A stretch of 64,000 bases of DNA, taken from positions 59,824-123,823 of the forward strand of contig JAMQCK010000051.1 in NCBI GenBank assembly GCA_024196135.1, in the 5' to 3' direction. Positions 1 through 64,000 of this stretch are shown in pieces; position 1 is the first letter of the stretch; the number at the start of each line of letters is the position of its first letter. The position numbers and the translations under genes are program-made. The notes beneath the pieces were generated by a model, which saw nothing but the letters and a program-made list of their open reading frames with translations, was not told where the DNA came from and did no database searches. The stretch comes from Pleurotus ostreatus/Saccharomyces cerevisiae fusant. Its lineage: Eukaryota; Opisthokonta.

Positions 1-1013
1 TAGGGTCGCCGTGACTGTTACTGCCTCTACGCTCGCGATTATCCTGCGAGTCGTCCTCGTCGTCTTGATCATCGCGAGGTCCGGCTACACGACGTGCACG
101 CTTCGCAGGACGTACGTCTTCCTCGTGGGCATCCTCTTCGTCTTCGTCATCATCTTGCACGTACTCAGCGCCGCCAAAGTCCGCTGGACCAAGGGTGTCG
201 GTCTCTCCGCGGTACTGCGAGCACAACTGTTAGCCGTTGAATCATTTTCCTCACGATCGGCCTCGCACCTTTGTCTGGCGTTGGACGATACGGTCAATGT
301 TGGAGGAGGCGTATTGATATAGCTTGACTCTGTGGTTCGGGCGTTCCTCTGGAGATTGGGCCGATAGGCGTTTAGGTGAATGGTGATCGGAAATGAGTGG
401 AAGTCAACATGTGCGCGTTGGCGGGTTTGTAGGGGGCGTGGGAAGGTGGGGAAGGAAGGTCAGCGGCAGCTCATAGTCAACGAGCTGGTCAACGCACCAA
501 AGATGATGACTGCTATATCGACACTGCACAGTACGCCGAGTTCGTAGGCCTTCTTCAAGAGGCCTGCTTTGCGCTATAGGGGGAATGAGCATGCTGACCA
601 ATTGAGGTCGACGGCGAGCGGAGGGACGTTCGAGGACGCGGTAAGCGGGGAGATGGGGGTAGGAGGAGAACAAGAGCTGCTGGAAGGAGAACAAGGGCGC
701 GGCGTGGGTCCAAATACACGTCCTGCGCACGCCAAGGCTTGGCTTGGCACCCGTAAAAATAGGACCCCTCCCCCCTTCTCCCTCTCCCTTCATCTCGCCC
801 GTACTCGCCCTCCTCCCCAAACTGCCTCCAGCGCGCCCTCCCCGACCCCCTCCTCGCCCTGCCGCCATTTCGCGAGGCTCACCTTTTGCAGCGTTACGCT
901 GCGGTTGCGTTCGTTCTGCACGCGGGCACCATAATTAGCGCACTTCCTCTTGGCACCGCGCCCAGGAGGGCACTTGCCTTGATGGGTTCAATAGCAATCT
1001 TGCGACGTCCCAT
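1..1013 (-). CDS. MADS-box transcription factor, Rlm1/SRF-like (5' part; 3' end outside window)
   Basis: Predicted exons, in transcript order: 1013-978, 915-883, 573-498, 348-269 and 214 to the edge; all phases join cleanly. Exon 1 gives [12 protein letters not shown], exon 2 [11 protein letters not shown] and exon 3 [19 protein letters not shown] followed by IAVIIFG. Together these form a complete MADS DNA-binding and dimerisation domain. After it come a conserved fungal segment ([20 protein letters not shown], then [13 protein letters not shown]) and an acidic tail with the basic stretch PAKRARR, a possible nuclear signal. Fungal proteins of this type (Rlm1/Smp1) are nuclear regulators, often under cell-wall-integrity MAP kinase control. 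Oddities are a GC-AG first intron (AAG|GCAAGT) and a 33-nt second exon. Whether it regulates the neighbouring peptide cluster is unknown. Confidence 0.88.
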
Positions 1014-1943
1014 GGCGGGCTCTGGGGGCGGGGAAAGCGGGAGACGACGGGGGGAACGTTGAGCGTTGCTCTGAAAAGAGAACGCCTACGGTGACGGCGG
1101 CGGAGGGTAACCGGTCGGCATCCCGGCACGCTGCGGACTCGCACGAGCGCCCTTCCACGCGACGCTCGCGTGCGGCACCGCCCCCGCTTCACTGTCCCCT
1201 CCGACGACTCAATGCATGTCTCTTCTGCGACGACTTCTGTGCGCTCAAGATCCCTTATGTATACCCTTTTGAATGAGACTGAGACTGCCGCTCAACCGTC
1301 TTGGACCGTCTTTGAATATTTATCTGAGGCGACTTTTCGGGACCAGCCTCTCCGGATCTCCCTCCCCATCACGGGCGTTGGCGAATATAGCATCCCCGCT
1401 TCCACGGTCCTACACGGACTCCGAGGAGGCGCAGCTTGGTCGCAGCGCTCTTCGTCCTCTCCATGGTACGTACTGAGCTTTATATACCCCCGCAGCACTC
1501 GAGCTACTGTCATGAGTCGGAGCATCGCTCAGGGCCATGGAGCTTCTTGTCTATACTTACCAGAAAGACTGCCTGCATCGCCGCCTCGATTGAGGGCTTT
1601 ATGTGGGATGGAAAGACTCGCTGGCTCTTCGCCCGTCTTTGCCCCTCTTCCTTTCACCGACGCTTGACAGGCGGCCGTTCTTCTCAACACCAGCGGCGGT
1701 ATGGGGTAGAGAGAGGGTATTCATTCCTTCTCATGCACTTGAGGGCCGGGCACACGTCGGGCTCAGGACGGAGGGAACCACCTGGACGAGTGACACTGAC
1801 AGTGCATGGTCACGTGCGCGTCACAGTTCAACTTCGACGTCACACGGGAAATTCCGAATAGTATTTGCGGGCGCTCGTTCGAGGGAGGTTAGGACAGGCA
1901 GAACGACGCGAGAGCACAGAAGATAATGTGTCTTTATATCGAG
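1014..1943. other. Intergenic, between MADS-box start and UstYa gene end
   Basis: This holds the upstream region of the minus-strand MADS-box gene and the 3' flank of the first UstYa gene. Open frames exist on both strands but show no domain, signal peptide or convincing splice structure. I see no gene here. Confidence 0.5.
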
Positions 1944-3035
1944 CTAGCCTACAAAGTCAAGATACTCCTGCGCCGAGTGGAAGACAGGAGGGTGTGGTAA
2001 ATCATTCTCAATGCGCTGTGTGAAGTTCATTGGCTGCGGTGCCGCTCGCTCGCGCGCCCACTCCCTGAGCTTGTCAAAGTTGCGGCACGAGTGTGCAACG
2101 TTGACGCGGCCGACAAGACCCTGGTAGTGCTCGGACCACTGCCAGACGTTGACCGAGATATCGGACGCGCACCTGAAGAGCAAGTCAGATCAGGGAATCC
2201 GAAGGGAAACGGGAGAGAGTCGGAAGGTATGCATGCCTCGGAATGCGGAAATTACAGATATCACGTACATAAGAGACTGCCGAATCGAGTCGACGCAGTG
2301 ATTGAGGTGCTCGAACTCAAGAAGGTCCTCCCGGATGACGGGCTTGTAGCGCTCGGGGCTGAGGCTCATGCGCAGATAATTCTAAAAAGGCGTCAAATGT
2401 GATTCGCTCTACGCTCGACCCGACAGCGTAGCTCACCAGGCAATGCAGCTGATGGAAGACATCGAGCTGCCCGAGATAAAGTCCTTCCTTTGCGTATTTG
2501 GGCACCGGGTATGTGCGATTGGGCAGGCGAACGGCGTGCTCGCGCGGCATCATGAAGACGGAGGCTGGGAGAGAGTCAGCGTGAATTGCAGGTGCATGAA
2601 GTGGCTTGGGGTCTGCGGGTAGAAGCAGCGTACGCGGGATATAGAGGTCGCTCCAGAGCTGGTCAGCCTCATCGGATAGTGCTTGGTAGGGTGACTTGTG
2701 TTCCGTGCCCGCGCGAAAGGTGATAAGCTCGTCCTCCAGGGCTTCTTCAGCAGGCGCTACGAGGTGATCGGCGACAAAGAAGGATGTGCGAAAAGGTCAT
2801 TCTCACAGTATAGGAAGTGAGTGCTGCCGGGAGAAGGGTGAGGGCGTGGAGCTGGACGGCGCAGGAGGAGAACGACGATGGCCACGAATTGCAGGAAGAT
2901 GACGAGGGGCATTAGTCTTGCGCGCCATCTCTGCCAGAGGTCGCGCGTGCGCGCTGGTGAGTGCAAAGCATGATGCTCCAGGTCGTCCGCATCTTCCATC
3001 GCCACCACGGGGACATACCCCTCCTTGTCGCACAT
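1944..3035 (-). CDS. UstYa-family (DUF3328) oxidase-like protein, copy 1
   Basis: Exons 3035-2807, 2756-2634, 2564-2437, 2381-2269 and 2172-1944 join in phase to about 273 residues, normal for the family. The order is a cytosolic N-terminus (MCDKEGYVPVV), one membrane helix (LMPLVIFLQFVAIVVLLLRR), then FLYSPAEEALEDEL and a lumenal domain. Both family motifs are intact: HQLHC in LDVFHQLHCL and HLNHC in EFEHLNHCVDSIRQSLMC. UstYa-type proteins are membrane-anchored oxidases that cyclise or oxidise peptides in fungal RiPP pathways such as ustiloxin, phomopsin and victorin; some act in other pathways. It is divergent from precursor gene A, with 739 bp between the two starts. The substrate is inferred from context, not shown. 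Confidence 0.9.
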
Positions 3036-3774
3036 TGTCGTAAGGTCGGCGCGAGGAAAAGGGAGGGAAGGCGAAGGCGAGGGGACAAAAGGTCGCCAGA
3101 TCACTTGTGTGTACCCTTTGTGTACTAGTGAAGCAATTACAACGTCATCCGATCCCGCGCGTAGTAGATGTAAAGACATCTTCTGGGGAGGTGCTGAGAG
3201 TTGAGGAGAGACCGCTGGTGATTGTGCAGGGCCTTTCTTTGGAAGCGGAAGAAGCACCACTTACATCGTTGCCGCAAGCCATAGTACGAGACGGTGCTCG
3301 ATCGGCAGCCTTAGACGAGCGAGAAACGCCTGCATGACGCTTGGAAGCCCGTAATCGAGGCTATCCGCTCCGTATATGGGCATTCGCTTATCTCTAGCTG
3401 CGTCCTTGTAAGAGCCAGGCCGTCGCATAACGTCCACCGGGGGTGCTTAGTCTCTCGTTTGCACAGCAGTTCTCCAGAGAATACGTGGAGTAGCGGCGAG
3501 CTGCTGCATCGTGAATATCGACTCGGGAATAGTTGACACCAAGGCATACGTGACTGCGGGGTATGGTGCCGATCGTGAGTATCGTACCCGTGGGTATGAA
3601 CGCATGAGAAGGACTTCCACCCTTCCATTGCATGGATCGTCGTAGGGGCCGATAGAGACAAGCGTCCGATGCAGCAAAAAATCGCATTGTCGAATGGCAC
3701 AACGGCTATAAAAGCCTTGAAGAAAATGGGTGGAGTCAGCCCCGCCGCACAGCAAAGTATCACTTACAGCCATA
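3036..3774. promoter_or_regulatory. Divergent promoter between UstYa copy 1 and precursor A
   Basis: The two genes are transcribed away from each other. A clear TATA box (GGCTATAAAAGCC) lies at about 3704-3716, about 60 bp before the start codon of precursor A. No coding signal is seen in between. A shared promoter would fit co-expression of oxidase and precursor, which is an inference. Confidence 0.6.
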
Positions 3775-4092
3775 ATGAAGCTCTCCCTACTTTTCGCGTC
3801 TCTCGCTATCGCTGCCTTCGCCGTGATGGCAGCGCCGGTCACGGTGGTCAGTGCAAACGACTCTGACCTGCAATATCTGCGTTGTTGATGCTCATTATTG
3901 TAGGAGCGCAGCTCTGATGTATCGAATGTGGTTCCGGAGGAGGGGGCCATTGCACCTATACCCTTGTTTGTCTGGTCTTTTGAGGATGTAAGTTATTTAT
4001 CTCGAAAAAATCGATCATGCACACTGATGAAAATTGGCGTACAGAAGCGCAGCGATGATGTATCTGCAGTGTCTTCGAAGAAGGGGATGTAA
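3775..4092 (+). CDS. Candidate Kex2-processed RiPP precursor A
   Basis: Exons 3775-3846, 3904-3987 and 4045-4092, with phase-0 introns of 57 bp each. Exon 1 is a signal peptide (MKLSLLFASLAIAAFAVMAA, then PVTV). Exon 2 starts ERSSDV and ends VWSFED immediately before GTAAGT. Exon 3 starts KRSDDV right after CAG and stops at TAA after 15 codons. This gives a 67-residue secreted product with one good Lys-Arg site at an exon junction. No homologue is recognised; the call rests on architecture shared with genes B-F. In frame past the stop there are further decayed units, so the gene may once have been longer. It lies between the two UstYa genes. Confidence 0.65.
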
Positions 4093-4295
4093 ACACCTCC
4101 TTGCCTCCACAACCGGGCCTTTGAGTACGTGAGACTGATAATATTGAAGGTCGACTGTGTCCACTGATTGCACCTGGCATGCAGAAGCGCGAGGAGAATG
4201 GAGGAAGGCCTGGCAGTCAGAGCCTGCACTTAGTCTGTGATATAGTATCGATGGATCCAGAATAGCGCGCACGATGAATCTGCGTGGGAGTTGGT
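4093..4295 (+). pseudogene. Decayed repeat units downstream of precursor A
   Basis: After the TAA at 4090-4092 the same frame stays open for 12 codons to 4128 and ends ...RAFEY directly before GTGAGA, where a unit exon should end. The next CAG (4182-4184) is followed by a unit starting KREENGG and reading to a stop. A further CAG at about 4259 precedes a short segment ending SAWEL before GTAAAA. The spacing and borders match the unit exons of the intact genes, so this looks like a tail lost through a premature stop. Alternative splicing that skips the stop-bearing exon is possible. Confidence 0.45.
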
Positions 4296-4552
4296 AAAAT
4301 ATGACTGCTTTGACACTCGTGGACGTTTGCGAGAGATGGAGAGTTGAAGCTTCGCGCGCGGAACGAGCATCGGATGATCAAACAGGAGAGTCGGATACTA
4401 TTCTGGGTCACAAGTCGCGTAAATCATCATTCACGCAACTGGGCACGGTGCTTCCGACGGGCATCATGAAGAGTCAGATGTATTGATTTTCAGCGCTGTC
4501 AGACGCTGGAGAAAAACCATCAGCAGATCGTATGTCTCGCGGCGCGAGTCAC

Positions 4553-5566
4553 TCACTCCGCTGCGGAATGAAGAATGGGCGGGTACGGCAAGTCATTCTC
4601 TACGTGCACAAACTCGTCGAAGGGCATCTCGGGCGCGAGTCGCTCGCGCACCCAATCCTTGATCTTGTTGAAGTTGCGGCAGGAGTGCGCGACGTTGACG
4701 CGCCCCGCGACGGCTTGGTAATGCTCAGACCACTGCCAGACGTTCACGGAGACGTCGGCGGAGCACCTATGACCCAGCGTTAGCGATCGAGGCCAGCAGA
4801 AGACGAAGAAGTACGCGCATAAGTGACTGCCGGATCGAGTCCACGCAGTGGCTGAGGTGCTCATATTCGAGCAGGTCGTGCCGGATTAGGGGCTTGTACC
4901 GCTCGGGGCTAAGGCTCATGCGGAGGTAATTCTAGTAAATCGATCGTCAGACAACGTACGCGAGCGGCCGACACGGAGAGGGACTGACCAAGCAATGGAT
5001 CTGATGGAAAACGTCGAGGTGCGCGAGGTAGTTCCCCTCTGGCGCATCGCGCGTTACGGGATGGGTCCGGTTAGGAAGGCGTGCGGCCACGTCGCGCGGG
5101 ATCATGAAGATGGATGCTACGAAGAAGGTCAAGTCAGTACGAGAAGCTGATGCACTCATCGGGCACGTACGAGTGTAGAGGTCTTCCCAGGCCTCGTCTG
5201 CTTCGTCCGTGAGCTGCTGGTAGAGGGTCTTGTGCTCAGTCCCCGCGCGGAAGACGACGAGTTCGTCCTCAAGTATGTGGTTGGCGGGAGCTATCGCGCA
5301 GATGAGCAATGGCTAGGAGAAACTAGACGAGTGAACTCACAAAAGAGGAAGTTCGCGCTGCCAGGAGACCGTCGCTCGGATGCGGGACGCAGGAAGAGAG
5401 CGATAATGGCCGCCGTCTCCAGAACAACGATGAGAGCCAATGTTCCGACACCCCAGCTGCGCCAGACGCGCTTCAGGCGTGATGGTTGGGGCCCGAGATG
5501 CTGCTCGACGTCGTCCAATGCGTCGATGGCGCTGGCCAGAGGCACATATTCTTCTGAGAAGCCCAT
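4553..5566 (-). CDS. UstYa-family (DUF3328) oxidase-like protein, copy 2
   Basis: The start MGFSEEYVPLASAIDAL is followed by a membrane helix (GTLALIVVLETAAIIALFL), then FLFSPANHILEDEL across the first intron (donor at 5340). Next come FMIPRDVAARLPNRT and the two motifs HQIHC and HLSHC, and the protein ends ENDLPYPPILHSAAE. The same five-exon structure as copy 1 and close similarity throughout (for example SVNVWQWSEHYQ in both) mark it as a paralogue. It lacks the last six residues of copy 1. It is divergent from precursor B, with 711 bp between starts. The role is as for copy 1; two copies may mean two reactions or two substrates. Confidence 0.9.
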
Positions 5567-6277
5567 GGTGAACAGGAAATGCGAGTCGCCTAGAGGCCTG
5601 CAGATGCGGATGATAAGACGACAAGGATACGAGTGCGCCTCCCTATCCCCGGCAGTACCCTGGTCTTTCAGGCGGTACCGAATTAGCGCGCGCAGTCCGT
5701 ACTTACAGGACAGGGCCTCAAGTGCAGACCGCGCTATGGCCACAACGGGATGGTCACGAGTCGCCCTGTAGCGCTTGCGGCGGCGCCTGAAGCTGCTATA
5801 CTCTGACCGCTCGGACGTCAGAGATACAGCGAGCCAGCGCACCAATGACTTCGGGAGACTCCCGCGGGAGGGAGCGGGAACTAGAGTACGAAAATCGGTG
5901 CTGCGCGAGCTCATGCCTTGGGTGGAAGAGGTGATCCTGAGACGGTTCAGTGACTTACCATCGGCCCGCTGTCAGTCGGGCAACTCGTCGGAATTGAGTC
6001 GCTGCTTCGAGGCCCTGCGGAATTGGCGCATATAGCCGGTAAGAGTACATGTGCAATGTCCATATGCGGGAAATCTTTCCGAGATAAGGTGAGGCGCACG
6101 TCGGTCACAAGTCAACAAGCCACTTGCGAGATGTACTCCCATTTCGGGAAGGAGGAATTTCCTCTACCCCAACGTCGAAGTACACGTGTGCGCTGTATAA
6201 AGGTAATCACCAGCGCAGACTGAGAAGCATCCTGAAGCGCACCTCCGAGACCATTGAGAATGCCATCGACCCCAGTA
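5567..6277. promoter_or_regulatory. Divergent promoter between UstYa copy 2 and precursor B
   Basis: Intergenic DNA between two outward-facing genes. A TATA-like box (TGTATAAAGG) at about 6194-6203 lies about 80 bp before the start codon of precursor B. No coding signal is seen. Confidence 0.5.
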
Positions 6278-6764
6278 ATGAAGCTCTTCTCTCTGATAAT
6301 AATGTCTTTAGCTTTAGTGCGCTGCGCGCTGGCTGCTCCTGCGAAGCAGGTGGGTGCAAACTTTTACGCACCGGTAGAGGCTGAATACAGGACCCAGCAT
6401 GAGAACGCGGGCGAGGATTTGCCTAGCATGTTTCGCTTCTGGGCGGCAGACGAGGTAAGCATGCGGGGGATAAGTCTCGGTCGCATCGCTTACAAGTCGT
6501 TGGATAGAAGCGCAGCGTAGACCTCCCCAGCGAGAATCCTGCAGAGATATCCGTGAGTAAGGAATCAGTATTCAATGTCTCCACTTACATTTCGGGATGG
6601 CGTAGAAGCGCACGGACGACTGTGGCGCTGATTTACGCAAGGCTTGGGCAGTGGAAGACGTATGTTTTCGCAAGACCGCCGCATCCATCGGGTACACTGA
6701 CCGTACACCGACCACGCAGAAACGCGGCGAAGGCGTTGCAGATTGCAGCATTCCCAAAGCGTAG
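6278..6764 (+). CDS. Candidate Kex2-processed RiPP precursor B
   Basis: Exons 6278-6454, 6508-6552, 6606-6659 and 6720-6764; every intron is phase 0. The 59-residue first exon has a signal peptide (MKLFSLIIMSLALVRCALAA) and a first unit ending FRFWAADE before GTAAGC. The next exons are KRSVDLPSENPAEIS, KRTDDCGADLRKAWAVED and KRGEGVADCSIPKA followed by a stop, giving 106 residues. Three Lys-Arg pairs sit exactly at exon starts. Two Cys residues occur late in the protein. No homologue is recognised. A GTGGGT...GGTAG stretch inside exon 1 could mimic an intron but is only 28 nt and would break the frame. Confidence 0.75.
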
Positions 6765-7448
6765 AGGCAGGCGTTAGAATATGACGAGTTATGGCGTAGC
6801 CCTCGCCCACAGTCGTCTGCTGTTACGGTCCATTGACACACTGCGGAGATCCCGGGAAGGCGCGAGTCTGTCGCCTTAAATCGCAAGTTGACTATATTTG
6901 TGGAATGGATATCATGAGCTTGTTTGCGTTGTCTGTGGCGGCGGGAGTTGGGTCGAAATCGCTGGCTTTCAGTATCTGGGGTTGGCATTCACTCGGATGC
7001 AGAAGTCAAGCGCGTACAACGTGAAGAACCAACTGTATGGGGAGAGGAGGCGGTAGGCAATGGTCATCAGAACTTCGAGACGCGCATGACTTACTACGGC
7101 CGGTGCGAGTTCGTGGTCAACGCTAGATGGCAACGTTGCGTCCCAGCAGCGTCTTGCTGTCAACCACCTGTCCCTCCGGCGGGGCGCTCTGGGTATCTTT
7201 GAAGTCGCAGGACGTGTAGCAAGCACACGTGCGCGCCAGAAGGCGGCCAACTGGAGGGAGACGCAAGGTTGGACGACCATAAAGCCAGCCAGTACGGACG
7301 GTAAGCGTAATCGAGGTCTTCTATGCACTCGAAGAGTCCGGGGTTCGTCCCTTGATGGTGGGCGATGCAGAGGATATATAGGCCCAAGTCGCAGTCCGAG
7401 TTCAGCTTCTGCGTGTCTTCGCATTAACACAAACCTCACCTCAATACG
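6765..7448. other. Intergenic, precursor B to precursor C
   Basis: No gene is supported here. A TATA box (GGATATATA) at 7372-7380 lies about 70 bp before the start of precursor C. Open frames on the minus strand show no recognisable domain. Confidence 0.5.
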
Positions 7449-7797
7449 ATGAACTTTCTCTTCATGATTATTCTGTGGGGGACGGTCGGCGTCGTGCTAG
7501 CGGCCTCTCTCAAGCAGGTACGAGACATGCAGAGCACGGGTTCGCCAGTGTTGCTGATATCCTGTACAGTCGTATGGCGATAATCATACCCCAGCTGAGA
7601 AGACCATCAGAAACTCCGTAAGCGATGTCCTTGCGAATACGCGCACTTGATTGAAGATAGTATCTGCAGGACCACGAAGGCGCAGCCGCCGCCAGATTCT
7701 GGGCTAGCGAGGACGTGAGTGTATAACAGATCGCAGTTAAGTTCATCACCGAGGACTGGCGTTGCAGAGGCGCGAGCTGGGCGCAGATGAGGTGTGA
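7449..7797 (+). CDS. Candidate RiPP precursor C (degenerate dibasic sites)
   Basis: Exons 7449-7517, 7570-7617, 7670-7714 and 7768-7797, all joined in phase 0, giving 63 residues. Exon 1 is a hydrophobic signal (MNFLFMIILWGTVGVVLAAS). The following exons are SYGDNHTPAEKTIRNS, DHEGAAAARFWASED and RRELGADEV followed by a stop. The Trp-x-x-Glu-Asp end before a GTGAGT donor matches the other precursors. Only the last unit keeps a dibasic start (Arg-Arg), so this may be a decaying or differently processed family member. Confidence 0.6.
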
Positions 7798-8230
7798 TAT
7801 GCGCGCTACCACACCACCTTTAGGGTCATTCTTAAGAGGTGCTAAACTTAGCAGTAGTAGCAGTATTCTGCGGAGATATTCAGCTATATGATGATGGAGA
7901 AATTCGCCTTGCCTACACTGTGAGTAGCCATGTGCGCTCTTGCGTGCGCTTCACGATGTCATTTGAACAAATGTACGGACGGAGGCTCAGCGCCATTCCG
8001 TCCTTTAGTCACATACTGCAGTGACGAACAAATCCTTGCGTCAGGAGAACGCTGCGAGCGATGTGATCGTAAGTAGGAAAGATGGGAGGAGAACGAGACC
8101 GGACCCAAACCGGAGATTGCCGATCAGCACGCGAGCCGGATGATGTCCGGGTATCGTACCCGTGTCCAGCACGTATATAGCACAGAGAGGGCGCTGTCAC
8201 CTGTAGCGAAAGCTGGCCTGTCAGTGCTTA

Positions 8231-8447
8231 GCGACTAGATGGTAACAGCTGACGCTCACACGCACTTATTTATGCTATCCGAGCTCGATTTCCTTGTGAG
8301 GCGGAGCACAATGCTTTTTGAGTAGCACCCTGGATCGTTAGACCTGCGCCACCGATCCAGCACGCAGAGTACAAAAGCACACACTGATGGCTTGTTCACT
8401 CACCTCAACAACTGGTATACCGGCGGCAGGACCCATTACTCGTTACA
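8231..8447 (+). promoter_or_regulatory. Promoter of precursor D, duplicated upstream of F
   Basis: Three blocks are shared with the region before gene F in the same order: GCGACTAGA (8231), GCACCCTG-ATCGTT (about 8325) and GTACAAAAGC (about 8369, TATA position). The start codon follows about 80 bp after the last block. The shared blocks show that the duplication copied the promoter as well as the gene. Confidence 0.6.
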
Positions 8448-9305
8448 ATGCAGCTCTCCCTAGCCGTCACACTCGCTGTGGTCGCGACCAGCGTGCTCGC
8501 GGTCCCGTTGTTCGAAGTAAGCAGAATGGACAGGGTATTATGATAACAGTCGTCGAACAGCCCTGTTTACGCAACGGCGACCGCGAGCTGCTGATGAGGC
8601 GTCGAATTTGCAGAAGCGCGGTGAAGCCGTTGGAAGCGACGGAGAGGGATCGTTCTACCGGGCGTCGTGGGCAGTGGAGGATGTACGCAAGCTGGTCTCG
8701 CGGGCGAAGACGATCGCCGCACGTCGCTGATCAAGGTCGCCGAACCAACAGAAGCGCAGTGAAGTCGTCGAGAGTCGCGAGGAGGGGGCGATCAAGTATC
8801 CCACGTGGACCAAGGAGGACGTGAGTTTGCTTTATCCTACCTGCCCGATGTGACGGCTAACTCACGTTCGCAGAAACGCACTGACGACGCCCATTGGGCC
8901 GGTACGAACTGGGCACTGGAGGAAGTAGGCCGCAGCGGGCCGTCATTGTAACAACCTAGGATACTGAGTGACCATCCAGAAACGCACGACCGAGGGGCAC
9001 GCACTTGCCCATCAATGGGGTTACGAGGATGTGCGTGTGCTAACCTTGCCCGCTGCTGGCTCCGCATCACTCACTTTCAGTTCTCGTTGGTGCTGATAAC
9101 TTCCTAGTGGCGCGACAAAGAGTCAAACGTGCCCACCAACCACAAAGCCTGGGTTCTCGACCAGGTGAGAGTCGCGGACAGCGTTAACGTACAGGCCTAA
9201 TGAGTTTGACAGAAGCGCAGCGAAGTCGTTGGACGCGGCGGCGAAGAGGCGCTGTACGATCTGAGCGGTTTGGCGCAGGAAGGCGAGTGGTATGTGGCTA
9301 CGTGA
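8448..9305 (+). CDS. Candidate Kex2-processed RiPP precursor D (six units)
   Basis: Seven exons: 8448-8516, 8614-8682, 8752-8820, 8874-8924, 8980-9030, 9108-9164 and 9213-9305, all phase 0. Exon 1 is a signal peptide (MQLSLAVTLAVVATSVLAVP). Exons 2-7 each carry one unit: KRGEAV...ASWAVED, KRSEVV...PTWTKED, KRTDDAHWAGTNWALEE, KRTTEGHALAHQWGYED, WRDKESNVPTNHKAWVLDQ and KRSEVV...AQEGEWYVAT. Five of six start with Lys-Arg. The units differ in sequence, so several distinct peptides would be released. A GTATGT inside the last exon is a possible donor, but using it creates an immediate stop, so the protein ends nearby either way. Units 2 and 3 are close to those of F. Confidence 0.78.
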
Positions 9306-9646
9306 TTGCGGGGGTCGAGGTGCAACTAGCTTACACCGCACCCCTGAGACGCAGATTTCAGAACGATTGGGGAGGCGCCGGACCGAGGAAGCTGAATCCT
9401 GAGGGGCACAGAAGCTAGTCACAGGGGCGGTGGGGGCGCTTGCTAGAGAGATAAAGGGCGTGAATTAGCAGCCGAAGAGGATGACCCAATCTGAAGCAGC
9501 GTGCAGCATCTGACGGGTTGGTTCACCTGCAAGATCCGAGCGCCACCTGCGGCGTAGTATAAGAAGTCGATTGGAAGGCGCACTGAGGAAGGAGCGAGAC
9601 CTTGCTACGCAAGGCTGACCCTGCATGCCATCAGCCTCCTCTTGCC
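9306..9646. other. Intergenic, precursor D to precursor E
   Basis: It holds possible unused 3' exon-like sequence after a CAG near 9360 (reading NDWGGAGPRK) and a TATA-like TAGTATAAG at 9555-9563 for gene E. Otherwise I see nothing. Confidence 0.4.
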
Positions 9647-9947
9647 ATGAAGCTTTCGCTGGTAGCCATAGCATCGATTGTCGCCAGCATCGCATTCGCC
9701 GCGCCGATACATGCGCTCGACGGAACTCTTATGGTCTTTCTATCAGCGTTGGATGTTCACGAAGCTGAGGATACTGATAACTGTCGCAGAGGCGTGAGAA
9801 GGCGACGGAAGATTGGTACATGACCGTGTGCGGCTGGGCATACGAGGATGTGAGCGACTGCATGAGCTGGGGCAAGGAGCGAGGTTGACTATCTCGACGT
9901 AGAAGCGCCGGTCTAAGGAATGTCCTCCCCCTCCGGGGGTGGCCTGA
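9647..9947 (+). CDS. Candidate short RiPP precursor E
   Basis: Exons 9647-9733, 9790-9849 and 9903-9947, phase 0, 63 residues. Exon 1 is a signal peptide (MKLSLVAIASIVASIAFAAP) plus a short linker. Exon 2 starts RREKATED and ends VCGWAYED before GTGAGC. Exon 3 is KRRSKECPPPPGVA and a stop. Both later exons resemble the last two exons of F (CGWGVED, then KRRAGDCPPQLASDE), so E looks like the 3' part of an F-type gene with its own signal exon. The first donor (GTCTTT) is weak, so that junction is the least certain. Confidence 0.62.
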
Positions 9948-10376
9948 TGCGTCTGGACATCTGCTGAGCAGGGGAAATGACCTCGTGCTGCGTTCGTTGA
10001 CACGGGTGGAAGAAGGGGAGAAGGGACGGAATTACTTGTATACGTACCTGTCAAAGCTACCCCTATGGTTCTAGTCAGGCTGGATTAGGTATCGAGACAG
10101 CGCAAGAGTTTGGTGAGTATAGTTTCCAATCGGATGCTCAACGTATCACCTCATTGCACCTCGATTCCTCAACGTGCGTTGCAGCCGCACCTACGCCGTC
10201 TCTTTAGTTACAGTCTTCGGTCATAGCGTACGACTGACTCACTGGACAGTTGTCGCTGGAGCGAGGGGCTGAACGCTGGATTAGATCATCGCTGTCGTTC
10301 TACGTGCTCGGCTCCGGCACATCTCGCGCAGAGAGAGGCCCACTACCCGCAGTAAGAGCCGGCCTGACGAACCTGA
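9948..10376. other. Intergenic, precursor E to promoter of F
   Basis: No coding or RNA signal is recognised in this stretch. Confidence 0.4.
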
Positions 10377-10573
10377 GCGACTAGACAATAGCAGGTGATG
10401 CTCAGGGAGTACACCAATATATTTACTATCTAGCTTCTGTTCCTCGGCAGGCAGGACATGAGTTCTGTGTATTGGCACCCTGAATCGTTTTGCCGGCGAC
10501 ACCCAGTCAGCATACGGTACAAAAGCTCGCAACCAGGCTACCTCCGCTCACCTCACAGGCAGCTTGTCATGCG
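10377..10573 (+). promoter_or_regulatory. Promoter of precursor F
   Basis: It carries GCGACTAGA (10377-10385), GCACCCTGAATCGTT (about 10479) and TACAAAAG (about 10518), in the same order as before gene D. The last element lies about 55 bp before the start codon. Confidence 0.6.
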
Positions 10574-11237
10574 ATGAAGCTCCCGCCGGCCATCGTGTTC
10601 TCCGTCGTCGCGGCTAGTACACTCAGTACACTCGCGATCCCGTTGGCGGATGTAGGATAACCGATCCCCTGCCTGTCTATTACCGTCTGATATTCCTGCA
10701 GCATCGTGAGCACGACGGACCGACCAACTATAGTTACTGGGGCGCAGAGAATGTGAGACGTCCGAGTCCTGCAACAAAGGTCGCGAGTCGCTGACGAAGA
10801 CTGTAATCGCAGAAACGCACTGAGGTCGTTGAGCGACGCGAAGAAGGGGCAATCAGCTATCCCACATGGAACAAGGAGGACGTGAGTTTGCCAGGCGCTG
10901 CAGGCTCGATAGGCCAGCGCCTGGCTAACTGGACTACGTAGAAACGCACTGTCGGCGCCCATTGGGCCGGTACAAGCTGGGCGCTTGATGAGGTAGGGTA
11001 GGCAAATTATGCCGGGCGCAAACGCGACGACGGTGCTTTGTTTGCTAAGGCAGCACAGAAGCGCGGCCTGAAGCGGAGCGATGACGGAAGCCTATTGTTG
11101 AAGCCCTGCGGCTGGGGCGTCGAGGATGTGAGTCTTGAGAAAAGTTCATGAAAAGAGCCGGATGTAACTGACATGATCGACTTCTGTAGAAACGTCGGGC
11201 TGGAGATTGCCCGCCTCAGTTGGCGTCGGATGAGTGA
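10574..11237 (+). CDS. Candidate Kex2-processed RiPP precursor F (five units)
   Basis: Six exons: 10574-10651, 10702-10752, 10813-10881, 10942-10992, 11059-11127 and 11190-11237, all phase 0. Exon 1 is a 26-residue signal exon (MKLPPAIVFSVVAASTLST, then LAIPLAD). The units are HREHDGPTNYSYWGAEN, KRTEVV...PTWNKED, KRTVGAHWAGTSWALDE, KRGLKR...CGWGVED and KRRAGDCPPQLASDE plus stop. Unit 4 has a second internal Lys-Arg. Units 2 and 3 differ from those of D at only a few residues. Each unit exon except the last ends in Glu-Asp, Asp-Glu or Glu-Asn directly before the GT donor. An ATG just upstream (10570) is followed at once by a stop and is not used. Confidence 0.8.
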
Positions 11238-11694
11238 GAGGTAAGTTATCTTGAAGAATTTCGCCAATCACCCTGCGAGCGCGTATGAGGGGCAGGCGTC
11301 GATACAATACACGAATTGTACAGGACGTACCTGACGAAGCTGTTGCTGTAGGCGGAACGAGGCCTCAAGGTGGTGCCGAGGTGACACGGCAGATGGGATC
11401 GCTCGTCGAAGACCGAGCCAGATGCGCTGCTGTTCGTCCATCACCTCCTCCCGCGCTTTCGGCAGATCCGCGAGATGGTACGGGTGCATCTCTGAAAGAA
11501 AGAATCCCACTGCTGCTGTATAGAATCCCGCCGCTGTAGAGTCGAGACGAACAACCTGAGCTTCTGACGCAGCTGTGAGCGCTTGACCTCGGTATAAATG
11601 CGGAGTGGGGAACGTACGTCGGAAGCAGCGACAAACTTCATCTCCTTCACCTTCCTAGCCTCAACCACCTCGACTCTTGACCGCCGGCCTCAAT
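11238..11694. other. Intergenic, precursor F to precursor G
   Basis: A TATA box (GGTATAAATG) at 11591-11600 precedes gene G by about 100 bp. A minus-strand open frame of about 80 codons (11268-11510) has no recognisable domain or supporting exon structure, so I do not call it. Confidence 0.5.
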
Positions 11695-12096
11695 ATGCAG
11701 CTCACTGCACCCATCCTCACCTCCATCGTCGCTCTCCTGACGCTCGCAGCGCCCGTGGTGGACGCAAGCCCTGTCGCGCTGCGAGCGAAGGTAGGCGAGC
11801 CAAGCCCTCCGCTCACTCGTGTCTGGATGGCGGGAAACGTGAGTGCATGTTCGCTCCTTCCAGCTCGGCGACGGGTCTTGGAAGCTTGTACTATGAGCTG
11901 ACCAATTGGGCAGACGCGCGATGAGGACAAGAGCGAGATATTCAGGCAGAAACGCGACGAGGATGAAAGCGGCATCTTCCGCAGGTGCTCATCTGAGGTG
12001 AGGGGTTGTTCTCTTTGGATGACCATGTTCCTCGTAACTTGACAACCTTCATAAAAGTGCGACGAAGACTCCTCCGACATTTTTCGCAGGTGCTAG
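11695..12096 (+). CDS. Candidate repeat precursor G with Asp/Glu-Ile-Phe-Arg-Cys repeats
   Basis: Exons 11695-11838, 11914-11997 and 12058-12096, phase 0, 88 residues. Exon 1 has a signal peptide (MQLTAPILTSIVALLTLAAP) and a linker ending VWMAGN before GTGAGT. Exons 2 and 3 hold three copies of one short repeat: RDEDKSEIFRQ, KRDEDESGIFRRC and CDEDSSDIFRRC, then a stop. A Lys-Arg separates the first two copies. The repeat is near-identical, unlike the varied units of A-F, and it is Cys-bearing. Position, signal exon and phase-0 splicing tie it to the family; it may give a different peptide class. Confidence 0.7.
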
Positions 12097-12408
12097 GTCG
12101 GGGATATATCAACAGTCATTGAGTTTGGATGGGACGTTCGCGAGCGTGAGGGGCAGTACGGGTCGTGCACAGAGGTATTCCTATGCACGCATGTGATATT
12201 CAGCATGGCGGGGTATAGATACAATAAGGGAAGTGTACTGGGACGAACTGCTGAGCGAGTGGAGAAGCCCCGCGATATCTAGCGAAGCATCATGCTTCAT
12301 CGTGTGCAAATGCCCCGATCCTCCCATCCCGGCGGGCCGTCGCGCGCTGGGCGTCCTCCATATAGAACAAGTCGCGAGGCGTGTCGCCGTATCTCTGTCG
12401 GGCAGACA
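12097..12408. other. 3' intergenic between convergent precursor G and mitofissin gene
   Basis: The two genes converge here. I see no additional feature. Confidence 0.4.
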
Positions 12409-12740
12409 TTATGTCCTCTTGAAGTACGGGCTGTTGACGACGGTCGCTTGCGCCATGTCGAACACGCTCTCCCCGACGGAGAGGTACTTCTCGAATATGG
12501 ATTGTGGGGTGCCCTCGGGGACCGTAGTAGGGTTTACACTGCGATAGTGAAAGTGATCGAGATTGTGAGGGCAGGGAAGACAACACGAGAAGGAATGCAA
12601 ACAAGACATCGTCAGTACAGTCTCTAAAGATGAAAAGATATAACGCACGTGAACCCGCTCGAGCGGCGGATGCCCGCGAGAACGGTCGAGAGGAGGACGG
12701 CGTCGACGCCGTAGTGCACGAGTTTTCCGAGCATTGCCAT
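12409..12740 (-). CDS. ATG44: Mitofissin (Atg44, formerly DUF1748 family)
   Basis: Two exons, 12740-12649 and 12538-12409, give 73 residues, the normal size for this family. Exon 1 starts MAMLGKLVHYGVDAVLLST and runs on through VLAGIRRSSGFT; exon 2 has the conserved SIFEKYLSVGESVFDMA and ends SSPYF-type (VNSPYFKRT). The family is known from yeast as a small mitochondrial intermembrane-space protein that drives membrane fission during mitophagy. The gene is easily missed because of its size and 110-bp intron. As a conserved core gene it probably marks the right border of the peptide cluster. Confidence 0.9.
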
Positions 12741-13951
12741 TCGTGTTGTAAGTGAGATTTACAGTGGGAGTGAGGAAAGAGGCCTGCACCGGCGATGGAC
12801 TCTTAAGTATAGAGGTAACGGCTGCGACGCTGGCGAGTCGTCGCGGCAGAGAACAAGGGTGCTGGGCCGCCGCTGGCGAACGCCTTCGGCAAGTCGGCGG
12901 TGACCGGCTTCCGGGCCGGACGGTCACGGTCACGCAAGCGGCGAACGCGGCGTCGACTTGAACTTGACCTCAACTTCATTTCTGTGGAACAGAGGCAAGA
13001 GCCTCCGTACCCTGATGCCAGACGATCATGATTACGACCTTCCTGACGGCGTCGAAGCTGCTTCCCTCATTGTACATGCTCCTTCGGCATGGCCAACGCA
13101 CCTTCTGACAGCGAGCACTTTCCTGCATCTTCGAAGCTGACCAGTCGTGGTGAGAAGGGTGAGATCCAACCATGCAATCTCTGCTGACTCGTAATCAGCC
13201 TGGTGTTATTTCTGACCTACTGTTGGATCTGTCTTTGGAGATTCCACAGATTTTACGAGCCGCTGGCAGAATACTAGTATACTACAGCCTGCTGCAATCG
13301 AACGTCGCAAGATATGGAGCGATTGATTTCTTAGACTGTGCTAGCGTATTTTGTCAAGCCGACGCAGGGATTCGTCGATACGGCTCTGCTACCTTCTCCA
13401 TGTACTTTCTTCACCTCCGCTATGTTCGCTCGACCAGCGCACGTTGTGGACCCACAACTGATCCTATCAGATCAATAGATGTCAACCGATGGCTATCACT
13501 GCAGACGACGACCATCATCGCGCAGTCCCACCCCAGAGCACGCGCATATCAGGACCAGAACGGTCACAAAAGACCCTGGAAGAACAGGCGAGTCCCCCTC
13601 GTGCTTGTTTCCGATACAGCCTGCGATAGGTCGCTTTTAATGCCAAGCTCAGCGTTCTTTCCCAGCCTCCCGCGAAAGAATGGGCGAAGTTCTGAATGCC
13701 CGCATCTGACTGTGCGATTGTTCAGCCCATGATGGGGGTCTTGTCAGCTCTCCCACCGTGTCGATGACCTATCCCAAGCGGGTCGCCGACGGCGCGCCAG
13801 GGCTGAGACAGGTGATGAACCTGACCGCCATGAGATTGCATTGCAGGGGTTGCCACGCCTGACCGTGCTTCTATCCGGCCCCCAGATCAGAACCTGGCGC
13901 TTAAAGAGACCCGCGTCGCACACACGGTTCTCCATCTCGCTCTCCCATCCG
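12741..13951. other. Intergenic, mitofissin to FMO (divergent)
   Basis: Divergent upstream regions of the two genes. A plus-strand open frame at 13172-13732 shows no domain and I do not call it. Nothing else is recognised. Confidence 0.45.
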
Positions 13952-16567
13952 ATGGCTTTCCAGTACCCGCCCACCGAGCTGCCCACCCTCCAGAGCCTCG
14001 GCGTCTCCAGCGCCCCCGCCGCGACCGACGTCGACGCGTCCGCGGTGTCGGAGAAGTGGCTCGCGTCGCTTTCAAAGGCGCTGGACGCCCGCGACGCGGC
14101 TGGCGCGGCGAGCCTCTTCGTCCCCGGCGCATACTGGCGCGATCTTCTCGCCTTCACCTGGGACATCCGCACCTTCCGCGGGCCCGACAAGATCAAGACG
14201 TTCCTCGCGGACACGCTCGCGCAGGCGAAGCCCACCAAGATCGCCCTCACGCCGGGCACGGCTGCCGCGCAGGCGCCATTCCCCGACGTGCTCTGGGTGA
14301 TCGCGCTCTTCTCGCTCGAGACCTCGGCGGGCCCGACAACGGGCGTCCTGCGCCTGGTGCCCACGCAGGACGGCTCGTGGAAGGCGCACGGCGTCCTCAC
14401 CAGCCTCGAGGGCCTCGCGGGCAACCCTGAGCGCATCGGCCCCTTCCGCGAGAAGTCTGAGCAGCCCCCTTACCATGCCCAGCCGACCCTGGAGAGCGCT
14501 CAGCCAACGGTCGTGATCGTCGGTGGTGGGCACAGCGGCTTGAATGTCGCGGCGCGCCTGAAGGCACTCGGCGTCAACTCGCTCATCCTCGAGAAGAACT
14601 CGCGCGTGGGCGATAACTGGCGCGGGCGGTACGAGTCGCTCGTCTTGCACGATCCCGTCTGTGAGTGACGTGCTTCTTCTGCGCCGGATGGTTTCTGATC
14701 AGCGTGTCCTGCAGGGTACGACCACCTGCCATATCTCCCGTATGTGGTGTTCCTTGGAGCAGATGCGAGGCAAGCTTGCGGCTGACCCTTTGCTCTAGAT
14801 TCCCTCCCACGTGGCCTGTGCACACCCGTGCACCCAAGGTGGGTCATCCTTCTCGGTTTCATTCCCCTCAGAGATCCTCAATATACGCTTCTACCCCGTC
14901 CCACCCTCTATCCTTGCCTTTTCTCTCTTCTCCGCTATCGAACATGACCGGCTGATACCTTCCATAAGCTCGGCGACTGGCTCGAATCCTACGCGACCTC
15001 CCTCGACCTCGATGTCCTCACTAGCACGCCCGTCGTCCGCGCCACGCACGACGAGAAGACAGGCTCCTGGACCGTTGTCGCACGGCGAAGCTCTGACGGC
15101 AAGGAGCGCACCTTCAACGTCAAGCACGTCGTTCTCGCCGTCGGCCTCGGCGAGGGGTGGAGCAAGATCCCCGAATACAAGGGCTTGGTGAGCATGGCGG
15201 GCCATGGAAGCTGTCTTCTCTGTACTGATGCGATGACGATAGGATACGTTCGGTGGGAAAGCCTTGCACTCGTACAGCCACAAGTCGGCGGACGCGTACA
15301 AGGGGAAGAAGGTGCTCGTTGTTGGCGCATGCACGGCCGGTAGGTCTCGCTGGTCTTTCCCTTGAATGACAGTGCTGATAAGACTGCAGCCCACGACATC
15401 GCCGCGGAGTGCGTCAGGAAGGGCGTCGGTGCGTACATCGGCGTGTTAAGCAAGCGCTGGTGCTAATGTTGCTCGTATAGATGTGACGATGTACCAGCGC
15501 AGCCCGACGTATGTCATCACCGTCAAGACCGTCAAGGAGGCGTTCATGAAGGGTGCGCACGCCTTCACGATCCTGCTCGAGCCGCGATGCTGATACCGTA
15601 TCAGGCCTCTACGAGGAGGGCGGCCCTCCGACGGAGGTCGCAGACCTGCTCGGTGCTTCCTTCCCGTACCCGATGCAGGGCGAGCTCGGCGCGCGCTCCG
15701 TGCTGCACTTCGCGGACTTGGACAAGTGAGCGATCGTCGCTTCCAGCCTCGTAGTCGTATATTCTGACGCTGCATCAGGGACACCCTCGAGGGCCTCGCG
15801 AAGGTGGGCTTCCGCACGAACAAGGGCTACATGGACAAGGGTATCTTCTGGTCCTTGATCGAGGCAGGTGGCGGGTACTACATCGGTACGTCTTCTTCCT
15901 CATCATGAGTATGCTGCCTGGCTGAACACGCTACACTCAGACACCGGCGCCTGCAAGTACGTCATCGACGGCAGCATCAAGTTGAAGAGCGGCCCACCGG
16001 CGAAGCCGCTGCAGGGCGGCAGCAGCGTGAAGCTGACGCACTTCACGCGCGACGCGGCGGTCTTCGATGACGGGTCCGAGGTCAAGGCGGACGTGGTCAT
16101 CTTTGCGACGGGGTAAGGAGGGCTCGGCGAGTTTACAGGTCGAGTGCTAACGCGCGTATCATCCAGCTTGGGTACCGTCAAGGATGCCGTCCACCAGATT
16201 TGCGACTCGAAGACGGCGGAGAAGGTGAAGAAGGTCAGTGCTCCTGCTCGTCCATTGGATAGTGGTGACTGACCGGTGTCTTCAGATCTGGGCTCTTGAC
16301 AGTGAGGGCGAGATTAACGGCGTCTACCGCGACGGCGATGTGCCAGGACTGTATATCATGATGGGTGAGTTGCTGGTCTTTGCGCGAGATCTTGGGCTGA
16401 CGGGCTCTTTCAGGTAACCTGGCCATCTGCCGTTTGTACTCCAAGTATGTCGCGATGCGTGAGTTGTACCCATCAACTTGCGCTGCAGATTTGCTAAGCC
16501 TTGTGCAGAGATTGCCGCGAAGGAGACGGGTGCCTATGGTACGCCGTACAGGGTGGGCAAGGAGTAG
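13952..16567 (+). CDS. Flavin-containing monooxygenase with N-terminal SnoaL-like region
   Basis: A long first exon (to about 14659) is followed by several short introns. The first ~150 residues resemble a SnoaL/NTF2-like fold (KWLASLSKALDARDAAGAAS). Next come the FAD motif VVIVGGGHSGLNVAARL, the FMO signature region FGGKALHSYSHKS and the NADPH-site region KVLVVGACTAAHDIAAE. The C-terminus is GTPYRVGKE. Such basidiomycete FMOs are soluble oxygenases of unknown physiological substrate. FMOs occur in the ustiloxin cluster, so a tailoring role for the peptides to the left is possible but unproven; the intervening mitofissin gene argues for caution. The start was chosen at MAFQYPP; an ATG at 13841 is in frame upstream. 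Confidence 0.9.
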
Positions 16568-17063
16568 ACGTCCTACGACACATAATTCTTTGGCATGGCT
16601 TCACACATCGGTTACGAGGCTTACGTTCCTATTGCATCTGTACTTATACGACAATCACATATCGAGAATTATTGGCTTTGGAATCTGCCAGTCAGGAATG
16701 GGGTGCGTAGGAGCGGCCTCCTCGCCTTCGAGCGATCGCTTGCCGATGAGGGCCTCGATCAATCTTCTCCTGCCATTCGAGCGGCTCTTCCTCTTCTGCT
16801 TCCAGTCGAGCGGGCAACGCTCGTACAGTCGGCTCCTCCTGCTGTTGCTAAAAGGTGCGCTGAGTATGTAGTCGCGCAAACATTGTGATGACGGCAGTTT
16901 CCGTTTGATTTCGGCGAAGGCCAGTGGTCCATCATTTCAGATTTCGACGCGCTCCTTGATTCCAGCGCTGATACAGTCCTCGTCAGTCAACGAACACATC
17001 TTCGACCTGTACATGCCTCTATCCGGAACCCGAGGAACTCTTGACCCTGGACCTACGCTCAAG

Positions 17064-19772
17064 ATGGCGGAGGAGGGCATAGCGGGTACCGGGCGTCCGC
17101 GCTATGACGCGGAGCTATCTCCTGCCCTAACCGCGCGATCTGTGCGCGCCAGTGAGCAATTGCATGCGGAAGGTCTACTACGCCCAGGTTCTGCCAATGA
17201 TATATTGGAGACAACGAACGCCCCTAAGCTCGGGACCTCTGAAGCGGAAGAAATTGCGCGGACTTCAAATCGGCCGTCAGTGACCCCAGCTAACACTACG
17301 ATGACCGAAGCTGAGGGCGGCTCCAGGGTCTACGCTGACTTCGGTGCAAGCAGCGGTGGTCGTGTCACGCGTCGGCGGGGAAATGACCACGAGAAGGCAG
17401 GAGCGATGCACTTGTCGACCGAGCTCGATCACGCCGCGCGAGCGGACCAGCCCCGCTATACATCTAGCGCTGTCGACTACGAGAAGAAGTATGCCCCTGA
17501 TGAACATGGCGAAGAGCTCAGCTCTAACGCTCGAATCTGGAGCGTCTACAACGACGAGGCCCAGATCGCTGACACGGAACTCGTGAAGGGTCTGAATGGC
17601 ACACTCGACGTCCTCATGGTGTTTGTAAGTCGTCTTTCTATGGCCACTCACCATCTCATGACGCGCGATGAACAGGCAGGTCTTTTCTCGGCGGTCGTGA
17701 CGACCTTTGTTGCTCAGAGCTCGCAAGCTTTGAACCTGGACTATGCCCAGATGACAACGTCGTTACTATACGAGCTGACACGGCTACAACGTGCGATGGC
17801 TACAGGATCATCCATTAAGGACATTCCAGAGTTCCAGGCGGCATCCACCTTGAAGACCTACGCGTTGACGGACGTATGGGTGAATGGCTTGTGGCTTGTC
17901 AGCCTCACGCTTTCCCTATTGACCGCGCTGATCTCGGTACTCGCGAAGCAATGGATTCATGTAAGCATTCATGTCTTGGAAGACCCTTTCATCCCAAGCT
18001 TAGTAGTGGCTCAGCACTTCAACTCCATTACTGGGAGCACCCCGCGAGACCGGACCTACGTACGTCAATATCGTCTCAAAGCTTTTGGGCACTGGAAGGT
18101 CCCCGAGATCATAGGGCTCCTCCCAGCCTTGCTCAGTACCGCTCTGCTGCTGTTCTTCGCCGGGCTTGCTGTCTACGTCGCGCCTATGAATACCGCAATA
18201 TTGGCGGTCATCGTCTTCCTGTCCGCTGCCTCCTTTCTCGCGTATCTACTGACCATCATCCTGCCCGTATTCGTCCCGCATTGCGCTTACAAGACGCGCA
18301 CGTCCGACTACATCATCGTTCTCGCTCACGTCATGACAAACTATGTGTTCTACTACATCGTCCAAGTGATACGTCTGCCCTACGATGTCACGCGCTGGCA
18401 TATTCGACATCGCCATCGCCCGCGCGCCTCGAAGAGCTTCTGGACACCCTTCGCCACATTATGGGAATATAGTGCCCCTGCTATCCCTCCCCGCGTCAGC
18501 TCACGCGAACTGACCCACATCGAGACGCAAAGCCCATCCTTAGCCATAGAAGCATTGCTCTGGCTCTGCTCATCGCCTCTGAATGCATCTGCAGCCAACA
18601 TCTCTGTACAGGCGGCGTCCGCATTCCCCCGCGACTCGCTATCCGCTGTAAGGGGGTACTGGACTCTGCACTGGAAGGCATCAAATCGCCTGCGCACACT
18701 GAGCCAGACGATAGCCCCTACGCGCATTGCAGAACACGCAGACGCCGCCGAGCGGCTGGCGCGCACGATGATGCACGTTTCCGACGAGGACTGGTATATC
18801 CTGAAGTATCACATCTGGGAGCTGCGTCTTTGGGACAACCTGTACACAGCCCGCCACCAGATCGCTTCACCGCAAGCCGGCGCGATGCTTCGCCTCGCTT
18901 TGCTAGTGCGCCTCTGCTGCAAAACGATCACGCCAGCGGACCTCACAGCGCCGCAGCGTGCTGCTCGCGCCGTCGACTGGCCGATGTTCTACTCGCACGA
19001 CCTGAGGTTACATCCCGTCGTCTGGTGCCAACTCGACCGAGCGGTGCGGCTGTGTCTGCTGAGACTGGGAGATCGGCCACGGTGGTCGCAGTTCAGCGTC
19101 GATCCCCGATGGAGTCTCAGTATAGGCTATAGCTACGTCCTATCAGAGGACGAAGGCGAACCGTACGCACCACCGAACTGGAAGAAGGACCTATACGAGA
19201 ACACAGTGATCAGTCTGAGAAACTACGCGAAAGGCTGCAAGTGGAAAGAGGGGCGCGACAGACTAATCGGTAATTTGGAGAGGCTCAAGCGCTTACTCTC
19301 TCAGCATGCTGTGCAACTCGAAGATCATGTCGCACTCGGCACAAGCGACACACGGAGTGCAACTCGACAGGATGGGCACAATGACGTCGGGATGATGCTC
19401 ACGGAGCCGCCCGGTGTCGCCAGAGACGGAGGGATAGACCCCGAGGGTTCGGGCAAGACGCGTGGTAGTCTGCCTGGACTCGATGGGTCTGGCGTCTCTG
19501 AGGTGGCCGCCCCTGTGCCAGTGCAGAGCCAGATAGCTGCCGTAGCGAGCGACGAGCAACAGGACGACGCCGCTCTCGACATCGCCGACTCCACGAACCG
19601 CGCAGGCCTGCAACATCACGACGACCAAGATGACCACGTCGGTGGTAGCGCCGTTGTGGCGAGGGCAGGTGCTTCAGCTACTCCAATTGCTCCTGCCGCT
19701 TCCAGCGCAGCGCGCGGGCGTATCATCGACGACGCCGAAGGCTGGACCATGGACGTAGGGCAAGCGATATGA
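17064..19772 (+). CDS. DUF6535 membrane protein, copy 1
   Basis: After a disordered N-terminus comes YEKKYAPDEHGEELSSNARI-WSVYNDEAQIAD, the hallmark of the DUF6535 family expanded in agaricomycetes. The membrane segments include AGLFSAVVTTFVAQSSQAL, WVNGLWLVSLTLSLLTALIS, IIGLLPALLSTALLLFFAGL and ILAVIVFLSAASFLAYLLTI. Introns lie at about 17623-17674 and 17961-18013. The C-terminal half is helical, then low-complexity and acidic. The function is unknown. An ATG at 17013 is in frame and could also start the protein; I prefer 17064 for its AAGATGG context. A second copy lies at 50460-53309. Confidence 0.85.
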   Translation: MAEEGIAGTGRPRYDAELSPALTARSVRASEQLHAEGLLRPGSANDILETTNAPKLGTSEAEEIARTSNRPSVTPANTTMTEAEGGSRVYADFGASSGGRVTRRRGNDHEKAGAMHLSTELDHAARADQPRYTSSAVDYEKKYAPDEHGEELSSNARIWSVYNDEAQIADTELVKGLNGTLDVLMVFVSRLSMATHHLMTRDEQAGLFSAVVTTFVAQSSQALNLDYAQMTTSLLYELTRLQRAMATGSSIKDIPEFQAASTLKTYALTDVWVNGLWLVSLTLSLLTALISVLAKQWIHVSIHVLEDPFIPSLVVAQHFNSITGSTPRDRTYVRQYRLKAFGHWKVPEIIGLLPALLSTALLLFFAGLAVYVAPMNTAILAVIVFLSAASFLAYLLTIILPVFVPHCAYKTRTSDYIIVLAHVMTNYVFYYIVQVIRLPYDVTRWHIRHRHRPRASKSFWTPFATLWEYSAPAIPPRVSSRELTHIETQSPSLAIEALLWLCSSPLNASAANISVQAASAFPRDSLSAVRGYWTLHWKASNRLRTLSQTIAPTRIAEHADAAERLARTMMHVSDEDWYILKYHIWELRLWDNLYTARHQIASPQAGAMLRLALLVRLCCKTITPADLTAPQRAARAVDWPMFYSHDLRLHPVVWCQLDRAVRLCLLRLGDRPRWSQFSVDPRWSLSIGYSYVLSEDEGEPYAPPNWKKDLYENTVISLRNYAKGCKWKEGRDRLIGNLERLKRLLSQHAVQLEDHVALGTSDTRSATRQDGHNDVGMMLTEPPGVARDGGIDPEGSGKTRGSLPGLDGSGVSEVAAPVPVQSQIAAVASDEQQDDAALDIADSTNRAGLQHHDDQDDHVGGSAVVARAGASATPIAPAASSAARGRIIDDAEGWTMDVGQAI

Positions 19773-19972
19773 ACCTCATCACGGTTGACAAGCCGAGGGC
19801 CGACGCTAGCCGTAGAAAGTGATTATGGATTGTGTACGTGTTTGTGTAGCGCATCAAGGACGTGGAAATTATTGTTCTAGCGGAATATATTGTATCGGGA
19901 TTCCCCTGGGTATTGTAGCTGAGGACGGCGAAGATCCTGTCCGAATACGCGCGCGTATCGGTCAAAAATATC
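19773..19972. other. 3' intergenic between convergent genes
   Basis: A short AT-richer stretch with no coding signal. Confidence 0.4.
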
Positions 19973-21384
19973 CTAGTGGCTGCGCTGGCTACTAGAGGTC
20001 ATCGGCGTCATGACTATCTCCTCGCACCATCCCTTCCTCGTTGCGTCTTGGCCGCTTTCCGAGAAGCGTGTCGACTGAGATGACGGCGACCACTCGCTGA
20101 CCATGCCGACGTCGGTGGTGAGATCCTGCGCCGTTGCTTCCTCGTCCACGGCCGCAGCTTGGGGGTCAGCCGCAGCGAAGTGGATGGTGTGCGACGCTTG
20201 AGGGTCGAGCAAGGTCTCCGTGGCTGAGCGTTGCAAGCCGACGACGAGGACGATGAAGGTCGGGTAGATGCCCTTTGTGATACCGGTCAGGTATCTGTCG
20301 TTGTGCGTGAAGAAGACTCACCGCGATATCGTGGTAAATGGATCCGATGATGAAGTAAGGGAAATGAGGGAGCTCGAGCAGTATGATGATAAGAAAGAAA
20401 GCCTCAAACGAAGGTTGATGCGCGTGACTTGTTATCAGTCGAGGGCGACGTACCCAAATGAGCACGTAGAGGAACCCGGACTCGACGAGTAAGAGGAGGA
20501 CCTTCTGAACCTGCGTCATCCTCGTCCAGGGACTGAAGCTTGGCTTGATGTTGCGTTGGTAGGACCTAAAAAATTGCGGTCAGGATTTTGTTGGACGATA
20601 ATAGTCAAAATGATCGCACCAAGCTTGTATGCCGACCAGGATCGTAGCGGAGAGGTTGATATAAACTTCGGGAATAGTCAAGGCGAGTGATTTTATCGTC
20701 GACTCGACGGTGTGTAGGGACCAAATATACTCGAGGACGATGCCGGCTGAAAAGCCGTCAACAAATTGACGCCACCATCATCGGTATAGCTCACCTATAC
20801 TGCCGCACATTCCTGATAGCAGGATGATCTTCACGAGAAGGTTGTCTGGCCACAGGACCCATGCTCTCCATATCACGATCGCGTCGCTCACGAGGTACTA
20901 GGTAGACCTTGAGCAAGATCAACAGGGGACGAGGTTGAGAGACGCACATTGTACCGCCATGCCAGAGTTGAGACTATGTTGAGGCGTGTTACCAAGTTCG
21001 CGGGATCGTTCGGCACGATGATATACGGCGGGACCTGAAGCAAGTAGTATCTGTCGGTGGCAACTACGGCTATCGTCGATGAGATGAAGAGGGTGACGAT
21101 CGCCGATGTGAGCCACCGAGAGCGTCGTTCATGATGCCTGATTTCGACGTGCCGGGGTCAGCGCAGCTTACTGTCGAAAGGGGAGATACGGACGCTAGGG
21201 CAGAGCCAGCAGCAACAAACAATGCTGCCTGTATACCTGGCGCCACGATCAGGCATCATACAACGAGTAAGTTAAAGGAATACTCACCGAAGAAGAGGAA
21301 ATCGAGGGCCGTCCGCATGAAGATCCATTGCATCTCCAAGACGTCCCCTGTGGCGAGCGGATGGTAGGACGCCTCAGACGTCAT
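19973..21384 (-). CDS. Basidiomycete multi-pass membrane protein (7-TM type)
   Basis: The start MTSEASYHPLATGDVLEMQW is followed by small exons that carry successive membrane segments: IQAALFVAAGSALASV, WLTSAIVTLFISSTIAVVAT, YLVSDAIVIWRAWVLWPDN, VKIILLSGMCGSI, VYINLSATILVGIQAW, VQKVLLLLVESGFLYVLIW and FFLIIILLELPHFPYFIIG. The SDAIV-WRAWVLWP block is typical of a large agaricomycete family of unknown function. A cytosolic Ser/Thr-rich tail ends SSSQRSH. At least seven introns are needed; the donor of the sixth membrane exon is uncertain. It might act as a receptor-like or transport protein, but no function is shown. Confidence 0.75.
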
Positions 21385-22342
21385 GGCGGCGGTCGAGGAG
21401 GGTAACAAGACCAGGTAGGGAGCGCGCCTCTTCTTCAATAAGTACTGCGCTACATTGACTTTCCCAGCGTGCGGCAGATGGTGATGGGTAAACTGCAGCT
21501 CTCAAAGCCCTCGAGAGTCTTGGCCAAATAGCAAAGTGGCGAGTGAACGGTAAACCTTAAGTGCGTTCGCTGTATCACCTCATCAGCATATCTGATATCA
21601 CTGACCGTATACAACATCCGAGGACGCACCCGTGGGCGTGGAGTGGAGTCGGACTGCGTCCTGTTCAATCGGAGCTCGTGATGACGAGAACACGATACGA
21701 GACGGAATGGGCGTACTGCCGACCTGACATGACGGTCATCTCACGCTATGTCCGGTGCCATTGACCTTTCAAAGTTCATTGATGCCAGCGGGAGTCTTCA
21801 GAAATGCGTGCAGCAACAAGAGTTGGCGAAGGCTCCAGGCGAACTCAGTGGCTATCGAATCCTTCTCACCAGAGATTGCCAGGTGTACGCTGTTGTATGA
21901 TCAATTCGCCGACATGTTCGGGAGGATTCAGCGCTAGAAGCCATGCGACTGCATGCCAGTAGGAAGGACGTGAGAGCCAAGAGCAAAAGTTCAATACCTC
22001 AAGGGGCAACAAGGCCACGCGGCCTCGGCCGATGCCGTGGCTATTGTTTCCGTATCCGGAAGCAAATTTGCTACCGTTTCTGCAAGATTCGGGCGTAAGC
22101 TGAGTATCTGGAGAGGTGATGCGCGTGAGGAGAAAGCATACGCTGTCAAGTCAATCGCTGCAGGCCAAACCTCACGGGTCAGGTATCTACTACGCCTACC
22201 GATTCGCCAATCCAGTCTTATTTCAGCAACACCGCAGTTCTCGACAAGCAGCATACGTTGAACAAGTTCAAGATACAAATACGATAAGAATACAAGGGAT
22301 AAGATTACATGCGCAGACCAAACTGTCCGAGTGGCGAACGGC
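21385..22342. other. Intergenic
   Basis: Upstream of the multi-pass membrane protein and downstream of the coiled-coil gene. Open frames are short and unsupported. I see nothing in it. Confidence 0.4.
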
Positions 22343-24787
22343 TCATTGACTGGGCTTCGCCTCCTTCGCAATCCGCTCTGCATTGGCCTTCCGCGCCAAT
22401 TTCGCCACCTGCGCGTACGAGCGCGCTGACGTCTGCCTCACGACGCCCGCCGATCCCACCTGCGACGCCGAGCCCGCATCCGACGAGCCTCCAGAGTCCA
22501 CGGTGTCCGACGTAGAGGAGTCGCACCCCTGCGCTGCCTGAGCCTCACCCGCGGGCTTGCTGAACAAGCTGGACGTCGGGATGGGCAGGGGACGATGCCT
22601 GGACAAGAAAGCGTTGCCAGAGCCTTCCACCAGCCGGCGCGCGTCCTCGCGCTGGCAGCGCTCGCGCCACGTCTGCCGCTCGGCGTCGACCTCACGGAAC
22701 TTGTTCTGCAGCGCGGCGTGGGCGGCCTGCAGTCTCGCGTAAGCAGCTTGAAGCGTGGCATGGGCGATCTGCGGTTGCGCACGCGCAGTCTGGAGCTCGT
22801 CGTGGTCAGCCTGAAGACGGTTGTGCTTGCGGTGAAGCTCGGCTAGTCTGCTTCGAAGACGGTCGTGCTTGGTCTCGAGGCGCGCATGACTGTCCTGGAG
22901 GCGGTCGTGGTCGGCACCTAGCTGCGCGCTCCTGCTCTGGATATGCTTGTGCTCGCCGAGCAGTTGGTCGTAGTCGGCCCTGGCTTTGTCGCGCTCGCTG
23001 CGTAGGCGCTCAAGATCGACCTTCAGTTCGTCGTACTCCTCTTGCAGGATCTCGCGGTCGGCGCGTAATCGATCGTGCTCGTCCTTGAGGTGCTCGAGCT
23101 CGTCTTGAACCCTACGAAGTTCTTCCTGCACGCGCTCCAGCTCGAACCGAGCCTGATCCAGCGCCTCCTCCGCCTCCCTCTGCTCCGCTTCCGCCTCCTT
23201 CCGCGCCCGCTCAAGCGCGTCCCGCCCCCGATCCAGCACATCCCTCTCCCGCTTCGCATCCGCGCAGCTCTGCACACTCTCCCAGTACCTGCGCTCCCGC
23301 TCCGTCCCAATCTCCCTCAGCTCCGCGACCTGGCTCTTCAGCGCCTCGATCAGACTCTCCCGCTCCTTAGCGACTTCCCTCAGCTCCGTAATCTGGCTCT
23401 CCCTCTCCGCGACCCAGGTCTCCAACTCCGCGATCTGGCGCTCCCGCTCCCTCCCCACCGCCGCGGACCGATCCTGCACCATCGCGCACCCACCGTTCGC
23501 GCTCGTCAGCACGCCGTTCGCGCCCGTTGGCACGCCGTTCGCGCCCGTTGGCACGCCGTTCGCACCCGTCCACATGCCGTTGCTGCTCGCCAGTCGGAGG
23601 ATCGCCTTCGCCTGCTTCTCGCAGCGGCGCTTGAGCTCGTCCGCTTCCTTCCCGCGCGCGGCTGCCTCCTCCTTGTCGCGCGCCCGCAGTGCCGACAGCT
23701 CCTTCTGCTGCTCGAAACAACGCGCCTCCCCCTCCGCGCGGCGCGCGCTCGACGCCTGCAGCTCATGCACTTGGTCGACCAGGTGACGCAGGCGCTCCTG
23801 TGCGCTCTGGGCTTGAGCTCGTGAGAATTGCGCTTCCGCACGTGCGCTTTTGGCTTCGATCCGCGCGTTCTGCGCATCGGCTCGCGCACGCAGCAATTCG
23901 ACCTGTACGCTCTTGGCCTCAGTCCGCGCGCTCTGTGCGTCCGCTCCCGCGTTCGGCGGGTCGGTTGGCGCACGGAATGCAGAATCTTGCACATCTTGAC
24001 ACCCGTCCAGCCCCCGCAGTTGCGCCTCTAGCCCCCTCAGCGTCTGCATGATAGCCGCCGTCTGCACGCTCGCGGGGACCCGAGGGTGCTGGGGTGGAGT
24101 AGACGATTGCGCTCCTGAAGACACAAACGACTGTGCATGTGCAGACAACGTCGACGTGTTGCTGAAGCGCGGAGGACAAGTATTGCTTGTCGCCGAAGGA
24201 TCGGTGAGACTTAGACCAAGCTGATTAGGCCGCGAGGAGGGCGGGATCAGTCCTGGTGGAGTGCGTAGCCCAGGTGGACGATATATTCCAGGAGGATGGA
24301 GCGGTGCAGTTGGATGTGGTGGTGCAGTCGGATGGGGCGGTGCAGTTGGATGATACACCCCAGGTGGCCGGTCGAGCCCATGCGGCCGCGAGAGCCCCAG
24401 CAGAGGTCTCAGGACGGGCGACGGAGTGAGGGATAGAGAGGATGGCGGGCTCGCACCCGATAAGGAGGGGCTGTATCCCGACGAGGCAGAGTAGATATTC
24501 TGTTGTGAGGTGCTCTTCTGCGGGAAAGATGGAGTGCTTCCCTGCGATGTGGAGTGGATGTTCTGCTGGGTGGGAAGGACATGCTGATGCAAGGATGAGG
24601 ATTCGTTTCCCTGTGAGAAGGAGGCACTATTCACCGGCAAGAAGGAGGGGCTACTCCCCTGCGAGAGAGAGGGACTGCTCCCCTGCGGGAAAGATGCACC
24701 ATTCCCCAAAGGGACGAACGGATGGCTCCTCTGAGACAAGGAGGGACTATTCCCTGGCGCAGCGGAGGGGGACGCTCGCCACGACAT
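22343..24787 (-). CDS. Long coiled-coil protein with low-complexity N-terminus
   Basis: A single uninterrupted frame of 814 residues, unusual next to its intron-rich neighbours. Residues 1-230 are Ser/Pro/Gln-rich with imperfect repeats (GNSPSLSQ, SSPSLSQGS, PPHPTAPPHPTAP, PPGIYRPPG). Residues about 265-350 are Ala/Arg/Gln coiled coil (ARADAQNARIEAKSARAEAQ). Then come three to four copies of GANGVPT, and from about 470 to 740 a heptad-rich coiled coil (DELEHLKDEHDRLRADREI, HDRLRSRLAELHRKHNRLQ). The Ser-rich tail is basic at the end (KLARKANAERIAKEAKPSQ). No catalytic domain is seen. It could be a cytoskeletal or scaffold protein; no specific homologue is recognised. Confidence 0.75.
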   Translation of the reverse strand: MSWRASPSAAPGNSPSLSQRSHPFVPLGNGASFPQGSSPSLSQGSSPSFLPVNSASFSQGNESSSLHQHVLPTQQNIHSTSQGSTPSFPQKSTSQQNIYSASSGYSPSLSGASPPSSLSLTPSPVLRPLLGLSRPHGLDRPPGVYHPTAPPHPTAPPHPTAPLHPPGIYRPPGLRTPPGLIPPSSRPNQLGLSLTDPSATSNTCPPRFSNTSTLSAHAQSFVSSGAQSSTPPQHPRVPASVQTAAIMQTLRGLEAQLRGLDGCQDVQDSAFRAPTDPPNAGADAQSARTEAKSVQVELLRARADAQNARIEAKSARAEAQFSRAQAQSAQERLRHLVDQVHELQASSARRAEGEARCFEQQKELSALRARDKEEAAARGKEADELKRRCEKQAKAILRLASSNGMWTGANGVPTGANGVPTGANGVLTSANGGCAMVQDRSAAVGRERERQIAELETWVAERESQITELREVAKERESLIEALKSQVAELREIGTERERRYWESVQSCADAKRERDVLDRGRDALERARKEAEAEQREAEEALDQARFELERVQEELRRVQDELEHLKDEHDRLRADREILQEEYDELKVDLERLRSERDKARADYDQLLGEHKHIQSRSAQLGADHDRLQDSHARLETKHDRLRSRLAELHRKHNRLQADHDELQTARAQPQIAHATLQAAYARLQAAHAALQNKFREVDAERQTWRERCQREDARRLVEGSGNAFLSRHRPLPIPTSSLFSKPAGEAQAAQGCDSSTSDTVDSGGSSDAGSASQVGSAGVVRQTSARSYAQVAKLARKANAERIAKEAKPSQ

Positions 24788-25158
24788 GGGTCAGCTGACG
24801 GCGGTGGCAGTCGGGAGTGCTGACAGCGTTGGACGATGGATGTCGGCGGCGGTGGAGGATGGGTGCGCTGACGAGGGTGGCAGGTTCTTCGCCAAGATGG
24901 ACGGGAGGAAACGCCGCGGTGGCAGGCAGATCATTAGGTTGCGAGTGTTATATATGTTGAGGGCTTCGCTTTCACGAGACCATGCTTTGAGTGCGCAGGC
25001 CTGAGGATAAAGTCGTCAAAGGAGGGTGTCGGGGCCTGCGAGGTGATGGTGGCGGAGGCCGTAGCCCGACAATGTATAGACGTGCTTGGACCGTGGACGC
25101 AGGCTGAAAGGAATGGCAGGCGCGGTGGCAGGGCTCACTCCCTGAGGAACGACGCCGA
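24788..25158. other. Intergenic
   Basis: Upstream of the coiled-coil gene and downstream of the Nudix gene. No feature is recognised. Confidence 0.4.
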
Positions 25159-26286
25159 CTATGCCGACGCGTGCTCATTGACATTCGCAGACGATCGGCT
25201 GTACGCAGGCGTCGACTGGCCGCTCGCCAAGGAGTCATTGACGATGTAGGGATTATTGACTCGAGTTGATATGCCATTCCGGGCCCTGGCGGCGATCGTA
25301 AGGGAGTGAAAGGCAAGGTCGGAGAAGTCCTTGGGTTGTCCGGGCGGGTTGCGCTCGTAGTGGGGTGCTTCGGCATAGGCGATGGAGGCGACTTTGATCT
25401 GTGGAGGATGTGATGAGGAAGCGAAATGAGTCAAGAGGTCGAGAGACGCACCAGCACGTCCGCCGTGAGCCCTGAGACCGGAGAAGCCGTGCTTCGGAAG
25501 CGGTGGTAGCGGTAGAATAGGCCTTGAAGGTCGGGGAAGGCGGAGAGGGCCTCGTCGGTGTATCGCTGCGCAGACATAAGAAAGGAGAGGGAATGGGGGC
25601 CTGCGAACAACGTACATGATACTCCTCCAACCACGGCCAGTCCTCGGAGCCTTTGGGCACGAGCGATCGGGATTGCATCTCGCTGGGATCGAGTATGGGG
25701 TGCAGCGGATGGGTGAAGATATGCGCGACCTCATCCGCATTCGCCTCCAGGGTGTAAAGCAGGCTGACATCGGACAGCAGCGCCACGACAGGTGTCACAA
25801 TGAGGTGATGGGCGGACACGAAGGGATCGAGAAGGCAGATCGGATGGACGTGCGGGCTGGACAAAGGAAGCTTGACTTCCTCGTGGGCTTCCCGGAGCTG
25901 ATGAAGATGAGATTCCGTCTTCCCTTTGTACTCCCTTGATCTTACCGCTGTCTCGACGATGTTCGCGTCCGTGGGGTCTACCCGTCCGCCTGGGAGGGCT
26001 GTTTGTCCGCTGTGGGTCCTCAGAGACTTCGAGCGCGTTGTCAAGAGAACATGCAGCTGCTCATCGCGCTCGAACAGTAGGACGAGGACCCCGGCCAGTT
26101 TTAACGTAGGGTGGGCCGACCTGTACCGGTATGATCATGCCATTCAGCTCACAGATGGGTGACGAACAGGTCTGCCAGATTGCTGGTGGCATAGTAGTCC
26201 CTCAGTCGTTGTATGCACTGTCTGGACGTCTCCGAGAAACCATCGAGGGCTGCAGATGGCAATTCGGGGAGAACAACGACGTTCAT
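25159..26286 (-). CDS. Nudix hydrolase, CoA diphosphatase type (NUDT7/PCD1-like)
   Basis: Exon 1 reads MNVVVLPELPSAALDGFSE..., then an intron of about 30 bp leads into HPTLKLAGVLVLLFERDEQL. The Nudix box is split by an intron: LPGGRVDPTDANIVETA | LREAHEEVKLP, matching the GX5EX7REUXEEXGU pattern in its CoA-type form. Later exons give RYTDEALSAFPDLQGLFYRY and IKVASIAYAEAPHYERNPPG, and the protein ends NVNEHASA. The family cleaves CoA and its derivatives, often in peroxisomes; no clear C-terminal SKL-type signal is present here. The very short first intron is the weakest part of the model. The gene is divergent from the next one. Confidence 0.85.
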
Positions 26287-26423
26287 GCCGAAGAGCGGAG
26301 GGGAGGGGGCGGGCGGGTGACGCAAAGGGCACGTGCGCGCCGAACAATAGGCGCGTGCCCTTTGTGTACGTGTGTTAGGCTGCGCCCCCGCGTGCAGGTG
26401 CAATAACCTCGTCCCCGACGGTC
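26287..26423. promoter_or_regulatory. Compact bidirectional promoter (137 bp)
   Basis: The Nudix gene and the large disordered-protein gene start on opposite strands only 137 bp apart. The segment has a near-inverted repeat (AAAGGGCACGTGCGCGCC...GGCGCGTGCCCTTTG, about 26326-26363) containing a CACGTG E-box-like core, a plausible shared regulatory site. Confidence 0.55.
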
Positions 26424-29400
26424 ATGGCGTCGCCGCCGCGAAACCCCTCCCCCGAGCGCACGGGCATCTTCTCCAGCGTCTTCGACTTTGTCTCGCGCGA
26501 ATTTGAATGCTTTGTCGCGAATGCCACAGGGCGGGCCGATGAGCAGGTGCGGCGATCAACTATCCGCGAAATACAATAGATCACCCATATCCGTATTGCC
26601 AAACAGGCGCCCCCGCAGCACAAGGCACATAACAAGCTGAGGAAGGAGCCGGGGAGGTTCAGGAAGACGCGACACGACTCCCCGAACGCGCGCAATGCAG
26701 CGAAGAAGGTCGAGAGAGCGAAACAGGCTGCGCGCGAACGCGACCGCGCAAATGCGGGGGAATCGGCCAGGAAACGCGCCGAGACGCGTCCCCAAGAGGG
26801 GGAACAGGGTGCGTAGTCTATATATCTGCTTAGGTCGTCGTCCTTATTGTCTGCAGATCAACCAGCTACATCCTCGTTCAACATGCCGCCCCCACCTGTT
26901 CCTGCCGCTTCATCCTCACGACCTACCATGCCAGGATCCCTTTTCCCTCGGTCACCATCCATGATGCCAGAAACACCCCGCCCTATCCTTCAATTCACCC
27001 CTGCGACACCTATACGGGAGACCGTCGTCGAAGAACACCTACCCACACCGACGCGCTCACCCCCCAAACGCGCACGTGCGAACAACGGCGCGTCGCACTC
27101 GGCCGACGCGCCCCCCACGAGGCCCATACGCGAGACCAGGATTGAGGAAACTCTACCCCCACCGACGCACTTATCTCCCAGACGCGCACGTACGAACAGC
27201 AGCGGGTCACACCGCCCTCAAGGGGACGACAACATCATTGTCATCTCCGACGAAGAAGAGGAGCAGGACGATGGCTACCCTCCCCGCATCCCCTCATCTG
27301 CCAAGGGCAAGGGCCGCGCGGATGAGGCCGACACCACCATGGCCAGGCACGAGCGCATGCTACGCATGGAGCGCGAGCTCACTGTGGTCAAGCAAGAACA
27401 AGACGAGAATGAGCTTCGGTGGGCGCGCGAACCGACTGTTGGACCAGACACGGAGCGCGAGCGACAGCGGGATAAGGAGCGTATACGAATTTTGGAAGAG
27501 GAAATACAGCGGTTGAAGGAGGAGGTATGTGATACGCGTCCCTCCCTTCTCTCCCCTCCCTTTACCCCTTTCCGCTTCCCCGTCGACCTCAACTAACCTC
27601 GTACCCAGCTCTCCCGCCGCCCGATCATCACCAGCATGGGTCCTCCACCGCCCCCTCCGCCCCCTCCCCCGCCGCCAACTATGACCGTCCGCGCCCCGAC
27701 GACGCACACAGACCACCTCCTATCCAATCTGCGCGCCGGCCTAAAGCACATGCCCCCTCCCACCGAGAAACCCATTAATCGCGGCGCGGCAGCCCGCCCA
27801 GCCGTTGGGCTACCGGCAGACAAGATGGCAGCCTTTTTGCAGGAAATGAAGAGTGTGAGGCTAAGGAAGGTGCCGTCAGGGAAGGAGCTTAACCAGTCAG
27901 CAAACGGAGGTGGTCTGGTATCGACTGGGAGCACTGGAGGTGGTTTCACCCAATCGGTGGGCCCGGGCGTGCCGAGCGCGCAGCAGGGCATCGACCGCGG
28001 GGCAACCCGTCCATCCGAGATCGCGGCGAGCTTGGTGAAGTCGTTGAGGCGGACGGGATCCAACCTATCAGTTAACCGCGAAGGGCTGACGAGGAGTCGC
28101 AATGGGTCGAACGCATCGTTGACGGACGCGTCGTCGCGCGAGCATCACGCGCCGATCAGGACATCCAGGGACGGTGGATCGGCTTCTGGAGCTCAGTCGA
28201 TCTCGAGCGGTCAAGCTGCCTCCTCGAGCGGTCAAACTGCCTCTTCCCGGGACCAAACCGTGTCTTTGCGAGATACTACTTCAGCCTCGCGGGATCCTAC
28301 GTCGGCTTCTAGAGATCACTCCTCCTCTGGCGAAGAGCGAGGATCACGCGGCGGACCGCGACGCCAGACCATCGCCGTCGCCCCGGAGGTCGCGCAGGTG
28401 GGCAACAAGCGCAGGCGGGAAGCGAATGATGGGGGGAGCGTGTGGGATAATATCCGTACGTCGTCATGTCTCCTGGCTAACATGTTGTACTTACCCATGG
28501 ATCCTGCAGGTGCCGCAGCCAAGCGTCGTACGCTGGCCCTCGCGTCCGGCGAGTCGAGCTTCGCGTCGACCATCAGCTGGCGGAGTCGGAAGTCGATCGA
28601 TATGGGGCGGCGCAATTCGCTCGATACGGGGCGTCATAATTCACTCGATACCTCGAGTGCGGCAGCGCCGTCAAGAACAGCCTCTGCGACTTCGTCGTCG
28701 GACACGTCGAATACCTCGATGGCGTCCGCGAATATGTCGACGGGGTCTGCGAATGCAACTACGAACGCGTCTATGCGGTATGCAAACGTGTCTACGCGGT
28801 CTGCGAATGCGTCTACGGGGTCTACCAAAGCGCCTGTGCGGTCCGCCAACGCGTCGACTGCGCATGAGAGTGGGCCAATGCGGACATCCTTCTCTGCAAG
28901 CTCGTCCCGTTTACATAATGCTGCTCCGACTTCACATTTCACCAAGGCGCCATCCAGCTCTCGCTTCAACCCCGCGACATCTAACTCTCGCTTCGACGAT
29001 GCGTCGTCACGTTCGCGCTATACCAACGCTGCCTCGACCTCACAGCCCCTTCGTCAGTCAACCTACCTTGACGCGCCGATACCACCTCAGTCATCTTCGG
29101 TCAACCCCACGCCGTCGCTCTGCTCAGATAACAGCGGTGAACGTGAGGAGGAGCGCCTTCCGTCGACACCACCGTTCCCGCCCGCCGATACGCGACCCAG
29201 GATACGAGTACCACCGCGCGATGGTGAAACCTACCAAAGCCAGGCTACAGGCTATCCCACTCGAGTGTCTGTGTACCAGAATCAGGGAGCGTCAAGCAGC
29301 ACGGGTATGCGGGACGAGCAGATGGATGTCGACATGGAGAGGGTATCTATGCGATCCAAGACGCCGCCGCGCAGACCTCCGACCCCGCCACCGCCGTCAT

Positions 29401-30440
29401 CGCTGGGCAAGCGTGTGCCCCAGTCTCCCTTGCCTGCGCGGGAGCTCTCACTTTCGCGGCCGAGGGCACCGGGGAGAATGGGCAGGACGCCCAGCGGGGA
29501 GAGCAACGGAGGTCGCGAGCCACCTCCGCCTGCACCCCGGTTTTCCACCAGCGGTCCACAACGCGTACCTGCGCGGCGAGTGCCGGCCGTCCCTCCACCG
29601 CGGGTACCCATATCGGAATCGTCGGACGACGAGCTGTCCTTCAATCCGTTCGCTACGCAGCAACGGCGGGATATGTCATCGCAGAACCTGATGGATATGA
29701 CGCTGGGTGACCTGCGAACGACGCGCGAGCTGGATATGACCATGGACGCGAGCCCGTCTCCGCGAGGAATGCCTACGCCAAAGCCACGAGCGCGCGAGGT
29801 GAAGGCGCAGCGCGTGCCCAAAAAGTCGGCACAGGGACAGGCTTTGACCTCCCGCGGCCCTCAGGCGTCGGCCAACTCGTTTAACGAGTCAGGAAACTCT
29901 ACATTCCGTCTCACCGCGCCATCGCGCCAACTTGCGCCCTCTCGGCAGGCTGCGTCTACTCAAGAAGCTACTTCCTCTCGTTCTGCCTCCAGGCCCAGAA
30001 TACGAGTCCCTCCGCCGCCACCTTCTCTGCGCCGCCCAGCTACCCCGGAGGGCGATCAGGACCCAGATGAGTCGCTTGCCGCCGAGCTGCGCCGTGCGTC
30101 GTCCGACGACGATCCGCTCGAGAGCGGTGTCCTCACGGGCTTCGGGCAGCGCAGTAAGCGTCGTGGTTTCCAGGCGCACGGGGGCGCAGGAGGGACGCCC
30201 GTGTTCATGGGCGTGGGATACGTCGAAGGCGCGATAGACAGTGATGAGGCGGAACAAGAGGAGGTCGAAGTTGCGGTGCCCTTGCATGACGACGACGACG
30301 AGGACGAGTACCAACCAGATGAGGAGGACGAGGACATCGAAGAATGGGAGGCGGAGGAGGCGAGGAAGAAGTGGGGCGTCAGAGGGGCGAGACCGCCGAC
30401 ACCTCCGAAGCAAAAGGCTCGGGGGCGCGCAAGGAAGTGA
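26424..30440 (+). CDS. Large disordered proline-rich protein, possible WH2-like motif
   Basis: Start MASPPRNPSPERTGIFSSVF. Introns lie at about 26547-26606, 26809-26857, 27524-27608 and 28452-28509. Segments in order: a basic region (KKVERAKQAARERDRANAG); two repeated blocks in which TPIRETVVEEHLPTPT is echoed by RPIRETRIEETLPPPT; an acidic patch; a short coiled coil; 12 consecutive prolines; then MAAFLQEMKSVRLRKVPSG, which resembles a WH2 actin-binding motif. After these come long Ser/Thr-rich repeats (SASTGS, MRYANVSTRSANAST), more Pro-rich blocks, an acidic stretch and a basic end KARGRARK. About 1,250 residues. The motif resemblance is an inference; no catalytic domain is visible. Confidence 0.75.
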
Positions 30441-31029
30441 AGAGAAGATTGTTATGTTTCTTACGACTCTGAACACATCTAGTACGTCCGCTTGTATATA
30501 TGTACGTGGCTGTCTGTCCGGCTTTCTCGATGCTATCTAAGCTTTCTTGTTTGCTGTCTCAGCTTCTTGGCTGTTGTACTTTGAATGCAATCGTCTACCT
30601 CTCTGTTCAAATTTGAGCTCGTTCGACTAATGATTGCCACAATAAGTACGGTAGAATATCAGAAGTGGTGAGTGCGTGAAGTGCTCTATGGTGGTAGACT
30701 ACTGGTTCCCTGTCCAGTACAACCCAATTCAGTACGCGTCAAGAGACCTAAGGTAGCTACTATAGATACAAAGCCCTGGGTATACACGATGAGGAGCCGG
30801 TTCATCGTTTGTCTAATAAATACACAGGAGGAACGAATGGCGGTGAAAAAAAGAAATCAAAAGTCAGCGCACAAGCTAACCAATATTTTGTCCGGTCAGA
30901 TGGACGCGAGTCAGGATGACTGGAGTCCATAGATTTGACCGGAATGAGGGAAGGCGCCGCCGTCGAAAAGCTTGTTTGACGCCTAGAATGAGCAGCTGCT
31001 GATGGCAGCACCGCCCCCCTCCCCTTTTA
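30441..31029. other. 3' intergenic between convergent genes
   Basis: AT-richer DNA after two convergent genes. No coding or RNA feature is recognised. Confidence 0.4.
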
Positions 31030-32045
31030 CTACGCTGTGTTGCGCATCAGCCGGTACCGGTCCCAGTCAGACTCCGCCCAGTTGGCGCCAAGATGCGGTG
31101 CATTCACGGTCGCGTCTGCAGCTGGGAAGGAACCTCTGAGCGGGAAGTTCGCAGCGACGGGGCGGCGCCCTGCGACGTGACGGTGCCGATGCTTGAGATG
31201 GCTCTTGAGTTGCCCGGGTGTGTTGAAGCGCGATGTGCACCCGGGCTCCTTGCATCTGTGCTCGCGCTTATCTTCGTGGCGGCTCATATGGTCTGCGCGG
31301 GAGCGGATGAACTGGATATTCCGACCAACACAACATGAAAGACTCACCTTTCGTATTGCCGAACCGCGTGAACGTCTTTTTGCAGATGGGGCACTGGTGG
31401 CTCGCGCTTTTGATGCGACGCTTCATAGCTGCTTGGTCTGACGCCTCGGAGCCGACCTCGCGGCGTCGTTTAGGGGCAGCATCGCCGTATCCCACCGGCC
31501 CTGGGCTGGTTGCGAGAGACGCGAGAGAAGAGCCTGGGGTTGGAATGTCGTAGTAGGCCGAGGGACGAGGGAGGCCAAGGCTACCTCCGCTCGCTGAATA
31601 ACTAGGCGACACTGGCTGAGGCGAGACGGCGGTGGATGGGCCCTCCTCGAGGTGGGTTAAGTCCCCAGCTCCTGGCAAGGTGTTTAAGGCCAGCGGGTCG
31701 GTCGGCACAATCCACGGCCTGCCTGCGAGTCCGAACGTCTCGCCGTACCCGCCTGAATTGTATGTCAGGCCGTGTCATGCGCACCGAGCCATTCCACGCA
31801 CCCATGCCCGGTAATGCCATGTCATAGCATTCCTCTGTAGCCACTGTAGATGGGTCAAGCTGAGGTCAAGCAGCGCGCGCACAAGACGTACCGTATGGCT
31901 GGCCATCGTGGTAGAAGGAAAGGAAAGCATCGTTGTCGTCACACGGTCCCTGGTACGTTCCTTCCGTACACCTGGGTCCCACGTCAGTGAGAGGCACAGA
32001 GCTCCAGGCGCCGACGTACTGCTCATACTCTGTTGAATAGGACAT
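31030..32045 (-). CDS. C2H2 zinc-finger transcription factor
   Basis: Exon 1 starts MSYSTEYEQYVGAWSSVPLT and continues CDDNDAFLSFYHDGQPY to a GTACGT donor. After a short second exon (ATEECYDMALPGM) a third reads GYGETFGLAGRPWIVPTD. A Ser/Pro-rich region and a basic patch (PKRRREV) follow. Two C-terminal fingers are complete: CPICKKTFTRFGNTKDHMSRH, split by an intron after Lys (pattern C-x2-C-x12-H-x3-H), and CKEPGCTSRFNTPGQLKSHL ending KHRH. Finger 2 has C-x4-C spacing, seen in several fungal factors. It probably acts in the nucleus as a sequence-specific regulator; the target is unknown. Confidence 0.85.
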
Positions 32046-35017
32046 TTACTGCGAGGCGGAAGAGATGCGACGAAAGACGATACCCACAGATGAGTGGGCT
32101 TGGTTCTTTTAGAGGAGCGACTTCACAGCCATACCACTGTCAAAAGCGCAGGTGTAATAGTTTTTCGACCTCCCCCTCCAGCAAGACATGCGCCGAGGCA
32201 GGAGCTACGCGTGTAACAGCCATTCAGAATATAGAAGTTGTCTGCCACTCATGAACGCGCCTCATACGCGGCGTTGTCTGCTGCCGATCGCTTCCTGTCT
32301 AAGCGCCCGTGATCAGATTTTCAGGGGACTCCCGATATGGCTCTTCTAGTTCACGATACTATTGTCGAGAGAACAAATGACGGGAGGAAGTAGGTATCGC
32401 GCGCGCCACAACCGCGTGCGCCAGGCGTGGCGACCGCACCGAACAGTGGTTCATGATGGAGACACACAGCTTTTCCCATATCAGTTGATCAAGCTTTTCA
32501 TCCAGGTAGTGGCGGTGGTCGGTTGATGAAGCGGACGTGTGACGATGACTCGAGCGCAGAGCACTTAAATGGCTCTCCTTCGCCAATGGTCCCTAAAAGT
32601 CCCGAAATAGCAACTAAATAAATGCCTCCGTACGGCGGATCATAAGACGGAAGTATTTCTCTGTGATGTCGATGTGATGTGACACACCGCATGGGCTATC
32701 TCCTTATATCTTGAATAGGACGTACAGATGAACCCCTCTTAACGCATACCCCTCGGTAACGGCTTCGAGCTATGGGGTATACGAGGTCTATGGGGTTTTA
32801 CTGCTAAATCATCCAGAATTTTGCCCAAAAAGCTATGAGGTTTGCGGGGTTATGCGTTAGGAGAGGTATGACTTAAGAGGGGTTCATCTGTATTAGATTC
32901 GATAAATGTCACTCCAGAGGCACCGCAAAGGGCCATTATAGCTGTTTACGTCTTTGCTACAGCCACCATCTTTGATCAGAGTACAGCAACGACTGTGCCG
33001 ACGGTTCCGACGGTCGACCGCGATTAACTTACGGCCTTTAATACTGTGTGAACGCGCCGACTGGTCCGTCAACGTTTCAACGGTCAACAGGTATCTAGGA
33101 GGAGGTTATGTCACTTCATCTCTTTTTGCGTATCAGCTGCAGAAGTGGTGCAAGCAGGACTCGGGAAGTGAGAAGATAAGAAAGCAAGTGAACCGTGACC
33201 TACCGTGACATCCGAGAATGTGATCCGTGTGAGCCACGTGGAGTCGGTGTCCGGGGCCAATCTTTGTCCTTACGTGGTCTCTAGTCAGGCTCTTCAGCGG
33301 ACGTAGGCTATCTTGCTAGTCGCCAGCTGTGCTCTTCTGACTCTAAGACCTGGAGCCTTACCTGACACCACTACCATCATCGGCAATGCACCGCCAACGA
33401 AGTCTGATGGACAGGACGAGGCTTTTGCGCCGTGGAATACGCGTACACGGTGTACGTTGGCTGCAAGCAAGCAATCACGGACGCGCCAACTCAGCGCGAG
33501 ATGGCAGAGTCAGACCCTATACGATGCGCAGAGACATTGAAGAAGTCAGAATCGAGGCCGACATTCAGACAAGGAGATAGCAGCTTGTGGACAAGGTGCG
33601 TGATGCCCTTCCCTTTCCCTTGTTCCCTTATGACTCGAGTCTCTATCTAGACGTACTCGCATCGATGCATACTCTGCATCGCCATTGACCAGCATCACCG
33701 CTCCCTGGAGATCGCCTTTGTATCCATCAAACTCGATGCATCGGGGTGCCAACCTCATGTCCCCGGCCTCGCGCCACGCCCGGGCTCAACATCGATACCT
33801 ACGGACTTCTCGTCTAATCACCTTCCCCCGGCTCTTTTGCTGTGCAAACACGCGATGCCAGGTCCGCCGCGAGGGCTTTCCTTATGTCCCGATCGACGAT
33901 GTCACTGTCCAAACCAGCACCTCGGATTGTGCGAGCTCGGAAGGACAGAGCGCAACCTACAGGGCGCGCCGAGGGTCATTTTTGGACGGAGGCACCTTAC
34001 GCTGGAGAAGCGAATGCCATTTCGATAGCGCGGGCGGGGCCTTCGAATTCGAGTGCGTACTTGTACCCCGTCTGCTTCGGTACCGCTGCTAACACGCTCT
34101 CAAGGCTTGGCCGCTCCTCTGAGAGACGCAGAAACACGACCTGAAAAGCGTCTTACCCGCCGAAGGTTTGTCTGGCGCTCATTGTTCGTCGTCGGACGCT
34201 CGCAACTATGGCGTCCTTCCCATCAAGATATATGGCGCTGATAAAGTGGCGGGTCTTTGCCCTGAACGGGGGGGGTGGAGCCCCGCATCGATACCACGTC
34301 ACGAAGTCGCTACGTGTTCAATTCTTGAACGACATGTGGAATGGCGTGTAAGTAGAGGCAGAGGGCGACTGATAGGGAACAATGAAGCGATGTAGGTGCT
34401 GGAGACGATGTAAACATTCGCTCGGCCTCGTCGGATCAGAGCAGGAGGCGCGCTTAGGGCGTAGACGAGCGCTTGCCACGGGCGCTAAGCGCCTGTGCTC
34501 TCCGAGTGGGAGCGCAGCTAGGCTCGCTGCCCTCTCTACACATTCTTCTGCTTCTTCGGACGAGGTTCCCGACTCGTATCGATATCAATTATTGTTTGAA
34601 GATTGTGAGTATCGCCTGGTTGCAGAGCATCCTTCGTCGCTCATTTTCGACAGACTTAGAGTATCCTGCACGTCAATAGTCGATATGATTATTTTGGCGA
34701 TCTTTCCTCGACGCTCACAGTTATCAATCAACACTCGGACTCTTGTATATGTTGGTCCAGCTCGGAGCAGCCTCTTGGAGCCCTCGGAGGTCGATATACT
34801 GTACGGTCGAAGGGAGCCGAAGGCGCGACAAGTCAATTCAATACTTCCAGGACACGGACTTTCCCCGTTCGCATCCACCGGTCCGCACTGCCCGTCGCTC
34901 GTCCTCAGGCGCCTCTCGACGTTCGGACCTTCGTATAGGAGATCCAGTAGGATGCCGCCGCCAAGACATCCTGCGACTACTTAAGCTCGCGCATCTCCAC
35001 CATCCCACCTTCTCCTT
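32046..35017. other. Gene-poor interval containing a MITE
   Basis: Nearly 3 kb without a supportable gene. It contains the MITE listed separately and the upstream regions of the zinc-finger gene (left) and the alcohol dehydrogenase gene (right). Open frames such as 34382-34984 show no domain. Confidence 0.5.
32725..32890. mobile_element. MITE with 18-bp perfect terminal inverted repeats and TA target duplication
   Basis: The left end is CAGATGAACCCCTCTTAA (32725-32742). The right end, TTAAGAGGGGTTCATCTG (32873-32890), is its exact reverse complement. Both ends are flanked by TA (32723-32724 and 32891-32892). The total length is 166 bp with no coding capacity, and inner sub-repeats (ACGCATACCCC and GGGGTTATGCGT) extend the pairing. 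The TA duplication suggests mobilisation by a Tc1/mariner-like transposase encoded elsewhere. Confidence 0.85.
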
Positions 35018-36267
35018 ATGTCCACTCATAACATGCCGTCCGTCGACTTCACAGTGTTCAAAGGCTCGGAGGGCGGGAAGATCGTCAAAGGCACGACGCA
35101 CAGGAACCTGCGGGACGATGATGTCGTCGTCAAGATCACACACTCGGGCCTCTGCTACACCGATATCCTCTTCTGCGAGCGGGACATCGTCCTCGGGCAC
35201 GAAGGCGTGGGCCTCGTCGAGCAAGTGGGGCCTAGCTGTACGATATTCAAGCCGTATGCCTTTTCCCAGACCTCGCCGTCCTACGTCTGACGTCCTTCTG
35301 CAGCGGCGACCGCGTCGGCTGGAGCTACATGCAGGGCACCTGTGGTACCTGCGATCTATGCTTCCAAGGCGAAGACGTGCGTATCTTACCCTCCTCCTCC
35401 TCCCTATGTCGCGAACATTACTAAATCTACTCCCCAGATGTACTGCGAAAAGGCCGAGCTCTACGGCTTCACCAACCCCGACATTGGGTCCTTCGCAAGC
35501 CACGCCGTCATCCGCGAGCCATTCCTCCTCCGCGTCCCCGACGCCATCGAGTCTGTACACGCCGGACCTCTCTTCTGCGGCGGGGTGACGGTCTTCGAGG
35601 CGCTCACGAGGTATGGCGTCAAGTCCACCGACCGCGTAGGCGTCATTGGTATCGGTGGGGTCGGCCATTTGGCTATCCAGTTCGCGTGCGTGCGGTTTCT
35701 CTCGACTACATATCAACAAAGGCTAATCCCTGCGTATGCGTAGGTCCAAGATGGGCTGCGAGGTCGTCGCATTCAGCAGCACAGAGGGCAAGAAGAACGA
35801 GGCCATTGAGTTAGGCGCATCCGAGTTCCACAGCTCAGACAAGCTCGACTACGTCAAACCCCTCGACTGTCTGCTCGTTGCGACGAGCTCGCAACCTGAC
35901 TGGACTCTGTAAGCACCCAGTTCCCTAAGCACCCATTCCTCCTCTCGTGCTCTCCGCAGAGCTGACCGCGCGCTGCAGGTACCTCGACATCATGACGCCG
36001 AAGGGCACGATCATCATCCTGACCGTCGAGATGGGAAACCTAGTGCGATTCCCCCTCTTCCCGCTGCTCAGGAAGGGTCTTACGCTACAAGGGACGGTGG
36101 CCGCTCCGCGCGTCACCTACCGCAGGATGCTCGATTTCGCAGCGAGGCATGATATCAAGCCCGTGGTGCAGACGTTCTCGATGAGCGAGGAGGGTATCGA
36201 GGCGGCCATCGAGACTTTGCGGGAAGGGAAGATGCGCTATCGCGGGGTGCTAGTCGCGTCTACGTGA
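35018..36267 (+). CDS. Zinc-dependent alcohol dehydrogenase (MDR family)
   Basis: Five exons. After MSTHNMPSVDFTVFKG comes a GroES-like domain with the catalytic-zinc residues in SGLCYTDI and GHEGVGLVEQVG, and four structural-zinc cysteines in CGTCDLCFQGEDMYC. The nucleotide site is GIGGVGHLAIQFA in a Rossmann domain. The C-terminus is MRYRGVLVAST. This pattern fits the cinnamyl/aryl alcohol dehydrogenase branch, which reduces aldehydes with NADPH in the cytosol; the exact substrate cannot be read from sequence. Introns follow FKP, QGED, QFA and WTL. No partner genes are evident around it. Confidence 0.9.
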
Positions 36268-36704
36268 TCGACGGTGCATGCCGGCAGTGGCTGACTTGAG
36301 CAACATCCCCGACAGTTGCATGGCAACTCCTGAACCTCCTCTTTATATATGATACCTCCAGCGGGTCCAGTGATAAACTAAACCCGATTCTAGTACAATG
36401 TTATCCTTGAATGCATGTACGGTAGCCAGTCAGTCCGAAGCCGTTGATACCATCCTCGCCGATCCACCAATTCGAGCACCCTGAGGTACAACGATCGTCG
36501 ACTCGTCGGTAGGGGAACTGGAACGCGTGCAGCTTGAGGCGGAGGAGGACCCGGCGAATCTCCTGCTCAGGTGGGTCCCTGAGGACATTGAAGACCGCTC
36601 TCCTCCTGTTGCCATTGAATATCCGCTAGAATTTATGCGGAAAGGTTCGGCAGACCTTACTAACCACTAACCGAGTGTGTCTACAGCATCGTCCACTTTG
36701 CTTC
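36268..36704. other. 3' intergenic between convergent genes
   Basis: No feature is recognised. Confidence 0.35.
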
Positions 36705-38097
36705 TCAGGTGCGACGAAACCTATCTCGGCTGGGAAAATCCATCACTTCTATGTCGATACTAGGCCTCCCTTTGATCTGAAGCCGTTCCAGCTGCGCACG
36801 AAGCCTTCGAATTGCATGAACCACGGCGTTGAACCCCGGATTTTCCGCCTTCAGCGCCAGGGACTGAAGAGCAGCGACTTCACCGTCAATCGCAGAAGTT
36901 CGCGACCTGACGATGTCGACGAGTGGCGAGAACGCGTCTCCGGAGAGCACCCACAGCATGATGATGCTCAAGTGGCGGAGCGCAGGGAGAAGGACCGGCT
37001 GCTCACGCCGAGCGACAAGCAGGGACAGTACATTTGCGAAGCACGAGGCGTTGTCCTTTTGAGACGTGCCGCAAGATCCACGTTTGTCTAGCAGGAGCCA
37101 AAGCTGCAGGCGGCGCAGAGCGGGGCAATGGAAGAGTGCGTCGCACAGGGTGGCAGCTTCAGGATGTTTCAGGCTAATGGACAGCACGGTAAGGCGGATG
37201 TCGTGCGCGCGAATGTGCTCCGTCAGGATACACAGCTTGTCGCGGGACATGCCACTCACGATATGGCATTCCGAAAGCATGGGCGCGCGGAAACACCGAA
37301 GGTGGTTGATGCTGGTCAATGTCAGTCTCTCGAGACGTGGCCGCGCGAGTTGGGTAACCTGCTTGAAGGGCTGCGAGCTCGAGAGTGTGTGGTCGCTCGA
37401 GGGGACGAGGAGGTGTAGGGAATGGGCGTGCGTCGTACGCTGGATGGCCTCAATCGTGGGGTGGCCGGTCATACTGTATCGCCGCAACTGCTCCCAGGGA
37501 AGCTGCAGGCATGTCCCCAAGGTTTCGGCATCGACCAGCAGCGGGCAATCCACGAACAGATCACGAAGCAATGCCAGATCCTGAGGTGATAGCGAAGTAT
37601 GGGTCACCTCGAGGCGGACGCTGCGCAGCTGCAGCAGCCTGCCTCGACTAAGGAAGAGAGATCCATAGATGTCCTCGCACTTGTAGATATCCAGGCGCGC
37701 CCAGCGATGACTCTGCTCGACGACAGCGCGGATCAGAGGCTCGGCGCAGCCCACTCTGCCGATGAGGTGGGATCCGACAAAGATGATCAAAGGCAGATTC
37801 TCAGACCGTGAGAGCAGGAGATGAAGCTTGAAGGAGCGTCAGAGCGTTAGACACGTTTTTCACCCGAGTTTTGATGTGAATATCGGTCCAAAGGGTAGGG
37901 GTATCCAGCGCCAGATCGCGCCAGCGCTGGCAGACGGCGGCGACGGCGAGGGGACCAGCGCGTACAGGGAAAAACTGGAGAACGGGGATAGTGGAATTGA
38001 CATCATCTTCGACGATGCGACAGGCGTCAAAAATATTGAGAAGGACGTCTGGTGGAAGGATCGAGATAGGACTCTGATCCCCTTCAAGGGTAATCAT
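36705..38097 (-). pseudogene. F-box protein gene with a frameshift
   Basis: The start MITLEGDQSPISILPPDVLL and the F-box region (CQRWRDLALDTPTLWTDIH) match the intact gene at 46605-47978. The frame then stops after QASSPALTV at about 37801. One base over, the alignment resumes with SENLPLIIFVGS and continues to the end (PSIDIEVMDFPSRDRFRRT) without further stops. The paralogue is uninterrupted across this point, so an intron is unlikely. This is either a recent pseudogene or an assembly indel. Intact F-box proteins of this type recruit substrates to SCF ubiquitin ligases; the rest of the protein is a leucine-rich-like region. Confidence 0.75.
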
Positions 38098-39377
38098 GAT
38101 GGAGCTGTCTATCAACGGTAAGCAGAAACTAGGTTTGTTACAGCGCAGTGCTCACCAGTGAGCTCAGAGGGAACCGAAGGGCAGCTTCGCCTTATGATTC
38201 CAACTGACTGGCTACGAACCGCCTGGAGAACCTGAGAGCGGACACAGGTAAGGGAACTCAAACTGCCTTGTCGTTAATGCAGCGGTACCGTATGCTTGGA
38301 GGAGGTGCTATGTATCGGTATCAGCCGTCGAGTGGAGTCCAATCAGACTGGACAGGTAAGCGGATGGCAGTTTGGGAGAAGACGCTCACCCACATGCCAT
38401 GTGGGTTCCTCCCATTCGGCCCGCACGCACCGTCACACATTAACCTCCTTTCCCTCTGCACTGAAATCTATATATAACTCTGAAGGGCCGTTTCACGGCA
38501 AGGCCCGCCCGCTACCATACTGCATCCAAATGACACCCTGTCAATTGTTGTGTGCGGACTCAGCTGGCTTGCGAACGAGTGATTTGGGTGCTTGTTAAGT
38601 TCTCTCGTACCCAAGGCACTAGCTCTCTTACAAGTCAACGTACCGCTCGTTGCGAAGATCAACACTTGATATGTTGCAACCGGTGAGTCCGCCAGTGCGT
38701 ACTCCGCTCAAGCCCCAAACAGCGTTTACTGAGTCCTTGATCCCTCGCGCGACGTGCAGTCCCCCCCCTCACGCATCTTTTCCGCGCATGCGTTCTCTCG
38801 CATATCACGACCGGTCAAGCACCGTCGCGCTGGGTGCGATGCCAATTCTCCGAGCATTGACATGGTTAACAGAGCTAGCAAAACAGGAGATAATCTAGAA
38901 CCGCAACCAAGCGAGTTCTGTCGAGCAGTCCAGATCAGTAAGAGCATTCTCTGCCTGGAAGAGGATGCTACACAGCGAAACGGAGGTGGAGGGAAGAGCC
39001 AAGGTGCGCTCGGCCGACGCCGAAGGTCGAGACCGCCGAAGGCCGTGTCATGTGCCAGCACGTGACAGCTCACCAAAGTTTGCAAGACGGCGCATTTGCG
39101 ATTTCGCGCTTCATCCCTAAGACCCACTACCATAAATGGTAGCGGGAATTTTCGTGCATTGTGTAGTACCCTGATACATCCAGTATTATGCGTAAGTAGG
39201 TAGTCCCTTACTGTGCGAATTCCACATTATACGAGAGCGATTCTCTGTCGTAAATATCATCATTTGCGCCCTTCCTGGGCAAATGATGTGCCGACATCTC
39301 TAGGTCGTCCAGTCGTGCAGTGCAATCCACGTCAATTATGTCGTAGCGCAACCCATCTCATAGTTTCCAGAACTCGC
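38098..39377. other. Intergenic
   Basis: A CTATATATAA box at about 38467 and a downstream ATG followed by GTGAGT (about 38670) hint at a short transcript, but I cannot build a gene. Otherwise nothing is seen. Confidence 0.35.
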
Positions 39378-41543
39378 CTACGTCTTATGCGCATACCTGC
39401 TCTTCGACCTTATCTTCTTCCCGTAGTACCAAAAGATCCACGGCCTATACGCGCACCATGTCAGCATCCATCCAAATTCCTTCAACGCAACACAAAAAAC
39501 AAACACAAAAACTCACGCCGGACACCCAACAACAATTGCCACAAACGCCAGCAAGGTGTCGCCCCACCCTACACCAAGGGCGGCGTACATCGCCGGCGCG
39601 AAGAGCGGGAAGCCGAAGCTGTTCGGAGGAGGGTCAGCGGTGTGGACGACATGCGAAGGAACGGAAGGAAAGTATGCAAGGACGGCGCGCAACCTGTCGT
39701 ACAAGCGAACATGCACTCGGCGTACGGAACCCGCGCAACTCACCCTGCTAATGATCTCAAAAACGAGACCGCCGCGAGGCCGGACGCCGCGTGCAGCGTG
39801 AACGCGTCGATGACATACGTCTGGATGCACTGGAAGTTGAGGATCATGCCCCCGCCGACGAGGAAGAGGCCCTGAGGGACAAAATATGAGGTCAGCGAGT
39901 GAGTGATATGGAGAGACAGCACTCACGATGTCAACGACTATCCAGTGTACCCCCTTCTGTGCCGCCCATCCAGTGACGATGAGGCCCGCGGGGAGCAGTA
40001 TCGTGCCGGGTACCATGGATGCTGCGGTGTCGTGAGCACGAGCTGCTGCACAATGCATCGAAGCCCACTCACGTAGCCTGAACTCGGGCTCGCCCTTCCC
40101 GTCATTGCGGGTCTTGAAGTACACGTATATACGGTCGAGCATGCGCGCGTTGATCTTGGAGGTGCGGTTGCAATCAGCGAAACCCTCGACGAGGCGCAGG
40201 ATAATCGACATACCTGCGACGCCAAACTAACCCCCAAGCCGAACGCGATGTAGTGCAAGCCTGCGATACCAACCGACTCGTGGTACGTCTCGCCCTCAAA
40301 TATTGACGGGATGATGGTGAGGTAGACTGGAAGGCGCAGCGTCAGCTGACACGACAAGCGCACATAACACCGCGACTCACGATAAAAGATCCCGTATACG
40401 AAGGCCATGTAGACCCCCATCAACTGCACGATCGGTTCGTATACGAAGAGCGCGAAGGGGCGGACGAGCGCGTGCAGAATGTGCTGCATCGGCGACCGAG
40501 GCTTCAGTTGAAATTTGGTGAGTATTACTTGCGGGTGAGCAGGCACGGCGGGCGCGTCGGTGCGCGAGTTTGTCGGTGAAGGCTTGGGGGGCTGGGGCGC
40601 AGATGACTTCTCGCCATCCTTTTCGCCGACTTTCTCGACATCGCGCTCGACGGCATTTATTAATCCACCGGCTTGGAGCTCTTTGCGCATGCGGTTCGCC
40701 TTGCGTGCGAGGAGGACCGGCTCGAAAGCTGAAGGGTGGATAAGCATGATATTGTGAGCACGGGCGAGCCGGGGGAACACACTTTCTCGTAGGAAGATCA
40801 GGCCGAGAGCCTGCACGAAGCAAGTGAAGATGGATGTCGACCAGAACTACAAGATGATCAGCATTCGGACTGCAGGGATTTGTGGTGACACGCACCACCC
40901 ATCGCCAAGTTGTACGCTCTGCGACCCAGGCGCCGGTGACAGGTGCGATGACGGGGCCTAGCAGCGGCATCAGCGAGTATATCGCGATCGCAGCGCCTCG
41001 CTCCTCCGCGCGCCATACATCGCTGAGCACGCCGCCACCCACGCTAAGCGGCGAGCTTCCTCCCAGGCCTGCGAAGAATCGGAACACGATGATCTCCTCC
41101 CTGGTCTGCGCAAAGCCGCATCCTAGGTTCCACGCGAGAAAGAAGAGGTTGGATAGCTGTATGACCCGCACGCGACCGTACAACTCGCTGAGGGGGCCGA
41201 GAAGAAGGGGTCCAAAGGCGAAGGCGAGGACGAAGACGGAGACGACGAGGGCTCGTTCGACGGTGCCGTGTATTCCTAGCTCTTCGGCGATGTGTGGTGC
41301 GGCGGGGGCGAGCATGGAGGATGAGACGGGGGTGATGAAGGTGAATAGGGAGACGATGATCGTGGCTCTCCATTTCTTTGCTCGTGGCCAGCTGGAAAAC
41401 GTTTGTGAGCTGGCGGGAGGGGTGAGGGGACGGGGGACGCACTTCTTGGGGTTCTGGGGATCGTCGGGCCCGTCCCAGTCGACGACAAGGACGTTCTGGT
41501 CCGTCATTGTGGGTGTCGCGCTCTGATCAGTCATTGGGGCCAT
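39378..41543 (-). CDS. MFS transporter, DHA1 (drug:H+ antiporter) type
   Basis: Start MAPMTDQSATPTMTDQNVLV. After intron 1 the first helices read ATIIVSLFTFITPVSSSMLA and LVVSVFVLAFAFGPLLLGPL, followed by the motif-A-like SELYGRVRV. The next segments include FRFFAGLGGSSPLSVGGGV and YSLMPLLGPVIAPVTGAWVA. A long central loop with KKVGEKDGEKS-like charge follows, then the second six-helix half in several small exons, ending APWIFWYYGKKIRSKSRYAH-KT after a last intron. This is the full 12-helix layout of fungal DHA1 exporters in the plasma membrane. The substrate is unknown; it is 27 kb from the peptide cluster, so export of those products is only a possibility. Confidence 0.9.
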
Positions 41544-42839
41544 AGCAGATGACCGCTGAGGATAAAAGAGAGGATCTGGGAGGGGCGCGCGGATGCCATC
41601 CCGTCCGATTCTTCATGGACCGTGACAAGCGTAATCAATTGACACTCGAGCCCCTTGTCTGTCGGTCCGGCTCCCGACCCAGTCACAACGTCACTAAATA
41701 GCCTATCTTTGGCGCCGCGTCTCATCGGACCTGCTCCCCCTCTGACCGCTACTGCCACCATCGAAGACACTATAGCTACCTATACAGCTCCAAGCAAGTG
41801 CCAGCAGATACAGAGACCTCTCGCGGATAAGGCAGCCAATCTTCCGCCAAAATACCGACGCTCAGAAGGCCGTCGGCGGCCAGCCACATGCAGGTCCAGG
41901 ATGTTATCGAAGCGGCTGGAGTCCAACTCCGGAGGGCACGGTGTTCCAAAATTGTATATTCTCGAACGACGCCCATTGTATTCACTGACCAGTTCGATCT
42001 CAGACGCATACTGCACAAGAATGGGTGGTTCGACGGCTAGCTACCGCATCAGAAATTCCCGAATAACCCACCTCGCTGCCTTCTTACAGCGCTCTCGCTG
42101 CTGCGAGTTCCGGGAATTCTGCAGGTTCCGAAGGCAGTATCTCTCGTCCCAGTGGACTGCTCTTCTATCTAACGAACAACAACGTTCTCATCTCACGGTG
42201 TGCTATTGAGCAGTCTGTGCCAGCGCTTGCCCGCTCTATCCTAGACGATCCGGCATCCCCTCAGGAATCTTGACGTCGCTGCTCTGGTTGTCCTTACTCA
42301 TGGCGAAGTCGTCTTCCTCGAAGGTCTCTGCATCTCTCACGTCGAACAGGCAAACGACGGATTCATCCATAAATATCGAGGAGCTGGGGACGACTCTGCC
42401 ATCGATGCACCCCTCATAAGTCGTACACGGGGTCTCCATAAAAAGAGACATCTGAAGTCGATCCATGCTCGATGCCCAGAAACAACAGAGAAACAGCGCG
42501 GTCGACGGAGACCAGGTCTCCGGGGCCCTTACAGAGGTGACACTGAAAAAACTGGATCGACTTCGGCAATCGCCGAACGGCGTCCGCGCGGCCTTGCGTC
42601 GTCGCTTCAAGGAGCATCTGAGGTTATATAGCAGTAAAGAGGGGCCAGATGTATCCTTCTTATGGCAGGAACATCTCCCTCACGAATTGTAACTGCACGA
42701 CTGCGGTAAATCTCTCCGCGAAATCTACATACACCATAAACCGAACCACAGCCTGCGAACGACCAACTTACAAGTACGCAAAATGATATGGCTCGACGGC
42801 AAACCACCGCGCTGGACATCCTAGAATGACCATTCCGCC
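41544..42839. other. Intergenic
   Basis: About 1.3 kb with scattered open frames on both strands. A minus-strand frame near 42236-42450 (SIFMDESVVCLFDVRDAETF) has a plausible composition but no recognised domain or full gene model. Nothing is called. Confidence 0.35.
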
Positions 42840-44634
42840 TCACACAAGCGAGTTAATATAGTTCTCGATGTCTGAAACAAGACAATCAGCATAGTCGCAA
42901 GCCTCGCCCGACGTCGCACGCACTCGCATAGCCATTATCCGCGATGTCCATAGCATCGTCCACCTGCGGATCGAGCCCATTCGCTGTCTCGTACTCGTCT
43001 GGAATCCCATCGCCGTCTGTATCCGTGGGCGCCTGTGAGTGGGCGGATCTCGGTCAGCACTCGCTCAGTTTACCGCACGCGGACAAAGAGGAATCGCGTG
43101 CAAATGAATAGGACGCGGACGAACTGCCATTTCCCGGACTAAACGGAATCCACTACTCACCTCACCACCTTCAAGCGAGCCCGGCCCGCCGACCTCGCCC
43201 TCGTCCGAGATCAAGGTGCCCTTAGTGCCGTAGGAAGCGACCTCGTCCAGGATGTATTTGTCCACGCTGTCGCGCACGAGACTCGCGCCCGCGTGCGCCA
43301 TCACGTAGGCCAGCGCGTCGCTCGAGTTCATGAGGTTCGCGGGGGCGGGATAATTGAAGCGCGCGTCCTTGAAGGTGATGTCGGTGTAGCTGTCGGTGTC
43401 GACGGAGAGGACGTGGCCGTTGAGGGTGCCGTCCTGGGCGGAGGTTGATTAACGCGCGCAGAAATAGGTGATGAGGCGGCGGCATACCTGGTCAGGATCG
43501 TAGTAGTTGTCGGCTACGTACGCGTTGAAGTTCTTGTTGCCGCGTGTGACTAGTTTGGTCAGAACTGCCAAGGGCGACCAACCCATAATTACTCACAAGG
43601 CGACACCGACGTCGAAGGCCCACTGCAAGCTCTCTTAAGCACCACCCACGCCCAATAAATGAAACCCCCTCACCTTATAAACGCATTCCCCACGATGTTC
43701 ACCTCCGACACCGCGCTCGAGTCGCCCTCAATATACCCACCCCCGCCGCCCCAGTTGTACACCACATTGTTCGTGAAATCGTTCACGCCCTTCACCTTTG
43801 GGTTCCGCGTCTTGTTGTCCGCGTACAGCGTCCTGAAGATGCTCAGCCCGCCCGTAGTCTGCATCAAGCCGCCGCACGAGTGCGTCTGCAGGCCCTGCGC
43901 GATGATCGAGTCCTGGATGGTCACGTTGGACACGTCGCCGTTGATCGAGAACGTCTCGTCGCGGCCCCAGCTGACGGAGACGTGGTCGAAAATCATGTTC
44001 GCGCCGTCCGCGATCGTGATGCCGTCTTTGCCCGAGTCGCCTGGTAGGGGGATGAGGGATGCGTGTCCATTAAGCTGAAAGGGGTATGCGCACCTCCCCT
44101 GCCCATTCGGTAGCGGATGTAGCGCGTGATGGTGTTGTCCGCGTTCGAGTACGAGAGACCGTTGCCGTAGATGGTGATGCCCTTATAGGTCATGAGCTCA
44201 GAGGCGGAACTTCTCTACAACATAGTTCCTCACATCTCCTGGCGCAGTCTGTCCTGCAATTGTGATGTCGTTCTTCACCGCGATGCGGCTGTCGATGTTG
44301 ATGACGCCCCCGACCGCGAAGACAACAATCTGCACTCAACGTTAGCATCGCATGCAGCCTACCGACCTCATCGTCGCGCTCACCCTATGCGACTCCGACA
44401 CGGCATCGCGGAAGCTACCGTCGCCTGTGTCGTTCAGGTTGGTGACGACATACACGCTGCCCCCGCGTCCGCCCGTTGCCTGCGCGCCAAAGCCTGAGCA
44501 TGCCCGGTCAGTGGCCACCTCCCAAAAGCACGCTACTTGCGCTTCTCACCCTCAGCACCAGGGAACGCCTCCAGCGCAGCGCAATACGACGCCAGACCGG
44601 TGACAAGGAGACCTGACACCCGAGCGCCCTTCAT
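42840..44634 (-). CDS. Secreted pectate lyase-like polysaccharide lyase (PL1-type fold)
   Basis: A signal peptide ([20 protein letters not shown]) is followed by [20 protein letters not shown] and a right-handed beta-helix domain: [72 protein letters not shown] and [20 protein letters not shown]. The C-terminus after SLEGGE carries a Ca-binding-type repeat, [19 protein letters not shown], and ends [11 protein letters not shown] in the last exon. It probably acts outside the cell on pectin during plant-material decay. The thrombospondin-type-3/EF-like tail resembles that of bacterial lyases. Many short introns are present; a few junctions in the centre (43440-43670) are approximate. Confidence 0.85.
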
Positions 44635-45158
44635 AATTCGCGAGCGGCGCTAGACAGTCACGAGGAGAGGGAAAGAGTGAGAGGAGACCGCGGTCGTCTG
44701 CTCTGCTTTTATGCCCGTCGCGCGCATCCTGGACTCGCCGAACCGCATGGTGAGGTGAGAACCTCGGACAATTCCATGACTACCGCCTTGGCAGCTGGCC
44801 TCCGCGACGCACACGACTGTCCAGAGGCGGCCCGGGGTAAGGGGTCAGTCATTGAAGAGCATTAAGGAATGTATTGTCTTGAGCTAAGTCAGGCCCAATG
44901 AAAGCTTGAAAGAAGTTGAAGATGTGGGAGCAGAGGAAGGAGGAAACGCCCCTGGCTTTCGGTATCCGCCGTGTTAGCCACATGGATTAAGTGGCGGGCC
45001 GAGACGACTTGATCTCTCCATCTTGCATTTTGCCGACTACTTTTATGAACATGAAGTCCGCTGTTCCCGACCCCATGGGGAGAAATTGAACTACTAGAGG
45101 TCGTCGGAGTAGCGTCCTTGCTCGCCCTCGACATGGTGAATGCCTTCTGAGCGTTTGG
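44635..45158. other. Intergenic
   Basis: Upstream of the lyase and of the aminotransferase remnant. I could not find the missing 5' part of the aminotransferase here. Confidence 0.4.
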
Positions 45159-46183
45159 ATGTACAACGTCGAGTACCGCACGCAGACGACGCTCGTGCCA
45201 GGCGCACATCAAGCTGATCTTAAGAGTATCGAGCGCGACGGCACGAGACTGGGCGCGCTCGCCCTTGAGCCTCTCGTCATAGGTGCCGGGTTCATTATCT
45301 TCGTCGACCCGCTTTTCCGGCACGTCCTCACCGACATTGAGCGTGGCCAGGTTGTCTCTTCCTCCTCCTCCGCCCCGTCTTTGACCGTGACTTACTCTAC
45401 CTCCTCTTGGACAGGTGTGCCCGTCATCTTCGACGAGTTTCTTGCCGGTCCTCTCCGCCTCGGTGTCCAGTGCGCCGCGCTCGCCCTCGACATTGCCGTC
45501 TACGCCAAGAACCTCACTGGAAGCTTTCTCCCTCTCGCCGCTACCCTCACCTCCGATGGCATCTACAACGCATTTCTGGGCGACTCCAAGGCCGACGCGC
45601 TTTTTCACGGACACTCATACTCCGCGCACGCTGTGGGTTGCGCGGTGGCGAATGAGGCGCTGACGCAGATTGAGAAGCTGCGAGCGGATGGCTTGTGGGA
45701 GGGCGCCCCGGCAAGCTGAGCGCCAGAGACGACAGAGGAAGCGAGGGTATGGGGCCTGTGGGGTCAGACCTCCGTGAAGGCCCTCTCGAACCACGGTATG
45801 ATCGCGAAGGTGTCGGCACTGAGCACGGTGCTTGCTGTCAAGGTCCAGACGGATCAAGGGGGTGTGTATTTACACATTCTCATCTACCATAAACGCTGAT
45901 AATCTCCGTCTGCAGGCTACGTCTCGCACTCCGCGCAAGAGCTGCTCAAAGGGCTCGCGGACGTGAAGCGCGCGCGGTGAGGGCGATCTGGCGTCCGCTT
46001 CAGGCGGAGCGCCCTTCAGCATCCAACTACCGGACGCTGGGAGGCGTCGCCTATCTGATGCTCAGGCCAAACACGGAAGACAAGGCGGTGCGGGAGGTTG
46101 AGGGTCAGATACGGCAGGGCATCGTCACAGCCTGGCTCTCGGGCGCACCTGTACGGCGTAACGTCACAAATTCAAGTATATAG
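45159..46183 (+). pseudogene. Truncated DAPA aminotransferase (biotin synthesis, C-terminal part only)
   Basis: Readable segments match the C-terminal half of the bifunctional dethiobiotin synthetase/DAPA aminotransferase: ALEPLVIGAGFIIFVDPLFR, VPVIFDEFLAGPLRLGVQ (with the PLP-binding Asp), IAVYAKNLTGSFLPLAATL (with the catalytic Lys), LFHGHSYSAHAVGCAVANEA, GMIAKVSALSTVLAVKV and YVSHSAQELLKGLADVKRAR. The ~500-residue N-terminal part (BioD and the first half of BioA) is absent. The frame stops after GAPAS (45719), resumes, stops at about 45980, and ends in yet another frame (YRTLGGVAYLMLRPNTED). The product cannot be functional as read; a working copy may exist elsewhere. Confidence 0.85.
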
Positions 46184-46604
46184 AATGTGAGTAGGTCAGA
46201 CACTCGTTCTCGACTTGATGTCCTTGATGGGGAATCTTGCGATTTCGTGGTCCGCTGCCTCCGCGCGCCTACTTCCGGCGAGGACGGTCTTGTATACCGT
46301 GACGTACAGCCTCCCGACTGGAACGGCACTTCATAAGGTCCAGCATCTTCTTTCCTGAACCGCCATCTCCTCGCTGTCTCCTCGTCGGTCTATCCGCCAG
46401 TTTCTCGCCCCGACGTGACCTGCATTTCTTCTCTCCACCTCAATTCCTGGGCTAACCGCAGCCTACGCTATCGAAGCCGAGGTAGCCTTCCCGACTTAAC
46501 GACACTGTCAATCGCTGACAAGGTCCTCGCAAAAGCACTAGTAAGTACTACTAACTAGCGCATCTAATCCCCGCTCACTGTCTACCAACAGTCCTGTAAT
46601 TCAA
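46184..46604. other. Intergenic
   Basis: Upstream of the intact F-box gene. No feature is recognised. Confidence 0.35.
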
Positions 46605-47978
46605 ATGAACTCGGTGTCTCTTAGAGGGGAGCAAAGCCCCATCGCAATCCTCCCACCAGAGATCCTCCTCGAAATATTCGACGCCTGCCGCATCCCTACA
46701 GACTACGTTGATACCCGCGTCGCAGCTCTTCAGAGAGTCCCCGTGCGTGCGGGTCCCCCTACTGTTGCCGCCGTTTGCCAGCGCTGGCGCGACCTTGCGA
46801 TAAACACCGCCTCCCTCTGGACCGACATTCACGACTGCTGCCCAACAAAGAGGCTGTACAGTGCCACGATGCTCCTTGACCTCATGATGTCGCGGTCTGC
46901 AGACAGGCCACTGAGCATCTTTATCAGGTCGTACCTCGATGGCGGCCGGGTAGACTTTGCAGAGCCTCTCATCCGCACTGTCATCGAGCAGAGCACCCGA
47001 TGGGCGCGCCTTGACATACGCAAGTGCGAGAGCATGTACCGCCTCCTTCTCTCCTGTCGCGGCCGTCTACCGCAATTGCGCAGCGTCCGTCTCTCTTGGG
47101 ATCACCTGTTGTTGTCCTACCAGGATAGCGAGTCGCTTCACCAGTTGTTCATCGACTGCCCCCGGCTGGTCGACGTCGATGTTTCGGGACCAGATTTCCA
47201 GTTTCCCTGGGAACAATTACGACGATACAGAGTCAGTATGGAAGGTCCCCCCTCAATCGAGGCCCTGCGACGGACGACGCACGCGCGCGAGCTGCGCTTC
47301 GTGGCTGCATTGAATAGCTATATGCCATCCAACCTGCTGGGCAACGGAGAATCCCCCCTCGAACGACGTCATCTCACAAAACTGACTGTGCCACGCATCG
47401 CCCACCTCCTCAGCTTCCGCGCACCGCGTCTTTTAGGATGCCATATTGTGGAGGACGTTAAACCGGAAGAATTATGTATCCTAACAGATTCCATCCGCAC
47501 GCAGGGCATCCGGCTTAGCGCGCTATCGCTCAGCTTGGAGTCTCCTGACCCTGCGAGGCTACGCGTCGTTCTTGCGCATTGCCCCACATTGCGTCGCCTT
47601 CAGCTGAGGCTCTACCCGAATCAGCACCGACCATACAAAACGCCCAGAGACTATAACGCCGCCAGCTTCGCGGACGTATTCTCAATACTCATGGTCCGGC
47701 GTGGTCAGCCAGCCCTCCTGCCTATGCTTCGCTACCTGGGCATGATGATGATGTGGGTACTCTCTGATATAGCGACCACGCTCCTCACCGTCGTCAGGTC
47801 GCGAATTGCTGCGCTTGACAAAGCCGTAGTTCCCCTACAATCGCTGGCGCTGGATGTACGCCATGCGCAGTCCATGGTCCTCGCCGAAGCAGTCTCCAGG
47901 CTTCGTGCACGGCTCGAGCATCTTCATGCCGAAGGAGGGCCTACCGTTCTTATCGTCCACAGGATTATTGGGGATTAG
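46605..47978 (+). CDS. F-box protein, intact paralogue
   Basis: A single-exon gene of 457 residues. The F-box lies at about residues 10-65 (SPIAILPPEILLEIFDACRI ... CQRWRDLAINTASLWTDIH). The rest has spaced leucine-rich segments (LPQLRSVRLSWDHLLLS, CPTLRRLQLRLYPNQ, RLRARLEHLHAEGG) typical of the large agaricomycete F-box family. The likely role is substrate recognition in an SCF ubiquitin ligase; the target is unknown. It is clearly related to the frameshifted gene at 36705-38097 on the other strand. Confidence 0.88.
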   Translation: MNSVSLRGEQSPIAILPPEILLEIFDACRIPTDYVDTRVAALQRVPVRAGPPTVAAVCQRWRDLAINTASLWTDIHDCCPTKRLYSATMLLDLMMSRSADRPLSIFIRSYLDGGRVDFAEPLIRTVIEQSTRWARLDIRKCESMYRLLLSCRGRLPQLRSVRLSWDHLLLSYQDSESLHQLFIDCPRLVDVDVSGPDFQFPWEQLRRYRVSMEGPPSIEALRRTTHARELRFVAALNSYMPSNLLGNGESPLERRHLTKLTVPRIAHLLSFRAPRLLGCHIVEDVKPEELCILTDSIRTQGIRLSALSLSLESPDPARLRVVLAHCPTLRRLQLRLYPNQHRPYKTPRDYNAASFADVFSILMVRRGQPALLPMLRYLGMMMMWVLSDIATTLLTVVRSRIAALDKAVVPLQSLALDVRHAQSMVLAEAVSRLRARLEHLHAEGGPTVLIVHRIIGD

Positions 47979-48460
47979 GATAGGTCTCAACTTGGGAAAA
48001 CAATGAATGATGCCGTAGATATGTACACCGCTGCCTTAGATGACTATTTATTGGCACTTGTCTGCTAACACATGTAGCTACATACGTACTGCACTACTGT
48101 ACACTTATTTATTCATTTATCCATGTATGTGAAGGTCTCGTGAATACAGCCAACGTACGCGGGACCAAAAGCCCCTCGCGGCGTTTGCCGAATGGTGATG
48201 CCGTGCCGGGCTGACGCGTTCGAACTTCCCATCCACCGTCTCGAATGAAACCGAGGTCTCTCGTCGATTCTAAGATGCCGCACTGACGCGTACCAGGACG
48301 AAGTGATAGGAGAATGGACATTGAATCCACTTTATTGCGGCCGGCTAAGAAGGTCATGTCGTTGACCTTGCTAACCGAATGACGCTGGCGAGTATATATG
48401 GGTCTTCTGACTGCAGTTTCTTCGAACTATCACGCGCCCCTTTCAACTTCTACGACCCTA
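47979..48460. promoter_or_regulatory. Intergenic with TATA box for the SDR gene
   Basis: A GAGTATATATGGG box at about 48390-48402 lies about 65 bp before the chosen SDR start. The first in-frame ATG (48398) overlaps this box, which argues against its use. Confidence 0.5.
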
Positions 48461-50111
48461 ATGGCCAAGTACCTTCAATACGCCAAGGAGACCTTCCCTC
48501 CCGCCCCCGATTGGGGCGTTGATGATATCCCCGACCTCACGGGCAAGGTCATGGCCGTCACTGGCGCGAATACAGGCATCGGGAAGGAGACCGCTAAGGT
48601 AAGCACTTGCAGGTCTGTGTTGCTCACATGACATCCATACTAACCTCTCTTCCTCTCCTTCAGGCCCTTCTCTCCCACAACGCGACGGTCTACATGTTCT
48701 GCCGCAGCCAAGCGCGCGCAGAGGCCGCCATCGCCGACCTGAAGGCGCAGACTGGGAAAGAAGCACGCTTTGTAGAATGCGACTTGGGCGATCTTCGAAG
48801 CGTGAAGAGGGCTGCGGAGGACTTCTTGAGGTGAGTGGGGTTCTTTTGAGCTTCAAATGCGCTACGACATAGGGTAGCTGACGCCTGGTCTATAGTAAGG
48901 AATCGCAGTTACATGTCTTGTTTAACAATGGGTGCGCACACTTATCGATAACCATTCCGACTCATTTTCTGTTGAATTGATCATCTTGCACAGCGGCGTC
49001 ATGCTCACTCCTGTCGAGAAGCTCACCGCACAAGGCTACGACATGCAATTCGGGACGAATGTCCTGGTATATTTTTCCATTTTCATTCTTCGTCACCCTT
49101 TTTAACGACGACATACTCGCCTTAGGGTCACTTCTACCTCACCAAACTACTTCTCCCGACCATGCAGTCGACGGCCGCCGCTTCTGGTACTCCCGGTGAG
49201 TTTCATCTCGTTCTTGTCTTCCCATTTCGCTGACGCTATTTGTGACGGTTGTCCCTTCCAGCCCGCGTCATTGTTACTTCCTCCCTCATGCACTGGTTCG
49301 CCGACAAGATCGACTATGACCTACTCGTCGGCGAGAACGAGAAGAAGCGCAAGTGCGCGGGAACGACGTACTTATACTCGCTGAGCAAATTTGTGAGTAC
49401 GATTCGGCTTATAGCTCTATACCCAGTCCGCGTCCGCGGAAAGGGGCTGACCTCTCTCCTCAGGGTAACGTCCTCTACGCCAAGGAGCTCGCCCGGCGCT
49501 TCGGCAACAAGGGCATCGTATGCATCTCCCTGCACCCCGGGCAGCTCAAGACGGAGCTCATGCGCGAGACGAGCGCGTTCATACAGGCGACGAGGGTGAG
49601 TCGTGAGATACTATTCCTCTTTTCCTCTTTTTCCTCTCCCTAGGGTGGGATTTTTGGCAACGCAGATGCTCCTGCATCCGATGCGCGCAGACCCGCATGG
49701 GTTCGACGTCTTGTCCCACTTCTTATGTTAACATTTGTCCTCCCAGAATATTATCTTCCCCGTCTACGAGGCGGACATGGGCGCGTTGACACAGTTGCGC
49801 GCCGGTACTGATCCAGCGGCGGCGGAGTGGAATGGCAAGGTGTGTATCGTTTGAATCCTCGTCGCGATGGCCTCTCAACGCACACTTGCTCATCGCGATC
49901 TCTCGTTGTACGCCTTGTAATGGTGCTGGCCCTTTGAACCGTCCTCCTCGCGCTCTTCCAACGTGCCCTCCTCTTCCTCTGCGATTGCTCACCGTCCACC
50001 TAGTACATGACCTGCTGGGCACGCCTATACCCAAACAGCCCATCCGCAGACAACGAAGCGGAGGCCAAACGACTATGGGAATGGTTGGAAGATCAGGTGA
50101 AGGATATTTGA
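48461..50111 (+). CDS. Short-chain dehydrogenase/reductase
   Basis: Start MAKYLQYAKETFPPAPDWGV. A Rossmann domain has the cofactor motif VTGANTGIGKETAK, an Arg at the end of strand 2 (MFCRSQARAEAA, favouring NADP), the NNGGVM motif at a short exon junction, and active-site residues in IVTSSLMHW and TYLYSLSKF (Tyr-x3-Lys). The C-terminus is LWEWLEDQVKDI. About seven introns are needed. This resembles the retinol dehydrogenase/WW-domain oxidoreductase-like SDRs of fungi, with unknown small-molecule substrates. Confidence 0.9.
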
Positions 50112-50459
50112 ATCGAAAGTGTAGGAATGCAGAGGATGTCGTAGACTGATGATGACATGAGCGTCCTTGTGGGCATCGAACACAAGCCTACACAAGCGCC
50201 TACCCATCAGAAAATCCACGAAGGGCAATAAGTGGCGCATCATTGCATTTGTCAATAATTCCTACACCATGTTCCTTGTTCTCAACTCTCACTTTCGCGG
50301 ATCAGCACGCTCTGGCAGTATCTGGCGCGCTCTATTTCACCGACAGGAAATGCTATCAAGCGCTCTCTCTGTATAGCCTGCAGGCTGCGCCATGTTCCAA
50401 AAATGCATATCAATTGAACAGCTTGACTGAAATATGACCGCACTTCACCCATCAAAAGC
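50112..50459. other. Intergenic
   Basis: No feature is recognised. Confidence 0.35.
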
Positions 50460-53309
50460 ATGGTACTCATCCTGGCACCTGGCTTTCGCGCGCACCTACC
50501 TTTCACCAACGACGACCTCGCGCGCCGAGCCAGCTTCAATCTTATGGAACCCACACCATCCATGATGGAGAAGGGCATGGTTTCTACCAGCGCCGCACGC
50601 ACGCCCGAGCAGGACCAACCAGAATCCCCGCACGTCACCTTTGAAGTACCACAGTCATCCGGGCGTCTTATCGCTGGGCAGCGCTTCGCAGAAGTCGTGC
50701 AGAGGGTGATGAAGAGACATCGAGAGTCGCAGCTGCCTCGCCACGGCCCAGAGGGGTATACGATGCCTTCTGAATCCAACTCCGCGGGCGTCGATGCCGG
50801 GACGAATCCAAACGCCGAAGTCACTGACAATACGGATGCTCTGCCAGCGCAAAGGTTGGGCGCCGCAAGCGCCATGCAAACGGAGCGCCAGCACGAAACC
50901 GATCATATCGGTGGCGCGCAAAGCAATCAACCACGCTACACATCCAGCGACATCGACTACGAGAAAAAATACGCACCCGATGCGTACGGCAAAGAACTTA
51001 GCAGGAATGCACGTGTCTGGAGCGTCTACAACGACGAGGCCCAGATAGCCGACGGAGAGATGGTTAAGGGCCTGAACGGAACGTTGGACGTACTCCTCGT
51101 TTTCGTACGTGGCCCTCTCTTGTTTTTCGCCTACACGCGACTGATTGCGCGCTTCAAATAGGCCGGTCTCTTCTCCGCGGTAGTTACCACCTTCGTCGTG
51201 AAAAGCTCTCAAGCGCTGAGCCCGGACTACGCGCAAATCACCGCCTCTCTCATGCACGAGCTGGTTCAAATCCAACGCGCGGCCACGTCCGGCACCCCGC
51301 CTGACGTTCCCATGTCGCCTTTATACTTCGGGTCAATTACAACTGAGACGACAGATCTCTGGGTCAATGGACTATGGCTGACGAGTCTCACCTTCGCCTT
51401 GTTGACCGCCCTCGTGTCTGTGTTGGCAAAGCAATGGATCCAGGTAAGCACTGCCTACCAGCTGTCTGCCTCATCTCATTAGACGACGTTCAGCACTACA
51501 GTTCGCTTTCCGGGGGCTCACCCCGTAATCGTGCGCATCTTCGGCAGTACCGCTTCGAGGGCTTCGAGCGATGGAAGGTTCGAGCTATCATCGGCTTCCT
51601 TCCCGTCCTCCTTACTGTCGCTCTGCTACTTTTCTTTGCCGGCCTCATTGTCTATGTGGTACCAATGGACAGCACTATATCCTTGGTCATCATTGGTTTT
51701 TCTGCGGGCATCCTCCTTGCTTACTCTATAACGACCGCCTTGCCTGTCTTCGTCACGCACTGCGCCTACAAAACGCCGCTCGCCGACTACATGATCACCG
51801 TCGGTCATCCCGTCATACATTATATGCTCATTTTGCCCTTTCAACTGATACGACTTTCTGTGCGACTTCGTCTACAGATACATCCGTGCCGAAGGCATGC
51901 AGCGGCGGGGACTGCGACAGCTAGCCTTGGACTGTCGCTCGGCTTGGTATAGAGAATCTCCTTGGACACTCAAAGAGCGCGAAGGTTCCATCATAGTGAG
52001 GCGGAAAAGCGAAGCCTTGACGACGGACGTACTGGACTGGCTCATCTATTCCTCTCTTAACGCATCTGCAACCAAAATTGCGGTGCAGGCGTCATCGGCT
52101 CTCAAGCTAGACGGCGACCCTCTGACGATATGGGCCTATTCCTGGCGCTCAAATAATTACTTGCAAGAGTTGGATCGCGACTGCGCGACTTGTCCGCTCA
52201 CGGCCGAGCATGCCGCGATCGCAGAGCGTCTAGCTCGTGTCACGATGCATCGTAGCCGCGCTTACCTGATCTACGTCGAGCGAGTGTGGTCTCTCGACTT
52301 ATGGGAGCGTATGTACATGCAACGGGACCGGATCGACTCACCTGCACACAGAGCAATGCTCTGCCTTGTGCTCTGGGTTCGCTTCTGCGACGACGAGCAC
52401 CCGCTGTCGAATTCCTCGGTCATGAGCCGTGCCTCGGATGCATGCTCTATGCTCGATATCTCTTTGACAGCACCGAAGCTTCACCCTGTAATATGGCGCG
52501 AGCTGGACCGCTTGTCGCGTGCATGCCTGCTCCTGTGCGATGAGCAGTATACACCCAAGGGCCGTGACGAGGCGGGCGATCATCGAGCGGACGCAGTACA
52601 CGAGGACGTCATCGATGCAGAACGCCATGGGCAGTACAGACCACCGGACGACAACTTCGACCCCTACGCAAGCACGGCGATCACCCTGGACGAGTATTGC
52701 GAAGGATGCAAGTGGGCGGATGGTCGGGAGGAATTTCTGGACAATTTGGAGAAGCTGAAGCGCGCCCTCTCTGCGCACCTGGCGAAGCTCGGGAACAAGC
52801 AGGCAGGTGCGGAGCGCGCGAAGGATGCGACTGGAAAGACAAGCCGCCGTCTTCTGGAGGCCACGTCGGAGGCGCAGCTGGGCCGAAATTCTCGAGCTGC
52901 AGATGATCCCGCTCGTCACGACTCTCGCGGCGGCGTCGGTGAAGATGAAGGCGGCCTACTCCAAGTCTTCGAAGTTGGCACCTCTGCGCGCGCCGCGTTC
53001 GATGCTCGCGGCGAGGGTATGGACGGACGTGGATTCTCAGACGCTTATCAGCGTGACGAGCCCGTCGCTGCAGACGATCGTAGCTCGGTCTTCGCGCACA
53101 CTCCCCAGGCGACGAGTGCTCCCGACTCCTTCGATGCTGGCGGTGATGATAACGAGTCCAGGGTTGTTGTCCTTCTCGAGCAGCGCGTTACTGCGCCCAT
53201 TACTCCAGCTGGCACCGTGGAGGATAGCGCGAATCTGCACGCCACTCAGAATTCTGCAACTGCTGCCGCGGTCGCCGAAGCTCACGTCGTGCGGGAAAGT
53301 GTGTCTTAG
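50460..53309 (+). pseudogene. DUF6535 membrane protein, copy 2, with a one-base frameshift
   Basis: It shares with copy 1 the block YEKKYAPDAYGKELSRNARV-WSVYNDEAQIAD, the membrane segments AGLFSAVVTTFVVKSSQAL, WVNGLWLTSLTFALLTALVS and IIGFLPVLLTVALLLFFAGL, and both intron positions (51105-51162 and 51444-51500). At about 51850 the frame fails: compared with copy 1 one extra base lies in the stretch after FQLIRLS, and the next frame continues (DFVYRYIRAEG, then GLRQLALDC) uninterrupted to 53309. It may be a recent pseudogene, a sequencing indel, or a gene with an unseen small intron. An ATG at 50544 is an alternative start. The function of the family is unknown. Confidence 0.7.
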
Positions 53310-54143
53310 AGTACCTCCGCCGCTGAAAGAGCCATAGACGACGTACCCGTAGGACTTCTTGGAGCTTGCGCAGGAAAAGGCGAAGGAGGTGGCAGCGATG
53401 GTAGAGGGCAAGCGGGAGGAGACATTCTGTCTTCCCTAGGGTCTCGTAACGAATCAGCAGCGTGCCCTCATTGGCAGGTACATATTCAAGTAATGTGGGA
53501 AATGTACTGGAGAGGGAGATATACGCACGACGTACAAGAGAATATGGTACAGAGCAAGATGGCGCATCGAGCGGCGCCACGCGGAAGCATCTGATGTGCT
53601 CGATCGTGTGATGTTACAAAGTTGCTTCCGAAGGCCATTGCCGAATTGCCCGGTCCTGCTCTCCTCCCAGCGATCGACAGCGACGAGAAGCTACCTGCGA
53701 TCGATACGTCCCCTGAGACTGAAGCTCTTCCAGATCCCTCTTGGCACGCTCACGCGACACGACCTGTTGGTCGCGTCCTGACATGGGCATCTTGTGATTC
53801 TACCCACTGGGCATCCTCTCTCAAGCCTTCTGTCCTCTCTCTCTTCTCCCCGAGGGCTCAGGCATGCACCGGACACTGCAGCTCCAGCAGACATGCAGGC
53901 CATCACACACACGCGCTACTCGGCGACGCTCAGGTGACGCGGACGCAAAGAGAAGCGCCACGACCGTTGGGTCCTGGCAGAAGTTCGGATGCGGATCTAT
54001 GGGCATGCGAAGCCTCGAAAGCTTCTTCGACGCGCCGCGCAACCGCCGCGCCTGTCACGGATGATGTCGCCCCCATGTCGCTTGCTTCGCGGGCATGAGT
54101 ATAAGGTGCTGCGCTGACGACGAATCTCCCACCTTCCACCACC
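53310..54143. other. Intergenic
   Basis: Upstream of the GH17 gene. Several open frames exist but none shows a domain. Confidence 0.4.
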
Positions 54144-56400
54144 ATGTTCGTCGCCATTTGGTCCGCGCTGCTGTTGTTTTTCGGCGGGATATATGCGCTG
54201 GTGCAGACCGCGCTCGTCGGGCGGCCAAATTGGTCGTCGAGGATGCCGTGGTCGAACTCGGACTTCCCTCCCCCTCCGCCTGATCAAGGCCAGCACCCTG
54301 CACAAGATCCGATCCAGGCGAATCCGCCGGCGGTGGCGGCGGACTGCTTCCCCGGGCTGGGCTTCAAGATGCCGGACAACGTACCGAATACAACGGACGG
54401 GTGGTGGTGCGACTACGCGGACGAGTATGCGTTCGTGGGCTTTAGCTACGAGGTGACCGCTTGTGAGTGCTCTCCGCAATCACCCCAGAATTGCGCTCAC
54501 CCGTCCTCAGGCCAGTCTCTAGCGCGCTTAACGCGCGAGTTCAAGGACATCCGGACGCGCTTTAATGGCCGCTACGTCCGCTTGTATGGCGCTTGGTGTG
54601 TCGGCGATCCTCGCCTAAATGAAGCGCGCTAACCACTACCCTCGCTTCCTCCCACTAAATTCATGCTACTCATCCGACTCGACGACATCCTGAACGCCTA
54701 ACGAACGCCACCGTGTACTAACCTCGACCTCATCCGCCTCGATCATCTACCTCCGACCAACAGCGATCGCGAGAATTTCTAGTGAGTGCAGTATTGGACT
54801 CGCATATATGCGCTTTTTGACCGAGTTTTGCACAGCGACGACGTCGTTGAGGCCGCCTGGGAGGCAAATGTTGGCGTGCACGCGTTGGTTTGGGTGAGTG
54901 CTCTTACGATTCACGAGAATTAGTCTTCCTGCTTGATTGCAGTTCCCGGACTACATACATGCTCTTCTTCTACATCTTCGTTCCGATCGTCTTCTCTGCG
55001 CGCACGATACTGACCGTACTACCTCAGTTCGGATTTGACGGCACCGACGAATGGAAAGGTCGGCGCGACGCGGTCTTCAACACCATACAGAACAACCCGA
55101 AAGCGCGCTTCGTGACGCGAGTGCTGCAGTTTGTGAGTAGGAAGATCTTCTCGTTACTTTTTCCGTCTCCTCCCCCCATTCCATCATGGCAGCTTGTGCT
55201 TTGAGGCTCGCCTTCACACGCGTATCACCTCCTATGCGTCTCTGCAGCTCCGTGTATACCCACGTCTTGACGGCTGACCCCACTCGCAGGGCTCTGAACC
55301 GCTCTACGACTGGGTTCTTACGCCAGAGCAACTCGCCGCGCAAGTGAACAAGGCGAAGAAGGTGCTGAACCCGCTGGGAGTCAACGTGACGATCTCGGAA
55401 GTGAGTGCCGATTTGGTCCAAAGTCCAATTATCTCATCCCAACAACGATCTTTCCTGCTCATTCCTTCATGCTCGTATACTGACGCATTCCTCTTAGATG
55501 GCCTACGGCTACCAGGAGCACGACAACGCGAAGCCGGTGATGGATGCGATAGACCTCATTGACGCACATATGCTCCCGTTCTTTGCGCAGGATACGAGTA
55601 CGGGTGAGTGTGTTGTTTTGATCGTTCTTATATCTCATCTCTTCATGGCGCTCGTTCCCCTCACCCTTCATTGTATTCCTCGCCCCTCCCTTCATAGCAC
55701 TAGTCATCCCTCCCCCTTTATCAATGAATCGAAGTCCCGACGCTAATTGCTCGCGCAGCTAACAAGAGTTGGCCGCTCGTCATCCGTGACATCAACTGGT
55801 TCTTGGAGAATGGGCAAGGGAAGAAGATGTATTTGAGTGAGGTGAGTGGGTCTCTCTGGGGGGACGTGGATGAGCTTGGAGAAGCCCGATGAGCTCTGAT
55901 TGGAATGCGTCGGACGAGCGATGACTGACACACACCTCAGAACGGCTGGCCTTCCGAGACCTCCGAGGGCGTGCAGCCCAACAGCCCCGACGCGGTCGCG
56001 GACGTGCAGAACGAGCAGGTGAGTTGGCAATCTCGAGTCGGCTCATGGTCGACTTTTCCTCAACTCCTGCTACGCGGCTCACCTCGCCTTCTAGGACTAC
56101 TTTGCCCTCCTCGACCGCCGCTGCCCGTACTTCAAGCGGATGTCCATCGGCTGGTTCGCGCATATATACGCGGAGTATATGGAGCCGGGGTACGGCGTGT
56201 ATGGCCTGAAGGATGGGGAGAAGAAGGGGGCGAATGGTGACGAAGACAGTGACGATGAGTTTGACGTCGTCGCAGGAGGTGAGGGCGCTATGGGAGGAGG
56301 CGCATACGGACTTGCCGGCCATGGGGGCAAGGGCGGGAAGAAGAAGACGGGCGGGGTGGGCAATTTGAAGATTGCGTTCGCGCCGAGGACGGAGTGTTGA
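54144..56400 (+). CDS. Glycoside hydrolase family 17 beta-1,3-glucanase/transglucosylase
   Basis: The start MFVAIWSALLLFFGGIYALV is a signal anchor. After a Pro-rich linker comes CFPGLGFKMPDNVPN, then a TIM-barrel spread over many short exons: FVGFSYEVTAC, RYVRLYGA, NVGVHALVWFGFDG, FGSEPLYDWVL with the probable acid/base Glu, MAYGYQEHDN and MYLSENGWPSETSEG with the nucleophile Glu. The acidic and Gly-rich tail ends KIAFAPRTEC. This is the Scw/Bgl2-like layout. It probably remodels cell-wall beta-glucan at the cell surface. Several introns at 54460-55960 have clear GT-AG borders. Confidence 0.88.
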
Positions 56401-56728
56401 GGGGTCTGGACCAGTGGTGGGTGCGTTGAGTATGGATGGGAAGCTGTTTTTCTGATTTGGTCTGCAGGGATACTGATTGGATAATGAACATTCGCTGCGC
56501 GTGTAGTTGTAGCTGTATTTGTACGTGTTCTTCGCTCTCGTTATATACCTGGGCTTTTTGAGGCAGGGTAGGTCTGGCGCTGAGGATCTGCGAGGATGGG
56601 CACATGTAGGTCCAATCCGTGCGGGTTGTAGGTAGTTGCTCGTCCGGCAAGTGCCGTGAAGGCGCGTCTAGTCACGTCACAGACGCGCTCTGTCACGGTT
56701 GTCCCGGACTTGCCTTCGACCAACAACA
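56401..56728. other. Intergenic
   Basis: 3' flank of the GH17 gene and promoter of the next gene. Nothing else is seen. Confidence 0.35.
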
Positions 56729-57649
56729 ATGTCAAGGTTAGCGTGTATACTCATACTTCATCCTCGGTGTGCTTAAGCTACTTTAATTCTTCTAGGAAAG
56801 CGTACATATTTGACATCGAGCTCGACGGCTCCCGCGACCCAGTCATCAAGCGCACGGTCGAAGTTCCCGCGTCGTACACCTTCCAAGAACTACACTACGT
56901 CCTTCAATATGCATTTGCCTGGCAGAACTACCACTTGCACAGCTTTACATTCCACGAGCCGCTGCCCCCGCCGCCCACCGACGGACGGTTTGTGCCGCGC
57001 ATACCTAAGGAGGCGTTGCGGATCATCGGCGAGGAGGATGATTTCGATGACTTCTTGGGACCCGCACCGCTGTTGGATAAAAAAGTCAAGCTTTTGGATG
57101 TATATGGCGCGAGGGGCCGCTATCGCAAGCGCGTCGTGCAAGAGGGAGCAATTCCGCCTACGTTGTATGAATACGATTTCGGGGTGAGTTATGGTCGTTT
57201 TGGCTCGCTGTTGTGGCGACATACGCTGATGTGGCAACGCAGGATTGCTGGGAGCACACGATTACTTTCAGGGGAGAGAAGACCGCTACCGCCAATCGAC
57301 CCATCTTCACCGCAGTCGCTGGTGAGAATGGCAGTTTGCTTGGTCTTGCGCTTAGCTCACGCACCCAGGATATCCTCCTGTTGAAGATTGTGGTGGATTG
57401 AGTGGCTGGGAAGGCGTCAAGAAGGCCTTCGCGGCGGCAAATCCGACGCCGGACCAGTTTGAGCGTCGTAAGTGGACTGTCGGCGTCATGGGCTTGATTG
57501 AGTGCAGCGACCCCATCGCGGTCGGGGACGTTCCGTACAGCCCGCTAAACGAGGTGGACATCGACAAGATGAACGACGAGGAGAGGTGGGAGCGGCATCT
57601 CAGTGCAGAGCGTGAGGCGGAGGCGATGAGAAATGAGGGTTGGTTCTGA
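56729..57649 (+). CDS. PRiA4_ORF3-fold (TnpR-like) protein
   Basis: A tiny first exon (MSR) is joined to KAYIFDIELDGSRDPVIKRT. Then come FQELHYVLQYAFAWQNYHLH, LYEYDFG | DCWEHTITFRGEK and AVAG | YPPVEDCGGLSGWEGVKKAF, the hallmark blocks of the plasmid pRiA4b ORF-3-like domain. The protein ends EAEAMRNEGWF, about 255 residues. The domain is common in bacterial mobile elements and scattered in fungi, where its role is unknown. Three introns are predicted at 56737-56796, 57184-57242 and 57322-57367. Confidence 0.85.
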
Positions 57650-57790
57650 GCTGAGGCGCTCGAACGTTGAACACACGGTGTGCAGATCTTTCGCCTGATG
57701 TACTAGCTTATCTACTCGGTTCGTATGCATACTACTTGATATGCAAAGACCCATGCTGGTACATCGTGTTTTACCACTTTCCCGCTTCGT
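57650..57790. other. Short 3' gap between convergent genes
   Basis: Only 141 bp separate the two stop codons. No feature is recognised. Confidence 0.35.
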
Positions 57791-60146
57791 TCAAGTGTTC
57801 GCAGTCGCTCGCGCCACCTCCTTCATATCATCCTCTGCCTTCCAGAGTTCGTGTCTCTTCGGATTGAACTCGGCAGCGGTCGCAAGCTCTTCTGACGTCA
57901 CTCCATATTCTTGCTTGAACTGCGCCTCAAGCGCGCCCATGGCGTTTGGGAATTCGGCCTTGAGCAAACGCGACACTGAGCTGAAAAGGTAGGCCACCGC
58001 GGATCTGTCTCCCGACTCAATGGCTACACAGTCACGTCAGTGAACATCGCTCCAGGACAAGAGCGTCGACATTCACCTCGACGGCGAGCGGCGAGAAGGC
58101 TTCGGCGGAACAAGGCTTTGTAAGACTAATCAGCGAATTTCGAGGACACCTCACAAACCGACATACGATAACGCTGACCCATCGCGAGATCGTCGTATGG
58201 AGCGGGCCTAAAGACCTGTAAATCACTGTTAAGTCTCGAGCGTCCAAACCAAGGACGTGACGCCTCGAGATTTCCTCACCACATAGTCTGCAAACGGCGG
58301 CTTTCGCAGGAACTCGACCTGCCGCTGAAGCGCAGCAGGGGCATCCCAGCTCTGCGGCTGCGGGACCCACGGCGCCTTCTGCTGCACAACACCGCGAGCG
58401 CCTCCTATAGCGACAGCGCGCAGAGCGCATGCTGTTTCTTCATCTGTAGGAGGGCGTATGTCGCCTGGGGTGATACTGCAGTCGATGCTCGTGAGCTCAT
58501 ACTCCTTGCGAAGCTGCGACCGGAAAGCGTCGAGGGGGATGTCGTGCTGTTGGAGATATGGCTTGAGGATCGTGTATAGCTCGCTGACAGAGCGCTCGTC
58601 GCCGTCGCGGAAGGCTAGGCGGGATGCTGTCAACTGCGCCGGCCACGCTGAACTCGATGGACTCTCACCTCGTCGGCGTACTACCATGAATAGCTCGCGC
58701 TCGCAATCTATGCGCGTGTCAACAATGCATTCGAAAATATGATCTGTGACGAGAAAAATGTACCGTCATTGAGCAAGAACGGCGTCTCTTCCAGAAGCTA
58801 GGCACGGATTAATGACAAGCGCATACTGAGCAGGTACGGCCGGATGAGCTCACGACATAGTCGGCATAATAAGGCGGCGTCTGCACGGTCTGTATCTGCT
58901 TCAAAAGCAGAGGCGAGCGCTCGAAGCCCGGGGCAGGCTGTGGGACCAGATCGTCCTGGAAACGAGGCCCGCGCGCGCGATGCGCGGCAAAGTCGATAGC
59001 CGGGAGGTTCGTCAACGCCTTTCCACAAATTTCCTTGTGCGGAACGGGCTCGCCGGTCTTCCAATCCTTGACTTGGCATTCCCTGGTCCATTACAGTCAG
59101 CGAAAGCTCGAAAAGCGCCTCTACGCTATAGCTCACCGAGAGCAATACTCGACGGTCCGGCCGACCTTGCGGCATTTGGGGCAGCGCCTCAGAGGAGCCC
59201 CTCCGCTTTCTTGGATGGCCTCCGCCGTTCGGCGGCACGCTTCGCAGTAGTGGTTTGACCGATTATCTGCGATTTGCGACTGCCTTATATCTCTGAACAT
59301 CTCGCGGTATTCATCGTCACCCATCGTCGCCTTATACATCTCTCTCAGAGCCTTGGGAAGATCACGCTTGCGCGAGCCCGCGGGTCCGCGAATCACATTC
59401 CCGCGTTCGGCTTCGCCATACTGTTGAAGGTCCGATCAGTTCAAGTCAAAGTCGAGACGATCATGCGCGCTCACTATAGCAAGCAAAGTCCGCCACACCA
59501 TCATGGAAATGTAAAACGTCCGCTCATAGAGATGGCGCTCTATGTCGATCTCGGGCAGATATCGTATGAACGTGTCCACAGTGGCGTTCACGACCATGAT
59601 AGGAGTGGTAATCTTGTTCTCGAGATCGTTCGAGGCGAAGCGAAGGACGAGGGCCAAGTATTTCTCTGGCTGCGACGAGAGGCTATCCAGCGTGAGTTCT
59701 GGACACCACTTGCGGCACATGCCGAGGTCCGCCCCATATACCGTGCATGCCGTGAATAGGCCCTCAAGGCAGAACTCGCGACGCTGCGCGACCGTGAAGG
59801 ATGTCCACTTGTTCTCGAGGTCATCGCATCGTAATCGTAGGGTGGCTTTGAACACAAGGTCGTTCTGCAGGTCGAGGATGTCTTTCACGAGCAGTGAGTG
59901 GCCGTAGGCGAGTAAGTTCTTCGGTTCCGCTAGCGAGGGAGGCCCAGAGTATCGCAATTGCGGGCCCTCATAGAAGGCGACGATCGCCCTTTCCCAGCTG
60001 TTGTTCCATTGCTCACGAGGTTGGTCAGAATTGGGACCGAAAACGGCAGTGTACAAGTTCATGCTGGCGGCTGAGTTCTGGGCGCGATTGATGGTAGAAA
60101 GCAACCTCGAGAGGCCTCGTTGCACCGCATACCAGGCGATGTACAC
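57791..60146 (-). CDS. MYND-type zinc-finger protein
   Basis: A large first coding exon (from about 60146 down to 59470) includes FTACTVYGADLGMCRKWCPE. Next comes the MYND finger CEACRRTAEAIQ...RRCPKCRKVGRTVEYCSR | ECQVKDWKTGEPVPHKEIC, split by an intron, then several short exons ending ELWKAEDDMKEVARATANT. MYND fingers bind proline-rich peptides; agaricomycetes hold many such genes of unknown role. The start is unresolved: at 60146 the frame has no ATG, an upstream ATG (about 60260) runs into an in-frame TAG, and the first internal ATG is at 60062. Confidence 0.75.
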
Positions 60147-62432
60147 GTTTGCGTTGACCTAAGACCCAAGGACGCTGTCGGGAGTCACGATGCCGATTGT
60201 GCGGCTCAGTTCCGGAGAGAAGGTTCGGTAATTACTAGCTAAATGGCCGTTCGGCATGTACGAGACCTGCGAGCATGCAGCCAGCCAAGTCGGAAGAAGT
60301 TGGCTACTTAAGAATGTGCCGAAAAACGTGAATTGAAAGCGGGTCAGCGCGTAGCGCGCACATCACACATGTCATGGGGGTAGGAAGAGGACGGTCAATG
60401 CGTGGTGGGGGTCAATGAGAAGCGCATAGAGTAGGCAACACACAGAGAGGTGGGATAATTGCAGCGGCGCGAAGCAGAGATCGAGCGGGACGCGCATCGC
60501 GCGCGGGAGCGATTGGCTCTCGCACGTCGAGAGCGCGTCCGAACACGTCGCGGGGAGTGATGATGACGAGATGGTGAGGAAAGGGATGGTGCGCGCTGAA
60601 TAACAGCAGGTGGAAATGTAATAGAAGGGCAGTGGGGGTCGCAAAGGGGGAGGTTGGATGTGGCGTGCGATATAGGGGAAGGGGAGATTCGAGCGGGGCG
60701 AATGCGGACGTGGGGCACGGACAACCCGGCTTGGCCGTCATCAAAGGCGGGGATGTTGAGGGCGGGGTTGCACCAGAGCGCGGGAAGCCGCGCGCTACGT
60801 GCCTGGAAAGGGTTCGTGAGGTAGTTGCTTGTAGTGCTATTCACACCTCGCGCCATCGTGCATTATCTGAGGGCGTGGGCACGGTAGGGCGGGGCGATCA
60901 ACGGAGCTCGTTGCGCGTGCCAGCACTTCGCGCTCGTATGCGGTCACTAGTCATTGCGGACGCATGAAAACATGTTAGCGTCGTCTAGGAATATTGGGCG
61001 TAATCACGCACCTTGAATCCTCCTCCTCGCGCCGTTATCGTCACCGCGGCACATCGTTGTGATCACGTTGTTATGCATGCCCGAGTGCAATGCGATTTTT
61101 CGACGTAAATTTTGAAGGATAGGGAGCACGCGACAGGATAGCGCAGGAATAACAAAGCGATGGAGGAGAGAGGAGGGCGATGGTGGGCGGTGGTGGTGTT
61201 TGAGACCAAGCAGCGCAGGCCGGAAATGATGCCGGTAACATCGGGCCGGCACCTGAAGGTCCCGCGGCAAGCCCCGAGACAGCAATGAAAGCCTTGCAGT
61301 CTGTCTGATAGCACGAAACTTCTATGATATACACTTAGACGTATAGAGAGCTCCCTTGAATATTTTGGTCAAATTTGACTGTGGAGGGCAGTCGCTACAA
61401 CAGTTTGAACGGCCCTGTCGAATGTTGAGGCTGTGCAGACAAACTCGGACCGAACGCGCACGTGGAAAGTCGGAGGCGGTAACGTAGGTACCAGAGCTGG
61501 AGTGAGCGTGATTTCTAGAAGAATGGAATGGATTATACAAACAAGTACACAGGAATTTTTCTGACCGTTTACAAGCACAGGAAAGGATATAAAAGAGCGA
61601 ACGATTCCATTCGGAGATAACGTTGATGAACCGCTTTGACGTCTGATGGTGATGACGGTCACCGAGGTAAGACGAACGAGCCTGACAAGCAGGTCTCGTA
61701 ACTAGGTTAAGCGACGCCATAGCCAGGAAGTCCGTTGAGAGATGTAACTCAGAGAGCAGCGGTCCATGCGTTATGCGCCTGAGCGTGGTGGCTCGCGAAT
61801 GTGGATGCCTGGTCTAAGGAACGTTGTGCCATCAATTTGTATTTGTGGCCAATGACCGTCAACAAGTGCGATCCAGCGCCACATATTGCCATTCGATGCT
61901 TCCTCTCGACCCCCATGTCGATTATCCAGGTTCGTCCCCTGCGATTTCGACCTCAACTACTCGTGTATCTCAAAGCTTTGATTGAATGAATGCGATACGA
62001 TTCCCCCCGTTATATGGTGCACGACGGGTCCTGGCGAGATCTAGGCGGTGGGTCACCTCAATGGCACGGAAACCACGCCACGCAGTCTCGACAGGCCCCA
62101 AATGAGGTGACGTCTTGCTCTTCCCGTAGGAACTTTGACGTCGCGGTTTGGGCCTGGGGTCCAGGCTAGACATTAGGTTACTCACAAGTCTCTCAGGATA
62201 TACCTCGTCTCAGTTTGGGTTGCATGCGCACTGGGCCAGCGGCTGGCTCCACGTCTGCTCGACTATCGTAGCCTTACATCTTAGTGCAGGTGGTGTACTT
62301 CGTTTTGCAGGGCGATCAAATCGCTTGGGTTCCAAGTCTGACACGAAGCCGTTCTGGCATGCGAAGGATTCGAACTTGGACGGGGCCATAACGGATCAAC
62401 AATCGCCATGTTTCTCCTTGCAAAGACTATCG
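60147..62432. other. Gene-poor interval
   Basis: About 2.3 kb with no supportable gene. Purine-rich stretches (60360-60700, 61160-61200) create long but unconvincing minus-strand frames. Confidence 0.45.
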
Positions 62433-62686
62433 CACCACACCTGGGATTCGATATTCCCCGGCGAATACTGCAGGAATTTTGTGTGCCGATTCTGAATAAG
62501 CGAAGCATAAAGGCGGCGGGTCGATTGTGGTCTTATGGGTGGCATATCAATCGGTACGGCCTCCGATTGGCTGGGCCTCGATATGCCCTTTCAATCGACC
62601 CGCGGTCTTTATCGAAGATTGATTCAGAATATTCCCTCAATAAGCGTGCAGTATGCGCCGGGGAATACCGAATCCCAGGTGTGGTG
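62433..62686. repeat. 254-bp imperfect inverted repeat
   Basis: The left arm starts CACCACACCTGGGATTCGAT (62433) and the right arm, read on the minus strand from 62686, starts CACCACACCTGGGATTCGGT. Pairing continues with gaps through TATTCCCCGGCG-ATACTGCA, GGGTCGATTG and GGCATATC to a centre near 62560. No coding frame explains it. Confidence 0.75.
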
Positions 62687-63271
62687 TCGCTTCCTTCCGA
62701 CGCTCATGGCGCGTGGGCATGACGCTGAACTGCGAGCCTGCGCGATGGCCTTCTTAGAATGACTCAGCACCTTACACACTGATGTTGATGAATAGGAGTA
62801 TCAAGAGGACACTCGCAGAGTGTTCACTGCGGCAGTGACCAGCGCTCTCCGTTATGAATGGCAAGCTTTGGCGCTCTCCTGGGGAGGGTCTTCATATGGG
62901 GAAGTCCCATCCCATATCCCACTTCCATCTTGACGCTACCCCGATAACGACGACGGATATAGGCCAATATCGATTCACAAGGACCACACCCGCCACGATG
63001 CAACACCTACTACGCTGGACTATACCTGACGCCGCGCTCACAAGTATCCAAGGAGAGGTCCGTTGTGGAGCAAATCCCAGTATACCTGTACTGGCTAGGT
63101 ACTCGGGCATGCTCTATGCTCAGGCTGCTAGGAGTATGCACCCTCGCGACGTTCATTTCCTCGGTCGATTTAAGACGTCCCCAGAGGTCTTCCGCTATCA
63201 GACTCACTCTGCGCTCCCCCGCATACCTGCTCTGACTCGGACATCCCACAGAACCACAGTCCTACGACAAC
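62687..63271. other. Intergenic upstream of STAND fragment
   Basis: No feature is recognised. Confidence 0.35.
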
Positions 63272-63679
63272 ATGCCTATCGCTCAGCCCGCTCTGGAACC
63301 GCGTCGGCACAAGCACCGTGACTTGTCGGAGTGGTTGCTTGGTCGCCCGCGTGACCCCACTACGCGCGACGCGTCCGCGGTTGCTCAGCTGGTCCTGAGC
63401 GCCGCTCCCGCCAACTTTCTGGTACCAGCCATACCGCAACGCGCGCCTATAGCGACAGCCCTTTCGTCGCTCGCGGTCCAAGTTGCGGTCAATGTTGGGA
63501 CCTTGGCTCCACAAGTGATACCTTTGTCGGCGCACTCGCCAACGGCCTTCAGCTCCAACTCCGACGACCCTATGGCTGACCTGTGGAAGGACGCTGTCGC
63601 GGAGTACAGGCTCAAGACGGGCATCGACATCACATCGCCCTCAAATGCTAACTTTTCTTCGGCGCAAGCGGTCTTCGAC
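63272..63679 (+). pseudogene. N-terminal exon of a STAND protein (Goodbye-like domain), cut by an LTR
   Basis: The open frame begins MPIAQPALEPRRHKHRDLSE; its last part, DDPMADLWKDAVAEYRLKTG followed by IDITSPS, resembles the start of the fungal STAND N-terminal Goodbye domain. Such proteins normally continue with NACHT/NB-ARC and repeat domains and act in non-self recognition or cell death. Here the frame reaches VFD, and the next bases (TGTTGA) are the first bases of an LTR, giving a stop. The rest of the gene is not in the window; it may lie beyond the retroelement. Confidence 0.6.
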
Positions 63680-63944
63680 TGTTGAGCATGCGGGGAAGCG
63701 CGCCTAGCAGCTTACCTGGTGGTAAGGAGCTTGATATGAGGCAAGCGCAGAGGTAGGTAAAGACCTGTTATTCTGGAGGGCAGAGAGGGCCTCCTTATAT
63801 ATGTACAGGATGATAGGTAGCATGTGATAATGCAGTGGACAGGTAAACAATAAACATATGATGTCGTAATGTGTGTCCACGTGTGTCCATGTGTCCGTCA
63901 TGTGATACGTGAGTCATAACATGTGACAGGCCAGATGTCCAACA
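63680..63944 (-). mobile_element. LTR of a retrotransposon (3' LTR, minus orientation)
   Basis: A 265-bp segment bounded by TGTTG and CAACA. On the minus strand it reads TGTTGGACATC...GCTCAACA, with a TATA box (ATATATAAGG) near 63793-63803. Directly before its minus-strand start lies a polypurine tract, as expected for a 3' LTR, so the element body would extend rightward past 64000. The 5 bp before the LTR on the left are TCGAC, the candidate target duplication. Confidence 0.7.
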
Positions 63945-63955
63945 CTCCCCCTCGC
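63945..63955 (-). other. Polypurine tract next to LTR
   Basis: On the minus strand this reads GCGAGGGGGAG immediately before TGTTGG, the usual priming tract for plus-strand synthesis in LTR elements. Confidence 0.55.
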
Positions 63956-64000
63956 TAAGTATCGCGGTCATAGCGTACGCAAGCGGTAGTCTTCATCGGC

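Follow-up and report, generated by a model that had tools for sequence, protein, structure and literature searches.

A UstYa-linked array of seven candidate secreted-peptide precursors, with mostly one predicted unit per exon, in a Schizophyllum commune-like genome

Two UstYa genes and seven small genes

The window analysed here, a stretch of 64,000 nucleotides from a Schizophyllum commune-like genome, holds two minus-strand UstYa genes and seven small plus-strand genes, A to G, between positions 1944 and 12096. UstY1 (1944..3035) and UstY2 (4553..5566) have five exons each (2807-3035, 2634-2756, 2437-2564, 2269-2381 and 1944-2172; 5341-5566, 5171-5290, 4989-5116, 4819-4931 and 4553-4766), and intron 4 of UstY2 is GC-AG as read. 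An earlier note on this DNA had described both as DUF3328/UstYa genes with intact HxxHC pairs and had proposed a Pfam profile search as a check, and the search bore this out. The corrected spliced proteins match PF11807 with 155.2 bits (E 3e-45, UstY1) and 159.7 bits (E 1.3e-46, UstY2), far above the curated cut-off of 25 bits, the draft splices having already reached 142.8 and 152.8 bits. The motif pairs are intact (HQLHC and HLNHC in UstY1, HQIHC and HLSHC in UstY2), and in a 51-row alignment C157, H183, H186 and C187 are invariant while H153 and H156 are at least 90% conserved. By profile and by paired motifs, UstY1 and UstY2 belong to the UstYa/DUF3328 family.

Searched as its draft splice, UstY2 stands at 94% to GGF50DRAFT_89746 of S. 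commune, and a protein search found further relatives in S. fasciatum and S. amplum. In the tree, UstY1, UstY2 and the UstYa protein of a second locus (C719, see below) fall into one clade with support 100/100, made up of Schizophyllum proteins and one long-branch row. The AlphaFold2 model of P0001, the UstY2 orthologue, has a single N-terminal helix (32-59) and places the two motifs in helices 150-164 and 181-195. The fold gives no mechanism, because a search of solved structures with UstY2 gave only E 0.4-0.86 and Foldseek returned 0 matches of the model to the PDB at E <= 0.001. Copper dependence of a DUF3328 enzyme was reportedly described by Chiang in 2025, to go by the title of that work.

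The precursor candidates were modelled by hand, and phase 0 was sought in doing so. Gene A (3775..4092) has three exons (3775-3846, 3904-3987, 4045-4092; 67 aa), the second ending in WSFED. Gene B (6278..6764) has five (6278-6349, 6398-6454, 6508-6552, 6606-6659, 6720-6764; 90 aa), with the endings WAADE and WAVED, and gene C (7449..7797) has four (7449-7517, 7570-7617, 7670-7714, 7768-7797; 63 aa), with WASED. Gene D (8448..9305) is the longest, with seven exons (8448-8516, 8614-8682, 8752-8820, 8874-8924, 8980-9030, 9108-9164, 9213-9305; 152 aa), five of which carry the Trp motif. Gene E (9647..9947) has three exons, the second at 9790-9849 (WAYED) and the third at 9903-9947. Gene F (10574..11237) has six (10574-10651, 10702-10752, 10813-10881, 10942-10992, 11059-11127, 11190-11237; 121 aa), four with the Trp motif, and its exons 3-4 are homologous to exons 3-4 of D. 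Gene G (11695..12096) has three (11695-11790, 11914-11997, 12058-12096; 72 aa) with DEDxSxIFR stretches; it has no Trp motif and is the weakest of the seven. The models agree with the signal exons and cleavage sites that the earlier note had listed: the N-terminal exon is hydrophobic in all seven, as judged by eye (predicted signal exon), and internal Lys-Arg or Arg-Arg sites are present in A, B, D, E, F and G, with a single Arg-Arg in C.

UstY1 and A diverge from a 739-bp intergenic region (3036..3774) with TATAAA 68 bp upstream of A, and UstY2 and B from one of 711 bp (5567..6277) with TATAAA 82 bp upstream of B. Counting the C719 precursor, a TATA-like element lies 56-102 bp upstream in 8/8 precursors, if two TACAAAAG, added after the sequence had been seen, are included; strict TATA elements are found in 6/8 precursor promoters as against 2.5% of 60-bp windows. 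The promoters also share words, eight eight-mers occurring in at least four of the eight (half of them reverse complements of others; mean 0.14, maximum 4, in a crude shuffle). The idea that A-G are fragments of one gene was rejected, since each starts at a separate ATG behind a TATA-like element and ends in a separate stop codon.

It is a reasonable possibility, which we rate somewhat below even odds, that much of A-G is decaying and that only three of them, B, D and F, still yield product, along with the C719 gene. Gene A ends directly ahead of an orphan Lys-Arg exon at 4185 and may be 3'-truncated or decaying; exon 1 of E has no good donor, ending either at 9712 (no GT, as modelled) or at 9733 before GTCTTT (by eye), which leaves its first splice site doubtful; C has one dibasic site and G lacks the Trp motif. 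Against general decay, all seven keep a start codon and an open frame as modelled, 23/24 introns are GT-AG, and every promoter has its TATA-like element.

Pfam scans of A-G and the C719 precursor, and NCBIfam scans of B, D, F and the C719 precursor, gave no match above cut-off. The best was that of gene A to MF_alpha_N over residues 1-41, whose 19.5 bits (E 9e-4) fall short of the cut-off of 22; an alpha-pheromone identity was rejected. So was a cycloamanide or borosin identity for the precursors, given their hydrophobic N-termini, their dibasic joints and the lack of a Pfam match above cut-off in all eight; cycloamanide (MSDIN) and borosin peptides, as generally understood and partly according to the available text of PMC9769878, undergo cytoplasmic processing by S9 oligopeptidase and have no secretion signal.

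One exon, mostly one predicted unit

Each precursor consists of a signal exon followed by short exons (30-93 nt; 24 across the array). In the models, phase 0 is found in 24/24 precursor introns; the phases are 1,1,0,2 in UstY1, UstY2 and the C719 UstYa gene. A dibasic, Kex2-type site begins 16/24 post-signal exons (the other eight have none) as against 9/399 other positions (Fisher P 3e-17), and W-x-x-[E/D]-[D/E/N/Q] closes 14/17 internal exons with Trp at position -5, the exceptions being B3, C2 and G2. These three regularities indicate that an exon mostly corresponds to a single predicted peptide, whose body varies while its C-terminus stays nearly constant. Units within any window gene are at most 43% identical pairwise, in line with the array of distinct precursors beside UstYa genes that had been claimed for this region; the layout and the near-constant W-x-x-E/D-D/E end tie most of these 'distinct' precursors into one family. 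Between D and F the homologous exons are 81 and 84% identical, and the adjoining introns 57, 43 and 30%.

A mechanical scan of the window for AG|dibasic...GT exons gave 13 distinct plus-strand starts within the 10.2-kb region, of which 10 coincide with modelled exon starts, with eight on the rest of the plus strand and 11 on the entire minus strand. Genome-wide, a strict exon pattern had eight matches, all in B, D and F (backwards control, three); a looser one had 33 (control, 51), of which 13 are open in frame and 10 of these lie at UstYa loci. As the patterns were written from these same loci, the informative part is the absence elsewhere in the 40-Mb genome.

Could random short GC-rich Lys-Arg exons have been strung together by hand? 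The models are hand-built with phase 0 sought, and the loose pattern is no commoner than its control. Set against this are the statistics of the dibasic starts and two further observations. P0050 (GGF50DRAFT_116649), a protein predicted in a different strain of S. commune, reproduces the D model from a separate annotation, at 93% over the full length, and the tails at C719 differ only at third codon positions. Pure chance is thus strongly disfavoured; we consider it very improbable and rejected it. Two observations count against the proposed reading of the locus (see below): the other four of the five database relatives of D (P0051-P0054) are annotated in other reading frames or with intron read-through outside exons 3-5, and all five matches of the D query (35 candidates, E up to 1) are from S. 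commune.

Related loci and known systems

At C719, and at its 95%-identical counterpart C1087, a UstYa gene is divergent from a precursor with five WAKAD repeats, one per exon, whose tail has Ala where the window units have Glu or Asp. The five units are 65-93% identical, and the 32 pairwise differences among the AWAKAD tails all fall at third codon positions, with none at the first two. Between C719 and C1087, nine synonymous and four nonsynonymous codon differences were counted among 99 codons. An earlier start for C719 exon 2 was rejected on account of a 1-bp difference at this start region in C1087 and of P0055, which joins the signal exon directly to REELV. Genome-wide, the W-x-x-A-D pattern has six matches, all at C719/C1087 beside UstYa, and none in the control. 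A third UstYa locus with two UstYa genes (C30/C32) has no W-motif exon, and searches with the D-F region and with each flank turned up no second copy in the genome. The expected co-occurrence of UstYa genes with such precursors has gained partial backing, from the related arrangement at C719 and from the second strain, in which P0050 apparently lies on the same contig as the UstY2 orthologue.

These loci bear on whether A-G simply encode linear peptides for signalling or defence that Kex2 releases, with the UstYa genes as bystanders or acting elsewhere. Such peptides (KEPs) without a DUF3328 gene nearby are the rule in basidiomycetes (1577/1680, in the available part of PMC7329392), Coprinopsis KEPs expressed in Pichia gave detectable peptides (according to the accessible text of PMC9769878), and Tyr, a UstYa target named in what is available of PMC9233826, is missing from 16/24 units. 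We nevertheless think this explanation quite unlikely, given that UstYa genes stand head-to-head with the same exon type at two separate loci of one genome and that the strict patterns match nowhere else in it.

Like the dikaritins (ustiloxin, phomopsin, asperipin, victorin), the locus has secreted multi-unit precursors with Kex2 sites and signal peptides (by eye) near UstYa genes with paired HxxHC. It differs in its basidiomycete host, in its seven divergent precursors, in units that mostly sit on their own phase-0 exon, and in the near-constant tail; repeated near-identical cores, typical of dikaritins, are present at C719 and absent from the window. Dikaritin clusters carry a tyrosinase, methyltransferase, peptidase or transporter (Ding 2015, as cited in the available part of PMC12048977). 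Here, no tyrosinase, methyltransferase, P450 or peptidase was found among 16 long window frames and two of the left flank, which counts weakly against the dikaritin-like reading, as such a scan misses exons of intron-rich genes; it did match a FAD/NAD-binding oxidase-like start at 13.7 kb, NUDIX, F-box-like and DUF6535 domains, and an MFS gene at 40-41 kb, far from the UstYa and precursor genes. The genome has one P_proprotein (Kex2-type) match.

Epichloecyclins (gigA) likewise yield several different cores from imperfect repeats, but from one precursor gene in the account available from PMC9233826, as opposed to seven here. KEPs, as the accessible portions of PMC6339444, PMC7329392 and PMC9769878 describe them, are secreted with Lys-Arg between tandem near-identical repeats. 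The C719 gene fits this description; the window units do not share the repetition, so that mining for near-identical repeats would probably miss them. Small symmetric exons in strings, with secreted products and in-frame skipping, are also characteristic of the micro-exon genes of schistosomes, which belong to an unrelated organism and are not known to involve Kex2 units or UstYa enzymes.

The earlier note considered an array of distinct precursors in a basidiomycete unusual, a view that needs tempering. UstYa-linked precursors are scarce there, but already on record: in a survey of 1461 genomes, 103/1680 basidiomycete KEPs (6.1%) lie near DUF3328 genes, and cyclisation in basidiomycetes 'might hardly occur' is one of two possibilities offered there (PMC7329392, as far as available). 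Among the open-licence papers that the literature searches listed, we saw no description of UstYa-linked precursors with a Kex2 unit on each exon. In a word search, neither 'intron' nor 'exon' occurs in PMC6339444, PMC7329392 or PMC12048977, and 'intron' appears once each in PMC9769878 (about cDNA) and PMC9233826 (about amatoxin clusters).

A candidate route to the peptides

The best reading of the sequence, to which we assign a probability of about 0.7, is that the locus makes UstYa-modified, Kex2-released peptides, following a dikaritin-like logic, from frame-neutral exon cassettes. Genes A-G would be transcribed and spliced, each small exon mostly adding one peptide unit, as the layout suggests, and the signal peptide would direct the product into the secretory pathway. 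To judge from the sites, Kex2 would cleave behind the basic pair where two units join and Kex1 would trim this pair, leaving peptides that end in W-x-x-E/D-D/E. Before or after cleavage, the membrane-anchored UstY1 and UstY2 would oxidise unit residues, with the constant Trp or a neighbour of it as the likeliest target, and the near-constant tail would let the same enzymes handle diverging bodies. The output would be a mixture of secreted, probably oxidatively modified peptides. This would make Trp a candidate target of UstYa, in addition to the Tyr and Phe links that the available text of PMC9233826 names.

The tail may instead stay unmodified, as a recognition tag (follower) or as a signal for transport or Kex2 access, with UstYa acting on the variable body. 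A near-constant tail on varying bodies would suit such a tag, and RiPP enzymes commonly read a recognition part adjoining the core (PMC12048977, in the part available), but by eye the bodies show no common residue as a possible target, and we regard this alternative as somewhat unlikely.

Phase-0 cassettes would allow units to be lost, duplicated or skipped with the frame intact. Tentatively, and as something possible rather than probable, the array may be an exon-cassette library, in which a fixed W-x-x-E-D tag before Lys-Arg marks units for the UstYa pair and any new phase-0 body is an instant substrate; units would be acquired and exchanged, and alternative splicing might skip some, so that a few genes would yield an ever-shifting mixture. 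Repeat-based mining would be blind to such split, dissimilar units, hence the apparent scarcity of UstYa precursors in basidiomycetes. The biological role of the locus, at a guess, probably lies in chemical dealings of this wood-rotting mushroom with its competitors or partners. Non-identical units, mostly each on a 30-93-nt exon, are a possible reason why mushroom precursors are hard to find, and the layout supplies a rule by which any mushroom genome could be searched, namely for AG|Lys-Arg ... Trp-x-x-acid-acid|GT exons next to UstYa genes.

UstYa genes and their relatives

The earlier note had assigned the minus-strand pair of the 64-kb window (contig C736, positions 59824-123823) to UstYa/DUF3328 with intact HxxHC pairs, and both points hold. 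UstY1 (1944-3035, minus strand) and UstY2 (4553-5566, minus strand) score 155.2 and 159.7 bits against the Pfam UstYa profile (cut-off 25), and the HxxHC pairs are whole in the two genes. Each model has four introns, with phases 1,1,0,2, and the same phases are found in a UstYa gene on another contig (C719) of this 40.05-Mb, 1277-contig assembly. In a midpoint-rooted tree of 52 rows, these three genes group in one 14-row clade (support 100/100), whose remaining rows are Schizophyllum proteins apart from P0047, which sits on a long branch. UstY2 shows 94% identity to GGF50DRAFT_89746 from Schizophyllum commune and has additional matches in S. commune, S. fasciatum and S. amplum, so the assembly probably belongs to S. 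commune or to a species very near it. A structure of P0001, an orthologue of UstY2, was predicted from 49 aligned rows, with a mean pLDDT of 76.3 and a pTM of 0.63. The model places a single N-terminal helix at 32-59 and the two motifs within predicted helices 150-164 and 181-195; neither a sequence search nor Foldseek found a solved relative. Intron 4 of UstY2 (4767-4818) reads GC-AG, with donor gcgcgt, and the matching stretch is apparently annotated as coding in the database protein P0002 and as intron in P0001.

A third UstYa locus, on the similar contigs C30 (L015) and C32 (L017), carries two convergent UstYa genes at about 2.0-3.6 kb, one of which has, by eye, HQLRC at the expected HxxHC site. 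We looked for a W-motif exon at this locus and found none. Near 6.2 kb, L015 also carries a small gene whose product, by eye, looks secreted.

Exon layout of the candidate precursors

The seven plus-strand candidate precursor genes A-G (3775-12096), as modelled, comprise 31 exons and 24 introns of 48-123 nt. All 24 introns are in phase 0, a count that is partly by construction since the models were hand-built and an open frame was sought. GT-AG borders are found in 23 of 24; the exception, intron 1 of gene E, has no good donor, and an alternative seen by eye (GTCTTT at 9734) would likewise preserve phase 0. Model building did not select for exons with a KR start or a W-x-x-E-D end. A dibasic pair opens 16 of the 24 post-signal exons (30-93 nt) and occurs at 9 of the 399 remaining positions (Fisher P 3e-17). 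Trp occupies position -5 in 14 of 17 internal exons, all except B3, C2 and G2. In those 14, position -2 is E (11) or D (3) and position -1 is D (9), E (3), N (1) or Q (1). The case is stronger for genes B, D and F than for A, C, E and G.

In B (6720), E (9903) and F (11190) the final exon opens with KR and contains a Cys flanked by acidic residues or lysine, with Pro soon after (ADCSIP, KECPPP, GDCPPQ). These final exons constitute a unit type distinct from the W exons. An orphan exon with a KR start (4185-4232, plus strand; KREENGGRPGSQSLHL...) lies beyond the stop of gene A, so the 3' part of this gene may be lost.

Gene D has an independently annotated counterpart, P0050 (GGF50DRAFT_116649), of the same length (152 aa) and with 10 differences, of which 0, 1, 0 and 1 fall in exons 3, 4, 5 and 6. 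P0050 and P0001 probably lie on one contig, since they share a strain prefix and both contigs are 91,279 long. Exons 3-5 of gene D are almost intact in P0051-P0054; beyond them the annotations of these proteins use different frames or read through introns, reflecting either annotation error or genuine difference. Between genes D and F, homologous exons are 81% (D3/F3) and 84% (D4/F4) identical in DNA and the adjoining introns 57%, 43% and 30%. Synonymous to nonsynonymous codon changes are 7:4 for D3/F3 and 4:4 for D4/F4, so the unit bodies are under moderate constraint.

A second locus with a near-constant tail

Positions 1746-2754 of C719 are identical to contig C1087 at 960 of 1009 columns, and the UstYa gene is present on both. 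On C719 a candidate precursor stands head-to-head with this gene, 1001 bp apart, an arrangement repeated in the window by UstY1/A (739 bp) and UstY2/B (711 bp). Its putative signal exon is followed by five units, each encoded by one exon (REELVQALAWAKAD, KREELVQAIAWAKAD, KREGLVTGEAWAKAD, KREPEELVQALAWAKAD and KREELVTGEAWAKAD), with mutual identities of 65-93%. The 32 pairwise base differences among the five AWAKAD tails all fall at third codon positions, which indicates that the tail is maintained at the protein level. Of 99 codons compared between C719 and C1087, 9 differ synonymously and 4 nonsynonymously. A close relative of the C719 unit, PKREELVQAIAWAKAD, is contained in P0056 (64 aa, source ena; 925-base contig). 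Common to both loci are Trp at -5, an acidic (or N/Q) last residue and then a basic pair; they differ at position -2, which is E/D in the window and A at C719.

We searched the genome with patterns whose letters derive from the window and C719/C1087 loci, so that only absence elsewhere is informative, using the same patterns read backwards as control. The strict exon pattern gave 8 matches in 40 Mb, every one in B, D and F (control 3), and W-x-x-A-D gave 6 genome-wide, every one at C719/C1087 (control 0). A loose pattern, with 33 matches against 51 in the control, is as a whole without enrichment; among the 33, 13 are both in frame and open, with 10 at the window and C719/C1087 loci and the other three on C870, C1183 and C1190, contigs with no UstYa match.

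Known systems, proposed processing and neighbouring genes

Basidiomycota KEPs with DUF3328 neighbours are already on record (103 of 1680, PMC7329392), so the kind is known. What sets the window genes apart is that their arrayed units are not identical, that the layout gives one unit to an exon, and that units end in W-x-x-acid-acid; in the part of the literature searched, we found no published account of this exon layout. Dikaritin precursors and KEPs have a repeated core, which the C719 precursor shares, whereas the window genes do not (within-gene unit identity ≤43%). We therefore liken the latter to UstYa RiPP precursors without classing them as dikaritins, and propose that they may work in the same way.

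The UstYa-type pathway, as outlined in the review PMC9233826, runs from secretion through Kex2 cleavage and further trimming to side-chain cyclisation by enzymes of the UstYa type. The genome has a single match to the Kex2-type P-domain. Units would be cleaved by Kex2 and oxidised by UstYa, and oxidation may precede or follow cleavage. What is demonstrated is anatomy and constraint; UstYa might oxidise the Trp, the W-x-x-E-D tail could act as a tag, and exon skipping may occur in the precursors. The strongest hint is the near-constant tail adjoining the putative cleavage site.

At about 976-1012 (minus strand), a frame starts with what we take to be a MADS-box-like motif; the short frame around it (894-1085) had no Pfam match. 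Two DUF6535 frames, of a family of unknown function, lie at 16872-19769 and 50427-51158 (both plus strand). A FAD/NAD-binding oxidase-like gene (NAD_binding_8) starts at 13733-14665 (plus strand) and continues onward; by eye it is flavin monooxygenase-like. Such enzymes are common in fungi. They are also present in the ustiloxin cluster (PMC12048977).
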